Origin: Sipunculus nudus
Taxonomy: Eukaryota > Annelida > Sipuncula > Golfingiida > Sipunculidae
DNA length: 64,000 bases
Assembly: GCA_026874595.1 (NCBI GenBank)
Contig: CM049315.1
Coordinates: 1,430,501 to 1,494,500, forward strand
Direction: 5' to 3'
Part shown: positions 1 through 64,000 of the stretch, one piece after another
Numbering within the stretch: the first letter of the stretch is position 1
Layout of the letters: every line of letters begins with the position of its first letter
Position numbers and translations under genes: made by a program
Notes under the pieces: generated by a model
The model's database searches: none
Told to the model about the DNA's origin: nothing
The model's input: only the letters and a program-made list of their open reading frames with translations

Positions 1-2911
1 AGACAGTAATATGTGACGGCTGTAAAACAAAATTAAGATATGTATGTCAACAGTTGTCATGACATTGCTTTATAGACAGTAATATGTGACGCCTGTAAAA
101 CCAAATTAAGATATGTATGTCAACAGTTGTCATGACATTGCTTTATAGACATTATTATGTGACGGTTGTAAAACAAAATTAAGATATGCATGTCAACAGT
201 TGTCATGATATTGCTTTATAGACAATAATATGTGACGCCTGTAAAACAAAATTAAGATATGTATGTCAACAGTTGTCATGACATTGCTTTATAGACAGTA
301 ATATGTGACGCCTGTAAAACAAAATTAAAATATGTATGTCAACAGTTGTCATGACATTGGTGTATAGACAGTAATTTGTGACGCCTGTAAAACAAAATTA
401 AGATATGTATGTCAACAGTTGTCATGACATTGCTGTATAGACAGTAACATGTGACGCCTGTAAAACAAAATTAAGATATGTATGTCAACAGTTGTCATGA
501 CATTGTTTTATAGAGAGTAATATGTGACGCCTGAAAAACAAAATTAAGATATGTATGTCAACAGTTGTCATGACATTGCTTTATAGACAGTAGTTTGTGA
601 CGGCTGTAAAACAAAATTAAGATATGTATGTCAACAGTTGTCATGACATTGCATTATAGACAGTAATATGTGACGCCTGTAAAACCAAATTAAGATTTGT
701 ATGTCAACAGTTGTCATGACCTTGTTTTATAGAGAGTAATATGTGACGCCTGCAAAACCAAATTAAGATTTGTATGTCAACAGTTGTCATGACATTGCTT
801 TATAGACAGTAATATGTGACGCCTGTAAAACCAAATTAAGATATGTATGTCAACAGTTGTCATGACATTGCTTTATAGACAGTAATATGTGACGCCTGTA
901 AAACCAAATTAAGATATGTATGTCAACAGTTGTCATGACACTGGTGTATAGACAGTAATTTGTGACGCCTGTAAAACAAAATTAAGATATGTATGTCAAC
1001 AGTTGTCATGACATTGCTGTATAGACAGTAACATGTGACGCCTGTAAAACAAAATTAAGATATGTATGTCAACAGTTGAAATGACATTGCTTTATAGACA
1101 TTATTATGTGACGGCTGTAAAACAAAATTAAGATATGCATGTCAACAGTGGTCATGACATTGCTTTATAGACAGTAATATGTGACGCCTCTAAACCAAAT
1201 TAAGATATGTATGTCAACAGTTGTCATGACATTGCTTTATGGACAGTAATATGTGACGCCTGTAAAACCAATTTAGGATATGTATGTCAACAGTTGTCAT
1301 GACATTGCTTTATAGACAGTAATATGTGACGCCTGTAAAACCAAATTAAGATATGTATGTCAACAGTTGTCATGACATTGCATTATAGACAGTAGTATGT
1401 GTCGGCTGTAAAACAAAATTAAGATGTGTATTCCAACAGTTGTCATGACATTGTTTTATCGACAGTAATATGTGACGCCTGTAAAACCAAATTAAAATAT
1501 GTATGTCAACAGTTATCATGACAATGCTTTACAGACAGTATTATGTGACGCCTGTAAAACCAAAATTAAGATATGTATGTCAACAGTTATCATGACAATG
1601 CTTTATAGACAGTAATATGTGACGCCTGTAAAACCAAATTCAGATTTGTATGTCAACAGTTGTCATGACAATGCTTTATAGACAGTAATATGTGACGCCT
1701 GTAAAACCAAATTCAGATATGTATGTCAACAGTTATCATGACATTGCTGTATAGACAGTAATATGTGACGCCTGTAAAACAAAATTAAGATATGTATGTC
1801 AACAGTTGTCATGACAATGCTAAATAGACAGTAATATGTGACGCCTGTATAACAAAATTAAGATATGTACGTAACAGTTGTCATGACATTGCTTTATAGA
1901 CAGTACTATGTGACGCCGGTAAAACCAAATTAAGATATGTATGTCAACAGTTGTCATGACATTGCTTTATGGACAGTAATATGTGACGCCTGTAAAACCA
2001 ATTTAGGATATGTATGTCAACAGTTGTCATGACATTGCTTTATAGACAGTAATATGTGACGCCTGTAAAACAAAATTACGATATGTATGTCAACAGTTGT
2101 CATGACATTGCTTTATAGACAGTACTATGTGACGCCTGTAAAACCAAATTAAGATATGTATGTCAACAGTTGTCATGACATTGCATTATAGACAGTAGTA
2201 TGTGTCGGCTGTAAAACAAAATTAAGATGTGTATTCCAACAGTTGTCATGACATTGTTTTATAGACAGTAATATGTGACGCCTGTAAAACCAAATTAAAA
2301 TATGTATGTCAACAGTTGTCATGACAATGCTTTATAGACAGTAATATGTGACGCCTGTAAAACCAAATTCAGATTTGTATGTCAACAGTTGTCATGACAA
2401 TGCTTTATAGACAGTAATATGTGACGCCTGTAAAACCAAATTCAGATATGTATGTCAACAATTATCATGACAATGCTTTATAGACAGTAATATGTGACGC
2501 CTGTAAAACAAAATTAAGATATGTATGTCAACAGTTGTCATGACAATGCTAAGTAGACAGTAATATGTGACGCCTGTATAACAAAATTAAGATATGTACG
2601 CAACAGTTGTCATGACATTGCTTTATAGACAGTACTATGTGACGCCGGTAAAACCAAATTAAGATATGTATGTCAACAGTTGTCATGACATTGCTTTATA
2701 GACAGTACTATGTGACGCCTGTAAAACCAAATTAAGATACGTATGTCAACAGTTGTCAGGACATTGCTTTATAGACAGTACTATGTGACGCCGGTAAAAC
2801 CAAATTAAGATATGTATGTCAACAGTTGTCATGACATTGCTTTATAGACAGTAATATGTGACGCCTGTAAAACCAAATTAAGATATGTATGTCAACAGTT
2901 GTCAGGACATT
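1..2911. repeat. 73-bp satellite array, about 40 copies
   Basis: Head-to-tail copies of a 73-bp unit begin at or before position 1 (phase marks at 1, 74, 147 and so on) and stop near 2911, where the sequence becomes unique. A recognisable core is gtcaacagttgtcatgacat. Copies differ by point changes and 1-2 bp indels. Sub-blocks are themselves duplicated: the variants ttccaacagttg and caatgctaaatagac recur in the same order about 800 bp apart. On the minus strand every unit contains ttttacag followed by GCG, which resembles a 3' splice site. The array would lie inside the FAAH-like gene if that gene continues to the left. Confidence 0.97.
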
Positions 2912-3209
2912 GCATTTTCGAACACGACAAAGTTGTACCTAGTGCCTGAGCATAAGCCAATTTTTAACTGAATTATAAACTGTTACAAAGTTGGCTTTCT
3001 GTTCTTGGTTATCCAGCATTAGAGAATATAGATAGAGTTGTGTCAAAAAGCACCGCAAGATATCGCTTGGCCAATATAGTGTATATCATTTGAAGCTGAT
3101 AGCTGCATCCGTGCTAGAGTTATATAGGTACAATCGACGAACTATGCATTTGCATTGGTTCCTATGCTTAGAAGTAAACAGAATATAAACATGTAAAGAA
3201 TCGACTTAC
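2912..3209. other. unique AT-rich intronic sequence, no gene seen
   Basis: Sequence between the satellite and the possible eighth FAAH-like exon. I looked for the next conserved amidase stretch (a GPMARD-like motif) on the minus strand and did not find it. No repeat, RNA gene or long reading frame is evident. Confidence 0.5.
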
Positions 3210-3259
3210 GCACAGGTTCCCAACCTTCCAGAGGTACCCCTTTCATCTCCAAATGTGAA
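3210..3259 (-). CDS. possible FAAH-like exon 8
   Basis: A 50-nt candidate with acceptor cgcttgtag|T and a strong donor C|gtaagt. It completes the AG left by exon 7 as Ser and stays open for 16 further codons, reading HLEMKGVPLEGWEPV after the two serines. The K-G and G-x-E-x-V spacing resembles the FAAH segment just before the G-P-M-A-R block, but the match is short. It could be a chance open stretch. Confidence 0.45.
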
Positions 3260-3606
3260 CTACAAGCGAATAAAGAGTCGTTTTATCATAGAAACTACTG
3301 GTAATTAAAAATTGAAAAAAAGTAGGCCTAACTGAACAAGTACAGTATATCTGTATAACGATGACACGTGGAGACGATAAATGGTTGAAATAGCCATGGT
3401 CCTGATAGATATCTAAGCCTAGTCGTAAGATATTCGGATACCGGGACATTTTCTGCAGCGTTCCATTTCGATTTAGGACTTCGTGACACGGCTGCATTCG
3501 CTTCCTCTCCTGTTATTATATATACTGATGTCCAAAGGCCAAAGTTGACCGCGCCTGCGGGTCCTGGGTGTGAAATATCCCCCGTTTGTGAGTGATATAC
3601 GAATAT

Positions 3607-4351
3607 TGTTACAGGTGCCCTTTTTTATTGTGTGCAGCGGTCTTGCATGTGTTTCTTTTGTTGTGCGCAGGGGTGCTCCATGCGTTGTTGACATTTGGTT
3701 CGTGTACTATGCGTAGCACATGTTGTAGCGGCCTCGCCTGGCCGGATGTTGCAGGCTCGGTTTAATCCGCTTTGGTTGAACCCTGGCGTATAGATATACA
3801 GCGTTCTTTGTTCTAGTATGTTCTTTGAGCGTGTTTACTATGTTAGATTCTTTAGATTGTTCGAGAAATGGAAAATTCTCGGTTTGGGTCGAGAAGTTAT
3901 AAATAGGGGGCTCTGTTTTAAAGCCGAGAGGGAGGTGAGAAAATATTACAGCGTACACAGGAGCGTGTATGTCAGTTTGGGGGACCTATTCTGATAAGTG
4001 CGGCAATTATAGATTATCTTCAGGTTTTCTTCTGGATTTGTGACGAATCTTATTTGGTCTTCAATTGACTTTCGGGATTGTTACAAGAGCTTTACATTAG
4101 ACTGTTATTCTCCGAGAGAATTTGTGTGAACTATTCGTCCGGCTTATACATTTTAAAGAACTTCTCGCTGTGACAGTGGTGGTAATCAGGTACTGTGCAC
4201 TTTGTTTATTAGGCTGTGTGATTATATTGATTTGATTTAGTGTATTGTAATGTCAGGGTTGTTTTAAGAATAAATTATAGTTATTTGTTAACAAAAAAAC
4301 ACTGTCTTCTTTATTCATTCCCCAAGACATTTCACGCTGCCTAGTGTTACA
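3607..4351 (+). mobile_element. putative solo LTR of a gypsy-type element
   Basis: The block starts TGTTACAGG and ends GTGTTACA. It contains a TATA-like tataaata at about 3899 and an aataaa signal at about 4269 followed by a T-rich tail, the order expected for U3-R-U5. Flanks are gaat(at) before and gaat(ct) after, a near-perfect short target duplication. No internal coding sequence is present, so this would be a solo LTR left by recombination. It sits in a FAAH-like intron. No second copy exists in the window for comparison. Confidence 0.45.
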
Positions 4352-4477
4352 GAATCTGATTTTTTTATCTCCATTACAAAATTTGTGTTCATCTCCTCAT
4401 ACGTGATTTGCTGATATTAGGTTCCGTGACAATATCCTTCCCATAAGTGTGCAGAGCGCTCACACCGGGTGGGACAG

Positions 4478-4575
4478 TCTGTATGAAACCTAACCGCTCC
4501 TCGTCCTCGACTGAAATTCAAACACACGACCTCACGGCTTTGACTCCTATGCTACGCCCACGGACCACAGAATCT
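4478..4575 (-). mobile_element. tRNA-derived SINE-like fragment
   Basis: Read on the minus strand, a box-A-like stretch (around 4550-4572, with GGGCGTAGCATAGG) is followed about 35 bp later by a box-B-like gtgtttgaatttc (around 4513-4525). This spacing is typical of a tRNA-related SINE head. No clear tail or target duplication was found. Confidence 0.35.
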
Positions 4576-4754
4576 TGGTACATTTTAATGTTAAAGAAAA
4601 AGAGATGTGGAGTGAAATGAAGTCTTTACGCAGAGCTGTTGATTAAATGTTAATTGTAACCGATCTTAGAAATTAAATTTAAGAAATATGTTCCCTGCTT
4701 ATGCTTTTAGAAATATTTGACTTTAAATCGAAGTAACATATTGGTAGATAATAC

Positions 4755-4961
4755 CTGAGCCTTGTGGTGCCACATTTTAGTCCAACGATTCCACACCAGG
4801 TGGCAGGTTGTCTGATACTCCCGCCAATATCACTTCCGATGCTTACTGCTGTCGCTCCGGCCGCAACAAGCGCCGCCTCCCCGCTGCTAGAACCCCCGGG
4901 CTGTCTACTCGTGTCCAGAGGGTTAGAAGTCTTCCCGTACAGAGGGTTCCAGCAGGTGTAA
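4755..4961 (-). CDS. FAAH: FAAH-like exon 7, amidase-signature core
   Basis: The exon is 207 nt, with acceptor ctcaaaag|T and donor CTCAG|gtatta, entering and leaving with a split codon. It holds the glycine/serine-rich amidase signature: [10 protein letters not shown], then [13 protein letters not shown] with the bridging Ser (codon 4889-4891), then GSDIGGSIR with the nucleophilic Ser (codon 4817-4819), then CGIVGLK. All three catalytic positions of the triad (counting the Lys of exon 4) are present, so the enzyme looks catalytically competent up to this point. The exon is clearly GC-richer than the surrounding introns, as expected for constrained coding DNA. Confidence 0.95.
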
Positions 4962-5188
4962 CTTTTGAGTGCAAAATTAATTAATTATACTATTGATTAA
5001 TTATACTATTAATTAAGTAAAAAGGTCTTGTAAAACTACAAACTTATCTCCGCCTAAGAATAGCAGTGTGATCAGTTATCTTTTAATAATGATTTTTAAT
5101 CACGATATATTCTAAATTCGGGTACATTTATCTTAAGACAAATTATTGCTTTGCTGTATTTTCGGTTGTTAGAAAAATTTCCATTTAC

Positions 5189-5250
5189 CTGAGACAAATA
5201 TAAGGCGTGTTTGATCTAACAAATGGAACGGCACCTTGCTTCTGTAACAC
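5189..5250 (-). CDS. FAAH: FAAH-like exon 6
   Basis: The exon is 62 nt; it starts in phase 0 after ttaccag and ends two bases into a codon at CTCAG|gtaaat. It encodes VLQKQGAVPFVRSNTPYICL, closely matching the amidase segment V-L-x-x-Q-G-A-V-P-F-V-x-x-N. The split codon (AG+T) is completed by exon 7. Confidence 0.9.
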
Positions 5251-5576
5251 CTGGTAAGGCAATAACTTAATAATTACACAAAAACTAATAATTTCAGTAA
5301 TGTCGTAAAGATCTGTAAAGCCGTGACAATAATTTAAGAATATATCTGTCTTAAGCTTTGTATGAATTATCCTCATCATACTTCTCTTTGTCATGCACTC
5401 ATTTATAACATCACCACAATACTCATTCGCATACACTTCGGAAATGTACAACTTACATATATGATAATTTTTGGCCGGCGACACTAATGTTTGGAATATT
5501 TTATTACCATGAAAGTACACTCGGTCAGATCCCTTTATTTAATTTAACTGTCTCCAAACCTCTTAGTCATTTTTAC

Positions 5577-5648
5577 CTCTGTAATGTAGAATGTTTCTTC
5601 AGCCGGAAAATTGACAAGTTTATGGAGTCCAAGGGTCGAAGGGTATCC
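5577..5648 (-). CDS. FAAH: FAAH-like exon 5
   Basis: The exon is 72 nt (24 codons), phase 0, with acceptor ctttccag|GGA and donor GAG|gtaaaa. The peptide begins GYPSTLGL; the family has G-x-D-S-T-L-G-L here, so the Asp is a Pro in this copy. The rest (KLVNFPAEETF and on) is less conserved but keeps the P-A-E-E block. Splice borders and phase agree with both neighbours. Confidence 0.8.
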
Positions 5649-5689
5649 CTGGAAAGAACGACATATGTTATCTGTATATTGTAACCTTG

Positions 5690-6010
5690 TAAGCTTGACC
5701 CTGTGTTTAAACAGTGGCTGATTTTGAGTTGCAAGGTTGAACCTTAGTTAAATAAGTGGCTCACTAGGTGACGTAGGTTTTACATGTGTTTAAGCAGTGG
5801 CTGACTGGGAGTTTTAAGCTCGAAACTATGTTGATCAGCGGTTAATTTCGAGGTGTAAGCTTGAATCTGTGATTATCAGTTGCTGGCTGGGAGGTGTAAT
5901 CTTGACCCTATGTTTAAGCAGTGGCTGATCGCTAGGAGTAAGCCCGAATCTTTGTCGTAATCAGTTGCTGACTCTGAGGTGTAAGTTTTTATTGGCTGGC
6001 TAGGAGGTAT
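5690..6010. repeat. degenerate tandem repeat of about 45-50 bp in a FAAH-like intron
   Basis: Six or so diverged copies of a unit containing gtaagcttgaa, then tgtttaagcagtggctgac, then a gaggtgtaa block. Copies vary strongly in length and sequence, so the array looks old. It directly precedes the better-preserved 16/32-bp array. Confidence 0.7.
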
Positions 6011-6029
6011 TCTTTTCACTCAGGGTTGA

Positions 6030-6472
6030 TCCGACAAAGGAGGTGATATAGAATGGACATGATATAGAATGGACGTGATACAGAATGGACGTGATATAAA
6101 ATGGAGGTTACATAGAATTGAAGTGATATAGAATGGAGCTGACATAGAATTGAGGTGATATAGAATGGAGCTGACATAGAATTGAGGTGATATAGAATGG
6201 AGGAGACATAGAATTGAGGTGATATAGAATGAAGGTGACATAGAATTGAGGTGATATAGAATAGAGGTGACATAGAATTGAGGTGATATAGAATGGATGT
6301 GAGATAGAATTGAGGTGATATATAATGGAGGTGAGATAGAATTTAGGTGATATAGAACGGAGGTGACATAGAATTGAAATGATATAGAATGAAGGTGACA
6401 TAGAATTGAGGTGATATAGAATGGAGGTGGCATAGAATTGAGGTGATATAGAATAGAGGTGATATAGAATGG
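6030..6472. repeat. 16/32-bp minisatellite in a FAAH-like intron
   Basis: Tandem 16-bp half-units of the form gaggtgatatagaatg alternate with gaggtgacatagaatt, making a 32-bp unit, over about 440 bp. All three minus-strand frames stay open for 85 or more codons simply because the repeat lacks stops. These open frames are not considered genes. Confidence 0.9.
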
Positions 6473-6601
6473 CGATCCAGCTTGGGAGAGCCCTGCAAGC
6501 CCTCGTGAGTCCGCTCAAATATTATAGTGGTTTGGGATCACGTGCTCCTGTGGCAGGGACTGTGTGCTACAGTAACTGAAGAACGGTTTTATCCTATTTA
6601 C

Positions 6602-6688
6602 CTTATAAGCGTGAAGCTCCTTGACAGAAATGGGCAATCCATAAAGAGGACCCTTAGTTTGTTTAGCATCTAGTTCTTTCGCTTGTGC
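6602..6688 (-). CDS. FAAH: FAAH-like exon 4 with catalytic lysine
   Basis: The exon is 87 nt (29 codons), phase 0, with acceptor tttcag|GCA and donor AAG|gtaaat. It contains GPLYGLPISVKE, the amidase-signature segment carrying the catalytic Lys (codon 6620-6622, AAG), which acts as general base in the Ser-Ser-Lys triad. The residues after it (LHAYK) replace the more usual C-F or N-F after VKE, a mild departure from typical FAAH. Confidence 0.88.
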
Positions 6689-6815
6689 CTGAAATCAGTA
6701 TTCACGTTTTCAATACTTATACGTTATGTTACAAACATATGTTGAATTTTGGTATTTTAAGGAAAGATGAAAAGAAAAATGATATAGGAAATACCAGGAA
6801 ATGTCAATAAATTTT

Positions 6816-6819
<4 letters not shown>

Positions 6820-6850
<31 letters not shown>
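6820..6850. repeat. (AT)n microsatellite
   Basis: About 15 uninterrupted AT dinucleotides beside FAAH-like exon 3, in an intron. Confidence 0.95.
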
Positions 6851-6855
<5 letters not shown>

Positions 6856-6892
6856 TAGCTATATATGTATAATTATATATGTATGATTATAC

Positions 6893-6949
6893 CTCTGCTT
6901 CGGTGATGTAATCAGTGACGCAGTTGATCTTTCCGTCTACATCAGCGAC
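6893..6949 (-). CDS. FAAH: FAAH-like exon 3
   Basis: The exon is 57 nt (19 codons), phase 0, with acceptor ttcacag|GTC and donor GAG|gtataa. The peptide VADVDGKINCVTDYITEAE matches the family stretch in which an N-C-V-T block follows the first amidase helix. It lies just beside an (AT)n tract in the following intron. Confidence 0.85.
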
Positions 6950-7198
6950 CTGTGAAAGGAAATTTTGTGTTGTTAAAGTAAAAACAAAATCAGTTGTATG
7001 ACATATTTCATAATTATAATTTTTTTTTAATTATATGGTTGAATCCTAATTAATACTAAGACTTCAGACGTATGCCCAGATGCCCAAATTTACGTGCATA
7101 AACTGCCGAGCTAGCGCTCCCTATCAAGTATACGGTAAGCATACAGACGCACACACATACACGTAATGAAAAACATTATAGCCGATATAAGGACATAC

Positions 7199-7303
7199 CT
7201 TAGCTTGGTAAGCCTGGAGGACTTGACTGGCAGAAAGGACTCCTGACTGAAGTTGTTCTTGCAGTGCTGGTAACGACAGACTGCAGATCCTGTCAACGTC
7301 ATC
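7199..7303 (-). CDS. FAAH: FAAH-like exon 2
   Basis: The exon is 105 nt, phase 0 on both sides, with acceptor tttttag|GAT and donor AAG|gtatgt. It encodes 35 residues starting DDVDRICSLSLPALQEQL, ending VLQAYQAK. It lines up with the helical segment of FAAH that precedes the amidase core (the family pattern is leucine-rich, with a spaced S-x-E/Q-x-V-L before a Y-x-x-K/R). No breaks are present. Confidence 0.85.
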
Positions 7304-7437
7304 CTAAAAAATAATTTGATTTAGGATAAGAAGTTTATACCTTTATTTTACTGCGGAACGAGATGTGCAACCCTATTTTTTTTTTAAATTCACGCAAATT
7401 TATCTGTCCGGAATGCGAATATACCGTTTTGGAAAAA

Positions 7438-7735
7438 TTTAGAAATCTGCATTCTAAGAAAAGCAGGCTTCAGCCATGAGGGGTCCCTAAAGTGAAATTC
7501 TAATAATACTAAAAAATACTAATTCGGTCGATATTCCCACTGACTGTACATTTATTTATTTTCATCGATGATGTTCATGAATCCGGATCATGTACCGGAT
7601 CCTTCCAAATCTAATCGATGTTTCTTTATTCAATCAAAATTCATGAGATTCCCTCATGATTACGTGAGATATGTTGTGAAATAACACACACACCTACGAA
7701 TAAACACACACACACGAACGGACATGGCAGCACAC
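7438..7735. repeat. dispersed repeat, copy 1 (second copy at 47962)
   Basis: Begins agaaatctgcattctaag, continues with a cagccatgaggggt-like block, and ends in a CA-rich tail after ttcatgattac. The same order of blocks recurs at 47962-48279. It probably represents a short non-autonomous transposable element. It lies in FAAH-like intron 1. Confidence 0.6.
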
Positions 7736-7939
7736 TCCCCTGACGGAGGAATTACGAACATGTAAACAACTTTATAAATGTTCCAATGATATTGTTGCTA
7801 AAGAGTGAATAAACTTATAGTCAAAGCCTATTTACGGGTGTATCACGCTTTGGCTGTGATAACGTTTGCGATTTCGTTTTTTAGTTTGAAATCCAGTGTG
7901 CCTGTGTATGAAATGAATGCAGAATCTGTAATTAAAACC

Positions 7940-7941
<2 letters not shown>

Positions 7942-7995
<54 letters not shown>
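7942..7995. repeat. (CT)n microsatellite
   Basis: About 27 CT dinucleotides in the first FAAH-like intron, about 45 bp downstream of the exon 1 donor on the minus strand. There it reads as a purine-rich (AG)n run. Confidence 0.95.
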
Positions 7996-7999
<4 letters not shown>

Positions 8000-8039
8000 G
8001 CATGTTTGATATATTTTCCAATATACCGCGGTACTTCAC

Positions 8040-8252
8040 CTCGCTCGCGTTGAACCTCAGAGCGTACGCTCGTTTCTCCTGTAGTTTTTCTTCCCGGTAG
8101 TTCTTCCTCCGTTTTTCTATCGCTTTATGTCGTAAGGATCCACTGACAGCTCTCCAGGTCACCAGTCCAGTCACAAAAACAGCCCCGGCACCAGCACAGC
8201 CCCAGTACCACGGAGCCTCGTCAAACAGCTCCCGTGCTCGGACCAGCGCCAT
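8040..8252 (-). CDS. FAAH: FAAH-like exon 1, start codon and N-terminal membrane anchor
   Basis: The exon is 213 nt (71 codons) and ends in phase 0 at GAG|gtgaag. The chosen ATG (8250-8252) has G at -3 and G at +4, a good eukaryotic start context. The peptide opens MALVRARELFDEAPWYWG, followed by a hydrophobic stretch (about residues 15-34, rich in Gly, Ala and Val) and then a basic segment (RHKAIEKRRK). This matches the layout of FAAH1: a single N-terminal transmembrane helix followed by a charged region. The similarity here is architectural rather than by sequence; the exon is tied to FAAH by the next exons, which join in phase. The reading frame continues past the donor into a CT microsatellite intron. 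Confidence 0.8.
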
Positions 8253-8282
8253 ATCTATTGTCGGGTCGAGAAATAGGTTACT

Positions 8283-8301
8283 CTATATATATATATATAT
8301 A
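8283..8301 (-). promoter_or_regulatory. possible TATA-like element upstream of the FAAH-like start codon
   Basis: A short (TA)n run lies 31-49 bp upstream of the FAAH-like ATG on the minus strand. It could act as a TATA box if transcription starts very close to the ATG, but it may be only a microsatellite. No other promoter element is evident in the GC-richer 8320-8420 stretch. Confidence 0.25.
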
Positions 8302-8566
8302 GCGCATGGCACGTCGTGGAAGTTAGTGCAACAGAACCGAGAACCGGATTCTGGCCGTTCTCCGCTTTCGCTCCATTTACCTCCGTTTATTCTAGTGTGC
8401 GTTCCAGCTTGCTTGGCGTCTTATAAATACGTTTTAATAAGCATACGAGTTTTTATCAATTGTTTATTATGTAATACATGACAAATCATGATTTATAATC
8501 AAAGTAATTTCAATGTTATGGCAAAATAGTATATTATAATAATCATTCAGAAGAAATATATATATA

Positions 8567-8571
<5 letters not shown>

Positions 8572-8643
<72 letters not shown>
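8572..8643. repeat. (AT)n microsatellite
   Basis: Over 30 AT dinucleotides in the intergenic stretch upstream of the FAAH-like gene. Confidence 0.95.
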
Positions 8644-8645
<2 letters not shown>

Positions 8646-8754
8646 AATGAATCATACAGAATGTTAGAAAAAAATATTGGAACAAGACATAAGTAAACTA
8701 TGAATATTCCTTAAAAGGAATATCAACATTTTTCGAATATTTCGAATATTAGGC

Positions 8755-9416
8755 TACAGTATGGTGTATACATTTCATTTCAAGTGAGATAAATTTTTTT
8801 AAAGTGTGCATGCGATTTTAAAAATATGTATTTTTGTAGATCAAATTATCAGATTGTTCCTGGCGAAATTGAACCACAACTGATTCTGTGGGTTAACTCC
8901 TAGGCCACAGGATGGCGAAAACTCTGGAGAGGTACATGTCGTTTTAAGGGGGGTATCTTTTTTTTCAAAGTGTGCATATTATTTTAAATATAAATACAAA
9001 TACATTGAACAAATTGTCAGGCTTTGTCTCATCCCTGATTGCCTACGGGATAGTCATTACTAATAGACGCCTCATTCAGTATGGCTATACCCCTCAGCTA
9101 AATACCTGTAAAAACTCTGGAGAGGTACATTTCGTTTCAAGTGAGATATCTTTTTTCAAAGTGTGCACCGTATTTGAAATATATATTTATTAAAACACTG
9201 AACAAATTATCTGGCTGTGCCTCATCCCCTACGGGATGGGCGAAATTTAACCACACCAGGTGAAAACTCTGGAGAGGTACATTTTGTTTCAAGTGAGATA
9301 TCTTTATTCAAAGTTTGCCATTTTTTTAATTATATAGTAATACATTTAACCAAATATCAGGCTGTGCCTCATTGCCTACGGGATAGTCAATAATAAGAAA
9401 CGCCTCATTCAGTAAC
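8755..9416. repeat. tandem repeat of about 150-200 bp, four copies
   Basis: Four diverged copies share actctggagaggtaca, then a (t)caagtgagatatctt block, then caaagtgtgca, then a caaatta.cagg.tgt.cctcat block. Starts are near 8755, 8908, 9111 and 9262. The last copy ends (cgcctcattcagta) exactly where the minus-strand gypsy fragment begins. The same terminal motif ends the second copy. Confidence 0.75.
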
Positions 9417-10370
9417 TGGTGGCTTTTGTCTATCTCTGGTCAGGAGGATCATTATTTTCGATATTGCCGGATCCTCTTGTTGTAGTTTCCGGAGGGTATC
9501 TGTGTCATATTCTTGACACCACTCCTCAAATGACTGACTGTCCGGCGAACTCTGTACGGTGTCATTCGCAATATCATAGCTGTTAGCCTGACTACTCATA
9601 TGAATCGCTGAGATCTTTCTTGTATCTGGTCTTAAACATTCCTTCCTTTTACACTGCCGACAAGGGATCCTGCTTAAAGCGTCAGCAATGGTATGCTTGG
9701 TCCCTGCTCTGTTTTCGATTTCAAACGAGTACATGTCTAACACAGTAAGCCATCGTGCTAACATCCCTTCAACGTTCCGAAAGTTCTTTAACCATCTCAG
9801 CGACGCGTGATCGGTTCGGACAATAAAGTTTCGTCCCCACAAATAGTGTCTGAAATGTTTAATGAACGTTACAACTGCCAAAAGCTCACGTTTTGTGGTA
9901 CAGTAGTTACGTTGAGAACGATTGAGGGTTCTGCTGCCATACGCTATAACACGTTCTTCGATACCCTGAAGTTGGGACAGCACGGCACCCATACCTTCAC
10001 CACTCGCGTCGGTATCCAAAATGAACTGGTCGTTTTCAGTAGGATACGACAACAAGGGAGCTTCTGTAAGTGCTTCCTTAAGCGCTTCAAACGACTTTTG
10101 GCTTTCAGTCCATTGAAACGATTTCTTTCGGCGCAGCAATCTCTGAAAATCTGTTGATGTGTGTACGGTAGTAAGCCGCCAAACTGAGAAAACTGCCAAC
10201 TTAGTTAGGCTATTTGGTACTGGCCACTCTTCAAATGCTTTGACTTTGTCGGGGTCACACCTGACACCATCAGCTGACACTGGGTGTCCTAAGAATGTCA
10301 CACTGCTTTGGAATAAATGGCATTTGTTTGGTTTCAGTTTTAAGTTGGCTTCCCGAAACCTCTGCCACAC
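9405..10370 (-). pseudogene. gypsy pol: RT thumb, RNase H and linker
   Basis: The longest open stretch of the window (321 codons). The N-terminal part carries the RT palm/thumb segment with TFLGHPVSADG. Next comes the RNase H domain, with ILDTDASGEGMGAVLSQ (first catalytic Asp), a YCTTKRELLAV block (catalytic Glu) and RTDHASL (Asp), followed by HTIADALSR. The C-terminal linker stops at 9405 before any integrase zinc finger. It belongs to a Ty3/gypsy pol of the common invertebrate type. It is a remnant, since the upstream RT is interrupted by stops. Confidence 0.92.
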
Positions 10371-10374
10371 AGTT

Positions 10375-11065
10375 ATTAGATTTTCTAGTGCATTGTTAAA
10401 GTCTTGTCAAACACATATCACGTCATCAATGTAGACTAAACACTGTCTCCACCGTAGGCCTCGTAAGACATTTTCCATCAGGCGTTCGTAGCTCGCGGGC
10501 GCATTACACAGGCCAAAAGGCATGACCTTGAACTGGTGAAAACCGAGATGTGTACAGAACACGGTCTTTTCTTTCGATCAATCGTCGGCCATCTTGAGCT
10601 ACCGATAACCTGAGGCCATATCAAGTGTCGAAAACCACTGACTACCGGATAAAGTGTCCAACGAATCATCAAAACGCTGTAACGGGTACACTTCTGTTCG
10701 CTTCACGTTATTGAGCCGCCGGTAATCGACGCAAAATCGTACTCCTCCGTCTTTCTTGATTACGAGCACTATCGTTGAGGCCCTAGGGCTGTTACGGGGT
10801 TCTATAATGCCTTGGTCTAACATCTTTTGTACCTCTGCCTCTACTACAACTTTCTGGGATTGTGGTACCCGCCGCGGTGGTTGTTTATTCGGGGTTTATA
10901 ACCAGTATCGATCTTGTGTTTGGCCATATTTGTAAGGCCTAACGTTTCATCTGGTCCCAGGAAGATATCTTGATAAGCAAATATAGCTGCTTTTAGGCGA
11001 CTCACTTGATCACGAGTAAGGTCACCAGGTATATTGTCTATTAATGGCTGCAAGTGTTCAGGCAA
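10375..11065 (-). pseudogene. gypsy pol: RT fingers and palm, broken
   Basis: Segments include an N-terminal RT lead (AKHKIDTG-like), then IIEPRNSPRASTIVLVIKKDGG and FCVDYRRLN, then FSTLDMASGYR with a catalytic Asp, and a YIDD motif at about 10416-10430 followed by an in-frame TGA. At least two frameshifts separate these pieces, so no full RT can be made. Confidence 0.88.
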
Positions 11066-11479
11066 CAGTATGTCGTTGTTGACCTAAAGAGGACTGATAT
11101 CTGTATTGTTGCCAGTAGGTAGCGGAATAACTTGATCTACCTCTCTAAACTGGGCAATAAACTGGTGTTCCTTTTGCCACTCTCATTATATGGGTTGATC
11201 ACAGTGATTGGCACAATATTGTGGGAGGTATCGAATACAGTGCTGCCAACAAGAAGTCCAGTCTCTTTCACATATTCAGGGTCTGGCTCTAACACAGCAT
11301 TGGTTGAAGTTTCAGTCCGTAACTTTCCGAGTCAGCATGGTATAGTCGCTTCATACTGTGATGGAATTATCACTGTCTCTTTCACATGTACACTAGCAAC
11401 ACTGGTGCCAGGCTGATTTTCGATGGTTAGTTCTCCCCTAATAAGGTGCAGGGAGGCATCGAGGTGTGTGATTAAATCA

Positions 11480-11720
11480 ACGCCCATCAGTCCAGGATCC
11501 TAAGCTGGCACGACTACAAAAGGGAAGCCCAGCTTTTCCCCAGCTATCTCTAGATGGAAATTCCCATAACCATCAGGTTCCATATGCTGCCCAGTTACTG
11601 TACTGAAAGTCTGTTCTACTGGGTACAGTGCAGGTCGCGTATCGACTGGTATTCGATCGTACAACTCCTTACTGATAATACTGTGAGTTGATCCAGTATC
11701 GACTAAAAAAATTACATCAA
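11480..11720 (-). pseudogene. gypsy aspartic protease remnant
   Basis: FLVDTGSTHSIISKELYD, at about 11650-11712, is the retropepsin active-site motif with the flap-side sequence downstream. It lies between the gag remnant and RT, as expected. Confidence 0.8.
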
Positions 11721-12019
11721 GTCCGTTTAGGTGACCAGGTAGGTGCCATCCACAAGCATCCCTAAGTCCACTTGACCACCCGGGTTTTGGCGTTACGGGT
11801 GTACGAGGTGTAGTACACGATGGTATACTAGGTGCGGGTGTCGCAGACGACAGGTTTATTCCCTGCCCTAATCCGACTCTGGGCGTATACCCATACTGGA
11901 ATACCTATTGCGAGGTAGTTGGTGCTGGCACGTATCTACTCGGAATTCCAGCCTTGTGATAATTGTTAAAACTAAGAGCCTGTAGTGCGTATCCCGGATA
12001 CGTGAGTGCCGCTGGTGGT

Positions 12020-12541
12020 AACTGCGCTATGGGGTTATGAGTGCCCTGCGCCTTCGGAGTTGTGGTATATACCCTCCGGCGCATATGTTGGGGGGCAATT
12101 TCGCCTGAAATGTCCAGCTTCCCCACAATAAAAGTTTGTGCCAGACCCGAATTGCTGTTTCTCTCCCACCTGCTGACCTTTGGCCTTGGCCAGGGGTCAT
12201 AACCTGGGGCGGCATGGTCGGATTACTGACTGGTGATGACTGGCTACATCTCTCAATGTCGGCTGGCGACCCACTCTATTCAGTTGTAAACCTGGCCTTG
12301 ACCTTGGCTTACTTAAGTTCGGTACATTGGGGTCACGAAAATCAACCGACTCATACTCGACTGCAGCTGACAGAGCAGCTTCGAGCGTAGCTGGCTTAGC
12401 GAACTGCATGTGCTTTTGTAGCTCTCGGTGGTCTAGACCTAAGATAAACTGTTCAATTACAAGCTCTTGCAATGCATCATAACAGATTGTACTATAGGCC
12501 TGACTCGCTAGACGCCTCAGCACCAGAGTGCTGAGCAGCAA
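12020..12541 (-). pseudogene. gypsy gag remnant with damaged zinc knuckle
   Basis: The segment at 12197-12541 (ALQELVIEQFILGL, then a LEAALSAAVEYE block) is typical of the C-terminal half of gypsy capsid. A frameshifted zinc knuckle follows at about 12091-12136. It reads YCGEAGHFRRNC, but its first cysteine appears to be replaced by Asn. The N-terminal half of gag is missing. Confidence 0.75.
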
Positions 12542-12818
12542 AAATCATAGCGATTACATACTGAACAAATGCATGTTGTCCGTTACAGGAAAGAGGTGAT
12601 CATTGGCCCATACCTGTCAGCAGAGCAGCAGCAGGCAGGGGAACTGATACAGACGTACCAGGATGTTTTGACAGACATACTCGGTAAGACGAACCTGCTG
12701 CACTGCACAATCGATCTGGCAGAATCATTTCGGCGAAAGCCATACCCAGTACCGTACCCACTCCAGAAGGAGTGAGGAAGATGGGCATCATCAAACCTTC
12801 GATGTCGGAATACGCCAG

Positions 12819-12834
12819 CCCCCCCCCCCCCCCC
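12819..12834. repeat. poly(C) tract
   Basis: A run of about 16 C within the plus-strand gypsy fragment. It is unusual in an otherwise AT-rich region and a likely site of assembly length error. Confidence 0.9.
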
Positions 12835-13624
12835 GTTAATCGAGGGTAAGCCTGATAAATTCCTTTATCTGTCCTGTATAAACGTTCGCCAATTGAATGC
12901 TAAAACAGCATTTGATGCAATACCCATACCTAACCCAGATATTGCAATGGGAAAGCTGTATGTCATCAAAATAGTCTTGTCGAAAGGATACTAGCAAGTG
13001 CCAATAGCAGAGGAATATAAGCATCTTACTGCATTCTTGATTGGTCAAGGTCGGTTTCACTTCGTTCGCATGCCATTCAGAGAAGTAAGTGCGGGTGCAG
13101 TCTTGTGTAGGATGGTTCGCAAATTACTAAGGTTATTGGAAAACGTGGAGAGCTATATCGTTGATATCATCCATGACGAGGACTGGGAAACACACATTTA
13201 GGTGGTCAAGAAGGTATTCGACAGGCTTCATGAAAACACCAGCAGGGCCAGCCATTTGTGTGATAGGCGGGGCGAAGGTGGAATTGTTGGGCCACATGAT
13301 AGGTGAAGGTGAGGACGTCCTGAAACGGGTAAGGTTAAATCCTTGACCTTGCCAAACCAATGAACAAGTCACAGTTTAACTTATTTCTGGGACCAGTGGA
13401 ATACTAACAGGTTTGTAGACAATTTCGCTAGCCCAGCCAAACCTTTAACGTATATCACGAAGAAGGGAAAACCAACAGAACTACAGTGGTCTGAGATGGT
13501 CTGAGGAGGCTGATCAGGGTTTCGAAAATTTGAGGGGTATAATTGCTACACAGCCTACATGATTTTAGTTAGGAATATATATTGTATGCAGATGCTTCAT
13601 GGGCTGGATCTTATGCAGCAGCAT

Positions 13625-13643
13625 GGGGGGGGGGGGGGGGGGG
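13625..13643. repeat. poly(G) tract
   Basis: A run of about 19 G in the same gypsy fragment, about 790 bp from the poly(C) tract. Confidence 0.9.
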
Positions 13644-13799
13644 AAGAATCCCGGTGTTATACATCAGCAGGAATTTGAGTGATGCCAAGAGCCGATACTT
13701 GACCGTGAAGCGAGAATACCTTGCTTAAGTATGGGCCACAGGAAAGTTATTTAAATCAAGTTTTCAATTACCCTTGATTATCAGAGGCTCATGTGTAAT

Positions 13800-14667
13800 T
13801 GCATATATTAGCATGTACTTTCATAACATTGCATATATTTCCTTTCTATATGGCATTAATGAATGCTGTGTTTTTATTGCTGCCTGGTCTAGAAAAAATG
13901 AGATGCTTTTCAATATTAATTAAATTTATTTATAAAATGCTAAATAAATCTTCATAATTCTGAATTCATGTAATGTTAAAGCATCATAAACATGACAATA
14001 AATACACTGCAATAGATCAGCAAATTGTTCTTATATTATAAATAAACAAATTAATGAACTTTACACACTTAATATTCTGGAAGCATACTGAATCACTGCC
14101 ACAAGACACTGGCCTACTATGTATAAGCAAAAGGTCCAATAAGTATTTCTTTTCTTGTACCAGTACATCTGAATTTGGTACCCTATTACTGGTCCTCAGC
14201 AGACACATTTGTTACATTCCATAATATGTAAAATCCTACTCTGAAACATTTTACAATATTAACTGGTGTCATGCACTAATGACTATTGACATCTGGCATT
14301 TACAAAAGAGACTAGATATCCTAGAGCTTTTTTTATAGATCACACATAGAAAGTACATTTTGCATTAAAACGCCATAAAGGAAGTATAAAAATAAGAAAA
14401 CCTTCTGCAAAGTTACATCTAAGCATATAAAACGCATAAATTTAACTTCTGTGTAAGAAACACATAATCAATAAATATATCAAATATATTTTTCCCCTAG
14501 AGACAGAATAAACTGTTTATATTATAATCGGTATATTCATTAACTTTCCCTTTGGAAACCAGTTTTAATAGATACAGCACAGTACTGAAATGGTTAGATC
14601 CTTGTAACCTGACAGTGCTGACATCTAGTGTTAACAGACCTTATTAAGCTCTTGTTTGATAAGATGA
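13800..14667. other. AT-rich sequence holding the MAO 3' UTR, no other gene seen
   Basis: Directly downstream of the MAO stop codon on the minus strand. It must contain the 3' UTR and poly(A) site, but several aataaa-like hexamers occur on the minus strand (for example near 13926-13931) and I cannot choose one. No other feature is visible. Confidence 0.5.
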
Positions 14668-14862
14668 TCACAGTCTGCTCATGTAGTTACATGCATATAC
14701 AGCCACACCAAGGACTGTGACGGCAGCCATCCAGAGAAGCTGGGTAACTGAGGGTAAGCAAGGCTCATGCAGATGTTTCACCTGAACGTCAGGGAAGTTG
14801 TCATGTTCTGGCTCATCTTGCCAGATCTGGGAGGAAGGAATGCGCCCAAAATCATGCAGAAC
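14668..14862 (-). CDS. MAO: MAO terminal exon, C-terminal tail anchor and stop
   Basis: The exon is 195 nt including the TGA at 14668-14670, with acceptor tttgtag|GTT in phase 0. It starts VLHDFGRIPSSQIWQDEPE, matching the MAO segment after the flavin domain (V-L-x-x-x-G-x-I/V, then I-W-x-x-E-P-E). The end is a hydrophobic helix (LLWMAAVTVLGVAVYACNY) followed by MSRL, the mitochondrial outer-membrane tail anchor. It is close to the family length and shows no damage. Confidence 0.93.
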   Translation of the reverse strand, partial: VLHDFGRIPSSQIWQDEPEHDNFPDVQVKHLHEPCLPSVTQLLWMAAVTVLGVAVYACNYMSRL

Positions 14863-15850
14863 CTACAAACAAAACAAGGAAATAAATGATAACTCCCATG
14901 ATTAATAAATTAAATAAATAACAAATGCAAAAATACATTTAGACGCTTAACACATAATCCACTTATTATAATCCAATTAAAGATGCATTGTTATAAGGTC
15001 CATTTAGTTTGGGCTGAGAATCACACCAGAGGAAATGTGAATATGACCCATCCTAAAAAAACTGATTAATGCATTTAGTCCTTAAATATAATTTCACCAG
15101 GGTCTTGATTTAGTTTTTATGTGTCAAGAATTAACCAAGTAGTATTAAACAGTGTTTACTGAAAATAACATTATTTTCAACTGTGATACTTAACACCTTA
15201 CTTGTGTGACAATAGAGACAATAATAAACTCTCGAGAACGGTTATTTTTGGAGTAAACTCTGTAAATATCTGGCTTGTGTATCTAGGCCTGGAGCCAATT
15301 TCATAATTTTCAGGATTCCTCATAACCTCCTTGGTCTAGCAGTTCATAAAAGTAAAAATTCAATAGTTAACTGGAGCACTCGCACACACAGTGACCTTGC
15401 TTCAGTCCATTACAGGGAACAAGCAATGATAAGGTTCTCTTTTTCCTACATGGGCACTGGCTGAGGTAGTTTGTTCTCTACTGATTGACCACTAATTATA
15501 CCTCAGCCAGGCTGAGGATGTTTTACTCTTGGTAAGGTGGTCTCTTTGTGTGCATTCTCATGCAAAGAGCTTTAGATTGGTTTTGTTAAAACTTAGTGTA
15601 AAGAAAGAATAACAACAAGGAAGAATCCAATAAACATTTGGGAAAACTGGACCACAACCATGTTTTTTTTATTGAAAGGTTCTCTTTTCAATCCAGCTCA
15701 ACAGCTATTCTTTTTGTCTCTTTGAAGGCCTCTAGAGGACCATTGTTACAGAGAGCTAACCAATGAATGGAATTGTTAGCAGTGACAAATATTTCTTGTG
15801 TTATTGTGTAGTTTGATTAGAATCCTGGAGGGTTATGGCCTCTGACCACA
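14863..15850. other. intron sequence, nothing recognisable
   Basis: AT-rich single-copy intronic DNA between the terminal MAO exon and the 41-bp array. No coding or RNA feature seen. Confidence 0.5.
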
Positions 15851-18800
15851 TTCTTTTTCTTTCTTCTATTATGGCTGATACTGACCTCTCTTTCTTATTC
15901 TTTCTACTATCATGGCTGGGCCTGACCTCTCTTTCTGGTTATTTCTACTATCATGGCTGGGACTGACCTCTCTTTCTGGTTATTTCTACTATCATGGCTG
16001 GGACTGACCTCTCTTTCTGGTTATTTTTACTATCATGGCTGGGACTTGTACTATCATGGCTGGGAATGACCTCTCTTTCTGGTTATTTCTACTATCATGG
16101 CTGGGACTGACCTCTCTTTCTTGTTCTTTCTACTATCATGGCTGGGCCTGACCTCTCTTTCTGGTTATTTCTACTATCATGGCTGGGACTGACCTCTCTT
16201 TCTTGTTCTTTCTTCTATTATGACTGAGACTGACCTCTCTTTCTTATTCTTTCTACTATCATGGCTGGGCCTGACCTCTCTTTCTGGTTATTTCTACTAT
16301 CATGGCTGGGACTGACCTCTCTTTCTTGTTCTTTCTACTATCATGGCTGGGCCTGACCTCTCTTTCTGGTTATTTCTACTATCATGGCTGGGACTGACCT
16401 CTCTTTCTTGTTCTTTCTTCTATTATGGCTGAGACTGACCTCTCTTTCTTGTTCTTTCTACTATCATGGCTGGGACTGACCTCTCTTTCTTGTTCTTTCT
16501 ACTATCATGGCTTGGACTGACCTCTCTTTCTTGTTCTTTCTTCTATAATGGCTGAGACTAACCTCTCTTTCTTGTTCTTTCTACTATCATGGCTGGGACT
16601 GACCTCTCTTTCTTGTTCTTTCTTCTATCATGGCTGGGAGTGACCTCTCTTTCTTGTTCTTTCTTCTAACATGGCTGGGACTGGCCTCTCTTTCTGGTTA
16701 TTTCTACTATCATGGCTGGGACTGGCCTCTCTTTCTGGTTATTTCTACTATCATGGCTGGGACTGACCTCCCTTTCTGGTTATTTCTACTAACATGGCTG
16801 GGACTGACCTCCCTTTCTTGTTCTTTCTACTATCATGGCTGGGACTGACCTCTCTTTCTGGTTATTTCTACTATCATGGCTGGGACTGACCTCTCTTTCT
16901 TGTTCTTTCTACTATCATGGCTGGGACTGACCTCTCTTTCTGGTTATTTCTAATATCATGGCTAGGCCTGACCTCTCTTTCTTGTTCTTTCTACTATCAT
17001 GGCTGGGACTGGCCTCTCTTTCTGGTTATTTCTACTATCATGGCTGGGACTGACCTCTCTTCTCTTTCTTGTTCTTTCTACTATCATGGCTGGGACTGAC
17101 CTCTCTTTCTGGTTATTTCTACTATCATGGCTGGGACTGACCTTTCTTTCTTGTTCTTTCTACTATCATGGCTGGGACTGACCTCTCTTTCTGGTTATTT
17201 CTACTATCATGGCTGGGACTGACCTCTCTTTCTTGTTCTTTCTACTATCATGGCTGGGACTCACCTCTCTTTCTGGTTTTTTCTCCTATCATGGATGGGA
17301 CTGACCTCTCTTTCTTGTTCTTTCTACTATCATGGCTGGGACTGACCTCTCTTTCTGGTTATTTCTAATATCATGGCTAGGCCTGACCTCTCTTTCTTGT
17401 TCATCCTACTATCATGGCTGGGACTGGCCTCTCTTTCTGGCTATTTCTACTATCATGGCTGGGACTGACCTCTCTTTCTTGTTCTTTCTACTATCATGGC
17501 TGGGACTGGCCTCTCTTTCTGGTTATTTCTACTATCATGGCTGGGACTGACCTCTCTTTCTTGTTCTTTCTACTATCATGGCTGGGACTTAGCTCTCTTT
17601 CTTGTTCTTTCTTCTATTATGGCTGAGACTGACCTCTCTTTCTTGTTCTTTCTTCTATTATGGCTGATACTGACCTCTCTTTCTTATTCTTTCTACTATC
17701 ATGGCTGGGCATGACCTCTCTTTCTGGTTATTTCTACTATCATGGCTGGGACTGACCTCTCTTTCTGGTTATTTCTCCTATCATGGCTGGGACTGACCTC
17801 TCTTTCTGGTTATTTTTACTATCATGGCTGGGACTTGTACTATCATGGCTGGGAATGACCTCTCTTTCTGGTTATTTCTACTATCATGGCTGGGACTGAC
17901 CTCTCTTTCTTGTTCTTTTTACTATCATGGCTGGGCCTGACCTCTCTTTCTGGTTATTTCTACTATCATGGCTGGGACTGACCTCTCTTTCTTGTTCTTT
18001 CTTCTATTATGGCTGAGACTGACCTCTCTTTCTTGTTCTTTCTACTATCATGGCTGGGACTGGCCTCTCTTTCTGGTTATTTCTACTATCATGGCAGGGA
18101 CTGACCTCTCTTTCTTGTTCTTTCTACTATCATGGCTGGGACTGGCCTCTCTTTCTGGTTATTTCTACTATCATGGCTGGGACTGACCTCTCTTTCTGGT
18201 TATTTCTACTATCATGGCTGGGCCTGACCTCTCTTTCTTGTTCTTTCTTCTATCATGGCTGGGACTGACTTCTCTTTCTGGTTATTTCTACTATCATGGC
18301 TGGGACTGACCTCTCTTTTTTGTTCTTTCTACTATCATGGCTGGGCCTGCCCTCTCTTTCTGGTTATTTCTACTATCATGGCTGGGAATGACCTCTCTTT
18401 CTGGTTATTTCTTATATCATGGCTGGGACTGACCTCTCTTTCTTGTTCTTTCTACTATCATGGCTGGGCCTGACCTCTCTTTCTGGTTATTTCTACTATC
18501 ATGGCTGGGACTGACCTCTCTTTCTGGTTATTTCTACTATCATGGCTGGGACTGGCCTCTCTTTCTGGTTATTTCTACTATCATGGCTAGGACTGACCTC
18601 TCTTTCTTGTTCTTTCTTCTATTATGGCGGGGACTGGACTCTCTTTCTGGTTATTTCTACTATCATGGCTGGGACTTGTACTATCATGGCTGGGACTGAC
18701 CTCTCTTTCTTGTTCTTTCTTCTAACATGGCTGGGACTGGCCTCTCTTTCTGGTTATTTCTACTATCATGGCTGGGACTGACCTCTCTTTCTTGTTCTTT

Positions 18801-21800
18801 CTTCTAACATGGCTGGGCCTGACCTCTCTTTCTGGTTATTTCTACTATCATGGCTGGGACTGACCGCTCTTTCTGATTATTTCTACTATCATGGCTGGGA
18901 CTGACCTTTCTTTCTTGTTCTTTCTTCTAACATGGCTGGGACTGGCCTCTCTTTCTGGTTATTTCTACTATCATGGCTGGGACTGGCCTCTCTTTCTGGT
19001 TATTTCTACACTCATGGCTGGGCTGACCTCCCTTTCTGGTTATTTCTACTAACATGGCTGGGACTGACCTCTCTTTCTTGTTCTTTCTACTAACATGGCT
19101 GGGACTGACCTCTCTTTCTGGTTATTTCTACTATCATGGCTGGGACTGACCTCTCTTTCTTGTTCTTTCTACTATCATGGCTGGGACTGACCTCTCTTTC
19201 TGGTTATTTCTAATCTCATGGCTAGGCCTGACCTCTCTTTCTTGTTCTTTCTACTATCATGGCTGGGACTGACCTCTCTTTCTGGTTATTTCTACTATCA
19301 TAGCTGGGACTGACCTCCTTTTCTTGTTCTTTCTTCTATTATGGCTGGGACTGGCCTCTCTTTCTGGTTATTTCTACTATCATGGCTGGGACTTGTACTA
19401 TCATGGCTGGGACTGACCTCTCTTTCTTGTTCTTTCTTCTAACATGGCTGGGACTGGCCTCTCTTTCTGGTTATTTCTACTATCATGCATAGGATTGAAT
19501 TCTCTTTTTTGTTCTTTCTTCTAACATGGCTGGGACTGACATCTCTTTCTGGTTATTTCTACTATCATGGCTGGGACTGACCTCTCTTTCTTGTTCTTTC
19601 TTCTAACATGGCTGGGCCTGACCTCTCTTTCTGGTTATTTCTACTATCATGGCTGGGACTGACCACTCTTTCTGGTTATTTCTACTATCATGGCTGGGAC
19701 TGACCTTTCTTTCTTGTTCTTTCTTCTAACATGGCTGGGACTGGCCTCTCTTTCTGGTTATTTCTACTACCATGGCTGGGACTGGCCTCTCTTTCTGGTT
19801 ATTTCTACACTCATGGCTGGGACTGACCTCCCTTTCTGGTTATTTCTACTAACATGGCTGGGACTGACCTCTCTTTCTTGTTCTTTCTACTACCATGGCT
19901 GGGACTGACCTCTCTTTCTGGTTATTTCTACTATCATGGCTGGGACTGACCTCTCTTTCTTGTTCTTTCTACTATCATGGCTGGGACTGACCTCTCTTTC
20001 TGGTTATTTCTAATCTCATGGCTAGGCCTGACCTCTCTTTCTTGTTCTTTCTACTATCATGGCTGGGACTGACCTCTCTTTCTGGTTATTTCTACTATCA
20101 TAGCTGGGACTGACCTCTCTTTCTTGTTCTTTCTTCTATCATGGCTGGGACTGACCTCTCTTTCTGGTTATTTCTACTATCATGGCTGGGACTGACCTCT
20201 CTTTCTTGTTCTTTCTACTATCATGGCTGGGACTGACCTCTCTTTCTTGTTCTTTCTACTATCATGGCTGGGACTGACCTCTCTTTCTTGTTCTTTCTTC
20301 TATTATGGCTGAGACTGACCTCTCTTTCTTGTTCTTTCTACTATCATGGCTGGGACTGACCTCTCTTTCTTGTTCTTTCTTCTATCATGGCTGGGACTGA
20401 CCTCTCTTTCTGGTTATTTCTACTATCATGGCTGGGACTGACCTCTCTTTCTTGTTCTTTCTACTATCATGGCTGGGACTGACCTCTCTTTCTTGTTCTT
20501 GCTACTATCATGGCTGGGACTGACCTCTCTTTCTTGTTCTTCCTTCTATTATGGCTGAGACTGACCTCTCTTTCTTGTTCTTCCTTCTATCATGGCTGGG
20601 ACTGACCTTTCTTTCTTGTTCTTTCTTCTATTATGGCTGAGACTGACCTCTCTTTCTTGTTCTTTCTACAATCATGGCTGGGACTGACCTCTCTTTCTTG
20701 TTCTTTCTTCTATCATGGCTGGGACCGACCTCTCTTTCTGGTTATTTCTACTATCATGGCTGGGACTGACCTCTCTTTCTTGTCCTTTCTACTCTCATGG
20801 CTGGGACTGACCTCTCTTTCTGGTTATTTCTACTATCATGGCTGGGACTGACCTCTTTTTCTGGTTATTTCTACTATCATGGCTGGGACTGACCTCTCTT
20901 TCTGGTTATTTCTACTATCATGGCTGGGACTGACCTCTCTTTCTTGTTATTTCTACTATCATGGCTGGGACTGACCTCTCTTTCTTGTTCTTTCTTCTAT
21001 CATGGCTGGGACTGACCTCTCTTTCTTGTTATTTCTACTATCATGGCTGGGAATGACCTCTCTTTCTGGTTATTTCTACTATCATGGCTGGGACTTGTAC
21101 TATCATGGCTGGGACTGACCTCTCTTTCTGGTTATTTCTACTATCATGGCTGGGACTGACCTCTCTTTCTGGTTATTTCTACTATCATAGCTGGGACTGG
21201 CCTCTCTTTCTGGTTATTTCTACTATCATGGCTGGGACTGACCTCTCTTTCTTGTTCTTTCTACTATCATGGCTGGGACTGGCCTCTCTTTCTGGTTATT
21301 TCTACTATCATGGCTGGGACTGACCTCTCTTTTCTTGTTCTTTCTACTATCATGGCTGGGCCTGACCTCTCTTTCTGGTTATTTCTACTATCATGGCTAG
21401 GTCTGACCTCTCTTTCTGGTTATTTCTACTATCATGGCTGGCACTTGTACTATTATGGCTGGGACTAACCTCTCTTTCTGGTTATTTCTACTATCATGGC
21501 TGGGACTGACCTCTCTTTCTGGTTATTTCTACTATCATGGCTGGGACTGGCCTCTCTTTCTGGTTATTTCTACTATCATGGCTGGGACTGACCTCTCTTT
21601 CTGGTTATTTCTACTATCATGGCTGGGACTTGTACTATCATTGCTGGGACTGACCTCTCTTTCTGGTTATTTCTACTATCATGGCTGGGACTGACCTCTC
21701 TTTCTGGTTATTTCTACTATCATGGCTGGGACTGGCCTCTCTTTCTGGTTATTTCTACTATCATGGCTGGGACTGACCTCTCTTTCTTGTTCTTTCTACT

Positions 21801-24800
21801 ATCATGGCTGGGACTGTCCTCTCTTTCTGGTTATTTCTACTATCATGGCTGGGACTGACCTCTCTTTCTTGTTCCTTCTACTATCATGGCTGGGCCTGAC
21901 CTCTCTTTCTGGTTATTTCTACTATCATGGCTAGGTCTGACCTCTCTTTCTGGTTATTTCTACTATCATGGCTGCGACTTGTACTATCATGGCTGGGACT
22001 GACCTCTCTTTCTGGTTATTTCAACTATCATGGCTGGGACTGACCTCTCTTTCCGGTTATTTCTACTATCATGGCTGGGACTGGCCTCTCTTTCTGGTTA
22101 TTTCTACTATCATGGCTGGGACTGACCTCTCTTTCTTGTTCTTTCTACTATCATGGCTGGGACTGGCCTCTCTTTCTGGTTATTTCTACTATCATGGCTG
22201 GGACTGACCTCTCTTTCTGGTTATTTCTACTATCATTGCTGGGACTGACCTCTCTTTCTTGTTCTTTCTACTATCATGGCTGGGACTGACCTCTCTTTCT
22301 GGTTATTTCTAATATCATGGCTAGGCCTGACCTCTCTTTCTTGTTATTTCTACTATCATGGCTGGGACTGACCTCTCTTTCTGGTTATTTCTACTTTCAT
22401 GGCTGGGACTGACCTCTCTTTCTTGTTCTTTCTTCTATCATGGCTGGGACTGACCTCTCTTTCTGGTTATTTCTACTATCATGGCTGGGACTGACCTCTC
22501 TTTCTTGTTCTTTCTACTATCATGGCTGGGACTGACCTCTCTTTCTTGTTCTTTCTACTATCATGGCTGGGACTGACCTCTCTTTCTTGTTCTTTCTTCT
22601 ATTATGGCTGAGACTGACCTCTCTTTCTTGTTCTTTCTACTATCATGGCTGGGACTGACCTCTCTTTCTTGTTCTTTCTTCTATCATGGCTGGGACTGAC
22701 CTCTCCTTCTGGTTATTTCTACTATCATGGCTGGGACTGACCTCTCTTTCTTGTTCTTTCTACTATCATGGCTGGGACTGACCTCTCTTTCTTGTTCTTT
22801 CTACTATCATGGCTGGGACTGACCTCTCTTTCTTGTTCTTTCTTCTATTATGGCTGAGACTGACATCTCTTCCTGTTCTTTCTACTATCAAGGGTGGGAC
22901 TGACCTCTCTTTCTTGTTCTTTCTTCTATCATGGCTGGGACTGACCTCTCTTTCTTGTTATTTCTACTATCATGGCTGGGACTGACCTCTCTTTCTTGTT
23001 CTTTCTACTATCATGGCCGGGACTGACCTCTCTTTCTTGTTCTTTCTACCATCATGGCTGGGACTGACCTCTCTTTCTTGTTCTTTCTTCTATTATGGCT
23101 GAGACTGACCTCTCTTTCTTGTTCTTTCTTCTATCATGGCTGTGACTGACCTCTCTTTCTTGTTCTTTCTTCTATTATGGCTGAGACTGACCTCTCTTTC
23201 TTGTTCTTTCTACAATCATGGCTGGGACTGACCTCTCTTTCTTGTTCTTTCTTCTATCATGGCTGGGACTGACCTCTCTTTCTGGTTATTTCTACTATCA
23301 TGGCTGGGACTGACCTCTCTTTCTTGTTCTTTCTACTATCATTGCTGGGACTGACCTCTCTTTCTGGTTATTTCTACTATCATGGCTGGGACTGACCTCT
23401 CTTTCTTGTTCTTTCTAATATCATGGCTGGGACTGACCTCTCTTTCTGGTTATTTCTACTATCATGGCTGGGACTGACCTCTCTTTCTTGTTATTTCTAC
23501 TATCATGGCTGGGACTGACCTCTCTTTCTTGTTCTTTCTTCTATCATGGCTGGGACTGACCTCTCTTTCTTGTTATTTCTACTATCATGGCTGGGACTGA
23601 CCTCTCTTTCTGGTTATTTCTACTATCATGGCTGGGACTTGTACTATCAAGGCTGGGACTGACCTCTCCTTCCGGTTATTTCTACTATCATGGCTGGGAC
23701 TGACTTCTCTTTCTGGTTATTTCTAATATCATGGCTGGGACTGGCCTCTCTTTCTGGTTATTTCTACTTTCATGGCTGGGACTGACCTCTCTTTCTTGTT
23801 CTTTCTACTATCATGGCTGGGACTGGCCTCTCTTTCTGGTTATTTCTACTATCATGGCTGGGACTGACCTCTCTTTCTTGTTCTTTCTACTATCATGGCT
23901 GGGCCTGACCTCTCTTTCTGGTTATTTCTACTATCATGGCTAGGTCTGACCTCTCTTTCTGGTTATTTCTACTATCATGGCTGGGACTTGTACTATCATG
24001 GCTGGGACTGACCTCTCTTTCTGGTTATTTCTACTATCATGGCTGGGACTGACCTCTCTTTCTGGTTATTTCTACTATCATGGCTGGGACTGACCTCTCT
24101 TTCTTGTTCTTTCTACTATCATGGCTGGGCCTGACCTCTCTTTCTGGTTATTTCTACTATCATGGCTAGGCCTGACCTCTCCTTCTGGTTATTTCTACTA
24201 TCATTGCTGGGACTTGTACTATCATGGCTGGGACTGACCTCTCTTTCTGGTTATTTCTACTATCATGGCTGGGACTGACCTCTCTTTCTGGTTATTTCTA
24301 CTATCATGGCTGGGACTGGCCTCTCTTTCTGGTTATTTCTACTATCATGGCTGGGACTGACCTCTCTTTCTTGTTCTTTCTACTATTATGGCTGGGACTG
24401 GCCTCTCTTTCTGGTTATTTCTACTATCATGGCTGGGACTTGTACTATCATGGCTGGGACTGACCTCTCTTTCTGATTATTTCTACTATCATGGCTGGGA
24501 CTGACCTCTCTTTCTGGTTATTTCTACTATTATGGCTGGGACTGACCTCTCTTTCTAGTTATTTCTACTATCATGGCTAGGACTTGTACTATCATGGCTG
24601 GGACTGACCTCTCTTTCTGGTTATTTCTACTATCATGGCTGAGACTGACCTCTCTTTCTTGTTCCTTCTACTATCATGGCTGGGACTGGCCTCTCTTTCT
24701 GGTTATTTCTAATATCATGGCTGGGACTGACCTCTCTTTCTGGTTATTTCTACTATCACGGCTGGGACTGACCTCTCATTCTGGTTATTTCTACTATCAT

Positions 24801-25174
24801 GGCTGGGACTGATCTCTCATTCTGGTTATTTCTACTATCATTGCTGGGACTGACCTCTCTTTCTGGTTATTTCTACTATCATGGCTGGGACTGACCTCTC
24901 TTTCTGGTTATTTCTACTATTATGGCTGGGACTGACCTCTCTTTTTGGTTATTTCTACTATCATGGCTGGGACTAATCTTTCTAGTTATTTTTACTATCG
25001 TGGTTGGAACTGATCTCTCCTTCTTGTTATTTGTACTATCATGGCTAGGACTGACCTCTCTTTCTGGTTATTTCTACTATCATGGCTGGGACTAATCTTT
25101 CTGGTTATTTTTACTATTGTGGTTGGAACTGATCTCTCCTTCTTGTTATTTGTACTATCATGGATATGACTGAC
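15851..25174. repeat. 41-bp minisatellite, about 225 copies, starting at a MAO splice donor
   Basis: Head-to-tail copies of a 41-bp unit with core atcatggctgggactgacct. Two main variants differ in the tail (ttctggttattt or ttcttgttcttt). Longer variants ending in an extra short unit (cttgtactatcatgg) recur, and blocks are re-duplicated (for example 15860-16110 resembles 17650-17910, and 18880-19340 resembles 19680-20120). The array fills nearly the whole last MAO intron. Its right end is the exon border itself: on the minus strand each unit reads AGAG|GTCAGTC, the same as the true exon end and donor at 25175/25174. Plus-strand open frames in it are artefacts of repetition. Confidence 0.97.
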
Positions 25175-25286
25175 CTCTTTTGCTGCTCGTTCCCCTGCCT
25201 GTATTGCTCCTTCCATGAAGCCTGCCCAGCATGTAGCCGTCTCTGTTGATGCAAAATAAACTCGCTTGAAGGGGACTCTCAGTTCC
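25175..25286 (-). CDS. MAO: MAO exon with the flavin-side TETAT motif
   Basis: The exon is 112 nt, with acceptor attttcag|G and donor AAAGAG|gtcagt. It encodes [18 protein letters not shown] and then [18 protein letters not shown]. This is the conserved C-terminal FAD-binding block, normally F-A-G-T-E-T-A-T and W-S-G-Y-M-E-G in MAO. Two positions differ: Gly to Ser in FAS, and the aromatic-cage Tyr to Phe (codon 25217-25219). The donor is the origin of the adjoining 41-bp array, and the frame stays open about 55 codons into that array. Confidence 0.95.
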
Positions 25287-25435
25287 CTGAAAATGACACT
25301 TGGCTTCAATAAATATGATGATACCTTTCAAATACACAACGCACTTAACAGTTTTATATAAACAACTATATAAATCTGATATGATCTTCAGTCTCCCTAT
25401 TCCCTGTGACTGTCCTGTTTCAAGGTAAGTTTAAA
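25287..25435. other. short spacer between MAO exon acceptor and the 58-bp array
   Basis: About 150 bp of non-repetitive intron holding the acceptor region of the preceding exon. No other feature. Confidence 0.5.
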
Positions 25436-28400
25436 TCCTTTAGGTACATGTACCCAAGACAACTGTTCTAGGTTCATATGTTTCTACTAACAAGCTTTAA
25501 GGAACATGTACCCAGACAAATGTACCAGGTTCATATGTTTCGACTAACAAGATTTCAGGGACATGTAACCATGACAACTGTACCAGGTTCATATGTTTCT
25601 ACTAACAAGCTTTAAAGTGCATGTACCCAAGACAGGTGTACTAGGTTCTAATGTTTCTACTATCAAGCTTTAAGGGACATGTATCCCAGACAACTGTACC
25701 AGGTTCATATGTTTCTACTAACAAGCTTTAGGGTACATGTATCCAATACAACTGTACCAGGTTCATATGTTTCTACTAACAATCTTTAAGGGACATGTAC
25801 CCAAGACAACTGTACCAGGTTCATATCTTTCTACTAACAAGCTTTAAGGAACATGTACCCAAACAATTGTACCAGGTTCATATGTTTCTACTAACAAGCT
25901 TTCAGGGACATGTACCCATGACAACTGTACCAGGTTCATATGTTTCTACTAACAAGCTTTAAGGTACATGTACCCAAGACCTCTGTACCAGGTTCATTTG
26001 TTTCTACTAACAAGCTTTAAGGGACATGTACCCCAGACAACTGTACTAGGTTCTAATGTTTCTACTAACAAGCTTTAAGGGACATGTATCCTAGACAACT
26101 GTACCAGGTTCATATGTTTCTACTAACAAGCTTTAAGGAACATGTACCCAGACAACTGTACTAGGTTCTAATGTTTCTACTAACAAGCTTTAAGGAACAT
26201 GTACCCAAACAGTTGTACCAGGTTCATATGTTTCTACTAACAAGCTTTAAGGAACATGTACCCCAGACAACTGTACTAGGTTCTAATGTTTCTACTAACA
26301 AGCTTTAAGGAACATGTACCCAAGACCTCTGTACCAGGTTCATTTGTTTCTACTAACAAGCTTTAAGGGACATGTACCCCAGACAGCTGTACTAGGTTCT
26401 AATGTTTCTACTATCAAGCTTTAAGGGACATGTATCATAGACAACTGTACCAGGTTCATATGTTTCTACTAACACGCTTTAAGGTACATGTACCCAAGAT
26501 CTCTGTACCAGGTTCATTTGTTTCTACTAACAAACTTTAAGGGACATGTACCCCAGACAGCTGTACTAGGTTCTAATGTTTCTACTATCAAGCTTTAAGG
26601 GACATGTATCATAGACAACTGTACCAGGTTCATATGTTTCTACTAACAAGCTTTAAGGTATATGTACCCAAAACAACTGTACCAGGTTCATATTTTTCTA
26701 CTAACAAGCTTTAAGGGACATGTATCCCAGACAACTGTACCAGGTTCATATGTTTCTACTAACAAGCTTTAAGGTACATGTACCCAACACAACTGTACCA
26801 GGTTCATATGTTTCTACTAACAAGCTTTAAGGGACATGTACCCAAGACAACGGTATCAGGTTCATATGTTTCTACTAACAAGCTTTAAGGGACATGTACC
26901 CATGACAACTGTACCAGGTTCATATGTTTCTACTAACAAGCTTTCAGGTACATGTACCCAAGACATCTGTACCAGGTTCATTTGTTTCTACTAACAAGCT
27001 TTAAGGGACATGTACCCCAGACAACTGTACCAGGTTCATATGTTTCTACTGACAAGCTTTAAGGTACATGTACCGAAGAAAACTGTACCAGGTTCATATG
27101 TTTCTACTAACAAGCTTTAAGGGAAATGTACCCCAGACAGCTGTACCAGGATCATATGTTTCTACTGACAAGATTTAAGGGACATGTACCCAAGACAACT
27201 GAACCATGTTAATATGTTTCTACTAACAAGCTTTTAGGGACATGTACCCAAGACAACTGTACCATGTTAATATGTTTCTACTAACAAGCTTTAAGGTACA
27301 TGTACCCAAGACTGTACTAGGTTCATATGTTTCTACTAACAAGCTTTAAGGTAAATGTACCCCAGACAGCTGTACCAGGTTCATATGTTTCTACTAACAA
27401 GCTTCAAGGGACATGTACCCAAAATAACTGTACCATGTTAATATGTTTCTACTAACAAGCTTTAAGGTACATGTACCCAAGACTGTACTAGGTTCATATG
27501 TTTCTACTAACAAGCTTTCAGGTACATGTACCCAAGACATCTTTACCAGGTTCATTTGTTTCTACTAACAATCTTTAAGGCACATGTACCCTAGACAACT
27601 GTACCAGGTTCATATGTTTCTACTGACAAGCTTTAAGGGACATGTACCGAAGACAACTGTACCAGGTTCATATGTTTCTACTAACAAGCTTCAAGGGAAA
27701 TGTGCCCCAGACAGCTGCACCTGGTTCATATGTTTCTACTAACAAGCTTTAAGGGACATGTACCCAAGACAACTGTACCAGGTTCATATGTTTCTACTAA
27801 CAAGCTTTAAGGAACATGTACCCAAGACTGTACTAGGTTCATATGTTTCTACTAACAAGCTTTAAGGGACATGTATCCCAGACAACTGTACCAGGTTCAT
27901 ATGTTTCTACTAACAAGCTTTAAGGTACATGTACCCAACACAACTGTACCAGGTTCATATGTTTCTACTAACAAGCTTTAAGGGACATGTACCCAAGACA
28001 ACGGTATCAGGTTCATATGTGTCTACTAACAAGCTTTAAGGGACATGTACCCATGACAACTGTACCAGGTTCATATGTTTCTAATTACAAGCTTTCAGGT
28101 ACATGTACCCAAGGCATCTGTACCAGGTTCATTCGTTTCTACTAACAAGCTTTAAGGCACATGTACCCTAGACAACTGTACCAGGTTCTAATGTTTCTAC
28201 TGACAAGCTTTAAGGGACATGTTCCGAAGAAAACTGTACCCGGTTCATATGTTTCTACTTACAAGCTTAAAAGGAAATGTACCCCAGACAGCTGCACCAG
28301 GTTCATATGTTTCTACTAACAAGCTTTAAGGGACATGAACCCAAGACAACTGTACCAGGTTCATATGTTTCTACTAAGAGCTTTAAGGGACATGTACCCA

Positions 28401-31400
28401 AGACAACTTTACCAGGTTCATATTTTTCTACTAACAAGCTTCAAGGGAAATGTGCCCCAGACAGCTGCACCTGGTTCATATGTTTATACTAACAAGCTTT
28501 AAGGGACATGTACCCAAGACAACTGTACTAGGTTCATATGTTTCTACTAACAAGCTTTAAGGGACATGTATCCCAGACAACTGTACCAGGTTCATATGTT
28601 TCTACTAACAAGCTTTAAGGTACATGTACCCAACACAACTGTACCAGGTTCATATGTTTCTACTAACAAGCTTTAAGGGACATGTACCCAAGACAACGGT
28701 ATCAGGTTCATATGTTTCTACTAACAAGCTTAAAGGGACATGTACCCATGACAACTGTACCAGGTTCATATGTTTCTACTAACAAGCTTTCAGGTACATG
28801 TACCCAAGGCATCCGTACCAGGTTCATTCGTTTCTACTAACAAGCTTTAAGGCACATGTACCCAATACAACTGTACCTGGTTCATATGTTTCTACTAAAA
28901 AGCTTTAAGGGACATGTACCCCAGACAACTGTACCAGGTTCTTATGTTTGTACTAACAAGCTTTAGGGGACATGTATCCCAGACAACTGTACCAGGTTTA
29001 TATGTTTCTACTAACAAGCCTTAAGGTACATGTACCCAATACAACTGTACCAGGTTCATATGTTTCTACTAACAAGCTTAAAGGGACATGTACCGAAGAC
29101 AACTGTACCAGGTTCATATGTTTCTACTCACAAGCTTTAAGGTACATGTACCCAATACAACTGTACCAAGTTCTTATGTTTCTACTAACAAGCTTTAAGG
29201 TACATGTACCCAAGACTGTACTAGGTTCATATGTTTCTACTAACAAGCTTTCAGGTACATGTACCCAAGACATCTTTACCAGGTTCATTTGTTTCTACTA
29301 ACAAGCTTTAAGGCACATGTACCCTAGACAACTGTACCAGGTTCATATGTTTCTACTGACAAGCTTTAAGGGACATGTACTGAAGACAACTGTACCAGGT
29401 TCATATGTTTCTACTAACAAGCTTCAAGGGAAATGTGCCACAGACAGCTGCACCTGGTTCATATGTTTCTACTATCAAGCTTTAAGGGACATGTACCCAA
29501 GACAACTGTACCAGGTTCATATGTTTCTACTAACAAGCTTTAAGGAACATGTACCCAAGACTGTACTAGGTTCATATGTTTCTACTAACAAGCTTTAAGG
29601 GACATGTATCCCAGACAACTGTACCAGGTTCATATGTTTCTACTAACAAGCTTTAAGGTACATGTACCCAACACAACTGTACCAGGTTCATATGTTTCTA
29701 CTAACAAGCTTTAAGGGACATGTACCCAAGACAACGGTATCAGGTTCATATGTTTCTACTTACAAGCTTTAAGGGACATGTACCCATGACAACTGTACCA
29801 GGTTCATATGTTTCTACTAACAAGCTTTCAGGTACATGTACCCAAGGCATCTGTACCAGGTTCATTCGTTTCTACTAACAAGCTTTAAGGCACATGTACC
29901 CTAGACAACTGTACCAGGTTCATATGTTTCTACTGACAAGCTTTAAGGGACATGTTCCGAAGAAAACTGTACCCGGTTCATATGTTTCTACTTACAAGCT
30001 TTAAGGTACATGTACCCCAGACAGCTGCACCAGGTTCATATGTTTCTACTAACAAGCTTTAAGGGACATGTACCCAAGACAACTGTACCAGGTTCATATG
30101 TTTCTACTAAGAACTTTAAGGGACATGTACCCAAGACAACTTTACCAGGTTCATATTTTTCTACTAACAAGCTTTAAGGTACATGTACCCAAGACAACTG
30201 TACTAGGTTCTTATGTTTCTACTAACAAGCTTTAAGGGACATGTGTCCCAGACAACTGTACCAGGTTCATATGTTTCTACTAACAAGCTTTAGGGTACAT
30301 GTACACAATACAACTGTACCAGGTTCATATGTTTCTACTTACAATCTTTAAGGGACATGTACCCAAGACAACTGTACCAGGTTCATATCTTTCTACTAAC
30401 AAGCTTTAAGGAACATGTACACAATACAACTGTACCAGGTTCATTTGTTTCTACTAACAAGCTTTAAGGGACATGTACCCAATATAACTGTACCTGGTTC
30501 ATATGTTTCTACTGACAAGCTTTAAGGGACATGTACCGAAGACAACTGTACCAGGTTCATATGTTTCTACTAACAAGCTTCAAGGGAAATGTGCCACAGA
30601 CAGCTGCACCTGGTTCATATGTTTCTACTATCAAGCTTTAAGGGACATGTACCCAAGACAACTGTACCAGGTTCATATGTTTCTACTAACAAGCTTTAAG
30701 GAACATGTACCCAAGACTGTACTAGGTTCATATGTTTCTACTAACAAGCTTTAAGGGACATGTATCCCAGACAACTGTACCAGGTTCATATGTTTCTACT
30801 AACAAGCTTTAAGGTACATGTACCCAACACAGCTGCACCAGGTTCATATGTTTCTACTAACAAGCTTTAAGGGACATGTACCCAAGACAACTGTACCAGG
30901 TTCATATGTTTCTACTGACAAGCTTTAAGGGACATGTACCGAAGACAACTGTACCAGGTTCATATGTTTCTACTAACAAGCTTCAAGGGAAATGTGCCCC
31001 AGACAGCTGCACCTGGTTCATATGTTTCTACTAACAAGCTTTAAGGGACATGTACCCAAGACAACTGTACCAGGTTCATATGTTTCTACTAACAAGCTTT
31101 AAGGAACATGTACCCAAGACTGTACTAGGTTCATATGTTTCTACTAACAAGCTTTAAGGGACATGTATCCCAGACAACTGTACCAGGTTCATATGTTTCT
31201 ACTAACAAGCTTTAAGGTACATGTACCCAACATAACTGTACCAGGTTCATATGTTTCTACTAACAAGCTTTAAGGGACATGTACCCATGACAACTGTACC
31301 AGGTTCATATGTTTCTACTAACAAGCTTTCAGGTACATGTACCCAAGGCATCTGTACCAGGTTCATTCGTTTCTACTAACAAGCTTTAAGGCACATGTAC

Positions 31401-34400
31401 CCTAGACAACTGTACCAGGTTCATATGTTTCTACTGAAAAGCTTTAAGGGACATGTACCGAAGACAACTGTACAAGGTTCATATGTTTCTACTAACAAGC
31501 TTCAAGGGAAATGTGCCCCAGACAGCTGCACCTGGTTCATATGTTTATACTAACAAGCTTTAAGGGACATGTACCCAAGACAACTGTACTAGGTTCATAT
31601 GTTTCTACTAACAAGCTTTAAGGGACATGTATCCCAGACAACTGTACCAGGTTCATATGTTTCTACTAACAAGCTTTAAGGTACATGTACCCAACACAAC
31701 TGTACCAGGTTCATATGTTTCTACTAACAAGCTTTAAGGGACATGTACCCAAGACAACGGTATCAGGTTCATATGTTTCTACTAACAAGCTTAAAGGGAC
31801 ATGTACCCATGACAACTGTACCAGGTTCATATGTTTCTACTAACAAGCTTTCAGGTACAGGTACCCAAGGCATCCGTACCAGGTTCATTCGTTTCTACTA
31901 ACAAGCTTTAAGGCACATGTACCCAATACAACTGTACCTGGTTCATATGTTTCTACTAAAAAGCTTTAAGGGACATGTACCCCAGACAACTGTACCAGGT
32001 TCTTATGTTTGTACTAACAAGCTTTAGGGGACATGTATCCCAGACAACTGTACCAGGTTTATATGTTTCTACTAACAAGCCTTAAGGTACATGTACCCAA
32101 TACAACTGTACCAGGTTCATATGTTTCTACTAACAAGCTTAAAGGGACATGTACCGAAGACAACTGTACCAGGTTCATATGTTTCTACTCACAAGCTTTA
32201 AGGTACATGTACCCAATACAACTGTACCAAGTTCTTATGTTTCTACTAACAAGCTTTAAGGTACATGTACCCAAGACAACTGTACCAGGTTCATATCTTT
32301 CTACTAACAAGCTTTAAGGAACATGTACACAATACAACTGTACCAGGTTCATTTGTTTCTACTAACAAGCTTTAAGGGACATGTACCCAATATAACTGTA
32401 CCTGGTTCATATGTTTCTACTGACAAGCTTTAAGGGACATGTACCGAAGACAACTGTACCAGGTTCATATGTTTCTACTAACAAGCTTCAAGGGAAATGT
32501 GCCACAGACAGCTGCACCTGGTTCATATGTTTCTACTATCAAGCTTTAAGGGACATGTACCCAAGACAACTGTACCAGGTTCATATGTTTCTACTAACAA
32601 GCTTTAAGGAACATGTACCCAAGACTGTACTAGGTTCATATGTTTCTACTAACAAGCTTTAAGGGACATGTATCCCAGACAACTGTACCAGGTTCATATG
32701 TTTCTACTAACAAGCTTTAAGGTACATGTACCCAACACAACTGTACCAGGTTCATATGTTTCTACTAACAAGCTTTAAGGGACATGTACCCAAGACAACG
32801 GTATCAGGTTCATATGTTTCTACTAACAAGCTTTAAGGGACATGTACCCATGACAACTGTACCAGGTTCATATGTTTCTACTAACAAGCTTTCAGGTACA
32901 TGTACCCAAGGCATCTGTACCAGGTTCATTCCTTTCTACTAACAAGCTTTAAGGCACATGTACCCTAGACAACTGTACCAGGTTCATATGTTTCTACTGA
33001 CAAGCTTTAAGGGACATGTTCCGAAGAAAACTGTACCCGGTTCATATGTTTCTACTTACAAGCTTTAAGGTACATGTACCCTTAGACAGCTGCACCAGGT
33101 TCATATGTTTCTACTAAGAACTTTAAGGGACATGTACCCAAGACAACTTTACCAGGTTCATATTTTTCTACTAACAAGCTTTAAGGTACATGTACCCAAG
33201 ACAACTGTACTAGGTTCTTATGTTTCTACTAACAAGCTTTAAGGGACATGTATCCCAGACAACTGTACCAGGTTCATATGTTTCTACTAACAAGCTTTAG
33301 GGTACATGTACACAATACAACTGAACCAGGTTCATATGTTTCTACTTACAATCTTTAAGGGACATGTATCCCAGACAACTGTACCAGGTTCATATCTTTC
33401 TACTAACAAGCTTTAAGGAACATGTACCCAAACAATTGTACCAGTTTTATATGTTTCTACTAACAAGCTTTCAGGGAAATGTACCCATGACAACTGTACC
33501 AGGTTCATATGTTTCTACTAACAAGCTTTAAGGTACATGTACCCAAGACCTCTGTACCAGGTTCATTTGTTTCTACTAACAAGCTTTAAGGGACATGTAC
33601 CCCAGACAACTGTACTAGGTTCTAATGTTTCTACTAACAAGCTTTAAGGGACATGTATCCTAGACAACTGTACCAGGTTCATATGTTTCTTTTAACAAGC
33701 TTTAAGGAACATGTACCCAAACAACTGTACTAGGTTCTAATGTTTCTACTAACAAGCTTTAAGGAACATGTACCCAAACAATTGTACCAGGTTCATATGT
33801 TTCTACTAACAAGCTTTAAGGAACATGTACCCCAGACAACTGTACTAGGTTCTAATGTTTCTACTAACAAGCTTTAAGGAACATGTACCCAAACAATTGT
33901 ACCAGGTTCATATGTTTCTACTAACAAGCTTTCAGGGACATGTACCCATGACAACTGTGCCAGGTGCATATGTTTCTACTAACAAGCTTTAAGGTACATG
34001 TACACAAGACCTCTGTACCAGGTTCATTTGTTTCTACTAACAAGCTTTAAGGGACATGTACCCCAGACAGCTGTACTAGGTTCTAATGTTTCTACTATCA
34101 AGCTTTAAGGGACATGTATCATAGACAACTGTACCAGGTTCATATGTTTCTACTAACAAGCTTTAAGGTATATGTACCCAATACAACTGTACCAGGTTCA
34201 TATTTTTCTACTAACAAGCTTTAAGGGACATGTACCCAAGACAAAAGTACCAGGTTCATATGTTTCTACTAACAAGCCTTAAGGAACATGTACCCAGACA
34301 ATTGTACCAGGTTCACATGTTTCTACTAACAAGCTTTCAGGGACATGTAGCCATGACAACTGTACCAGGTTCCGATGTTTCTACTAACAAGCTTTCAGGT

Positions 34401-37400
34401 GAATGTACCCAAGACATCTGTACCAGGTTCATTTGTTTCTACTAACAAGCTTTAAGGGACATGTACCCCAGACAACTGTATGAGGTTCATATGTTTCTAC
34501 TGACAAGCTTTAAGGTACATGTACCGAAGAAAACTGTACCAGGTTCATATGTTTCTACTAACAAGCTTTAAGGGAAATGTACCCCAGACAGCTGTACCAG
34601 GATCATATGTTTCTACTAACAAGCTTGAAGGGACATGTACCCAAGACAACTGAACCATGTTAATATGTTTCTACTAACAAGCTTTAAGGGACATGTACCC
34701 AAGACAACTGTACCATGTTAATATGTTTCTACTAACAAGCTTTAAGGTACATGTACCCAAGACTGTACTAGGTTCAGATGTTTCTACTAACAAGCTTTAA
34801 GGGAAATGTACCCCAGACAGCTGTACCAGGTTCATATGTTTCTACTAACAAGCTTTAAGGGACATGTACCCAAGACAACTGTACCATGTTAATATGTTTC
34901 TACTAACAAGCTATGAGGTATATGTACCCAAGACTGTACTAGGTTCATATGTTTCTACTAACAAGCTTTAAGGGACATGTATCCCAGACAACTGTACCAT
35001 GTTAATATGTTTCTACTAACAAGCTTTAAGGTACATGTACCCCAGACAGCTGCACCAGGTTCATATGTTTCTACTAACAAGCTTTAAGGGACATGTACCC
35101 AAGACAACTGTACCAGGTTCATATGTTTCTACTAAGAGCTTTAAGGGACATGTACCCTAGACAACTGTACCAGGTTCATATGTTTCTACTGAAAAGCTTT
35201 AAGGGACATGTACCGAAGACAACTGTACAAGGTTCATATGTTTCTACTAACAAGCTTCAAGGGAAATGTGCCCCAGACAGCTGCACCTGGTTCATATGTT
35301 TATACTAACAAGCTTTAAGGGACATGTACCCAAGACAACTGTACTAGGTTCATATGTTTCTACTAACAAGCTTTAAGGGACATGTACCCAAGACTGTACT
35401 AGGTTCATATGTTTCTACTAACAAGCTTTAAGGGACATGTACCCAACACAACTGTACCAGGTTCATATGTTTCTACTAACAAGCTTTAAGGTACATGTAC
35501 CCAAGACAACTGTACTAGGTTCTTATGTTTCTACTAACAAGCTTTAAGGTACATGTACCCAACACAACTGTACCAGGTTCATATGTTTCTACTAACAAGC
35601 TTAAAGGGACATGTACCCAAGACAACGATATCAGGTTCATATGTTTCTACTAACAAGCTTTAAGGGACATGTACCCATGACAACTGTACCAGGTTCATAT
35701 GTTTCTACTAACAAGCTTTCAGGTACATGTACCCAAGGCATCCATACCAGGTTCATTCGTTTCTACTAACAAGCTTTAAGGCACATGTACCCTAGACAAC
35801 TGTACCAGGTTCATATGTTTCTACTGACAAGCTTTAAGGGACATGTACCAAAGAAAACTGTACCAGGTTCATATGTTTCTTCTTACAAGCTTTAAAGGAA
35901 ATGTACCCCAGACAGCTGCACCAGGTTCATATGTTTCTACTAACAAGCTTTAAGGGACATGTACCCAAGACAACTGTACCAGGTTCATATGTTTCTACTA
36001 AGAGCTTTAAGGGACATGTACCCAAGACAACTGTACCAGGTTCATATGTTTCTACTATCAAGCTTTAAGGTACATGTACCCAAGACAACTGTACTAGGTT
36101 CTTATGTTTCTACTAACAAGCTTTAAGGGACATGTATCCCAGACATCTGTACCAGGTTCATATGTTTCTACTAACAAGCTTTAAGGTACATGTACACAAT
36201 ACAACTGTACCAGGTTCATTTGTTTCTACTAACAAGCTTTAAGGGACATGTACCCAATACAACTGTACCTGGTTCATATGTTTCTACTAAAAAGCTTTAA
36301 GGGACATGTACCCCAGACAACTGTACCAGGTTCTTATGTTTGTACTAACAAGCTTTAGGGGACATGTATCCCAGACAACTGTACCAGGTTTATATGTGTC
36401 TACTAACAAGCCTTAATTTACATGTACCCAATACAACTGTACCAGGTTCATATATTTCTACTAACAAGCTTAAAGGGACATGTACCGAAGACAACTGTAC
36501 CAGGTTCATATGTTTCTACTCACAAGCTTTAAGGTACATGTACCCAATACAACTGTACCAAGTTCTTATGTTTCTACTAACAAGCTTTAAGGGACATGTA
36601 CCCATGACAACTGTACCAGGATCATATGTTTCTACTAACAAGCTTTAAGGGACATGTACCCTAGACAACTGGACCAGGTTCATATGTTTCTACTGACAAG
36701 CTTTAAGGGACATGTACCCAAGAAAACTGTACCAGGTTCATATGTTTCTACTAACAAGCTTTAAGGTACATATACCTAAGACAACTGCACTAGGTTCATA
36801 TGTTTCTACTAACAAGCCTTAAGTGACATGTACCCAAGACAACTGTACCATGTTAATATGTTTCTACTAACAAGCTTTAAGGTACATGTACACAAGACTG
36901 TATTAGGTTCATATGTTTCTACTAACAAGCTTTAAGGGAAATGTACCCCAGACAGCTGTACCAGGTTCATATGTTTCTACTAACAAGCTTTAAGGGACAT
37001 GTACCCAAGACAACTGTACCATGTTAATATGTTTCTACTAACAAGCTATAAGGTATATGTACCCAAGACTGTATTAGGTTCATATGTTTCTACTAACAAG
37101 CTTTAAGGGACATGTATCCCAGACAACTGTACCATTTTAATATTTTTCTACTAACAAGCTTTAAGGTACATGTACCCAAGACTGTACTAGGTTCATATGT
37201 TTCTACTAACAAGCTTTCAGGTACATGTACCCAAGACATCTTTACCAGGTTCATTTGTTTCTACTAAAATGCTTTAAGGCACATGTACCCTAGACAACTG
37301 TACCAGGTTCATAAGTTTCTACTGAAAAGCTTTAAGGGACATGTACCGAAGACAACTGTACAAGGTTCATATGTTTCTACTAACAAGCTTCAAGGGAAAT

Positions 37401-40400
37401 GTGCCCCAGACAGCTGCACCTGGTTCATATGTTTATACTAACAAGCTTTAAGGGACATGTATCCCAGACAACTGTACCAGGTTCATATGTTTCTACTAAC
37501 AAGCTTTAAGGTACATGTACCCAACACAACTGTACCAGGTTTATATGTTTCTACTAACAAGCTTTAAGGGACATGTACCCAAGACAACGGTATCAGGTTC
37601 ATATGTTTCTACTAACAAGCTTTAAGGGACATGTACCCATGACAACTGTACCAGGTTCATATGTTTCTACTAACAAGCTTTCAGGTACATGTACCCAAGG
37701 CATCTGTACCAGGTTCATTCGTTTCTACTAACAAGCTTTAATGCACATGTACCCTAGACAACTGTACCAGGTTCATATGTTTCTACTGACAAGCTTTAAG
37801 GGACATGTACCGAAGAAAACTGTACCAGGTTCATATGTTTCTACTTACAAGCTTTAAAGGAAATGTACCCCAGACAGCTGCACCAGGTTCATATGTTTCT
37901 ACTAACAAGCTTTAAGGGACATGTACCCAAGACAACTGTACCAGGTTCATATGTTTCTACTAAGAGCTTTAAGGGACATGTACCCAAGACAACTGTACCA
38001 GGTTCATATGTTTCTACTAACAAGCTTTAAGGTACATGTACCCAAGACAACTGTACAGGGTTCTTATGTTTCTACTAACAAGCTTTAAGGGACATGTATC
38101 CCAGACAACTGTACCAGGTTCATATGTTTCTACTAACAAGCTTTAAGGTACATGTACACAATACAACTGTACCAGGTTCATTTGTTTCTACTAACAAGCT
38201 TTAAGGGACATGTACCCAATACAACTGTACCTGGTTCATATGTTTCTACTAACAAGCTTTAAGGGACATGTACCCCAGACAACTGTACCAGGTTCTTATG
38301 TTTGTACTAACAAGCTTTAAGGGACATGTATCCCAGACAACTGTACCAGGTTTATATGTTTCTACTAACAAGCCTTAAGGTACATGTACCCAATACAACT
38401 GTACCAGGTTCATATGTTTCTACTAACAAGCTTAAAGGGACATGTACCCAAGACAACTGTACCAGGTTCATATGTTTCTACTAAGAGCTTTAAGGGACAT
38501 GTACCCTAGACAACTGTACCAGGTTCATATGTTTCTACTGAAAAGCTTTAAGGGACATGTACCGAAGACAACTGTACAAGGTTCATATGTTTCTACTAAC
38601 AAGCTTCAAGGGAAATGTGCCCCAGACAGCTGCACCTGGTTCATATGTTTATACTAACAAGCTTTAAGGGACATGTACCCAAGACAACTGTACTAGGTTC
38701 ATATGTTTCTACTAACAAGCTTTAAGGGACATGTACCCAAGACTGTACTAGGTTCATATGTTTCTACTAACAAGCTTTAAGGGACATGTACCCAACACAA
38801 CTGTACCAGGTTCATATGTTTCTACTAACAAGCTTTAAGGTACATGTACCCAAGACAACTGTACTAGGTTCTTATGTTTCTACTAACAAGCTTTAAGGTA
38901 CATGTACCCAACACAACTGTACCAGGTTCATATGTTTCTACTAACAAGCTTAAAGGGACATGTACCCAAGACAACGATATCAGGTTCATATGTTTCTACT
39001 AACAAGCTTTAAGGGACATGTACCCATGACAACTGTACCAGGTTCATATGTTTCTACTAACAAGCTTTCAGGTACATGTACCCAAGGCATCCATACCAGG
39101 TTCATTCGTTTCTACTAACAAGCTTTAAGGCACATGTACCCTAGACAACTGTACCAGGTTCATATGTTTCTACTGACAAGCTTTAAGGGACATGTACCAA
39201 AGAAAACTGTACCAGGTTCATATGTTTCTTCTTACAAGCTTTAAAGGAAATGTACCCCAGACAGCTGCACCAGGTTCATATGTTTCTACTAACAAGCTTT
39301 AAGGGACATGTACCCAAGACAACTGTACCAGGTTCATATGTTTCTACTAAGAGCTTTAAGGGACATGTACCCAAGACAACTGTACCAGGTTCATATGTTT
39401 CTACTATCAAGCTTTAAGGTACATGTACCCAAGACAACTGTACTAGGTTCTTATGTTTCTACTAACAAGCTTTAAGGGACATGTATCCCAGACATCTGTA
39501 CCAGGTTCATATGTTTCTACTAACAAGCTTTAAGGTACATGTACACAATACAACTGTACCAGGTTCATTTGTTTCTACTAACAAGCTTTAAGGGACATGT
39601 ACCCAATACAACTGTACCTGGTTCATATGTTTCTACTAAAAAGCTTTAAGGGACATGTACCCCAGACAACTGTACCAGGTTCTTATGTTTGTACTAACAA
39701 GCTTTAGGGGACATGTATCCCAGACAACTGTACCAGGTTTATATGTGTCTACTAACAAGCCTTAATTTACATGTACCCAATACAACTGTACCAGGTTCAT
39801 ATATTTCTACTAACAAGCTTAAAGGGACATGTACCGAAGACAACTGTACCAGGTTCATATGTTTCTACTCACAAGCTTTAAGGTACATGTACCCAATACA
39901 ACTGTACCAAGTTCTTATGTTTCTACTAACAAGCTTTAAGGGACATGTACCCATGACAACTGTACCAGGATCATATGTTTCTACTAACAAGCTTTAAGGG
40001 ACATGTACCCTAGACAACTGGACCAGGTTCATATGTTTCTACTGACAAGGTTTAAGGGACATGTACCCAAGAAAACTGTACCAGGTTCATATGTTTCTAC
40101 TAACAAGCTTTAAGGTACATATACCTAAGACAACTGCACTAGGTTCATATGTTTCTACTAACAAGCCTTAAGTGACATGTACCCAAGACAACTGTACCAT
40201 GTTAATATGTTTCTACTAACAAGCTTTAAGGTACATGTACACAAGACTGTATTAGGTTCATATGTTTCTACTAACAAGCTTTAAGGGAAATGTACCCCAG
40301 ACAGCTGTACCAGGTTCATATGTTTCTACTAACAAGCTTTAAGGGACATGTACCCAAGACAACTGTACCATGTTAATATGTTTCTACTAACAAGCTATAA

Positions 40401-42424
40401 GGTATATGTACCCAAGACTGCATTAGGTTCATACGTTTCTACTAACAAGCTTTAAGGGACATGTATCCCAGACAACTGTACCATTTTAATATTTTTCTAC
40501 TAACAAGCTTTAAGGTACATGTACCCAAGACTGTACTAGGTTCATATGTTTCTACTAACAAGCTTTCAGGTACATGTACCCAAGACATCTTTACCAGGTT
40601 CATTTGTTTCTACTAAAATGCTTTAAGGCACATGTACCCTAGACAACTGTACCAGGTTCATAAGTTTCTACTGAAAAGCTTTAAGGGACATGTACCGAAG
40701 ACAACTGTACAAGGTTCATATGTTTCTACTAACAAGCTTCAAGGGAAATGTGCCCCAGACAGCTGCACCTGGTTCATATGTTTATACTAACAAGCTTTAA
40801 GGGACATGTATCCCAGACAACTGTACCAGGTTCATATGTTTCTACTAACAAGCTTTAAGGTACATGTACCCAACACAACTGTACCAGGTTTATATGTTTC
40901 TACTAACAAGCTTTAAGGGACATGTACCCAAGACAACGGTATCAGGTTCATATGTTTCTACTAACAAGCTTTAAGGGACATGTACCCATGAGAACTGTAC
41001 CAGGTTCATATGTTTCTACTAACAAGCTTTCAGGTACATGTACCCAAGGCATCTGTACCAGGTTCATTCGTTTCTACTAACAAGCTTTAATGCACATGTA
41101 CCCTAGACAACTGTACCAGGTTCATATGTTTCTACTGACAAGCTTTAAGGGACATGTACCGAAGAAAACTGTACCAGGTTCATATGTTTCTACTTACAAG
41201 CTTTAAAGGAAATGTACCCCAGACAGCTGCACCAGGTTCATATGTTTCTACTAACAAGCTTTAAGGGACATGTACCCAAGACAACTGTACCAGGTTCATA
41301 TGTTTCTACTAAGAGCTTTAAGGGACATGTACCCAAGACAACTGTACCAGGTTCATATGTTTCTACTAACAAGCTTTAAGGTACATGTACCCAAGACAAC
41401 TGTACAGGGTTCTTATGTTTCTACTAACAAGCTTTAAGGGACATGTATCCCAGACAACTGTACCAGGTTCATATGTTTCTACTAACAAGCTTTAAGGTAC
41501 ATGTACACAATACAACTGTACCAGGTTCATTTGTTTCTACTAACAAGCTTTAAGGGACATGTACCCAATACAACTGTACCTGGTTCATATGTTTCTACTA
41601 ACAAGCTTTAAGGGACATGTACCCCAGACAACTGTACCAGGTTCTTATGTTTGTACTAACAAGCTTTAAGGGACATGTATCCCAGACAACTGTACCAGGT
41701 TTATATGTTTCTACTAACAAGCCTTAAGGTACATGTACCCAATACAACTGTACCAGGTTCATATGTTTCTACTAACAAGCTTAAAGGGACATGTACCCAA
41801 GACAACTGTACCAGGTTCATATGTTTCTCCTTACAAGCTTTAAGGTACATGTACCCAATACAACTGTACCAGGTTCATATGTTTCTACTAACAAGCTTTA
41901 AGGGACATGTACCCATGACAACTGTAACAGGTTCATATGTTTCTACTAACAAGCTTTAACGGACATGTACCCTAGACAACTGGACCAGGTTCATATGTTT
42001 CTACTGACAAGCTTTAAGGGACATGTACCCAAGAAAACTGTACCAGGTTCATATGTTTCTACTAACAAGCTTTAAGGTACATATACCTAAGACAACTGCA
42101 CTAGGTTCATATGTTTCTACTAACAAGCTTTAAGGTACATATACCTAAGACAACTGCACTAGGTTCATATGTTTCTACTAACAAGCTTTAAGGGACATGT
42201 ACCCCAGACAATTGTATTAGGTTCATATGTTTCTACTAACAAGCTTTAAGGTACATGTACCCAAGACAACTGTGCTAGGTTCTCATGTTTCTACTAACAA
42301 GCTTTAAGGGACATATATCCCAGACAACTGTACCAGGTTCATATGTTTCTACTCACAAGCTTTAAGGTACATGTACCCAATACAACTGTACCAGGTTCAT
42401 ATGTTTCTACTAACAAGCTTTAAG
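25436..42424. repeat. 58-bp minisatellite, about 290 copies, with higher-order duplications
   Basis: Tandem 58-bp units with core ggttcatatgtttctactaa and acatgtaccca fill about 17 kb of one MAO intron. Variants such as the 50-bp unit with cccaagactgtactagg and the gaaatgtgccccagac unit recur in ordered strings, showing repeated block duplication. The largest is a near-identical 3349-bp tandem duplication (about 35085-38433 and 38434-41782). A string at about 28850-29200 recurs at about 31910-32260, 3061 bp apart. Plus-strand open frames (MYPRQLYQV-type) are repeat artefacts. Confidence 0.97.
35085..41782. repeat. 3349-bp tandem duplication inside the 58-bp array
   Basis: Segments starting 35093 and 38442, and 36364 and 39713, are the same over hundreds of bases with a constant offset of 3349 bp. 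Only scattered single-base differences were noticed (for example gtattagg versus gcattagg, and aagctttaagg versus aaggtttaagg). It is therefore a recent event compared with divergence among single units. Confidence 0.9.
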
Positions 42425-43230
42425 TTGGCCCACTGCTCATGATCCTGAGAGAGGAGAGCACCATCTTGTTGGAAATACCTTGACTAGGAGTTCAGGAAAC
42501 ACTTAGTGTTATGTGTAATGAATACTCCACCAACCAATACATCACACTGCTAAATGACTATACACTCACCAATGGAAAGGGAGTTACATCTCTGTGAAGA
42601 GAATATTCAAGATACCAATAAAAATAATTAATATTAAAACATTTAAAACTTGATTTACTCAAAACCATCCTATGGTCTTCAAGTAGGCAATATTTTGACA
42701 GAAAGATGTATGTTTTGATAGGAACATTACATCAGCAAAAGTATATGTAGAATACCAGTACACAATCACTGCAAAATGACCGTGTTCTTTCATCAGAACT
42801 CTGATTCAGGTAAGAAACTATACTGATTAATATTATTTACTTTTGGGAAAATCCTTTAATTTTTAATGTTCGGTCATCATGGTGCCAACAAATCTATTGA
42901 CCTCTGACCTCATAAATTAAGCATAGAATTTGCATAAATTAAAGTTAGGCAAATATTATATTGAATAATACTATGTTCAGTTTCATAAAAATCTGTCATA
43001 CTTCTGGTATTCAACAAGCCTGGTTACCTCTGACCTCATTCAATGTAATTGTATTTCTTTAGAATCACACGCAGGCAAAATCATCTATTAGGAAATAGGT
43101 ATACTGAGTTTCATGCAAATCCATCATATCCCCAAGTTATTATGGTGACACTAAAGGTTAATGGATGGACCTGCACATATGTTAATACAACCTGCCTTTG
43201 ATGTATGAAAATACTAAAGTCAGTTCTTAC
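42425..43230. other. intron with dispersed repeat copies
   Basis: Single-copy AT-rich DNA. At about 42886 and 43008 there are two copies of a 120-125 bp dispersed element marked by tgacctctgacctcat; related copies lie at 58550-58870. No coding exon found. Confidence 0.5.
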
Positions 43231-43328
43231 TGGCTGTATCTTGTCATGGCCCCCGGGGGCATACAGCTGACATAACATCCCCCGCTGTATTCCTCTGCCA
43301 TCCAGTTTTGTTCCTCATAGTGAACAGG
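43231..43328 (-). CDS. MAO: MAO exon with covalent FAD cysteine
   Basis: The exon is 98 nt, with acceptor ttgcag|CCT and donor CCA|gtaaga. It encodes [20 protein letters not shown] and then [15 protein letters not shown] contains the Cys (codon 43275-43277) that forms the 8-alpha-S-cysteinyl link to FAD in MAO, and the following Tyr is one wall of the aromatic cage. Its length equals the corresponding vertebrate exon as I remember it. Confidence 0.96.
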
Positions 43329-43744
43329 CTGCAACAAGAAAATACCAACATCTCAGTATCTTAACAAGGACATCTTAACTAGAGTCTTTTACAGATTAAA
43401 TTAACATGGCATGCCACCAAGCCTGTGAAATTTAAGTCATATTTAAAACTGATACAGGTACCAACATTTTCAAATTAAAGAGTTTCTTAACAGGCACTTA
43501 TTCCTCACATTGTAGTTGTCATTGCTATAGCAACGCACTTATCACATACAGCTTGATCTGTTTAATGAAGCAAAAAATTGAAACTTGACATAAATTAGCT
43601 ACAGGAACTCCACTTTTTAACAAGCAGGTATTTTTAATATATTTTATAGTTGGTATCTATGTGGCAAAAGAATGAAACAGCATGAAATACCTCTGTTAAA
43701 TGAATAGCAGAGTTTAAAAGACAAGAGAAATAATAAAAAGTTAG

Positions 43745-43805
<61 letters not shown>

Positions 43806-44264
43806 ACCAAACACAAGTACTCCAATCCAAAATGATGACTCGTATAAGCCTGAGTCACATTATGACTCTCATCTAAAAAATTCTTCTACTGTTTAAGATG
43901 TTAAATTATATATTAAGACAAACCAGTCAAATGGCCGACTGATTAGCTGAAAATCTGGCAATAGCAAAAATTAAGTCACACTAACAATTTTCATGAACAC
44001 GTTTTCCCATAGCAAAAAATGATCACAGCTGAGATATTCTATGCTAACAATTTAGATAAAACAATAGCAAAAGTTTATTTTTTTCTTATGTACTCACACT
44101 AAGAAAATTAAAACCTCACTGAAAAGTCCAATAGTGTACTAATCTGAAACATGAATTTCATTCAAAAATTTCTCAAATTAATATAATATTGAATAGGGGA
44201 AAAATACTAATGGCTTCAGGGTTAATTACGTGATAACTTGGTTAACATTGATTTTTTTTCTGAC
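43329..44264. other. AT-rich intron with an (AT)n tract at 43749-43800
   Basis: Intron between the 58-nt and 98-nt MAO exons. Apart from the (AT)n microsatellite nothing is recognisable. Confidence 0.5.
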
Positions 44265-44322
44265 CTTTCTCATTTCTTCACATTTGAAGACTTCAGCATA
44301 CTGGTTTGCAACAGCATGCATT
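44265..44322 (-). CDS. MAO: MAO 58-nt micro-exon
   Basis: Found by looking for the piece needed to join its neighbours. The acceptor is aattgtag|A and the donor AAG|gtcaga. It encodes MHAVANQYAEVFKCEEMRK after completing a split Arg codon. The family has a poorly conserved helix here with L-Y-A-K-V-L/F, matched by QYAEVF. Length (58 nt), entry phase and exit phase all fit exactly, and 58 nt is the size of the equivalent vertebrate exon as I recall it. The sequence is diverged, so the fit rests mainly on structure. Confidence 0.85.
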
Positions 44323-44431
44323 CTACAATTAATACATAAATTGGAAATACACATAGTTATTGAAACCCATCGGCTTCCATGTGTGAGTGTGCATGTAAAG
44401 ACTATTAATATAAGATTAAAAGACCGACAAA

Positions 44432-44634
44432 GATCTGAAAATGTGTGTTAAATTAAAAAAAGGACTATGAATTTGTCTATATAAGTATTTGTATGTATAT
44501 ACTAACTATATAATTAATTTAGTCATTATAGGATGTTCACAATGTGTGGTGATATATATAAAGAAACAATGACTGTGTGCAGTGGCGTCTATTTTTCTTC
44601 CAAGGGGGGAGATGCCTGGCCGACACACCCGCCA

Positions 44635-44690
<56 letters not shown>

Positions 44691-44880
44691 CTTTTTGGCG
44701 CCTGTATGACACATTTCAAATATATCAAAGATCTGAAAATGTGTGTTACATTCCAAATAGTACAATGTTTTTGTCTATATAAGTATTTCTATGTAGATAC
44801 TAACTATACAATTACTTTGGTCATTAGGATAATTCAGAGTGTGTAGGTGGTGTTAAATATAAAGAAAAAAACAATTTTAT
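44432..44880. repeat. 297-bp-spaced duplication with (AT)n inside
   Basis: Two copies of a block of about 150 bp start gatctgaaaatgtgtgtta at 44432 and 44729. The stretch between them includes an (AT)n tract (44637-44687) and a cagtggcgtct block. It may be a tandem duplication of about 300 bp or an element inserted within a duplicate. Confidence 0.7.
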
Positions 44881-47023
44881 GTATGTGTGTGCTTATGTGT
44901 GTGTAATTATCATTAAACAAGGCCTACAGGCATATTGCTAACCTGTGCAATGGATATACATGAGGTATAAATCTTCCATGATAACATGCTTGACCATTAT
45001 TTGAAAAGAACTTTATTATATTTTAAGTAGACATGCGACATGTACATGTACATAACAATTACTTAACATTTTGAAGCCGAGTACAAGCACCAATTACAGA
45101 AAAAAATCACTCCTGAAATACTTGCATGGATGAACACAAATGATTGTCGTTGGCATAGCCAGTTTTGTGTATGAAAAAGCCATTGAAGATTTATGGACAT
45201 GCAAAATTTCAGACACATACTTCAGCCACATACCACTCTTAACCTCTGTACAGATGCATGAAACCCAAAAGCAATTGCAGGTGGTGCCAAAAGTCTTGTA
45301 TATGAAGAAGCAATCTAAGATGTACAGATATACACAATTTCAGTCTGATATATCAAATCCCTCCTGAGAAACAAGCAGGGACATACACTGTGCAAAAACT
45401 ATTGTATTGATGCATGGACAGTCAAAATCTTCAGGACGATACATCAAACTTCTTTGAGTTTGGTCCACTCAGCTGACAAAGCTCAGCTGAGGAAGGCGGT
45501 AATTTTCAAATCTGATTCACTAAAAGTCTTCGGCTACAATGCTTTTTTCTTGCTGAGATTTTCATTAGATTTTTAATCTAAAATTTTAAGAATAATAATA
45601 GATGCCCATCGTAAGCAAAATCAGAATACACTTATATTTTACACATGAGCTGGATATAGACTCCCAATAATTTATGTTGCCTGTACAGCTCTGCTTTTAT
45701 ACCCACAGGGCTCAGTCTGATAATAGAATAAATCTACAAGCTTTGTTTACCAAAGTACCTTAGTCATATTATTGTTAAATGTCCAGAAATTCAGCCATAA
45801 ATAATTAGAGTTAACTTTTACAAAGGCCACCTAAAAATATTTTTGTGTGTGTAATGTTACAGAATTGGAAATAATAGTTTTGCAGAAGAAGCAGCCCTCA
45901 GTTTGAGATAGGCTTACTTGGCCACAAGTCCAGCTTCTGCTTTCTGTGACTCTACCAAAACTTAATTAACTTGAGCTACTTTCATAAAACTGAGAGAACC
46001 CTAACCTAAGATAATTTTTGTGAAAATATAACCATTCAGCTTGACAGTTTCATCATAATACCTATTTTTATGTAGAAGCAGAAAGAGACTAAAATTGTGA
46101 GGTTTTTGTCTAGGAAAAACAGGTTAATGTAGGTGGTACCACAAAACCTAAATTTCAAATATGAGTCATGTGACAAACACTTGCACAAAACTGAGTGATG
46201 CTAGCTCCTGTCATTTCTGAGATTGTTATGTTAGTATGCTTATTTGGCCAAATGACTAAGTTCAAATTCCTGTATCTAGGTCAAAATTTCAACGAAAATA
46301 TACCATTTGAACACACTTGAGAGAGCTCATTTCGGGGATCATTTCTGTGAAATATTGAACAATTAGGCTGAATGATTTCATCGGAGAAGATTTTCAAAGA
46401 ATTTCTTGCTTTTCCCAATAAAATGTAAGTTGATGCAGGTGGTAAAACAAAAAGCTTAATCCAACAACATTTGACATGTGATTGATTATTGCATAAAATT
46501 ATAGATCCTATTTTTTGCTGTTCCTGAGAAATTATGGGCTAATGTACTGCTGATTGATGACCCCTGTACAATGAATGTTGATGCAGGTGGTGTCACCAAT
46601 ACCTAAATATCAAATATGACTCATGTGACGAACACTTGCATAAAATTTTGTTATGATAGGTCCTGCCATTTGTGAGATTGTAATTTTAGTATGCTTTTTG
46701 GTCAAAAGGCTAAGTTCAGCTTCCTTAAACTCTGCCAAAAATTCAAACAAATTTGAGAGAGATAGTTTGTGGGTCTCTATGAAATATTAAACAGTTTGGC
46801 TGGACAGTTTAGGAGGAGATTTTTAAAAAGGTTTTTTAAGCTTTTAAAAAAAAATAAGTAGTTTTTTAGATGAATGATTTTTTTTAAAATGTTGGCGATG
46901 TTAGCTTCTGCCATTTTTAGATAGTATAGGTTCACATACGGATGACGTCACACCATTGCATAAGCTCACAGATTCGCAAAACGTTGGACAGAAGCAGAAG
47001 ACGAGCCTCAATTTGGGCAGTAC
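44881..47023. other. intron with internally repeated blocks
   Basis: AT-rich intron. Blocks with gcaggtggt followed by aaatatgastcatgtgac recur at about 46130, 46432 and 46578, and a related copy near 45280; they look like old copies of one dispersed element. No exon needed here after the 58-nt exon was placed. Confidence 0.5.
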
Positions 47024-47168
47024 CTTTCCTCCTTTGATAAATCACAGAACTCCCTGGCCCGGTCAGCGAGGATAAATCCCATGATGCATGGGTATGAGCC
47101 GTCAGGTTTGGTGTCATCAACACAGTATATAATCGGAGACTTGTCACAAACCATCTCCCCACAGAGTG
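47024..47168 (-). CDS. MAO: MAO 145-nt exon (substrate-cavity region)
   Basis: The acceptor is gttgtag|CA and the donor GAAAG|gtactg, with split codons on both sides. It encodes LCGEMVCDKSPIIYCVDD, then TKPDGSYPCIMGFILADRA, matching the MAO L-D-D-T-K-P-D-G block. The Tyr two residues before V-D-D lies where human MAO-B has its gating Tyr and MAO-A an Ile. Two vertebrate exons (about 97+54 nt) are one exon here, shortened by 6 nt in the variable loop. Confidence 0.94.
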
Positions 47169-47961
47169 CTACAACAACATGTGACCCATGGGTAACGTTG
47201 CTCAGCTGATCGGCACAACCATTGACACAATGTGACCTCATATTCACTCAGACCTTTCAGTTCAACAGACATGGAATTTTATAATTTATAAAATATCATA
47301 AATTAAAGTTAAGCTTAAGATATTTTTTTTTTAAATTTCGTAATAGTAGGCAAAATTTCATGTTTCTAAAACTGTGCAAACAATTTACACATTTGGCTTA
47401 ACTTCATATACAACTGCAAGTATTTCTGGGAAATGTGTAAAAAATGAAAGGAAAACAGATGGCATATTGTCTTATGTAACTGTCATTGTTACAATTATTG
47501 GTTTATGTCTAACTAATAATATGAAAATATTAAATCCCTGCTATCTGAGCAACCAACAATTGTTAAAGAATAAACATCATTGGTCTACCAATGCAAACTT
47601 TAGATATACATAAACTGAAATTTCCACTCTTCCTCTTATACATATTTTATATTAATTTTCTTTTCTTATTAATTTTCTTCATAGAACAAAACATTCTCTT
47701 TAATGAAAGTATTTATTGAATAAGACTAGGTCAAATGGTAATTTCTTGACTATTATTGGGAGGACTAATAAGTGTAACTGAACAGTGTATAAAAATGTAT
47801 AAAATATTTTTTTTATTAATCCACCCTCTACTTCACTACCTTGTAATTCTGTGGTTCCAATACATATTTTATCGACCTGAAAGTACATTCCTAATTTAAT
47901 ACCATTTGCAATTGATATTTAGGGTATGTATGGACTCAGTTAAGAAATACTCACATAATAA

Positions 47962-48279
47962 CTAGAAATCTGCATTCTAAGTAATGCAAGCCTCCGCCAT
48001 GTGAGGGGTTCCTATTGTTGGATGCTCACAAAAACACGTTTGCATTCACATATTGAGCCCATATTCCTAGGTTCATTCATCCATATATTTGATTGTGTAT
48101 TTGTGAATATTCCTTGGTGTTTCTGAAGCCAGATCAGGTGCGGATTCACACAAAATCTCATAAATGACTCATTGGCCATTCACGTAAATTCCCTGGAAAT
48201 TCATCAGATTCTGTTCATGATTGCATGTGTTTTGCTATGAACAAACACATAAACACACACACACACACGGAAGGATATA
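47962..48279. repeat. dispersed repeat, copy 2 (first copy at 7438)
   Basis: Starts agaaatctgcattctaag, then cgccatgtgaggggt, and ends ttcatgattgcatgtg followed by a (CA)n-rich tail, in the same order as at 7438-7735 but longer in the middle. It is probably a non-autonomous element present in introns of both host genes. Confidence 0.6.
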
Positions 48280-48299
48280 TACCCTTCCGGATGAGACAA

Positions 48300-49023
48300 T
48301 AATATAAAGTATAATTGTGACCTGACTCACATTTCTCTCCCCAGTATGACTTGTAATAGAAGGTCATTGTCTTGACGATAGTGACAATAATATAAAGTAT
48401 AAGTGTGACCTGACTCACATTTCTCTCTCGAGTACGGCTTGTTATAGAAGGTCATTGTCTTGACGATAGAGACAATAATATAAAGTATTATTGTGACCTG
48501 ACTCACATTTCTCTCTCCAGTATGGCTTGTTATAGAAGGTCATTGTCTTGACGATAGAGACAATAATATAAAGTATAATTGTGACCTGACTCACATTTCT
48601 CTCTCCAGTATGGCTTGTTATAGGAGGTCTTGTCTTGACGATGGAGACAATAATATAAAGTATAATTTAGACCTGACTCACATGAGACAATAATATAAAG
48701 TATAATTGTGACCTGACTCACATTTCTCTCTCCAGTATGGCTTGTTGTAGAAGGTCATTGTCTTGACGATAAAGACAATAATATAAAGTATAATTGTGAC
48801 CTGACTCACATTTCTCTCTCCAGTATGGCTTGTTAAAGAAGGTCTTGTCTTGACGATGGAGACAATAACATAAAGTATAATTGAGACCTGACTCACATGA
48901 GACAACAATATGAAGTAAAATTGTGACCTGACTCACATTTCTCTCTCCAGTATGGCTTGTTATAGAAGGTCTTGTCTTGACGATAGAGACAATAATATAA
49001 AGTATAATTGTGACCTGACTCAC
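48300..49023. repeat. 88-bp minisatellite made of MAO exon end, splice donor and intron start
   Basis: On the plus strand the donor motif cctgactcac occurs at 48321, 48409, 48497, 48584, 48672, 48712, 48800, 48887, 48927 and 49014, mostly 87-88 bp apart, with two short 40-bp units. Read on the minus strand each full unit carries about 44 nt copied from the end of the exon at 49024-49183 (KTMTFYDKPYWREK-like), then T|GTGAGTCAGG, then about 43 nt of intron. The 49014 copy is the true exon donor, so the array extends from it into the intron. Confidence 0.95.
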
Positions 49024-49183
49024 ATTTCTCTCTCCAGTATGGCTTGTCATAGAAGGTCATTGTCTTGACGATGGAGCCCATTGGCATTCTCTGGATCATC
49101 TGTATTTTCATCGGTGGAAGAGGTGGGTCAAAGGTCACTCTGTTAAGGAGGCTGAGTGGCATGGCACTGACAATGTATCGACC
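49024..49183 (-). CDS. MAO: MAO exon with active-site lysine
   Basis: The exon is 160 nt, with acceptor ttgcgcag|GGT in phase 0 and donor AAAT|gtgagt. It encodes GRYIVSAMPLSLLNRVTFDP, then MIQRMPMGSIVKTMTFYDK and PYWREK. It matches the MAO block ending in F-W-x-K-K. The Lys of SIVK (codon 49064-49066) is the conserved Lys that holds a water near FAD N5. The 3' third of this exon is the source of the 88-bp array. The frame reads on through the donor for 43 codons into the first repeat copies. Confidence 0.95.
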
Positions 49184-49251
49184 CTGCGCAATACAGAGAA
49201 TAAATATGTATTAAAAGAACAGTGCCGCTAGTCTGGGTTTAATGGGAAAAT

Positions 49252-49440
49252 GTATTACATCTTACAACAACAAAAATTGTCTGAAAAAAGTATTACATCT
49301 TACAACAACAAAAATTGTCTGAAAAAAGTATTACCTCTTACAACAACAAAAATTGTCTGAAAAAGTATTACATCTTACAACAACAAAAATTGTCTGAAAA
49401 AGGTAGTACATCTTACAACAACAAAAATTGTCTGAAAATG
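49252..49440. repeat. 38-bp minisatellite, about five copies
   Basis: Units with attacatcttacaacaac and aaattgtctgaaaaa repeat every 37-38 bp, starting at about 49252, 49290, 49328 and 49365. On the minus strand each unit reads ttttttcag|ACAA, which looks like a 3' splice site. It lies about 70 bp upstream (transcript sense) of the MAO exon that also bears the 88-bp donor array. Confidence 0.9.
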
Positions 49441-49527
49441 TATGATAAAAGTAAAAATCAATGCCAAAGTGTATATTTTTGTACAGTTTATCTACATACT
49501 TCTAAACAAGCTTAAGGTATAAAAGTA

Positions 49528-49550
49528 CATATATATATATATATATATAT
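49528..49550. repeat. (AT)n microsatellite
   Basis: Short AT run in a MAO intron. The next 200 bp (gtaaactggtcataactttctgag and a gacagacagacac block) resemble the tail of a common marine-invertebrate dispersed repeat. Confidence 0.8.
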
Positions 49551-50022
49551 TCCAGGTCTCCATATATCCAGTGATTTTGAAAAAAAAAAACATTTCTAGT
49601 TGTTCCATGTATCATGGTTAAACAATCCTGAAAATTTCATGTAAACTGGTCATAACTTTCTGAGTAATGTTGACAGACAGACACACAATCAAACCAATAC
49701 TGCCTAAAACATGACCCTGTTTGTCAGAGGTGATAAACACGTGTCGAACAGGACATTTATATCATTTTGTGATGATACACTTTCCATTTAGCTTGTGAAG
49801 ATATACTGAATAAAAATGTATCTGAGCATGGTCTTCTAACCACAAGCACTTGAAATCATCACTATGTCTTGTATTAACATCACGGTCAAATGATATCTAT
49901 GATATCAGTATCATGATATCCTGTGCTTCAGGTAACATTACACTATGCAAGTACCCCTGAGCTTTTCATGTAACACTGATAATCAGTTGGTCAGACTGAG
50001 GTATGTATAATATTAACATTAC

Positions 50023-50172
50023 CTTGTACACTTTGCCATCCAGGGTCATAACGGTGACCCCTTCTTCTTCCTGAATAACTCTGACCACAGGGCTGGACAG
50101 CTTGACCTGGTCATCCAGACCGTCAGCCATACACTCGCTCAGCTGCTGTGCTCCACCTACAAACTTCCGCTC
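50023..50172 (-). CDS. MAO: MAO exon, FAD-domain beta segment
   Basis: The exon is 150 nt (50 codons), phase 0, with acceptor ttttcag|GAG and donor AAG|gtaatg. It starts ERKFVGGAQQLSECMADGL and contains DQVKLSSPVVRVIQ, matching MAO E-R-K-F-V-G-G-S-x-Q and the following D-x-V-K-L-x-x-P-V stretch. Length equals the vertebrate counterpart as I recall it. Confidence 0.96.
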
Positions 50173-50559
50173 CTGAAAAATGCAAAATATGATTAAGTAG
50201 AATCTACATAATGATATCAATACAGGTATATACATGTACTGTTTTTTTAAAGAAAAGTAAAGAAAAGACTATAGTTTAACAGGTGTAGATGCAGGGATCT
50301 ATAAAAGATATTTACAGAGGTGTTTACTGCAGACTGGAAAGGTTTTTTTCAGAAGGATCTGGTATTGATGAATGGCCAATCAGAAAAAAATATTATGATA
50401 TTCTAAACATTTTACACCCTCTTACCAAACATCCCTCTATAAAAAGTGGGTTGGGGTTTGCATTCTGCTGGGTAAGTTAGTTGTTTAGAACAAATAAATT
50501 ACCAAGAGAAAGACCATTGGATCATATCTACCTATCTAAGCCCATATCTACCTATCTTA

Positions 50560-51684
50560 GAACACATTATCACGACAGCTTGGGGCTCGTACAATTCTGT
50601 CTAGAGGAAATCAAGACACAACGAGACCTTGGACATAAAACACACCATTTAAAACTCAAAGACCGAAAGTATGCAGAAAATTTTAATTCAACTCAAAACG
50701 TGACCAGATACATGTGCATACGAATATATTTAAACGAGTACAAATGAATATACAGAAATATTTACTTAACTGAATAGTGCAGATGGTGCTACTTGAAAAG
50801 TAAATTGAATTTGACATACAAAATACACATGACACAGTACGGAATGAGAGGGCTTAAGCCTAGCTACACTAATACTATACATAATAATATCAAATGGTAA
50901 GGCTGGCTTTTACAAGAATATTCATATTCAGGATTTGAGCCCTGAATACAAAAATATAAAAGTACCTAGGTGGACGTGTCACCCGGTTAGGGATATGTAA
51001 GAATACTAAAGGATGAATATATACAATTACGGAACGATTATGCCTCACTGACAAAGGGAGGATGAAATTAAGAGGCCGAATAAACAGACAGTCCAGATAA
51101 GAACAACTACAGACCTTGTTATACACCTGGCCAATTGGTAACAGATAGAATGAAGTATATGGCTTAGAGCTGCTTTACGAAGTATGTATGGTTTTACCAG
51201 CAGGACGAAACATACATGGTGGCGGTTATAACCATTTTGGCCTTGTGGCACCTTGAAATGACATTATTCACAATGAGAGATCAATATTCCACAGCTTGAG
51301 ATCCAACATAATCATAACTGAATTTAGACTACAGCGTGTTATTTATCGTATGGCTCAGGTGACATTTAATGTTATCTATTTACAAGAATATACAAGAATA
51401 ATATAAAGACGAAACGAGCCAGCCCTAACCTACGTCACTTTCGGCTGCCTAAACGATGGTTTGGAGCCATACAAAATCATTTTCCCTCTAAAAGAAGGTT
51501 CCGAGCGAACCCAGCTATATTTACTTAAAAGAGGCGTGGAAAATCAGCTGGTCCCTTTGCCAGGGAGCGCAAAACCTTGTATTTGTCATTCAATAGGGGC
51601 GGTGGTGCCTGACTGACTGCACTGCAGTACACGTGCCCGCCTGTGTTGTTAACGTGTCCGATTTACCCCCTCAGAGCCGTCACA
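50560..51684 (-). mobile_element. putative solo LTR or unclassified insertion
   Basis: Read on the minus strand from 51684 the block begins TGTGACGGCTCTGAGGGGG, a typical gypsy LTR start, with a taaatata element about 170 bp in and an AT-rich downstream part. Sequences resembling atatctacctatcttag flank it on both sides (about 50525-50560 and after 51684), suggesting an insertion into that motif. The other terminus could not be fixed and no coding sequence is present. Confidence 0.35.
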
Positions 51685-52643
51685 ATATCTACCTGTCTTA
51701 GACCGAATGGCCTATCTTAGACCATATGACCTATCTTACCATATCTACTTGTCTAAATCTTTTCTTACAGTGAAGACTAAAGAACCTGTTTTTCATGGGC
51801 CAAATACAATAAAGGAGAAGAACATTTTTTTTGTGATTTAATTGAAAAGTCTGTGTAAAGTTTCATAACTGATTAATTTAAAAATTCTGTTGACAGGTTT
51901 GACAGAACACAAGGAGGATTATCAGATAAAACAAACAAAATCATAATCAGTCAAAAAATAATGTTGAAGAAGCATATTTAAGATTTTGAAAGTTTGCATA
52001 AATATGCAAGATTTTAGAATATCAAAGTCTGTGTAGGTTTCCAAAGTGCACTTCCAGCTCTGTCTGATCAAACAATGGCATATTCAAAATTGGTGATATA
52101 TAAAGATGAATAAACATGTTTTGTTATCTAAAAAAAATTACATAAATTTGAATGATTTCAAACTTATGTGAATAAGTGTCAAAGCCAAGGTGTAGCCCTG
52201 TAAAGAAACAAAATCAAAACTCTTAAAAAATAAAGAAGAAGAAGAATTTGAAAACATCTAATGCAGACAGACAAACTCAGTATCACCATGCAACAGCTCA
52301 TCAGCTGATGGTTAGATGAATTAAAACAGGGAGTCTTGTAGACCAGTTTTTACCCACATAATGAAAATGGCATCATTTTGTTATCATTTCTTTTTGGTAG
52401 AGGTAACCACCTCCATTTATTTACGTGACAGGGAGGTAGAACTCACTTCCTGTCATTTTATTTTATGTCTAGGAGTCACCCAGGCCCGGTGTCTACCACA
52501 CCTGCAGGTCCTGCATGTGTAATCATCCACATTGCTGGGTCATAACATCAAGGAACCTCAATAAGATATACTCATTTGTAATACAGGGCTGTGGGGTACA
52601 GCCTTGCCATTACACCTGCAAAGAGTTAACCCTGAGTGGGGGC
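51685..52643. other. AT-rich intron before the gypsy insertion
   Basis: No exon or RNA gene seen. The last 200 bp have a less AT-rich, repeat-like look (tgtctaccacacctgcaggt) but no identifiable element. Confidence 0.45.
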
Positions 52644-52831
52644 TGTAGTGTATTCACCCTATGCTCCCTTAAACACCCAAAGTAAGCTTTTTACCGTCTG
52701 GTCCCTGGCTACCGGAGGTAGGGATTCAGTGTGTGTAATTAGAAAGAAAAAAACGTGAACACCAGTTCTTAGTTTTTGTTTAATCAGTGAAACTCGAATG
52801 TGGTTCAATCCGAGAGTGACAGGACATAACA
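52644..52831 (+). repeat. 5' LTR of the gypsy element
   Basis: 188 bp, starting TGTAG and ending GACATAACA. It pairs with 56859-57047 over its whole length, sharing ctatgctcccttaaacac and ccgagagtgacaggacataa blocks. Confidence 0.92.
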
Positions 52832-52867
52832 TTTGGCCACGAACGGGTATTCGATCCTTGATTTAAC

Positions 52868-53345
52868 ATGGCAGAAGCTGTTGTCACCGATGTGAGAGGT
52901 GTTCCTGCATTTGATTGTCACGGAGACCCGTCGACCCTGGGCACGAGATGGCGGAAATGGCGTTTGAACTTTATACAGAAGGAAAAGGCGTGACTGGTGA
53001 CAAACAAAAGAGAGCCTTGCTGTGACATTGTGGTGGAATGAAGCTACGGGATATATATTTTACGTTTCCTGAATGGATTCCGAGAGGGGATGAGACGGTG
53101 TATACAGTTGCGCTGGACCAACTTGATCGTTATTTCTCTCATCAAGTCAACACGCCTTATGAGAGACATTTATTCCGCGGCATGGCCCAACAACCGGCAG
53201 AAACCGTAAGTCAATTTATAACACGATTACGCGAGAGGGCAGCTTATTGTGAATTTGGTGATATTATGGACGAACAGATCCGTAATCAAGTTTTTGAGAA
53301 GTGTATTTCACTTGAGCTGCGTAGAAAACGGTTAGAATGAGGGCG
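52868..53345 (+). pseudogene. gypsy gag remnant
   Basis: An ATG at 52868 opens MAEAVVTDVRGVPAFD and a W-R-K-W-R-L-N-F block but meets a stop at about 52993. In another frame 53038-53340 carries IYFTFPEWIP, LDRYFSHQVN and YERHLFRGMAQQPAETVSQF, typical of the retrotransposon gag (capsid) domain of this gypsy lineage. A TGA ends it at 53340. Confidence 0.88.
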
Positions 53346-53499
53346 TGATTTAACATTGGAGAAAGTTCGATCTCAAAATGTTGTAAAACAAAGGCTTCAG
53401 CACAAAATCTTATAAATGTGAAAAAGAAAAGACATATCAGCTCAGTACGTTAAGTTGATGATCGTGATAGTGAATCCAGTGAACAAGATGACCAATATG

Positions 53500-53970
53500 A
53501 ATTACAGAGTGGAAACTGTTTACTGTCTTTGCTGATGAACAGCCCAATATTTCGGTCATCCTAGGTGGTGTATCTAATGTGAATATGATCATTGACCCTG
53601 GAACCAGTGTTAATGTCACAGATTATATGTTGTGGGATAGACCGAAAAAAAATCAGATAAATTGTACGAAAGTCAAATAAGCAAATGCATCCATATGGAA
53701 GTGAAGAACCATTACAGGTTATTGGAAGCTTCGTAACAAATATAACAGTTGGACAGTGTTCAGTTAATGCAGACTTTTTGGTGATCAAAGGAAAGGGCCA
53801 GGCGCTTCATGGTCAAGAGAATGATGTACGGTTGAATGAGCTCAAAATTGGACACGGTGCACACTTAAGAGTAACGTCAGAGAGTATATTTACTCAGTAC
53901 AGTTTGTGTTTTGAACGACTGGGGAAACTGAAATTTTCAGCTGGAGAGTCCTATAGATCACACTGTTAAA
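53500..53970 (+). pseudogene. gypsy protease remnant
   Basis: Around 53580-53625 the sequence reads MIIDPGTSVNV, where retropepsins have D-[ST]-G-[AST]. The Pro replaces the usual Ser/Thr, which would be expected to disable the enzyme. A downstream open stretch (53685-53969) includes the IGSFVTNITVG block typical of the protease C-terminal side in this lineage. Confidence 0.75.
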
Positions 53971-54069
53971 CCTGTTGCCCAGCCTATGCGTCGCATCCCG
54001 TTCAGTCTCAGGGATATTCTTGACAAGAAACTTGACGAACTTTAGAAACTAGACGTCATAGAGAAAGCT

Positions 54070-54535
54070 GAGGGACTTACATCTTGGATTTCAAAATGAA
54101 CCCAAAAGAACTCAAGATATTCGTATCTGTGTAGATATGCGACGTGCTAATGCTGCTATCATACGGGAGCGCCATCCTATACCAACAGTAGTGGAAGTAC
54201 TTAATGATTTGAACCGGAGTACTGTTTTCAGTAAACTGGACATTAAATGGGCCTTTCATCAGATTGAGCTGAGCGAGAGCTCTAGACCTATAGCCACGTT
54301 CGTTACACATAAGAGACTCTACATATGCACACTTTTGATGTCTGGTGTATCTTGCACACCGGAAATGTTTCAGAGAATTATTCAGCAAGTACTGCAGGGC
54401 TGTGATGGAGCCCGTAACATCTTTGATGATATTATTGTACATAGAAAACCCCCTGATGAGCACAATGAAAGACTGCAAAAATTCCCTGAGAGATTACAGG
54501 ATAAGGGGCTTACCTTGAACAAGGACAAGTGTTAA
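54070..54535 (+). pseudogene. gypsy reverse transcriptase remnant
   Basis: Open from 54137 with RRANAAIIRERHPIPTV, FSKLDIKWAFHQIEL (catalytic Asp) and a FDDIIV active-site motif at about 54422-54439, ending NKDKC and a stop at 54533-54535. It is typical RT fingers and palm. The upstream lead and downstream thumb are in other frames. Confidence 0.9.
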
Positions 54536-54539
54536 TTCA

Positions 54540-55250
54540 ACATGCCAAAGTTAGATTTTATGGGAAACTTGTTCACTGCTCGTGCCATAGGACTGGCTCA
54601 AACAAAGGTCAAGACTGTTTAAGAAGTCAGACAACCTGAGTCATCACAGGAAATAAGAAGTTTTCCTTGGACTAGTGAATTACAATGCTAGGTTTATTCC
54701 TAACCTTGCAACCATAGCTGATTCTCTGCGCAGACTGACCAAAAAGGATGTAGCGTTAGAATGGGGCACAGCCAACGATAGTCGTTTAAACAACTGAAAC
54801 ATAGCCTAGCTAATGCGGAAACACTTGGCTATTTTGACGGAAATGCCAAAGCATCTGTCATTACATTTTCCAGTCCTGTCGGTCTCGGAGCAGTCCAAGT
54901 ACAACAACAAAATGGTGAACATGTTGTAATCCGCTATGCCAGCAGAACCTTGAGTGATTTGAGAAAAGGTATTCCCAAACGGAAAAGATGCCTTAGGAAT
55001 TGGCTGGGCCTGTGAACGATTTCATTTGTACTTATTAGGCATCAACTTTAATCTAACTTTACCGGATCACAAACTTCTTGAGTTCATTTATTCAGAAAGG
55101 TCGTAGCCAAGTGCCATAATCAAAAGATGGGTTTTAAGACTACAACCCTACAGGTTCACAGTGTGCCATGTTCCAGGAAAACAAAACATTGCAAACTCGT
55201 TGTCACGACTTGTGAATAGTAAGGATGAGAATATGGTATATATATATGGT
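54540..55250 (+). pseudogene. gypsy RNase H remnant
   Basis: Frameshifted pieces include an RT thumb (RFYGKLV-like), a block with the VGLGAVQVQQQNGEH core, and PGKQNIANSLSR near 55173-55208, where RNase H domains of gypsy elements end. No continuous reading frame. Confidence 0.75.
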
Positions 55251-55270
55251 GTGATGACACAGATGAATAT

Positions 55271-56275
55271 GTGAGGTTTGTTGCACACATCTCTAATCAT
55301 GAGTTGTCGAACGTGCGCAATTGTTTAGATTCCGGTCGTTGGGACAATCTTGACAATAAACACTACCTGATTATGAGAAGTGAATTGTGCAAAATCAGCA
55401 AGTTAGTGCTTAGTGGAACAAGAATCGTAGTCCCAAACAGGTTCCGTGAGCAAGTACTCAAAATCACTCATGAAGGCCACCCAGGTACTACAGGCATGAA
55501 ACGAAGATTACACACTAAGGTGTGGTGGCCAGGAATTGATAAAGAGGCCGAGTGCTACTGCAGGTCGTGTCATTCATGCCAGCTTGTTGGACTTCCATCT
55601 AAGCCAGAGCCAATCAAAACGACTGAATTACCAACTGGACCTTGGCAACAGATAGCTGCTGATATTATGACTCCGTCTTTACCTTCGGGAGATCATTTAT
55701 TTGTAGTAGTGGACTACTACAGTAGATATGTTGAGGCTGAAGTTTTAAAATCAACAACGTATGATAAGATCAATAACAGTCTGAAACGCATGTTTCTTAT
55801 ACATGGACTACCACTGACGATAACTACAGACAATGGCCTGCAGTTTATTAGTGGTGAATTCAAATAATTTCTTGAGAGCCAGGAAATAAGCCACGTGAGG
55901 ACAACACCCCTTTGGCCACAGACAAACGGTGAGGTCGAAAGACAAAACCGTTCCTTATTAAAGAGAATTAGAATTACCCAAATTTAAGAGGAGGATTGGA
56001 AAGAGGAGCTTGCATCATATTTGATGATGTATAGATCTACTTCCACAGCACAACTGGAGTTAGTCCAGCAGAGCTGATATTTGGTCGCAAACTGCGTACA
56101 CGTTTATCAGGAATAGATGAGTTCGTGGCAGATGATAGTGAAGTTCGTGATCGTGACTCTGAAATAAAACAGAAAGGTAATATGTATGCAGACACAAACC
56201 GTAGAGTACGTGAGAGGAATATTACAGAAGGAGATTTAGTATTGTTTAAACAGAGACCAGACAATAAACTATAAC
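55271..56275 (+). pseudogene. gypsy integrase remnant
   Basis: The open part (to 55867) has the zinc-binding H-x-G-H and CRSCHSCQ pair, then WQQIAADIMTP with the first catalytic Asp, FVVVDYYSRYVEAEV, and TITTDNGLQF with the second Asp. After a TAA at 55865-55867 the reading goes on in the same frame with NGEVERQNRS, which holds the catalytic Glu, and meets further stops. It is a clear DDE integrase remnant. Confidence 0.92.
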
Positions 56276-56858
56276 ACCTACATTTGAATCACTGCCTTAT
56301 CAGGTTAACTCAAAATGTGGAAATTCAGTTGTAATAGAGTCACCTGAAGGAGTAGTACAGACGCAATACTTCGCACTTAAAAAAGTATATAACCAATGAT
56401 GACCCGCATAAATATGATGATCTTGATACTTGATGAGACTCATTTTATGAAGATTCACGTGTACAATCAAATTCTTCAGAGCAGCTAGATGAAGCAGAGC
56501 ATGCAAAGATGCAAGATACTACAGACCCCGAAGTCTTGCCAGAGCTACGTACTTAGATCCCCGAGAGCAAGTCATTGGAAAACAGCGATGATGCATGTAA
56601 AGAGACAAAAACGTTAAGTTTTGCTTCGCGTCCTGTTCGTGAGAGACATTTGCCATCTAAATTTAAGGACTCTGTATTGTCTAAGTGATATTTGTATGTA
56701 TGTTTATAGTTTTATTATTGTTTTTCAACAACTGATCCATTTCTAAAGTTTTGTATTCTTATATTTTAGTAACAATAACTGCTGAAGTTCATAAGACGTG
56801 ATACTTGTAGAATATCATTTTTTTAGCGAGATTAGATTTTGAAAAAAAAAGGAGGGAT

Positions 56859-57047
56859 TTTAGGATATTTTCCCTATGCTCCCTTAAACACCTAAACTAA
56901 ACCTTTTTCCCGTATGGTCCCTGGCTACCGGAAGAAGGGGTTTCGCGTGTGTAATCAGAAAGAAAAACACGTGAATACAGGTTCTGAGTTGTTGTTTAAT
57001 CGGTGTAACTCGAGTTTGGTTTAATCCGAGAGTGACAGGACATAACA
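56859..57047 (+). repeat. 3' LTR of the gypsy element
   Basis: 189 bp aligned to the 5' LTR at constant offset (4215 bp at the start). The first dinucleotide is TT instead of TG, a terminal mutation. It ends GACATAACA at 57047. Confidence 0.92.
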
Positions 57048-57052
57048 GGAGC

Positions 57053-57154
57053 TGACCGTAAAAAAAATCTCACTGCCCCTGAGCTGAGATTTGACCTCTT
57101 GACCTCTTGGCAATGAGTATTGTGCCCTACCACTGAGCCACAGAAGCCGGTTTG
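57053..57154 (-). mobile_element. tRNA-derived SINE-like head
   Basis: On the minus strand a perfect box-A-like TGGCTCAGTGG (57130-57140) is followed about 35 bp later by a box-B-like GGTCAAATCTC (57086-57096). The 5' part reads like a tRNA (GGCTTCTGTGGCTCAGTGGT). It abuts the 3' LTR of the gypsy element, which may have inserted into its tail. It is not a functional tRNA gene, since no cloverleaf can be completed. Confidence 0.5.
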
Positions 57155-57206
57155 AAAATGCTACCACGTTACATTGTAGTACCATAAAGACAATGTTAAG
57201 CCCTAC

Positions 57207-57348
57207 CTGTGCCCCATCATCAACGCTCGTCATCCTCTGGAGTCCTTGACCTGATTTGATGTACCATAAAAAATGTAAAAGAGAAACTTCTTCAGGTTCC
57301 ACACACATGACAGCTTGAACAACAGTGGTAGCAAAGAATCTGGATGTG
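57207..57348 (-). CDS. MAO: MAO exon with WYIK block
   Basis: The exon is 142 nt, with acceptor aattgcag|C and donor CAG|gtaggg. After completing a split Asn codon it encodes TSRFFATTVVQAVMCVEPEE, then SLLHFLWYIKSGQGLQRMTS, matching MAO E-P-x-E-V-S-x-L-x-F-L-W-Y-V-K. The usual T-R-I-I/F-S segment of the substrate cavity is Q-R-M-T-S here, and the following N-G-G-Q is D-G-A-Q. Confidence 0.95.
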
Positions 57349-59269
57349 CTGCAATTAAAGAACAGATTCGTGGGAAAATAATTAAATGCACATTATAATC
57401 TCCATATATTTCAACAGGACTGTCAGCTGCTCTTGAGGAATTATGATTTTAAATCCGCATAAAGAGGCCCTCACACGTTTTGGCTGCAGTTAATCTCACA
57501 TTGCAAATTTATCTAAAAATGACTGACCAACTTGTTACGGGGTGACATAGAAGCGGACTGAACTGTCTCGTTAGTAAAGCTTGCTTTTCAGAATAAATAA
57601 ACTCAGAGCCCATTTGAAATTACCGGATCAAAGGTATCACCGGGCTGCACAAAAGCAATTTGACGGACCTCCTTGGCCTGAATATTATAAATAGAACACT
57701 AATTGAACCAAGAAGATTGCTCCAGATGAAAGTGATTGCCTTGAAGGTTAAAGATGGACAAACTGAAAGACAACATGCTACATTGGTAGAGTAGAGCATC
57801 CTATAACCGAAGGCCTTTCATCTGGAAAAATCTTTCATCCGAAATAAAAACCTGCAGGAACTCGTAGGTACTCACGGTGATTCCTGCTGCAGTTTCATGC
57901 AAAATTGTTTATCTGAATAATCATTTATCCGAACAAGAAGCTTATCCGCAGAGGTTTTCAGATAAATGACTCTACTATATTTCTGTTATTTCAAATGATT
58001 TTCATTACTGTGAACTTTGAGTTTCATCAGTGCAAATAAATATTTGTATACTTTATGTCTCTTTCCATACTACAAAACCTTATGTTTATTTCGCTTAAAG
58101 AATTTCACAATTAGCTGGAAACAGTGACACTGGAAACCGTTTTTTCAAACATGATGATCAATTTTGGTCATAATTCTGCGACTTTAAATGAATTAATTTT
58201 TAATCTGGAACCAGTAAGAACTAAAGCATTGTTTCTACTGATGTACATTTGGTTTGTTAATATTTGAGCAAGGAATGATTAAATCTGTCTCCATTGAATT
58301 AAGTTTCATGGTTATAGATGACTCTGCATACCTGTTACCTAAACAATCTATTAAAAAGCCTAGGAACATGGACCTTGCTGTGCAAGCTATCTGATCATCT
58401 AAATTCTTGATCTCTGTTTCTTGTTGCTATCTGATGCATTTGCATTAAACCCTTGAGAGGAATCACTGTGTATATTTGTATTCTTCCTGCATTTTTGAAC
58501 AAGAGCACCACAAATGGTGCATAATATGCCCATTTGTATCTGGAGATCCCTGACCTCATTAAATACCGGTAAGTATGAATTTTGCTGAGAAAGTAATTCA
58601 GGTGAGAAACTCTATAATGTCATCAGAATCCATAAGATGTTTGGTAAGTCACTATGGTGCCACTAAAGTCTGGTGACCTCTGATCTCATTAAATATGTGC
58701 AGATTTTGCTGGAAATCGAAAGTAGTTGATATATTATATTTATTAATATTTATGTTGAGTTTTTTTTTATCCATCTTATGACTGATAAGTCATCGCAGCG
58801 ACTCCATAATGTAGCCTAGTGACCTCTGACCTTATTACCCGGTAAATATGCGTGCATTTTGTCCATAATCGAACCTGGGGGAAATTATATATTAGTTAGT
58901 AGGTACGGTGAGTTCTTGTTGCGTAATCCACAAATGTGAGTTGATGGAGAGGAGCAGAGTGAATCAGAATAAAGCTTCTTGTGACGAGACAAGGTGAGTT
59001 CGTGAGAGTTCATCAGTGCCCCAGTAAGTTATCGCGGCAACACTCAGGGCGAACAGATAGAAGGAGGGACCATGGGTATACCATAATACGTCCTGTCATA
59101 GATGGGCAAATAAAAATGTGAAACTTAATAACTTTCAGTAAATTAAAAAAAAAGAAGAAAAGAATAAAAAGTTCGCCTGCTTCTCTGGATTCTATAGGAC
59201 AAATTCTTTCTTGACTGGCAATTGTAAAAATTGGTATGGTTGTGAAATATGTATCAACATATCTGTTAC
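57349..59269. other. intron with dispersed repeat copies
   Basis: Three diverged copies of a 120-150 bp element marked by gacctctgacctcatt occur at about 58550, 58675 and 58829, related to those at 42886-43150. No exon is missing between the flanking MAO exons. Confidence 0.5.
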
Positions 59270-59361
59270 TTGGTCCAGAGATTTTTGTCGATGAATTCTT
59301 TGAAGGTCATAGCATCCCATTCCTTGGCTTTTGGAGCTTTCCATGGAGAATCAACAGGAAC
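59270..59361 (-). CDS. MAO: MAO exon (PWxAPxAxxWD block)
   Basis: The exon is 92 nt, with acceptor tctacag|GTT in phase 0 and donor ACCAA|gtaaca. It encodes VPVDSPWKAPKAKEWDAMTF and then KEFIDKNLWT, matching MAO I-P-x-D-A-P-W-x-A-x-x-A-x-x-W-D-x-M-T. Length equals the vertebrate counterpart as I recall it. Confidence 0.95.
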
Positions 59362-60256
59362 CTGTAGATTAAGAAAACCTTATGATTAAGTTACTGTCAT
59401 CATATATTTAACTGGTCTAAAAAAATGATTCAGTTGATATAAACTCTATTCATAACCTTTATCTATTTTAAATGGATTGTACACCTATTGTTAATAACTA
59501 ATGTAAGGCACTCTCCATGGCTTGGATGGTGATGTTCCATTGTCTGCAGGGGTGGAGGAAACCAGAGCATCCAGTGAAAACCAGTGACCCTTAGATGTGT
59601 CACTGCTACCCACTCTCACAGTAATGCCTGTGATCTACCCCAGGTCTCCAGCCAGAGAACTACGAGCGTTTTACCAGACGACTGCCCAGGCAGCCCTAAC
59701 TTAGAGTCAATGTACACATAAGAGCATTACCATTATTGGGTATAACATTTAATGATACTTACCCTAAAAGTAATAGTTAAATTGTTATAAAATTTGTTAC
59801 ATTGAATTCTGGTGTATTCTGCATGTGACAGAAGACATGATATCTAAACATAATGGCAATTTTAGGCATTTAATCCTTTGCCTATTTAAACCCAGATATC
59901 TTTATATAACTTTTTTTATTAAAATTGGTTAATCATTTTATAAAATAATCATGATGTCCTACCTTTTGTCTACTATGCACAGAAGTTTTGGGAATATGGA
60001 GTTGATTAGTCAGGAGTATCCAAAGATTATTTGCATATTCAAAGAACCTTTTAATATTCTGGAACACTCATGTTAATGAGGGAAGTGAATCATTCAAACT
60101 GATAAAAAAATGTTTATTTCAACGAACTGACTATAGCAATTTTCATTCAAAGATCATGATGCATGCATACTGGGTTATTTGTCACAGGTAATACTACATG
60201 AGACATTGTAAGCAAATTGTTAGGTCTTTCATTTTATATTACTTTGACAAGTTTAC
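59362..60256. other. intron with SINE-like fragment
   Basis: At about 59540-59700 a block with ggtggaggaaaccagagc and agtgaaaaccagtgaccc resembles a widespread invertebrate dispersed repeat. Otherwise AT-rich and featureless. Confidence 0.4.
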
Positions 60257-60361
60257 CTCTGCTGACATTGTTTCTATCAGCCACTCAAAGTTGTTCAAGT
60301 CAAGCAGCACTAAGGGGTTATAAACAGGTGGGATGGAACCACGGAAAGTCCTCCATGTACC
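60257..60361 (-). CDS. MAO: MAO exon (FRGSIPPVYNP block)
   Basis: The exon is 105 nt (35 codons), phase 0, with acceptor attttcag|GGT and donor GAG|gtaaac. It encodes GTWRTFRGSIPPVYNPLVLL, then DLNNFEWLIETMSAE, matching MAO F-R-G-x-x-P-x-x-W-N-P. Trp is Tyr at the VYNP position. Confidence 0.95.
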
Positions 60362-61529
60362 CTGAAAATGTAATATCAAAATCATAATGATAAGAAATAC
60401 AAAAAGTAATACATAGCTTGAACCCAACAATATATGATTACTATAACTATATAAGCAGAGTGGCCAAATTCTAACATAAATCAATCTACAAATGTAATCC
60501 TTGCTGGTACAAAAGGTTTATATACATTCAGTTAAGCTAATTTACTAATTCACAATAATCAAGACAAATAACAAATCATTGACATGTGACCTATGGCTCA
60601 TGACACTCATCTGACTGGCATTCGGTATGATCTGTCAAACTGATCTGTCAAATAAGACCACCCGTCTAATAAGACAACCTGTTTAATACGACCACCCTCG
60701 AGTGAACCATAAGCATTCATATTAATTAAAACTGATTTGTCTAATAAGACAACCTGTGAATTAAGACCTTTTTTAGCTAGTACCATGGGTGGTCTTAATT
60801 CAGAGGTGTCACTGTAATTTACCCTAAAAATGTCATGGTAACCTTTTCTCTCATGTGGAGATGGATCCAATGATTCAGATTTCTAATTATACCAGGGTGC
60901 CCAAACCGGGAAAATAACCCAGAGAATATAGGTCACAGTGAACTAATTTCATGTGTCTGAACATAGGGCATTTTCAAGGACCTCCCTGGATTCAAGTCAG
61001 AAGTTACGATGGTTACAGGTTATGCCCTGTTATATGAAGGTACATAGGACAATTTTGAAACAGATAGTTTAAGGTTACAAGTATGTAGTGTTGGAAATCG
61101 GTTGTACTTTCATGCTCGATCCTCAGTAAAAATCGGTTGACCTCTACTAACCAATTATTGGAAATAATGAATTGTTTAGATACATGTACTTATGTACCAT
61201 AGCTAGACCAGTACATAATCTCAATTGATATGTAGGCCAACATGCAGGAAATAATATCCTAATTCTACAGTCTACATGTTTAAATAGATACTTAGGAACT
61301 GTTTTTTTTTATCAAATGCAGACTTTTCCTGAATATGCTTGCATAATGTATATAAAAATACTCATTTCCTCATCCCTAAGTTTCTTGCAAAAATTGAAAT
61401 CAATTATGGCACTGCAAGATGGAACGTCAGATCATTTGTAGCAACTCAAGTGATCATCGATTATAATTAATCATCAATTCGACAGTCCATCATTACATGT
61501 ATGTGCTACAGAAAGCCTAGATAGGTTAC
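60362..61529. other. intron with DNA-transposon-like fragment
   Basis: At about 60640-60800 short inverted and direct blocks (taataagacaacctgt, gaattaagacc, ggtggtcttaattcag) suggest a remnant of a short inverted-repeat element. No exon. Confidence 0.4.
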
Positions 61530-61667
61530 CTGGACATTCATCACAGTTTTCTGAGAGTGGTGGATCTTATAGAATTCCAACCCAAACTCCTTGGCCATCC
61601 TGGCGACCCGTTTCTGTCCCGGACCGATATAGGCTCCGCCCACATCAGTGTACCCACAATTATCATT
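61530..61667 (-). CDS. MAO: MAO exon with DVGGAYIGP motif, first exon visible
   Basis: The exon is 138 nt (46 codons), phase 0, with acceptor gtttgtag|AAT and donor CAG|gtaacc. It starts NDNCGYTDVGGAYIGPGQKR and continues MAKEFGLEFYKIHH, matching the conserved MAO D-V-G-G-A-Y-V-G-P-T-Q-N-R block near the flavin. Upstream exons with the nucleotide-binding GxGxxG are outside the window. Confidence 0.96.
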
Positions 61668-61849
61668 CTACAAACAGATTCGGGCAGCATTAAATCTGTA
61701 TTGATGATTTCATGATTATTAAATGATTTATAGGTGATAAGCAGAAGTTGAATACCGCATTATATTCTAATTTTAATAAAAATTTTAACTCAGTCAGAGT
61801 CACAAGGAAATATGGTGAAAATTAAACAGAACCTTATGAGCTTTCATCA

Positions 61850-64000
61850 ATTGCCTTCAGAATAAATTATGACTTTGGATCACTTCTAACACTGTGCAAA
61901 AAATAAATTCAGAAAGCTTGATTATTAAATATGATTCTGAAAGCATGTTCACCTTGATCCTTACATCTATTGCCTTCAGAATAAATTATGACTTTGGATC
62001 ATTTCTAACACTGTGCAAAAAATAAATTCAGAAAGCTTGATTATTAAATATGATTCTGAAAGCATGTTCACCTTGATCCTTACATCTATTGCCTTCAGAA
62101 TAAATTACGATTTTGGATCATTTCTAACACTGTGCAAAAAATAAATTCAGAAAGCTTGATTATTAAATATGATTCTGAAAGCATGTTCACCTTAATCCTT
62201 ACATCTATTGCCTTCAGAATAAATTATGACTTTGGATCATTACTAACACTGTGCAAAAAATAAATTCAGAAAGCTTGATTATTAAATGTGATTCTGAAAG
62301 CATGTTCACCTTGATCCTTACATCTATTGCCTTCAGAATAAATTATGACTTTGGATCATTTCTAACACTGTGCAAAAAATAAATTCAGAAAGCTTGATTA
62401 TTAAATATGATTCTGAAAGCATGTTCACCTTGATCCTTACATCTATTGCCTTCAGAATAAATTACGATTTTGGATCATTTCTAACACTGTGCAAAAAATA
62501 AATTCAGAAAGCTTGATTATTAAATATGATTCTGAAAGCATGTTCACCTTAATCCTTACATCTATTGCCTTCAGAATAAATTATGACTTTGGATCATTAC
62601 TAACACTGTGCAAAAAATAAATTCAGAAAGCTTGATTATTAAATGTGATTCTGAAAGCATGTTCACCTTGATCCTTACATCTATTGCCTTCAAAATAAAT
62701 TATGACTTTGGATCATTTCTAACACTGTGCAAAAAATAAATTCAGAATGCTTGATTATTAAATATGATTCTGAAAGCATGTTCACCTTGATCCTTACATC
62801 TATTGCCTTCAGAATAAATTATGACTTTGGATCATTTCTAACACTGTGCAAAAAATAAATTCAGAAAGCTTGATTATTAAATATGATTCTGAAAGCATGT
62901 TCACCTTGATCCTTACATCTATTGCCTTCAGAATAAATTTTGACTTTGGATCATTTCTAACACTGTGCAAAAAATAAATTCAGAAAGCTTGATTATTAAA
63001 TATGATTCTGAAAGCATGTTCACCTTGATCCTTACATCTGTTGCCTTCAGAATAAATTATGACTTTGGATCATTTCTAACACTGAGCAAAAAATAAATTC
63101 AGAAAGCTTGATTATTAAATATGATTCTGAAAGCATGTTCACCTTGATCCTTACATCTATTGCCTTCAGAATAAATTATGACTTTGGATCATTTCTAACA
63201 CTGTGCAAAAAATAAATTCAGAAAGCTTGATTATTAAATATGATTCTTAAAGCATGTTCACCTTGATCCTTACATCTATTGCCTTCAGAATAAATTATGA
63301 CTTTGGATCATTTCTAACACTGTGTAAAAAAATAAATTCAGAAAGCTTGATTATTAAATATGATTCTGAAAGCATGTTCACCTTGATCCTTACATCTATT
63401 GCCTTCAGAAGAAATTATGACTTTGGATCATTTCTAACACTGTGCAAAAAAATAAATTCAGAAAGACTGATTATTAAATATGATTCTGAAAGCATGTTCA
63501 CCTTGATCCTTACATCTATTGCCTTCAGAATAAATTATGACTTTGGATCATTTCTAACACTGTACAAAAAATAAATTCAGAAAGCTTGATTATTAAATAT
63601 GATTCTGAAAGCATGTTCACCTTGATCCTTACATCTATTGCCTTCAGAATAAATTATGACTTTGGATCATTTCTAACACTGTGCAAAAAATAAATTCAGA
63701 AAGCTTGATTATTAAATATGATTCTGAAAGCATGTTCACCTTGATCCTTACATCTATTGCCTTCAGAATAAATTATGACTTTGGATCATTTCTAACACTG
63801 TGCAAAAGAAAAATTCAGAAAGCTTGATTATTAAATATGATTCTGAAAGCATGTTCACCTTGATCTTTACATCTATTGCCTTCAGAATAAATTATGACTT
63901 TGGATCATTTCTAACACTGTGCAAAAAATAAATTAAGAAAACTTTATTATTGAATATGATTCTGAAAGCATGTTCACCTTGATCCTTACATCTTTTGGCT
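61850..64000. repeat. 119-bp minisatellite, at least 18 copies, open to the right
   Basis: Units with ttgccttcagaataaatta, tttggatcatttctaacact and gcatgttcaccttgatcc repeat every 119 bp; some have one extra A, which makes a 120-bp unit and opens spurious frames. Variants (tacgattttgg, ttaatcctt, attactaacac) recur in the same order every three units, indicating block duplication. It lies upstream (transcript sense) of the first visible MAO exon. At 63990-64000 the sequence departs from the consensus (tcttttggct instead of tctattgcct), so the array may end at the window edge. Confidence 0.96.

Follow-up and report, generated by a model that had tools for sequence, protein, structure and literature searches.

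Background

The minisatellite of the human 6-16/IFI6 gene is located at an exon end and was reportedly described by Turri et al. 1995 as carrying multiple splice donor sites. Its repeat units serve as donors, and two of the downstream units are used in mRNA, according to the available text of a later article (cited in PMC4526556). Tandem repeats lying over exon-intron boundaries, termed 'mirages', are described for the lancelet genes of Adh3, globins, troponin C and PGBD5 in the accessible portions of two reports (PMC3087553, PMC3902484), in which many of the units carry splice signals, the length of the arrays is unstable and the units are homogenised within a cluster with the exclusion of those at the boundary. 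In these portions, two haplotypes of BflGb6 have 3 and 6 units, each 150-160 bp long; the repeats of PGBD5 measure 60 and 108 bp, and the Adh3 units range over 10-72 bp (PMC3087553, PMC3902484). Intron gain through tandem duplication of proto-splice sites has also been reported (PMC2891723, available excerpt). Intronic minisatellites of an abalone gene and of earthworm metallothionein are not described as spanning splice sites in the excerpts of the respective reports, and none of the open-licence literature matches listed, as excerpted, describes a donor-carrying array near the size of the one presented here, which is no proof of absence.

Organisation of the monoamine oxidase gene

The window, which is the whole stretch of 64,000 nucleotides that was analysed, carries on its minus strand the host gene of the arrays, a monoamine oxidase (MAO) gene. 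The exons, all on the minus strand, are exon A (50023..50172; ERKFVGGAQQL...GKVYK), exon B (49024..49183; GRYIVSAMPL...SIVKTMTFYDKPYWREK), which is the source of an 88-bp unit and was covered by the PDB MAO-B similarity search, exon C (47024..47168; SLCGEMVCDK...SKEER), exon C2 (44265..44322), whose donor AAG/GTCAGA is the second GTC-type donor of the gene, exon D (43231..43328; PVHYEEQNW...RYSQ), the next-to-last exon E (25175..25286; ELRVPFKRV...GERAAKE; PDB MAO-B similarity), whose donor GAG/GTCAGT lies at 25175/25174, and the last exon F (14668..14862), which encodes a C-terminal hydrophobic segment with the stop at its end. In the joined translation the frame is continuous from exon E, across its junction at 25175, into the last exon at 14862, and the PDB MAO-B sequence matches on both sides of this junction; the protein compared with PDB did not include exon C2, and one residue at that gap was set by hand. 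Such a continuous frame at the exon-proximal donors is compatible with undisturbed regular splicing, as far as the sequence can indicate.

The 41-bp array and its donor copies

The last MAO intron carries a 41-bp minisatellite with copies of the splice donor. Delineated by unit alignment and TRF rows, it runs on the minus strand over 235 unit slots (15851..25185), is near full length (no more than 6 missing positions) in 221 of them and occupies 90% of the intron. Exon E ends at 25175 with AAAGAG and the intron starts at 25174 with GTCAGTC; the array begins either at the exon end or up to 11 nt within the exon (-11 nt relative to the intron), and the authentic donor GAG/GTCAGT sits in its first unit. 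The original prediction of an array within 15851-25286 whose first unit coincides with the real donor at 25175/25174 is thus borne out by the unit alignment, which runs from 25185 to 15851, and by the exon end AAAGAG. The reading frame does remain open into the array, for 59 codons by count from the translation rather than the approximately 55 first given.

Exact copies of AGAGGTCAGTC number 136 in the array region, those of AGGTCAGTC 144 and those of GTCAGT 152, the authentic site being included each time; the earlier figure of more than 200 copies of the donor motif was therefore too high. Outside the array AGGTCAGTC occurs on neither strand of the window, against 144 occurrences within, so its presence in the array is not a matter of chance. 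A C replaces the T at position +2 in 27 of the 221 near-full-length units. The copies had also been placed directly beside the authentic donor; the nearest other intact one lies 119 nt downstream. At 146 GT sites, again including the authentic one, the predicted pairing with U1 is at least as good as at the authentic donor. Since the first copy of the array is the real donor, the splicing machinery would face up to about 150 signals of equal predicted strength at a single exon.

Exact duplicates of another unit make up 144 of the 221 units, and the ten exon-proximal units form the most isolated block (none of the 212 sliding blocks scores higher). Both features are as expected of homogenisation by exchange. 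The greater isolation next to the exon might simply reflect an edge effect, although at the distal edge isolation is limited to the last unit. Unit 1 differs from the consensus and has an intermediate haplotype present in 8 of the 235 slots, and units 1-3 resemble units 4-6 in the manner of a duplicated three-unit block. The donor segment is not preferentially conserved over the remainder of the unit (rank 27 of 41 rotations), nor is its GT (rank 37 of 41), and selection for or against the motif thus found no support in preferential conservation. The GT is lost in units 2 and 3, which could hint at purging; only two independent losses were counted, because units 4-6 look copied from units 1-3.

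The polyadenylation signals AATAAA and ATTAAA are absent from the array, against 35 occurrences of each elsewhere on the same strand. A protection from early polyadenylation was not built on this absence, which amounts to nearly a single observation because every unit repeats the same sequence. A 28-nt piece of the unit had no exact match in the viral or in the prokaryote collections searched.

Other arrays in the same gene

The strongest example of donor-based array formation, and a clear case, is an 88-bp array at exon B (48293..49076, minus strand), in which the unit combines some 50 nt from the exon end with the donor GTGAGTC and with 38 nt of intron. It holds 10 donors, with the authentic one at 49023, and its units span the boundary between exon B and the intron, as those of mirages do. 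The four full 88-nt units show 2-4 differences in the exon B part of about 50 nt; the 87-nt units carry a one-base deletion and show 13-14 differences if compared ungapped. At 15226-15207 the 88-bp unit has a 20-nt match, which was regarded as fortuitous. The 41- and 88-bp units show no likeness above chance (34% of 300 shuffles score as high), and the two arrays probably arose independently.

The donor-contact test covered four arrays, of which the 41- and 88-bp ones touch a donor and the 38- and 58-bp ones do not. Under uniform placement within the intron, the chance of contact with the donor edge is about 0.001 for each of the two that do. The 38-bp array (49247..49443, minus strand) has 5 acceptor-like TTTTCAG sites and ends 63 nt before the acceptor of exon B; by eye, its unit bears no resemblance to that authentic acceptor. 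The 58-bp minisatellite (25438..42424, minus strand) fills 95% of the intron preceding exon E and ends 151 nt before the acceptor of that exon. The 41- and 58-bp units share a 12-nt stretch that differs at one position, a likeness equalled in 2 of 300 shuffles; a kinship between them was set aside as weak because this was the best of 15 pairs tested.

Origin of the arrays

We consider it probable that the donor-contacting arrays are boundary-spanning minisatellites of the mirage kind, neutral and expanded from a donor, with extra donors that have no selected role. Tandem duplication would first have acted on a short segment whose start lay at the exon/intron junction or a few bases upstream of it. 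By unequal exchange the 41-bp array may then have grown into the intron, reaching about 235 units, each intact one of which would repeat the authentic 5' splice site. An unrelated unit would have arisen likewise at a second donor of the MAO gene, there with exon sequence plainly included. We infer this order of events for the 41-bp array.

Seeding of the 41-bp array from the donor of exon E is plausible on the sequence evidence, and is unproven because exon E beyond AAAGAG does not match the unit. The alignment of the array reaches 11 nt into the exon, where the likeness upstream of AAAGAG does not exceed chance: the score of the whole exon tail against the unit is reached by 4.25% of 2000 synonymous recodings, and that of the tail upstream of AAAGAG by 42.8%. 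Synonymous recoding and shuffling therefore give no support for tracing any longer part of the unit than AAAGAG to the exon. The motif itself could have arisen without seeding, since a donor-like site this strong is equalled in 11.2% of 1000 shuffled 41-mers and in 6.4% of 1000 41-bp windows from non-array stretches. The proposal that the array grew from the MAO donor thus stands in that the first unit is the authentic donor, and falls short in that the exon similarity stops at AAAGAG.

Dating of the units by self-alignment had also been proposed at the outset. The result named there as speaking against seeding, oldest copies far from 25174, was not found, and isolation is highest in the block of ten units next to the exon. 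The correlation between the distance to unit 1 and the position along the array is 0.05, and hence no age gradient from unit 1 is visible.

Because the units do not diverge with distance and the exon likeness stops at AAAGAG, a later fusion is a possible, though doubtful, alternative: the 41-bp array would have been born within the intron, and a deletion at AAAGAG microhomology would have joined it to the exon, a copy from the array replacing the original donor. The shared sequence on the exon side is about AAAGAG alone, as such a junction would leave, and the frequency of equally strong donor-like sites in the non-array windows is in its favour. However, it needs one extra event, unit 1 is non-consensus, with units 1-3 and 4-6 arranged as a duplicated block, and the 88-bp array of the same gene is plainly seeded on a donor. 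That the assembly has inflated or misplaced the arrays is very unlikely; arrays of such length are hard to assemble, but the units vary in many ways along the 41-bp array, and the 88-bp array represents the same phenomenon at a small scale.

Consequences for splicing

Among the 152 GTCAGT sites, the C-terminal anchor is predicted to be kept by the authentic one alone and by none of the 151 extra ones, and 150 of the 152 are predicted to place a stop over 55 nt upstream of the last junction. Under the preferred reading of neutral, donor-derived arrays, the extra donors would in all likelihood serve no selected function, exon definition favouring the exon-proximal donor, and stray use of an array donor would lead to nonsense-mediated decay or to a protein without the membrane anchor. 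It is proposed that the arrays are tolerated because the exon-proximal donor is the one used; both this use and the neutrality of the arrays appear likely.

The array donors might instead act as an off-switch or decoy, capturing U1 or the exon with decay or an anchorless protein as the outcome for a share of the transcripts, the copy number setting MAO output. This seems improbable. The 146 GT sites whose predicted U1 pairing equals or surpasses that of the authentic donor, itself among them, and the premature stops predicted for 150 of the 152 GTCAGT sites agree with it, as does the analogy that U1 bound downstream of a donor can alter its use (PMC5933811, available excerpt). Against it are the lack of preferential conservation of the donor segment and its GT, the 119 nt that separate the nearest competitor from the authentic donor, and the lancelet mirage data, which in the portions available suggest no interference with splicing (PMC3087553, PMC3902484). 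The original suggestion of decoys or alternative donors is accordingly weak, given this lack of conservation and the anchor loss predicted at the 151 extra sites. A broader version, in which minisatellites of this lineage are born at splice donors and the MAO arrays form a tunable U1 sink whose length sets the output and varies between individuals or cells, has a similarly low probability; array length would set the output because each extra copy, as good a site for U1 as the authentic one, would yield decay or an anchorless enzyme if used.

Recursive or dual-specific splicing, by which AG/GT units would double as acceptor and donor for a stepwise removal of the intron, is extremely improbable. 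The array holds 178 AG/GT sites, and the human UBC gene provides a precedent in a tandem array of dual-specific sites (PMC10809524, available excerpt); a few other YAG sites in the array have 11-12 pyrimidines in the preceding 20 nt, at the low end of real acceptors. Nevertheless, no more than 5 pyrimidines occur in the 20 nt before any of the 178 AG/GT sites (the median is 2.5), whereas the seven real acceptors listed have 11-16, and pyrimidine runs within the array reach a length of 5 at most, so that an acceptor-like pyrimidine tract is lacking at these sites.

The locus is a naturally occurring setting in which to study how the spliceosome chooses a single donor when up to about 150 sites have equal predicted U1 pairing and almost every wrong choice is predicted to destroy the transcript. 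That one gene carries two arrays based on donors, with units that are not alike, suggests that exon ends can repeatedly give rise to minisatellites, which would bear on intron growth and intron gain.

Comparison with known systems

Like the lancelet mirages, as described in the portions available, the MAO arrays consist of tandem units at an exon/intron boundary with splice signals; they differ in the approximately 235 units over 9.3 kb, in the occurrence of two donor arrays in one gene and in the little or no exon sequence held by the 41-bp unit. Should the host lie outside the lancelets, mirages would have a wider range than is known. With the 6-16/IFI6 minisatellite the 41-bp array shares a unit with a donor-like motif and a start at the exon end, whereas the repeat donors of 6-16/IFI6 are used in mRNA, in the text available, and use of those in MAO is predicted to break the protein. 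As in UBC (PMC10809524, excerpt), AG/GT is repeated in register in a tandem array; in UBC the repeats belong to coding sequence and serve in both splice-site roles, acceptor and donor, whereas the MAO array is intronic and its AG/GT sites lack pyrimidine tracts. The tandem duplication around a splice-site motif recalls the intron gain at proto-splice sites, as excerpted, except that an existing MAO intron was lengthened, with no sign of a new one. Compared with its lancelet and human counterparts, the MAO donor array looks unusually large.

The MAO gene and its surroundings

The MAO gene is encoded on the minus strand by seven exons (50172 to 14668) that join into a single continuous reading frame, and more MAO exons were read from the sequence upstream, near 57.3, 59.3, 60.3 and 61.6 kb. 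A protein query comprising six of the seven exons (without exon C2) matched PF01593 in Pfam at 1.2e-42 and MAO-B in PDB (top match 2.8e-89). An exon of the amidase family (4679-4984, minus strand; PF01425, 1.3e-30) belongs perhaps to a fatty-acid-amide-hydrolase-like gene adjoining MAO. Retrotransposon pol remains with reverse transcriptase and RNase H domains (Pfam) occur at 9405-10406, and others, judged from ORFs alone, inside a MAO intron at about 53000-56500. Arrays of 73-bp (1-2913) and 119-bp units (61841-63997) extend to the window ends; the 119-bp unit contains, by eye, acceptor-like and donor-like stretches.

The 41-bp array and its donor copies

The last MAO intron (10312 nt) is 90% occupied by a 41-bp minisatellite. 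Its cyclic alignment spans 25185-15851 (minus strand) and therefore reaches 11 nt into exon E, whose authentic donor, GTCAGTC (25175/25174), opens the first intron unit. The original prediction of an array with its first unit on the real donor thus holds, but its figure of over 200 donor-motif copies was too high: the array region contains 136 exact copies of AGAGGTCAGTC, 144 of AGGTCAGTC (with none elsewhere on either strand of the 64-kb window) and 152 of GTCAGT, counting the authentic site. Donor strength was expressed as U1 duplex energy (ViennaRNA; authentic donor -6.2 kcal/mol); 146 GT sites, the authentic one included, pair at least this well, the closest others lying 119, 238 and 279 nt downstream.

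Origin of the 41-bp array

Growth of the array from the exon E donor, as had been proposed, is rather probable. It is favoured by the coincidence of register with the donor, by the contact with the donor edge (chance about 0.001, assuming uniform placement in the intron) and by the ten exon-side units, which differ from the consensus at a mean of 3.5 positions (other blocks of ten, 0.6-2.6) and form the most isolated block, with none of 212 sliding blocks higher. Units 1 (the exon-proximal one) and 4 carry T at position 27 and A at 31, a haplotype intermediate between the two main forms; it occurs in 8 of 235 unit slots, all eight within the exon-side half.

Against such seeding, distance to unit 1 shows no apparent correlation with array position (0.05), a donor-like site this strong arises when 41-mers are shuffled (11.2% of 1000) and is also present in 41-bp windows from three non-array stretches of the same strand (6.4% of 1000), and exon likeness ends at AAAGAG. 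When both consensus forms of the unit were used, 2000 synonymous recodings and 2000 shuffles reached the score of the real exon tail in 4.25% and 4.2% of cases, respectively; once the last two codons were removed, 42.8% of recodings did so. That only AAAGAG is shared with the exon side would suit a microhomology fusion of the array to exon E, which we consider unlikely; the likelihoods of these readings overlap and are not intended to sum to one.

An exon-derived array at exon B

The MAO gene holds an exon-derived, donor-spanning array, however the 41-bp array came about. The unit of the 88-bp array (48293-49076, minus strand) joins 50 nt from the end of exon B to the donor GTGAGTC and 38 nt of intronic sequence. 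The distances between successive donors, ten in all, are 87, 40, 87, 88, 40, 87, 88, 88 and 88 nt; where the distance is 40 nt, almost the whole exon part is missing. In the four full 88-nt units, 2-4 of the 50 exon-derived positions deviate from the real exon B end. The first 87-nt unit (48936-49023) has a one-base deletion, by which use of the second donor (+87) is predicted to keep the frame without a stop across exons B and C, making possible a MAO form with 29 added residues; extension to the remaining eight extra donors is predicted to run into a stop. The 41-bp unit does not resemble the 88-bp unit (an equal or better score is reached by 34% of 300 shuffles), and the arrays are therefore taken as separate events.

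Two further arrays lie near acceptors, neither contacting a donor. A 38-bp array (49247-49443) ends 63 nt upstream of the exon B acceptor and carries five acceptor-like TTTTCAG sites, each predicted to bring an in-frame stop if used; by eye, their pyrimidine runs beside AG are purer than at the authentic acceptor. A 17-kb, 58-bp minisatellite (25438-42424) fills 95% of the intron preceding exon E and ends 151 nt upstream of its acceptor; some of its TRF rows recur at 3349-bp intervals, which suggests higher-order duplication.

Predicted consequences for splicing

All splicing outcomes described are predictions. The ten-base donor segment (mean 93.4% identity to majority) ranks 27th and the GT pair 37th among 41 rotations of the unit, the latter partly because shortened units are gapped there; thus, this conservation ranking gives no sign of selection keeping the motif. 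Exon definition favours the donor nearest the exon. Use of any of the 151 GTCAGT sites besides the authentic one, which gives the normal product, would remove the C-terminal segment, the membrane anchor of MAO. Splicing from the +119 site would enter the last exon in a shifted frame, and for 150 of the 152 sites a stop would fall more than 55 nt upstream of the last junction; as stops beyond the usual 50-55 nt limit mark decay targets, these 150 transcripts would be such targets.

Recursive splicing at the AG|GT sites of the array is unlikely, since the 178 counted have at most five pyrimidines in the preceding 20 nt (median 2.5), whereas the seven real acceptors have 11-16, and no pyrimidine run exceeds 5 nt across the array. 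The 940 YAG sites have a median of seven, the best (11-12) reaching the low end of the real acceptors, and pseudo-exons may now and then arise from these few.

Comparison with known systems

The 88-bp array fits the definition of mirages, lancelet tandem repeats spanning exon-intron boundaries, as worded in PMC3902484; by the same wording, the 41-bp array agrees in its donor, and its alignment reaches 11 nt into exon E with no above-chance likeness beyond AAAGAG. The human 6-16/IFI6 minisatellite likewise supplies several splice donors, as cited in PMC4526556. Distinctive in MAO are the size of the 41-bp array, about 235 units over 9.3 kb, and the presence of two donor arrays within one gene.
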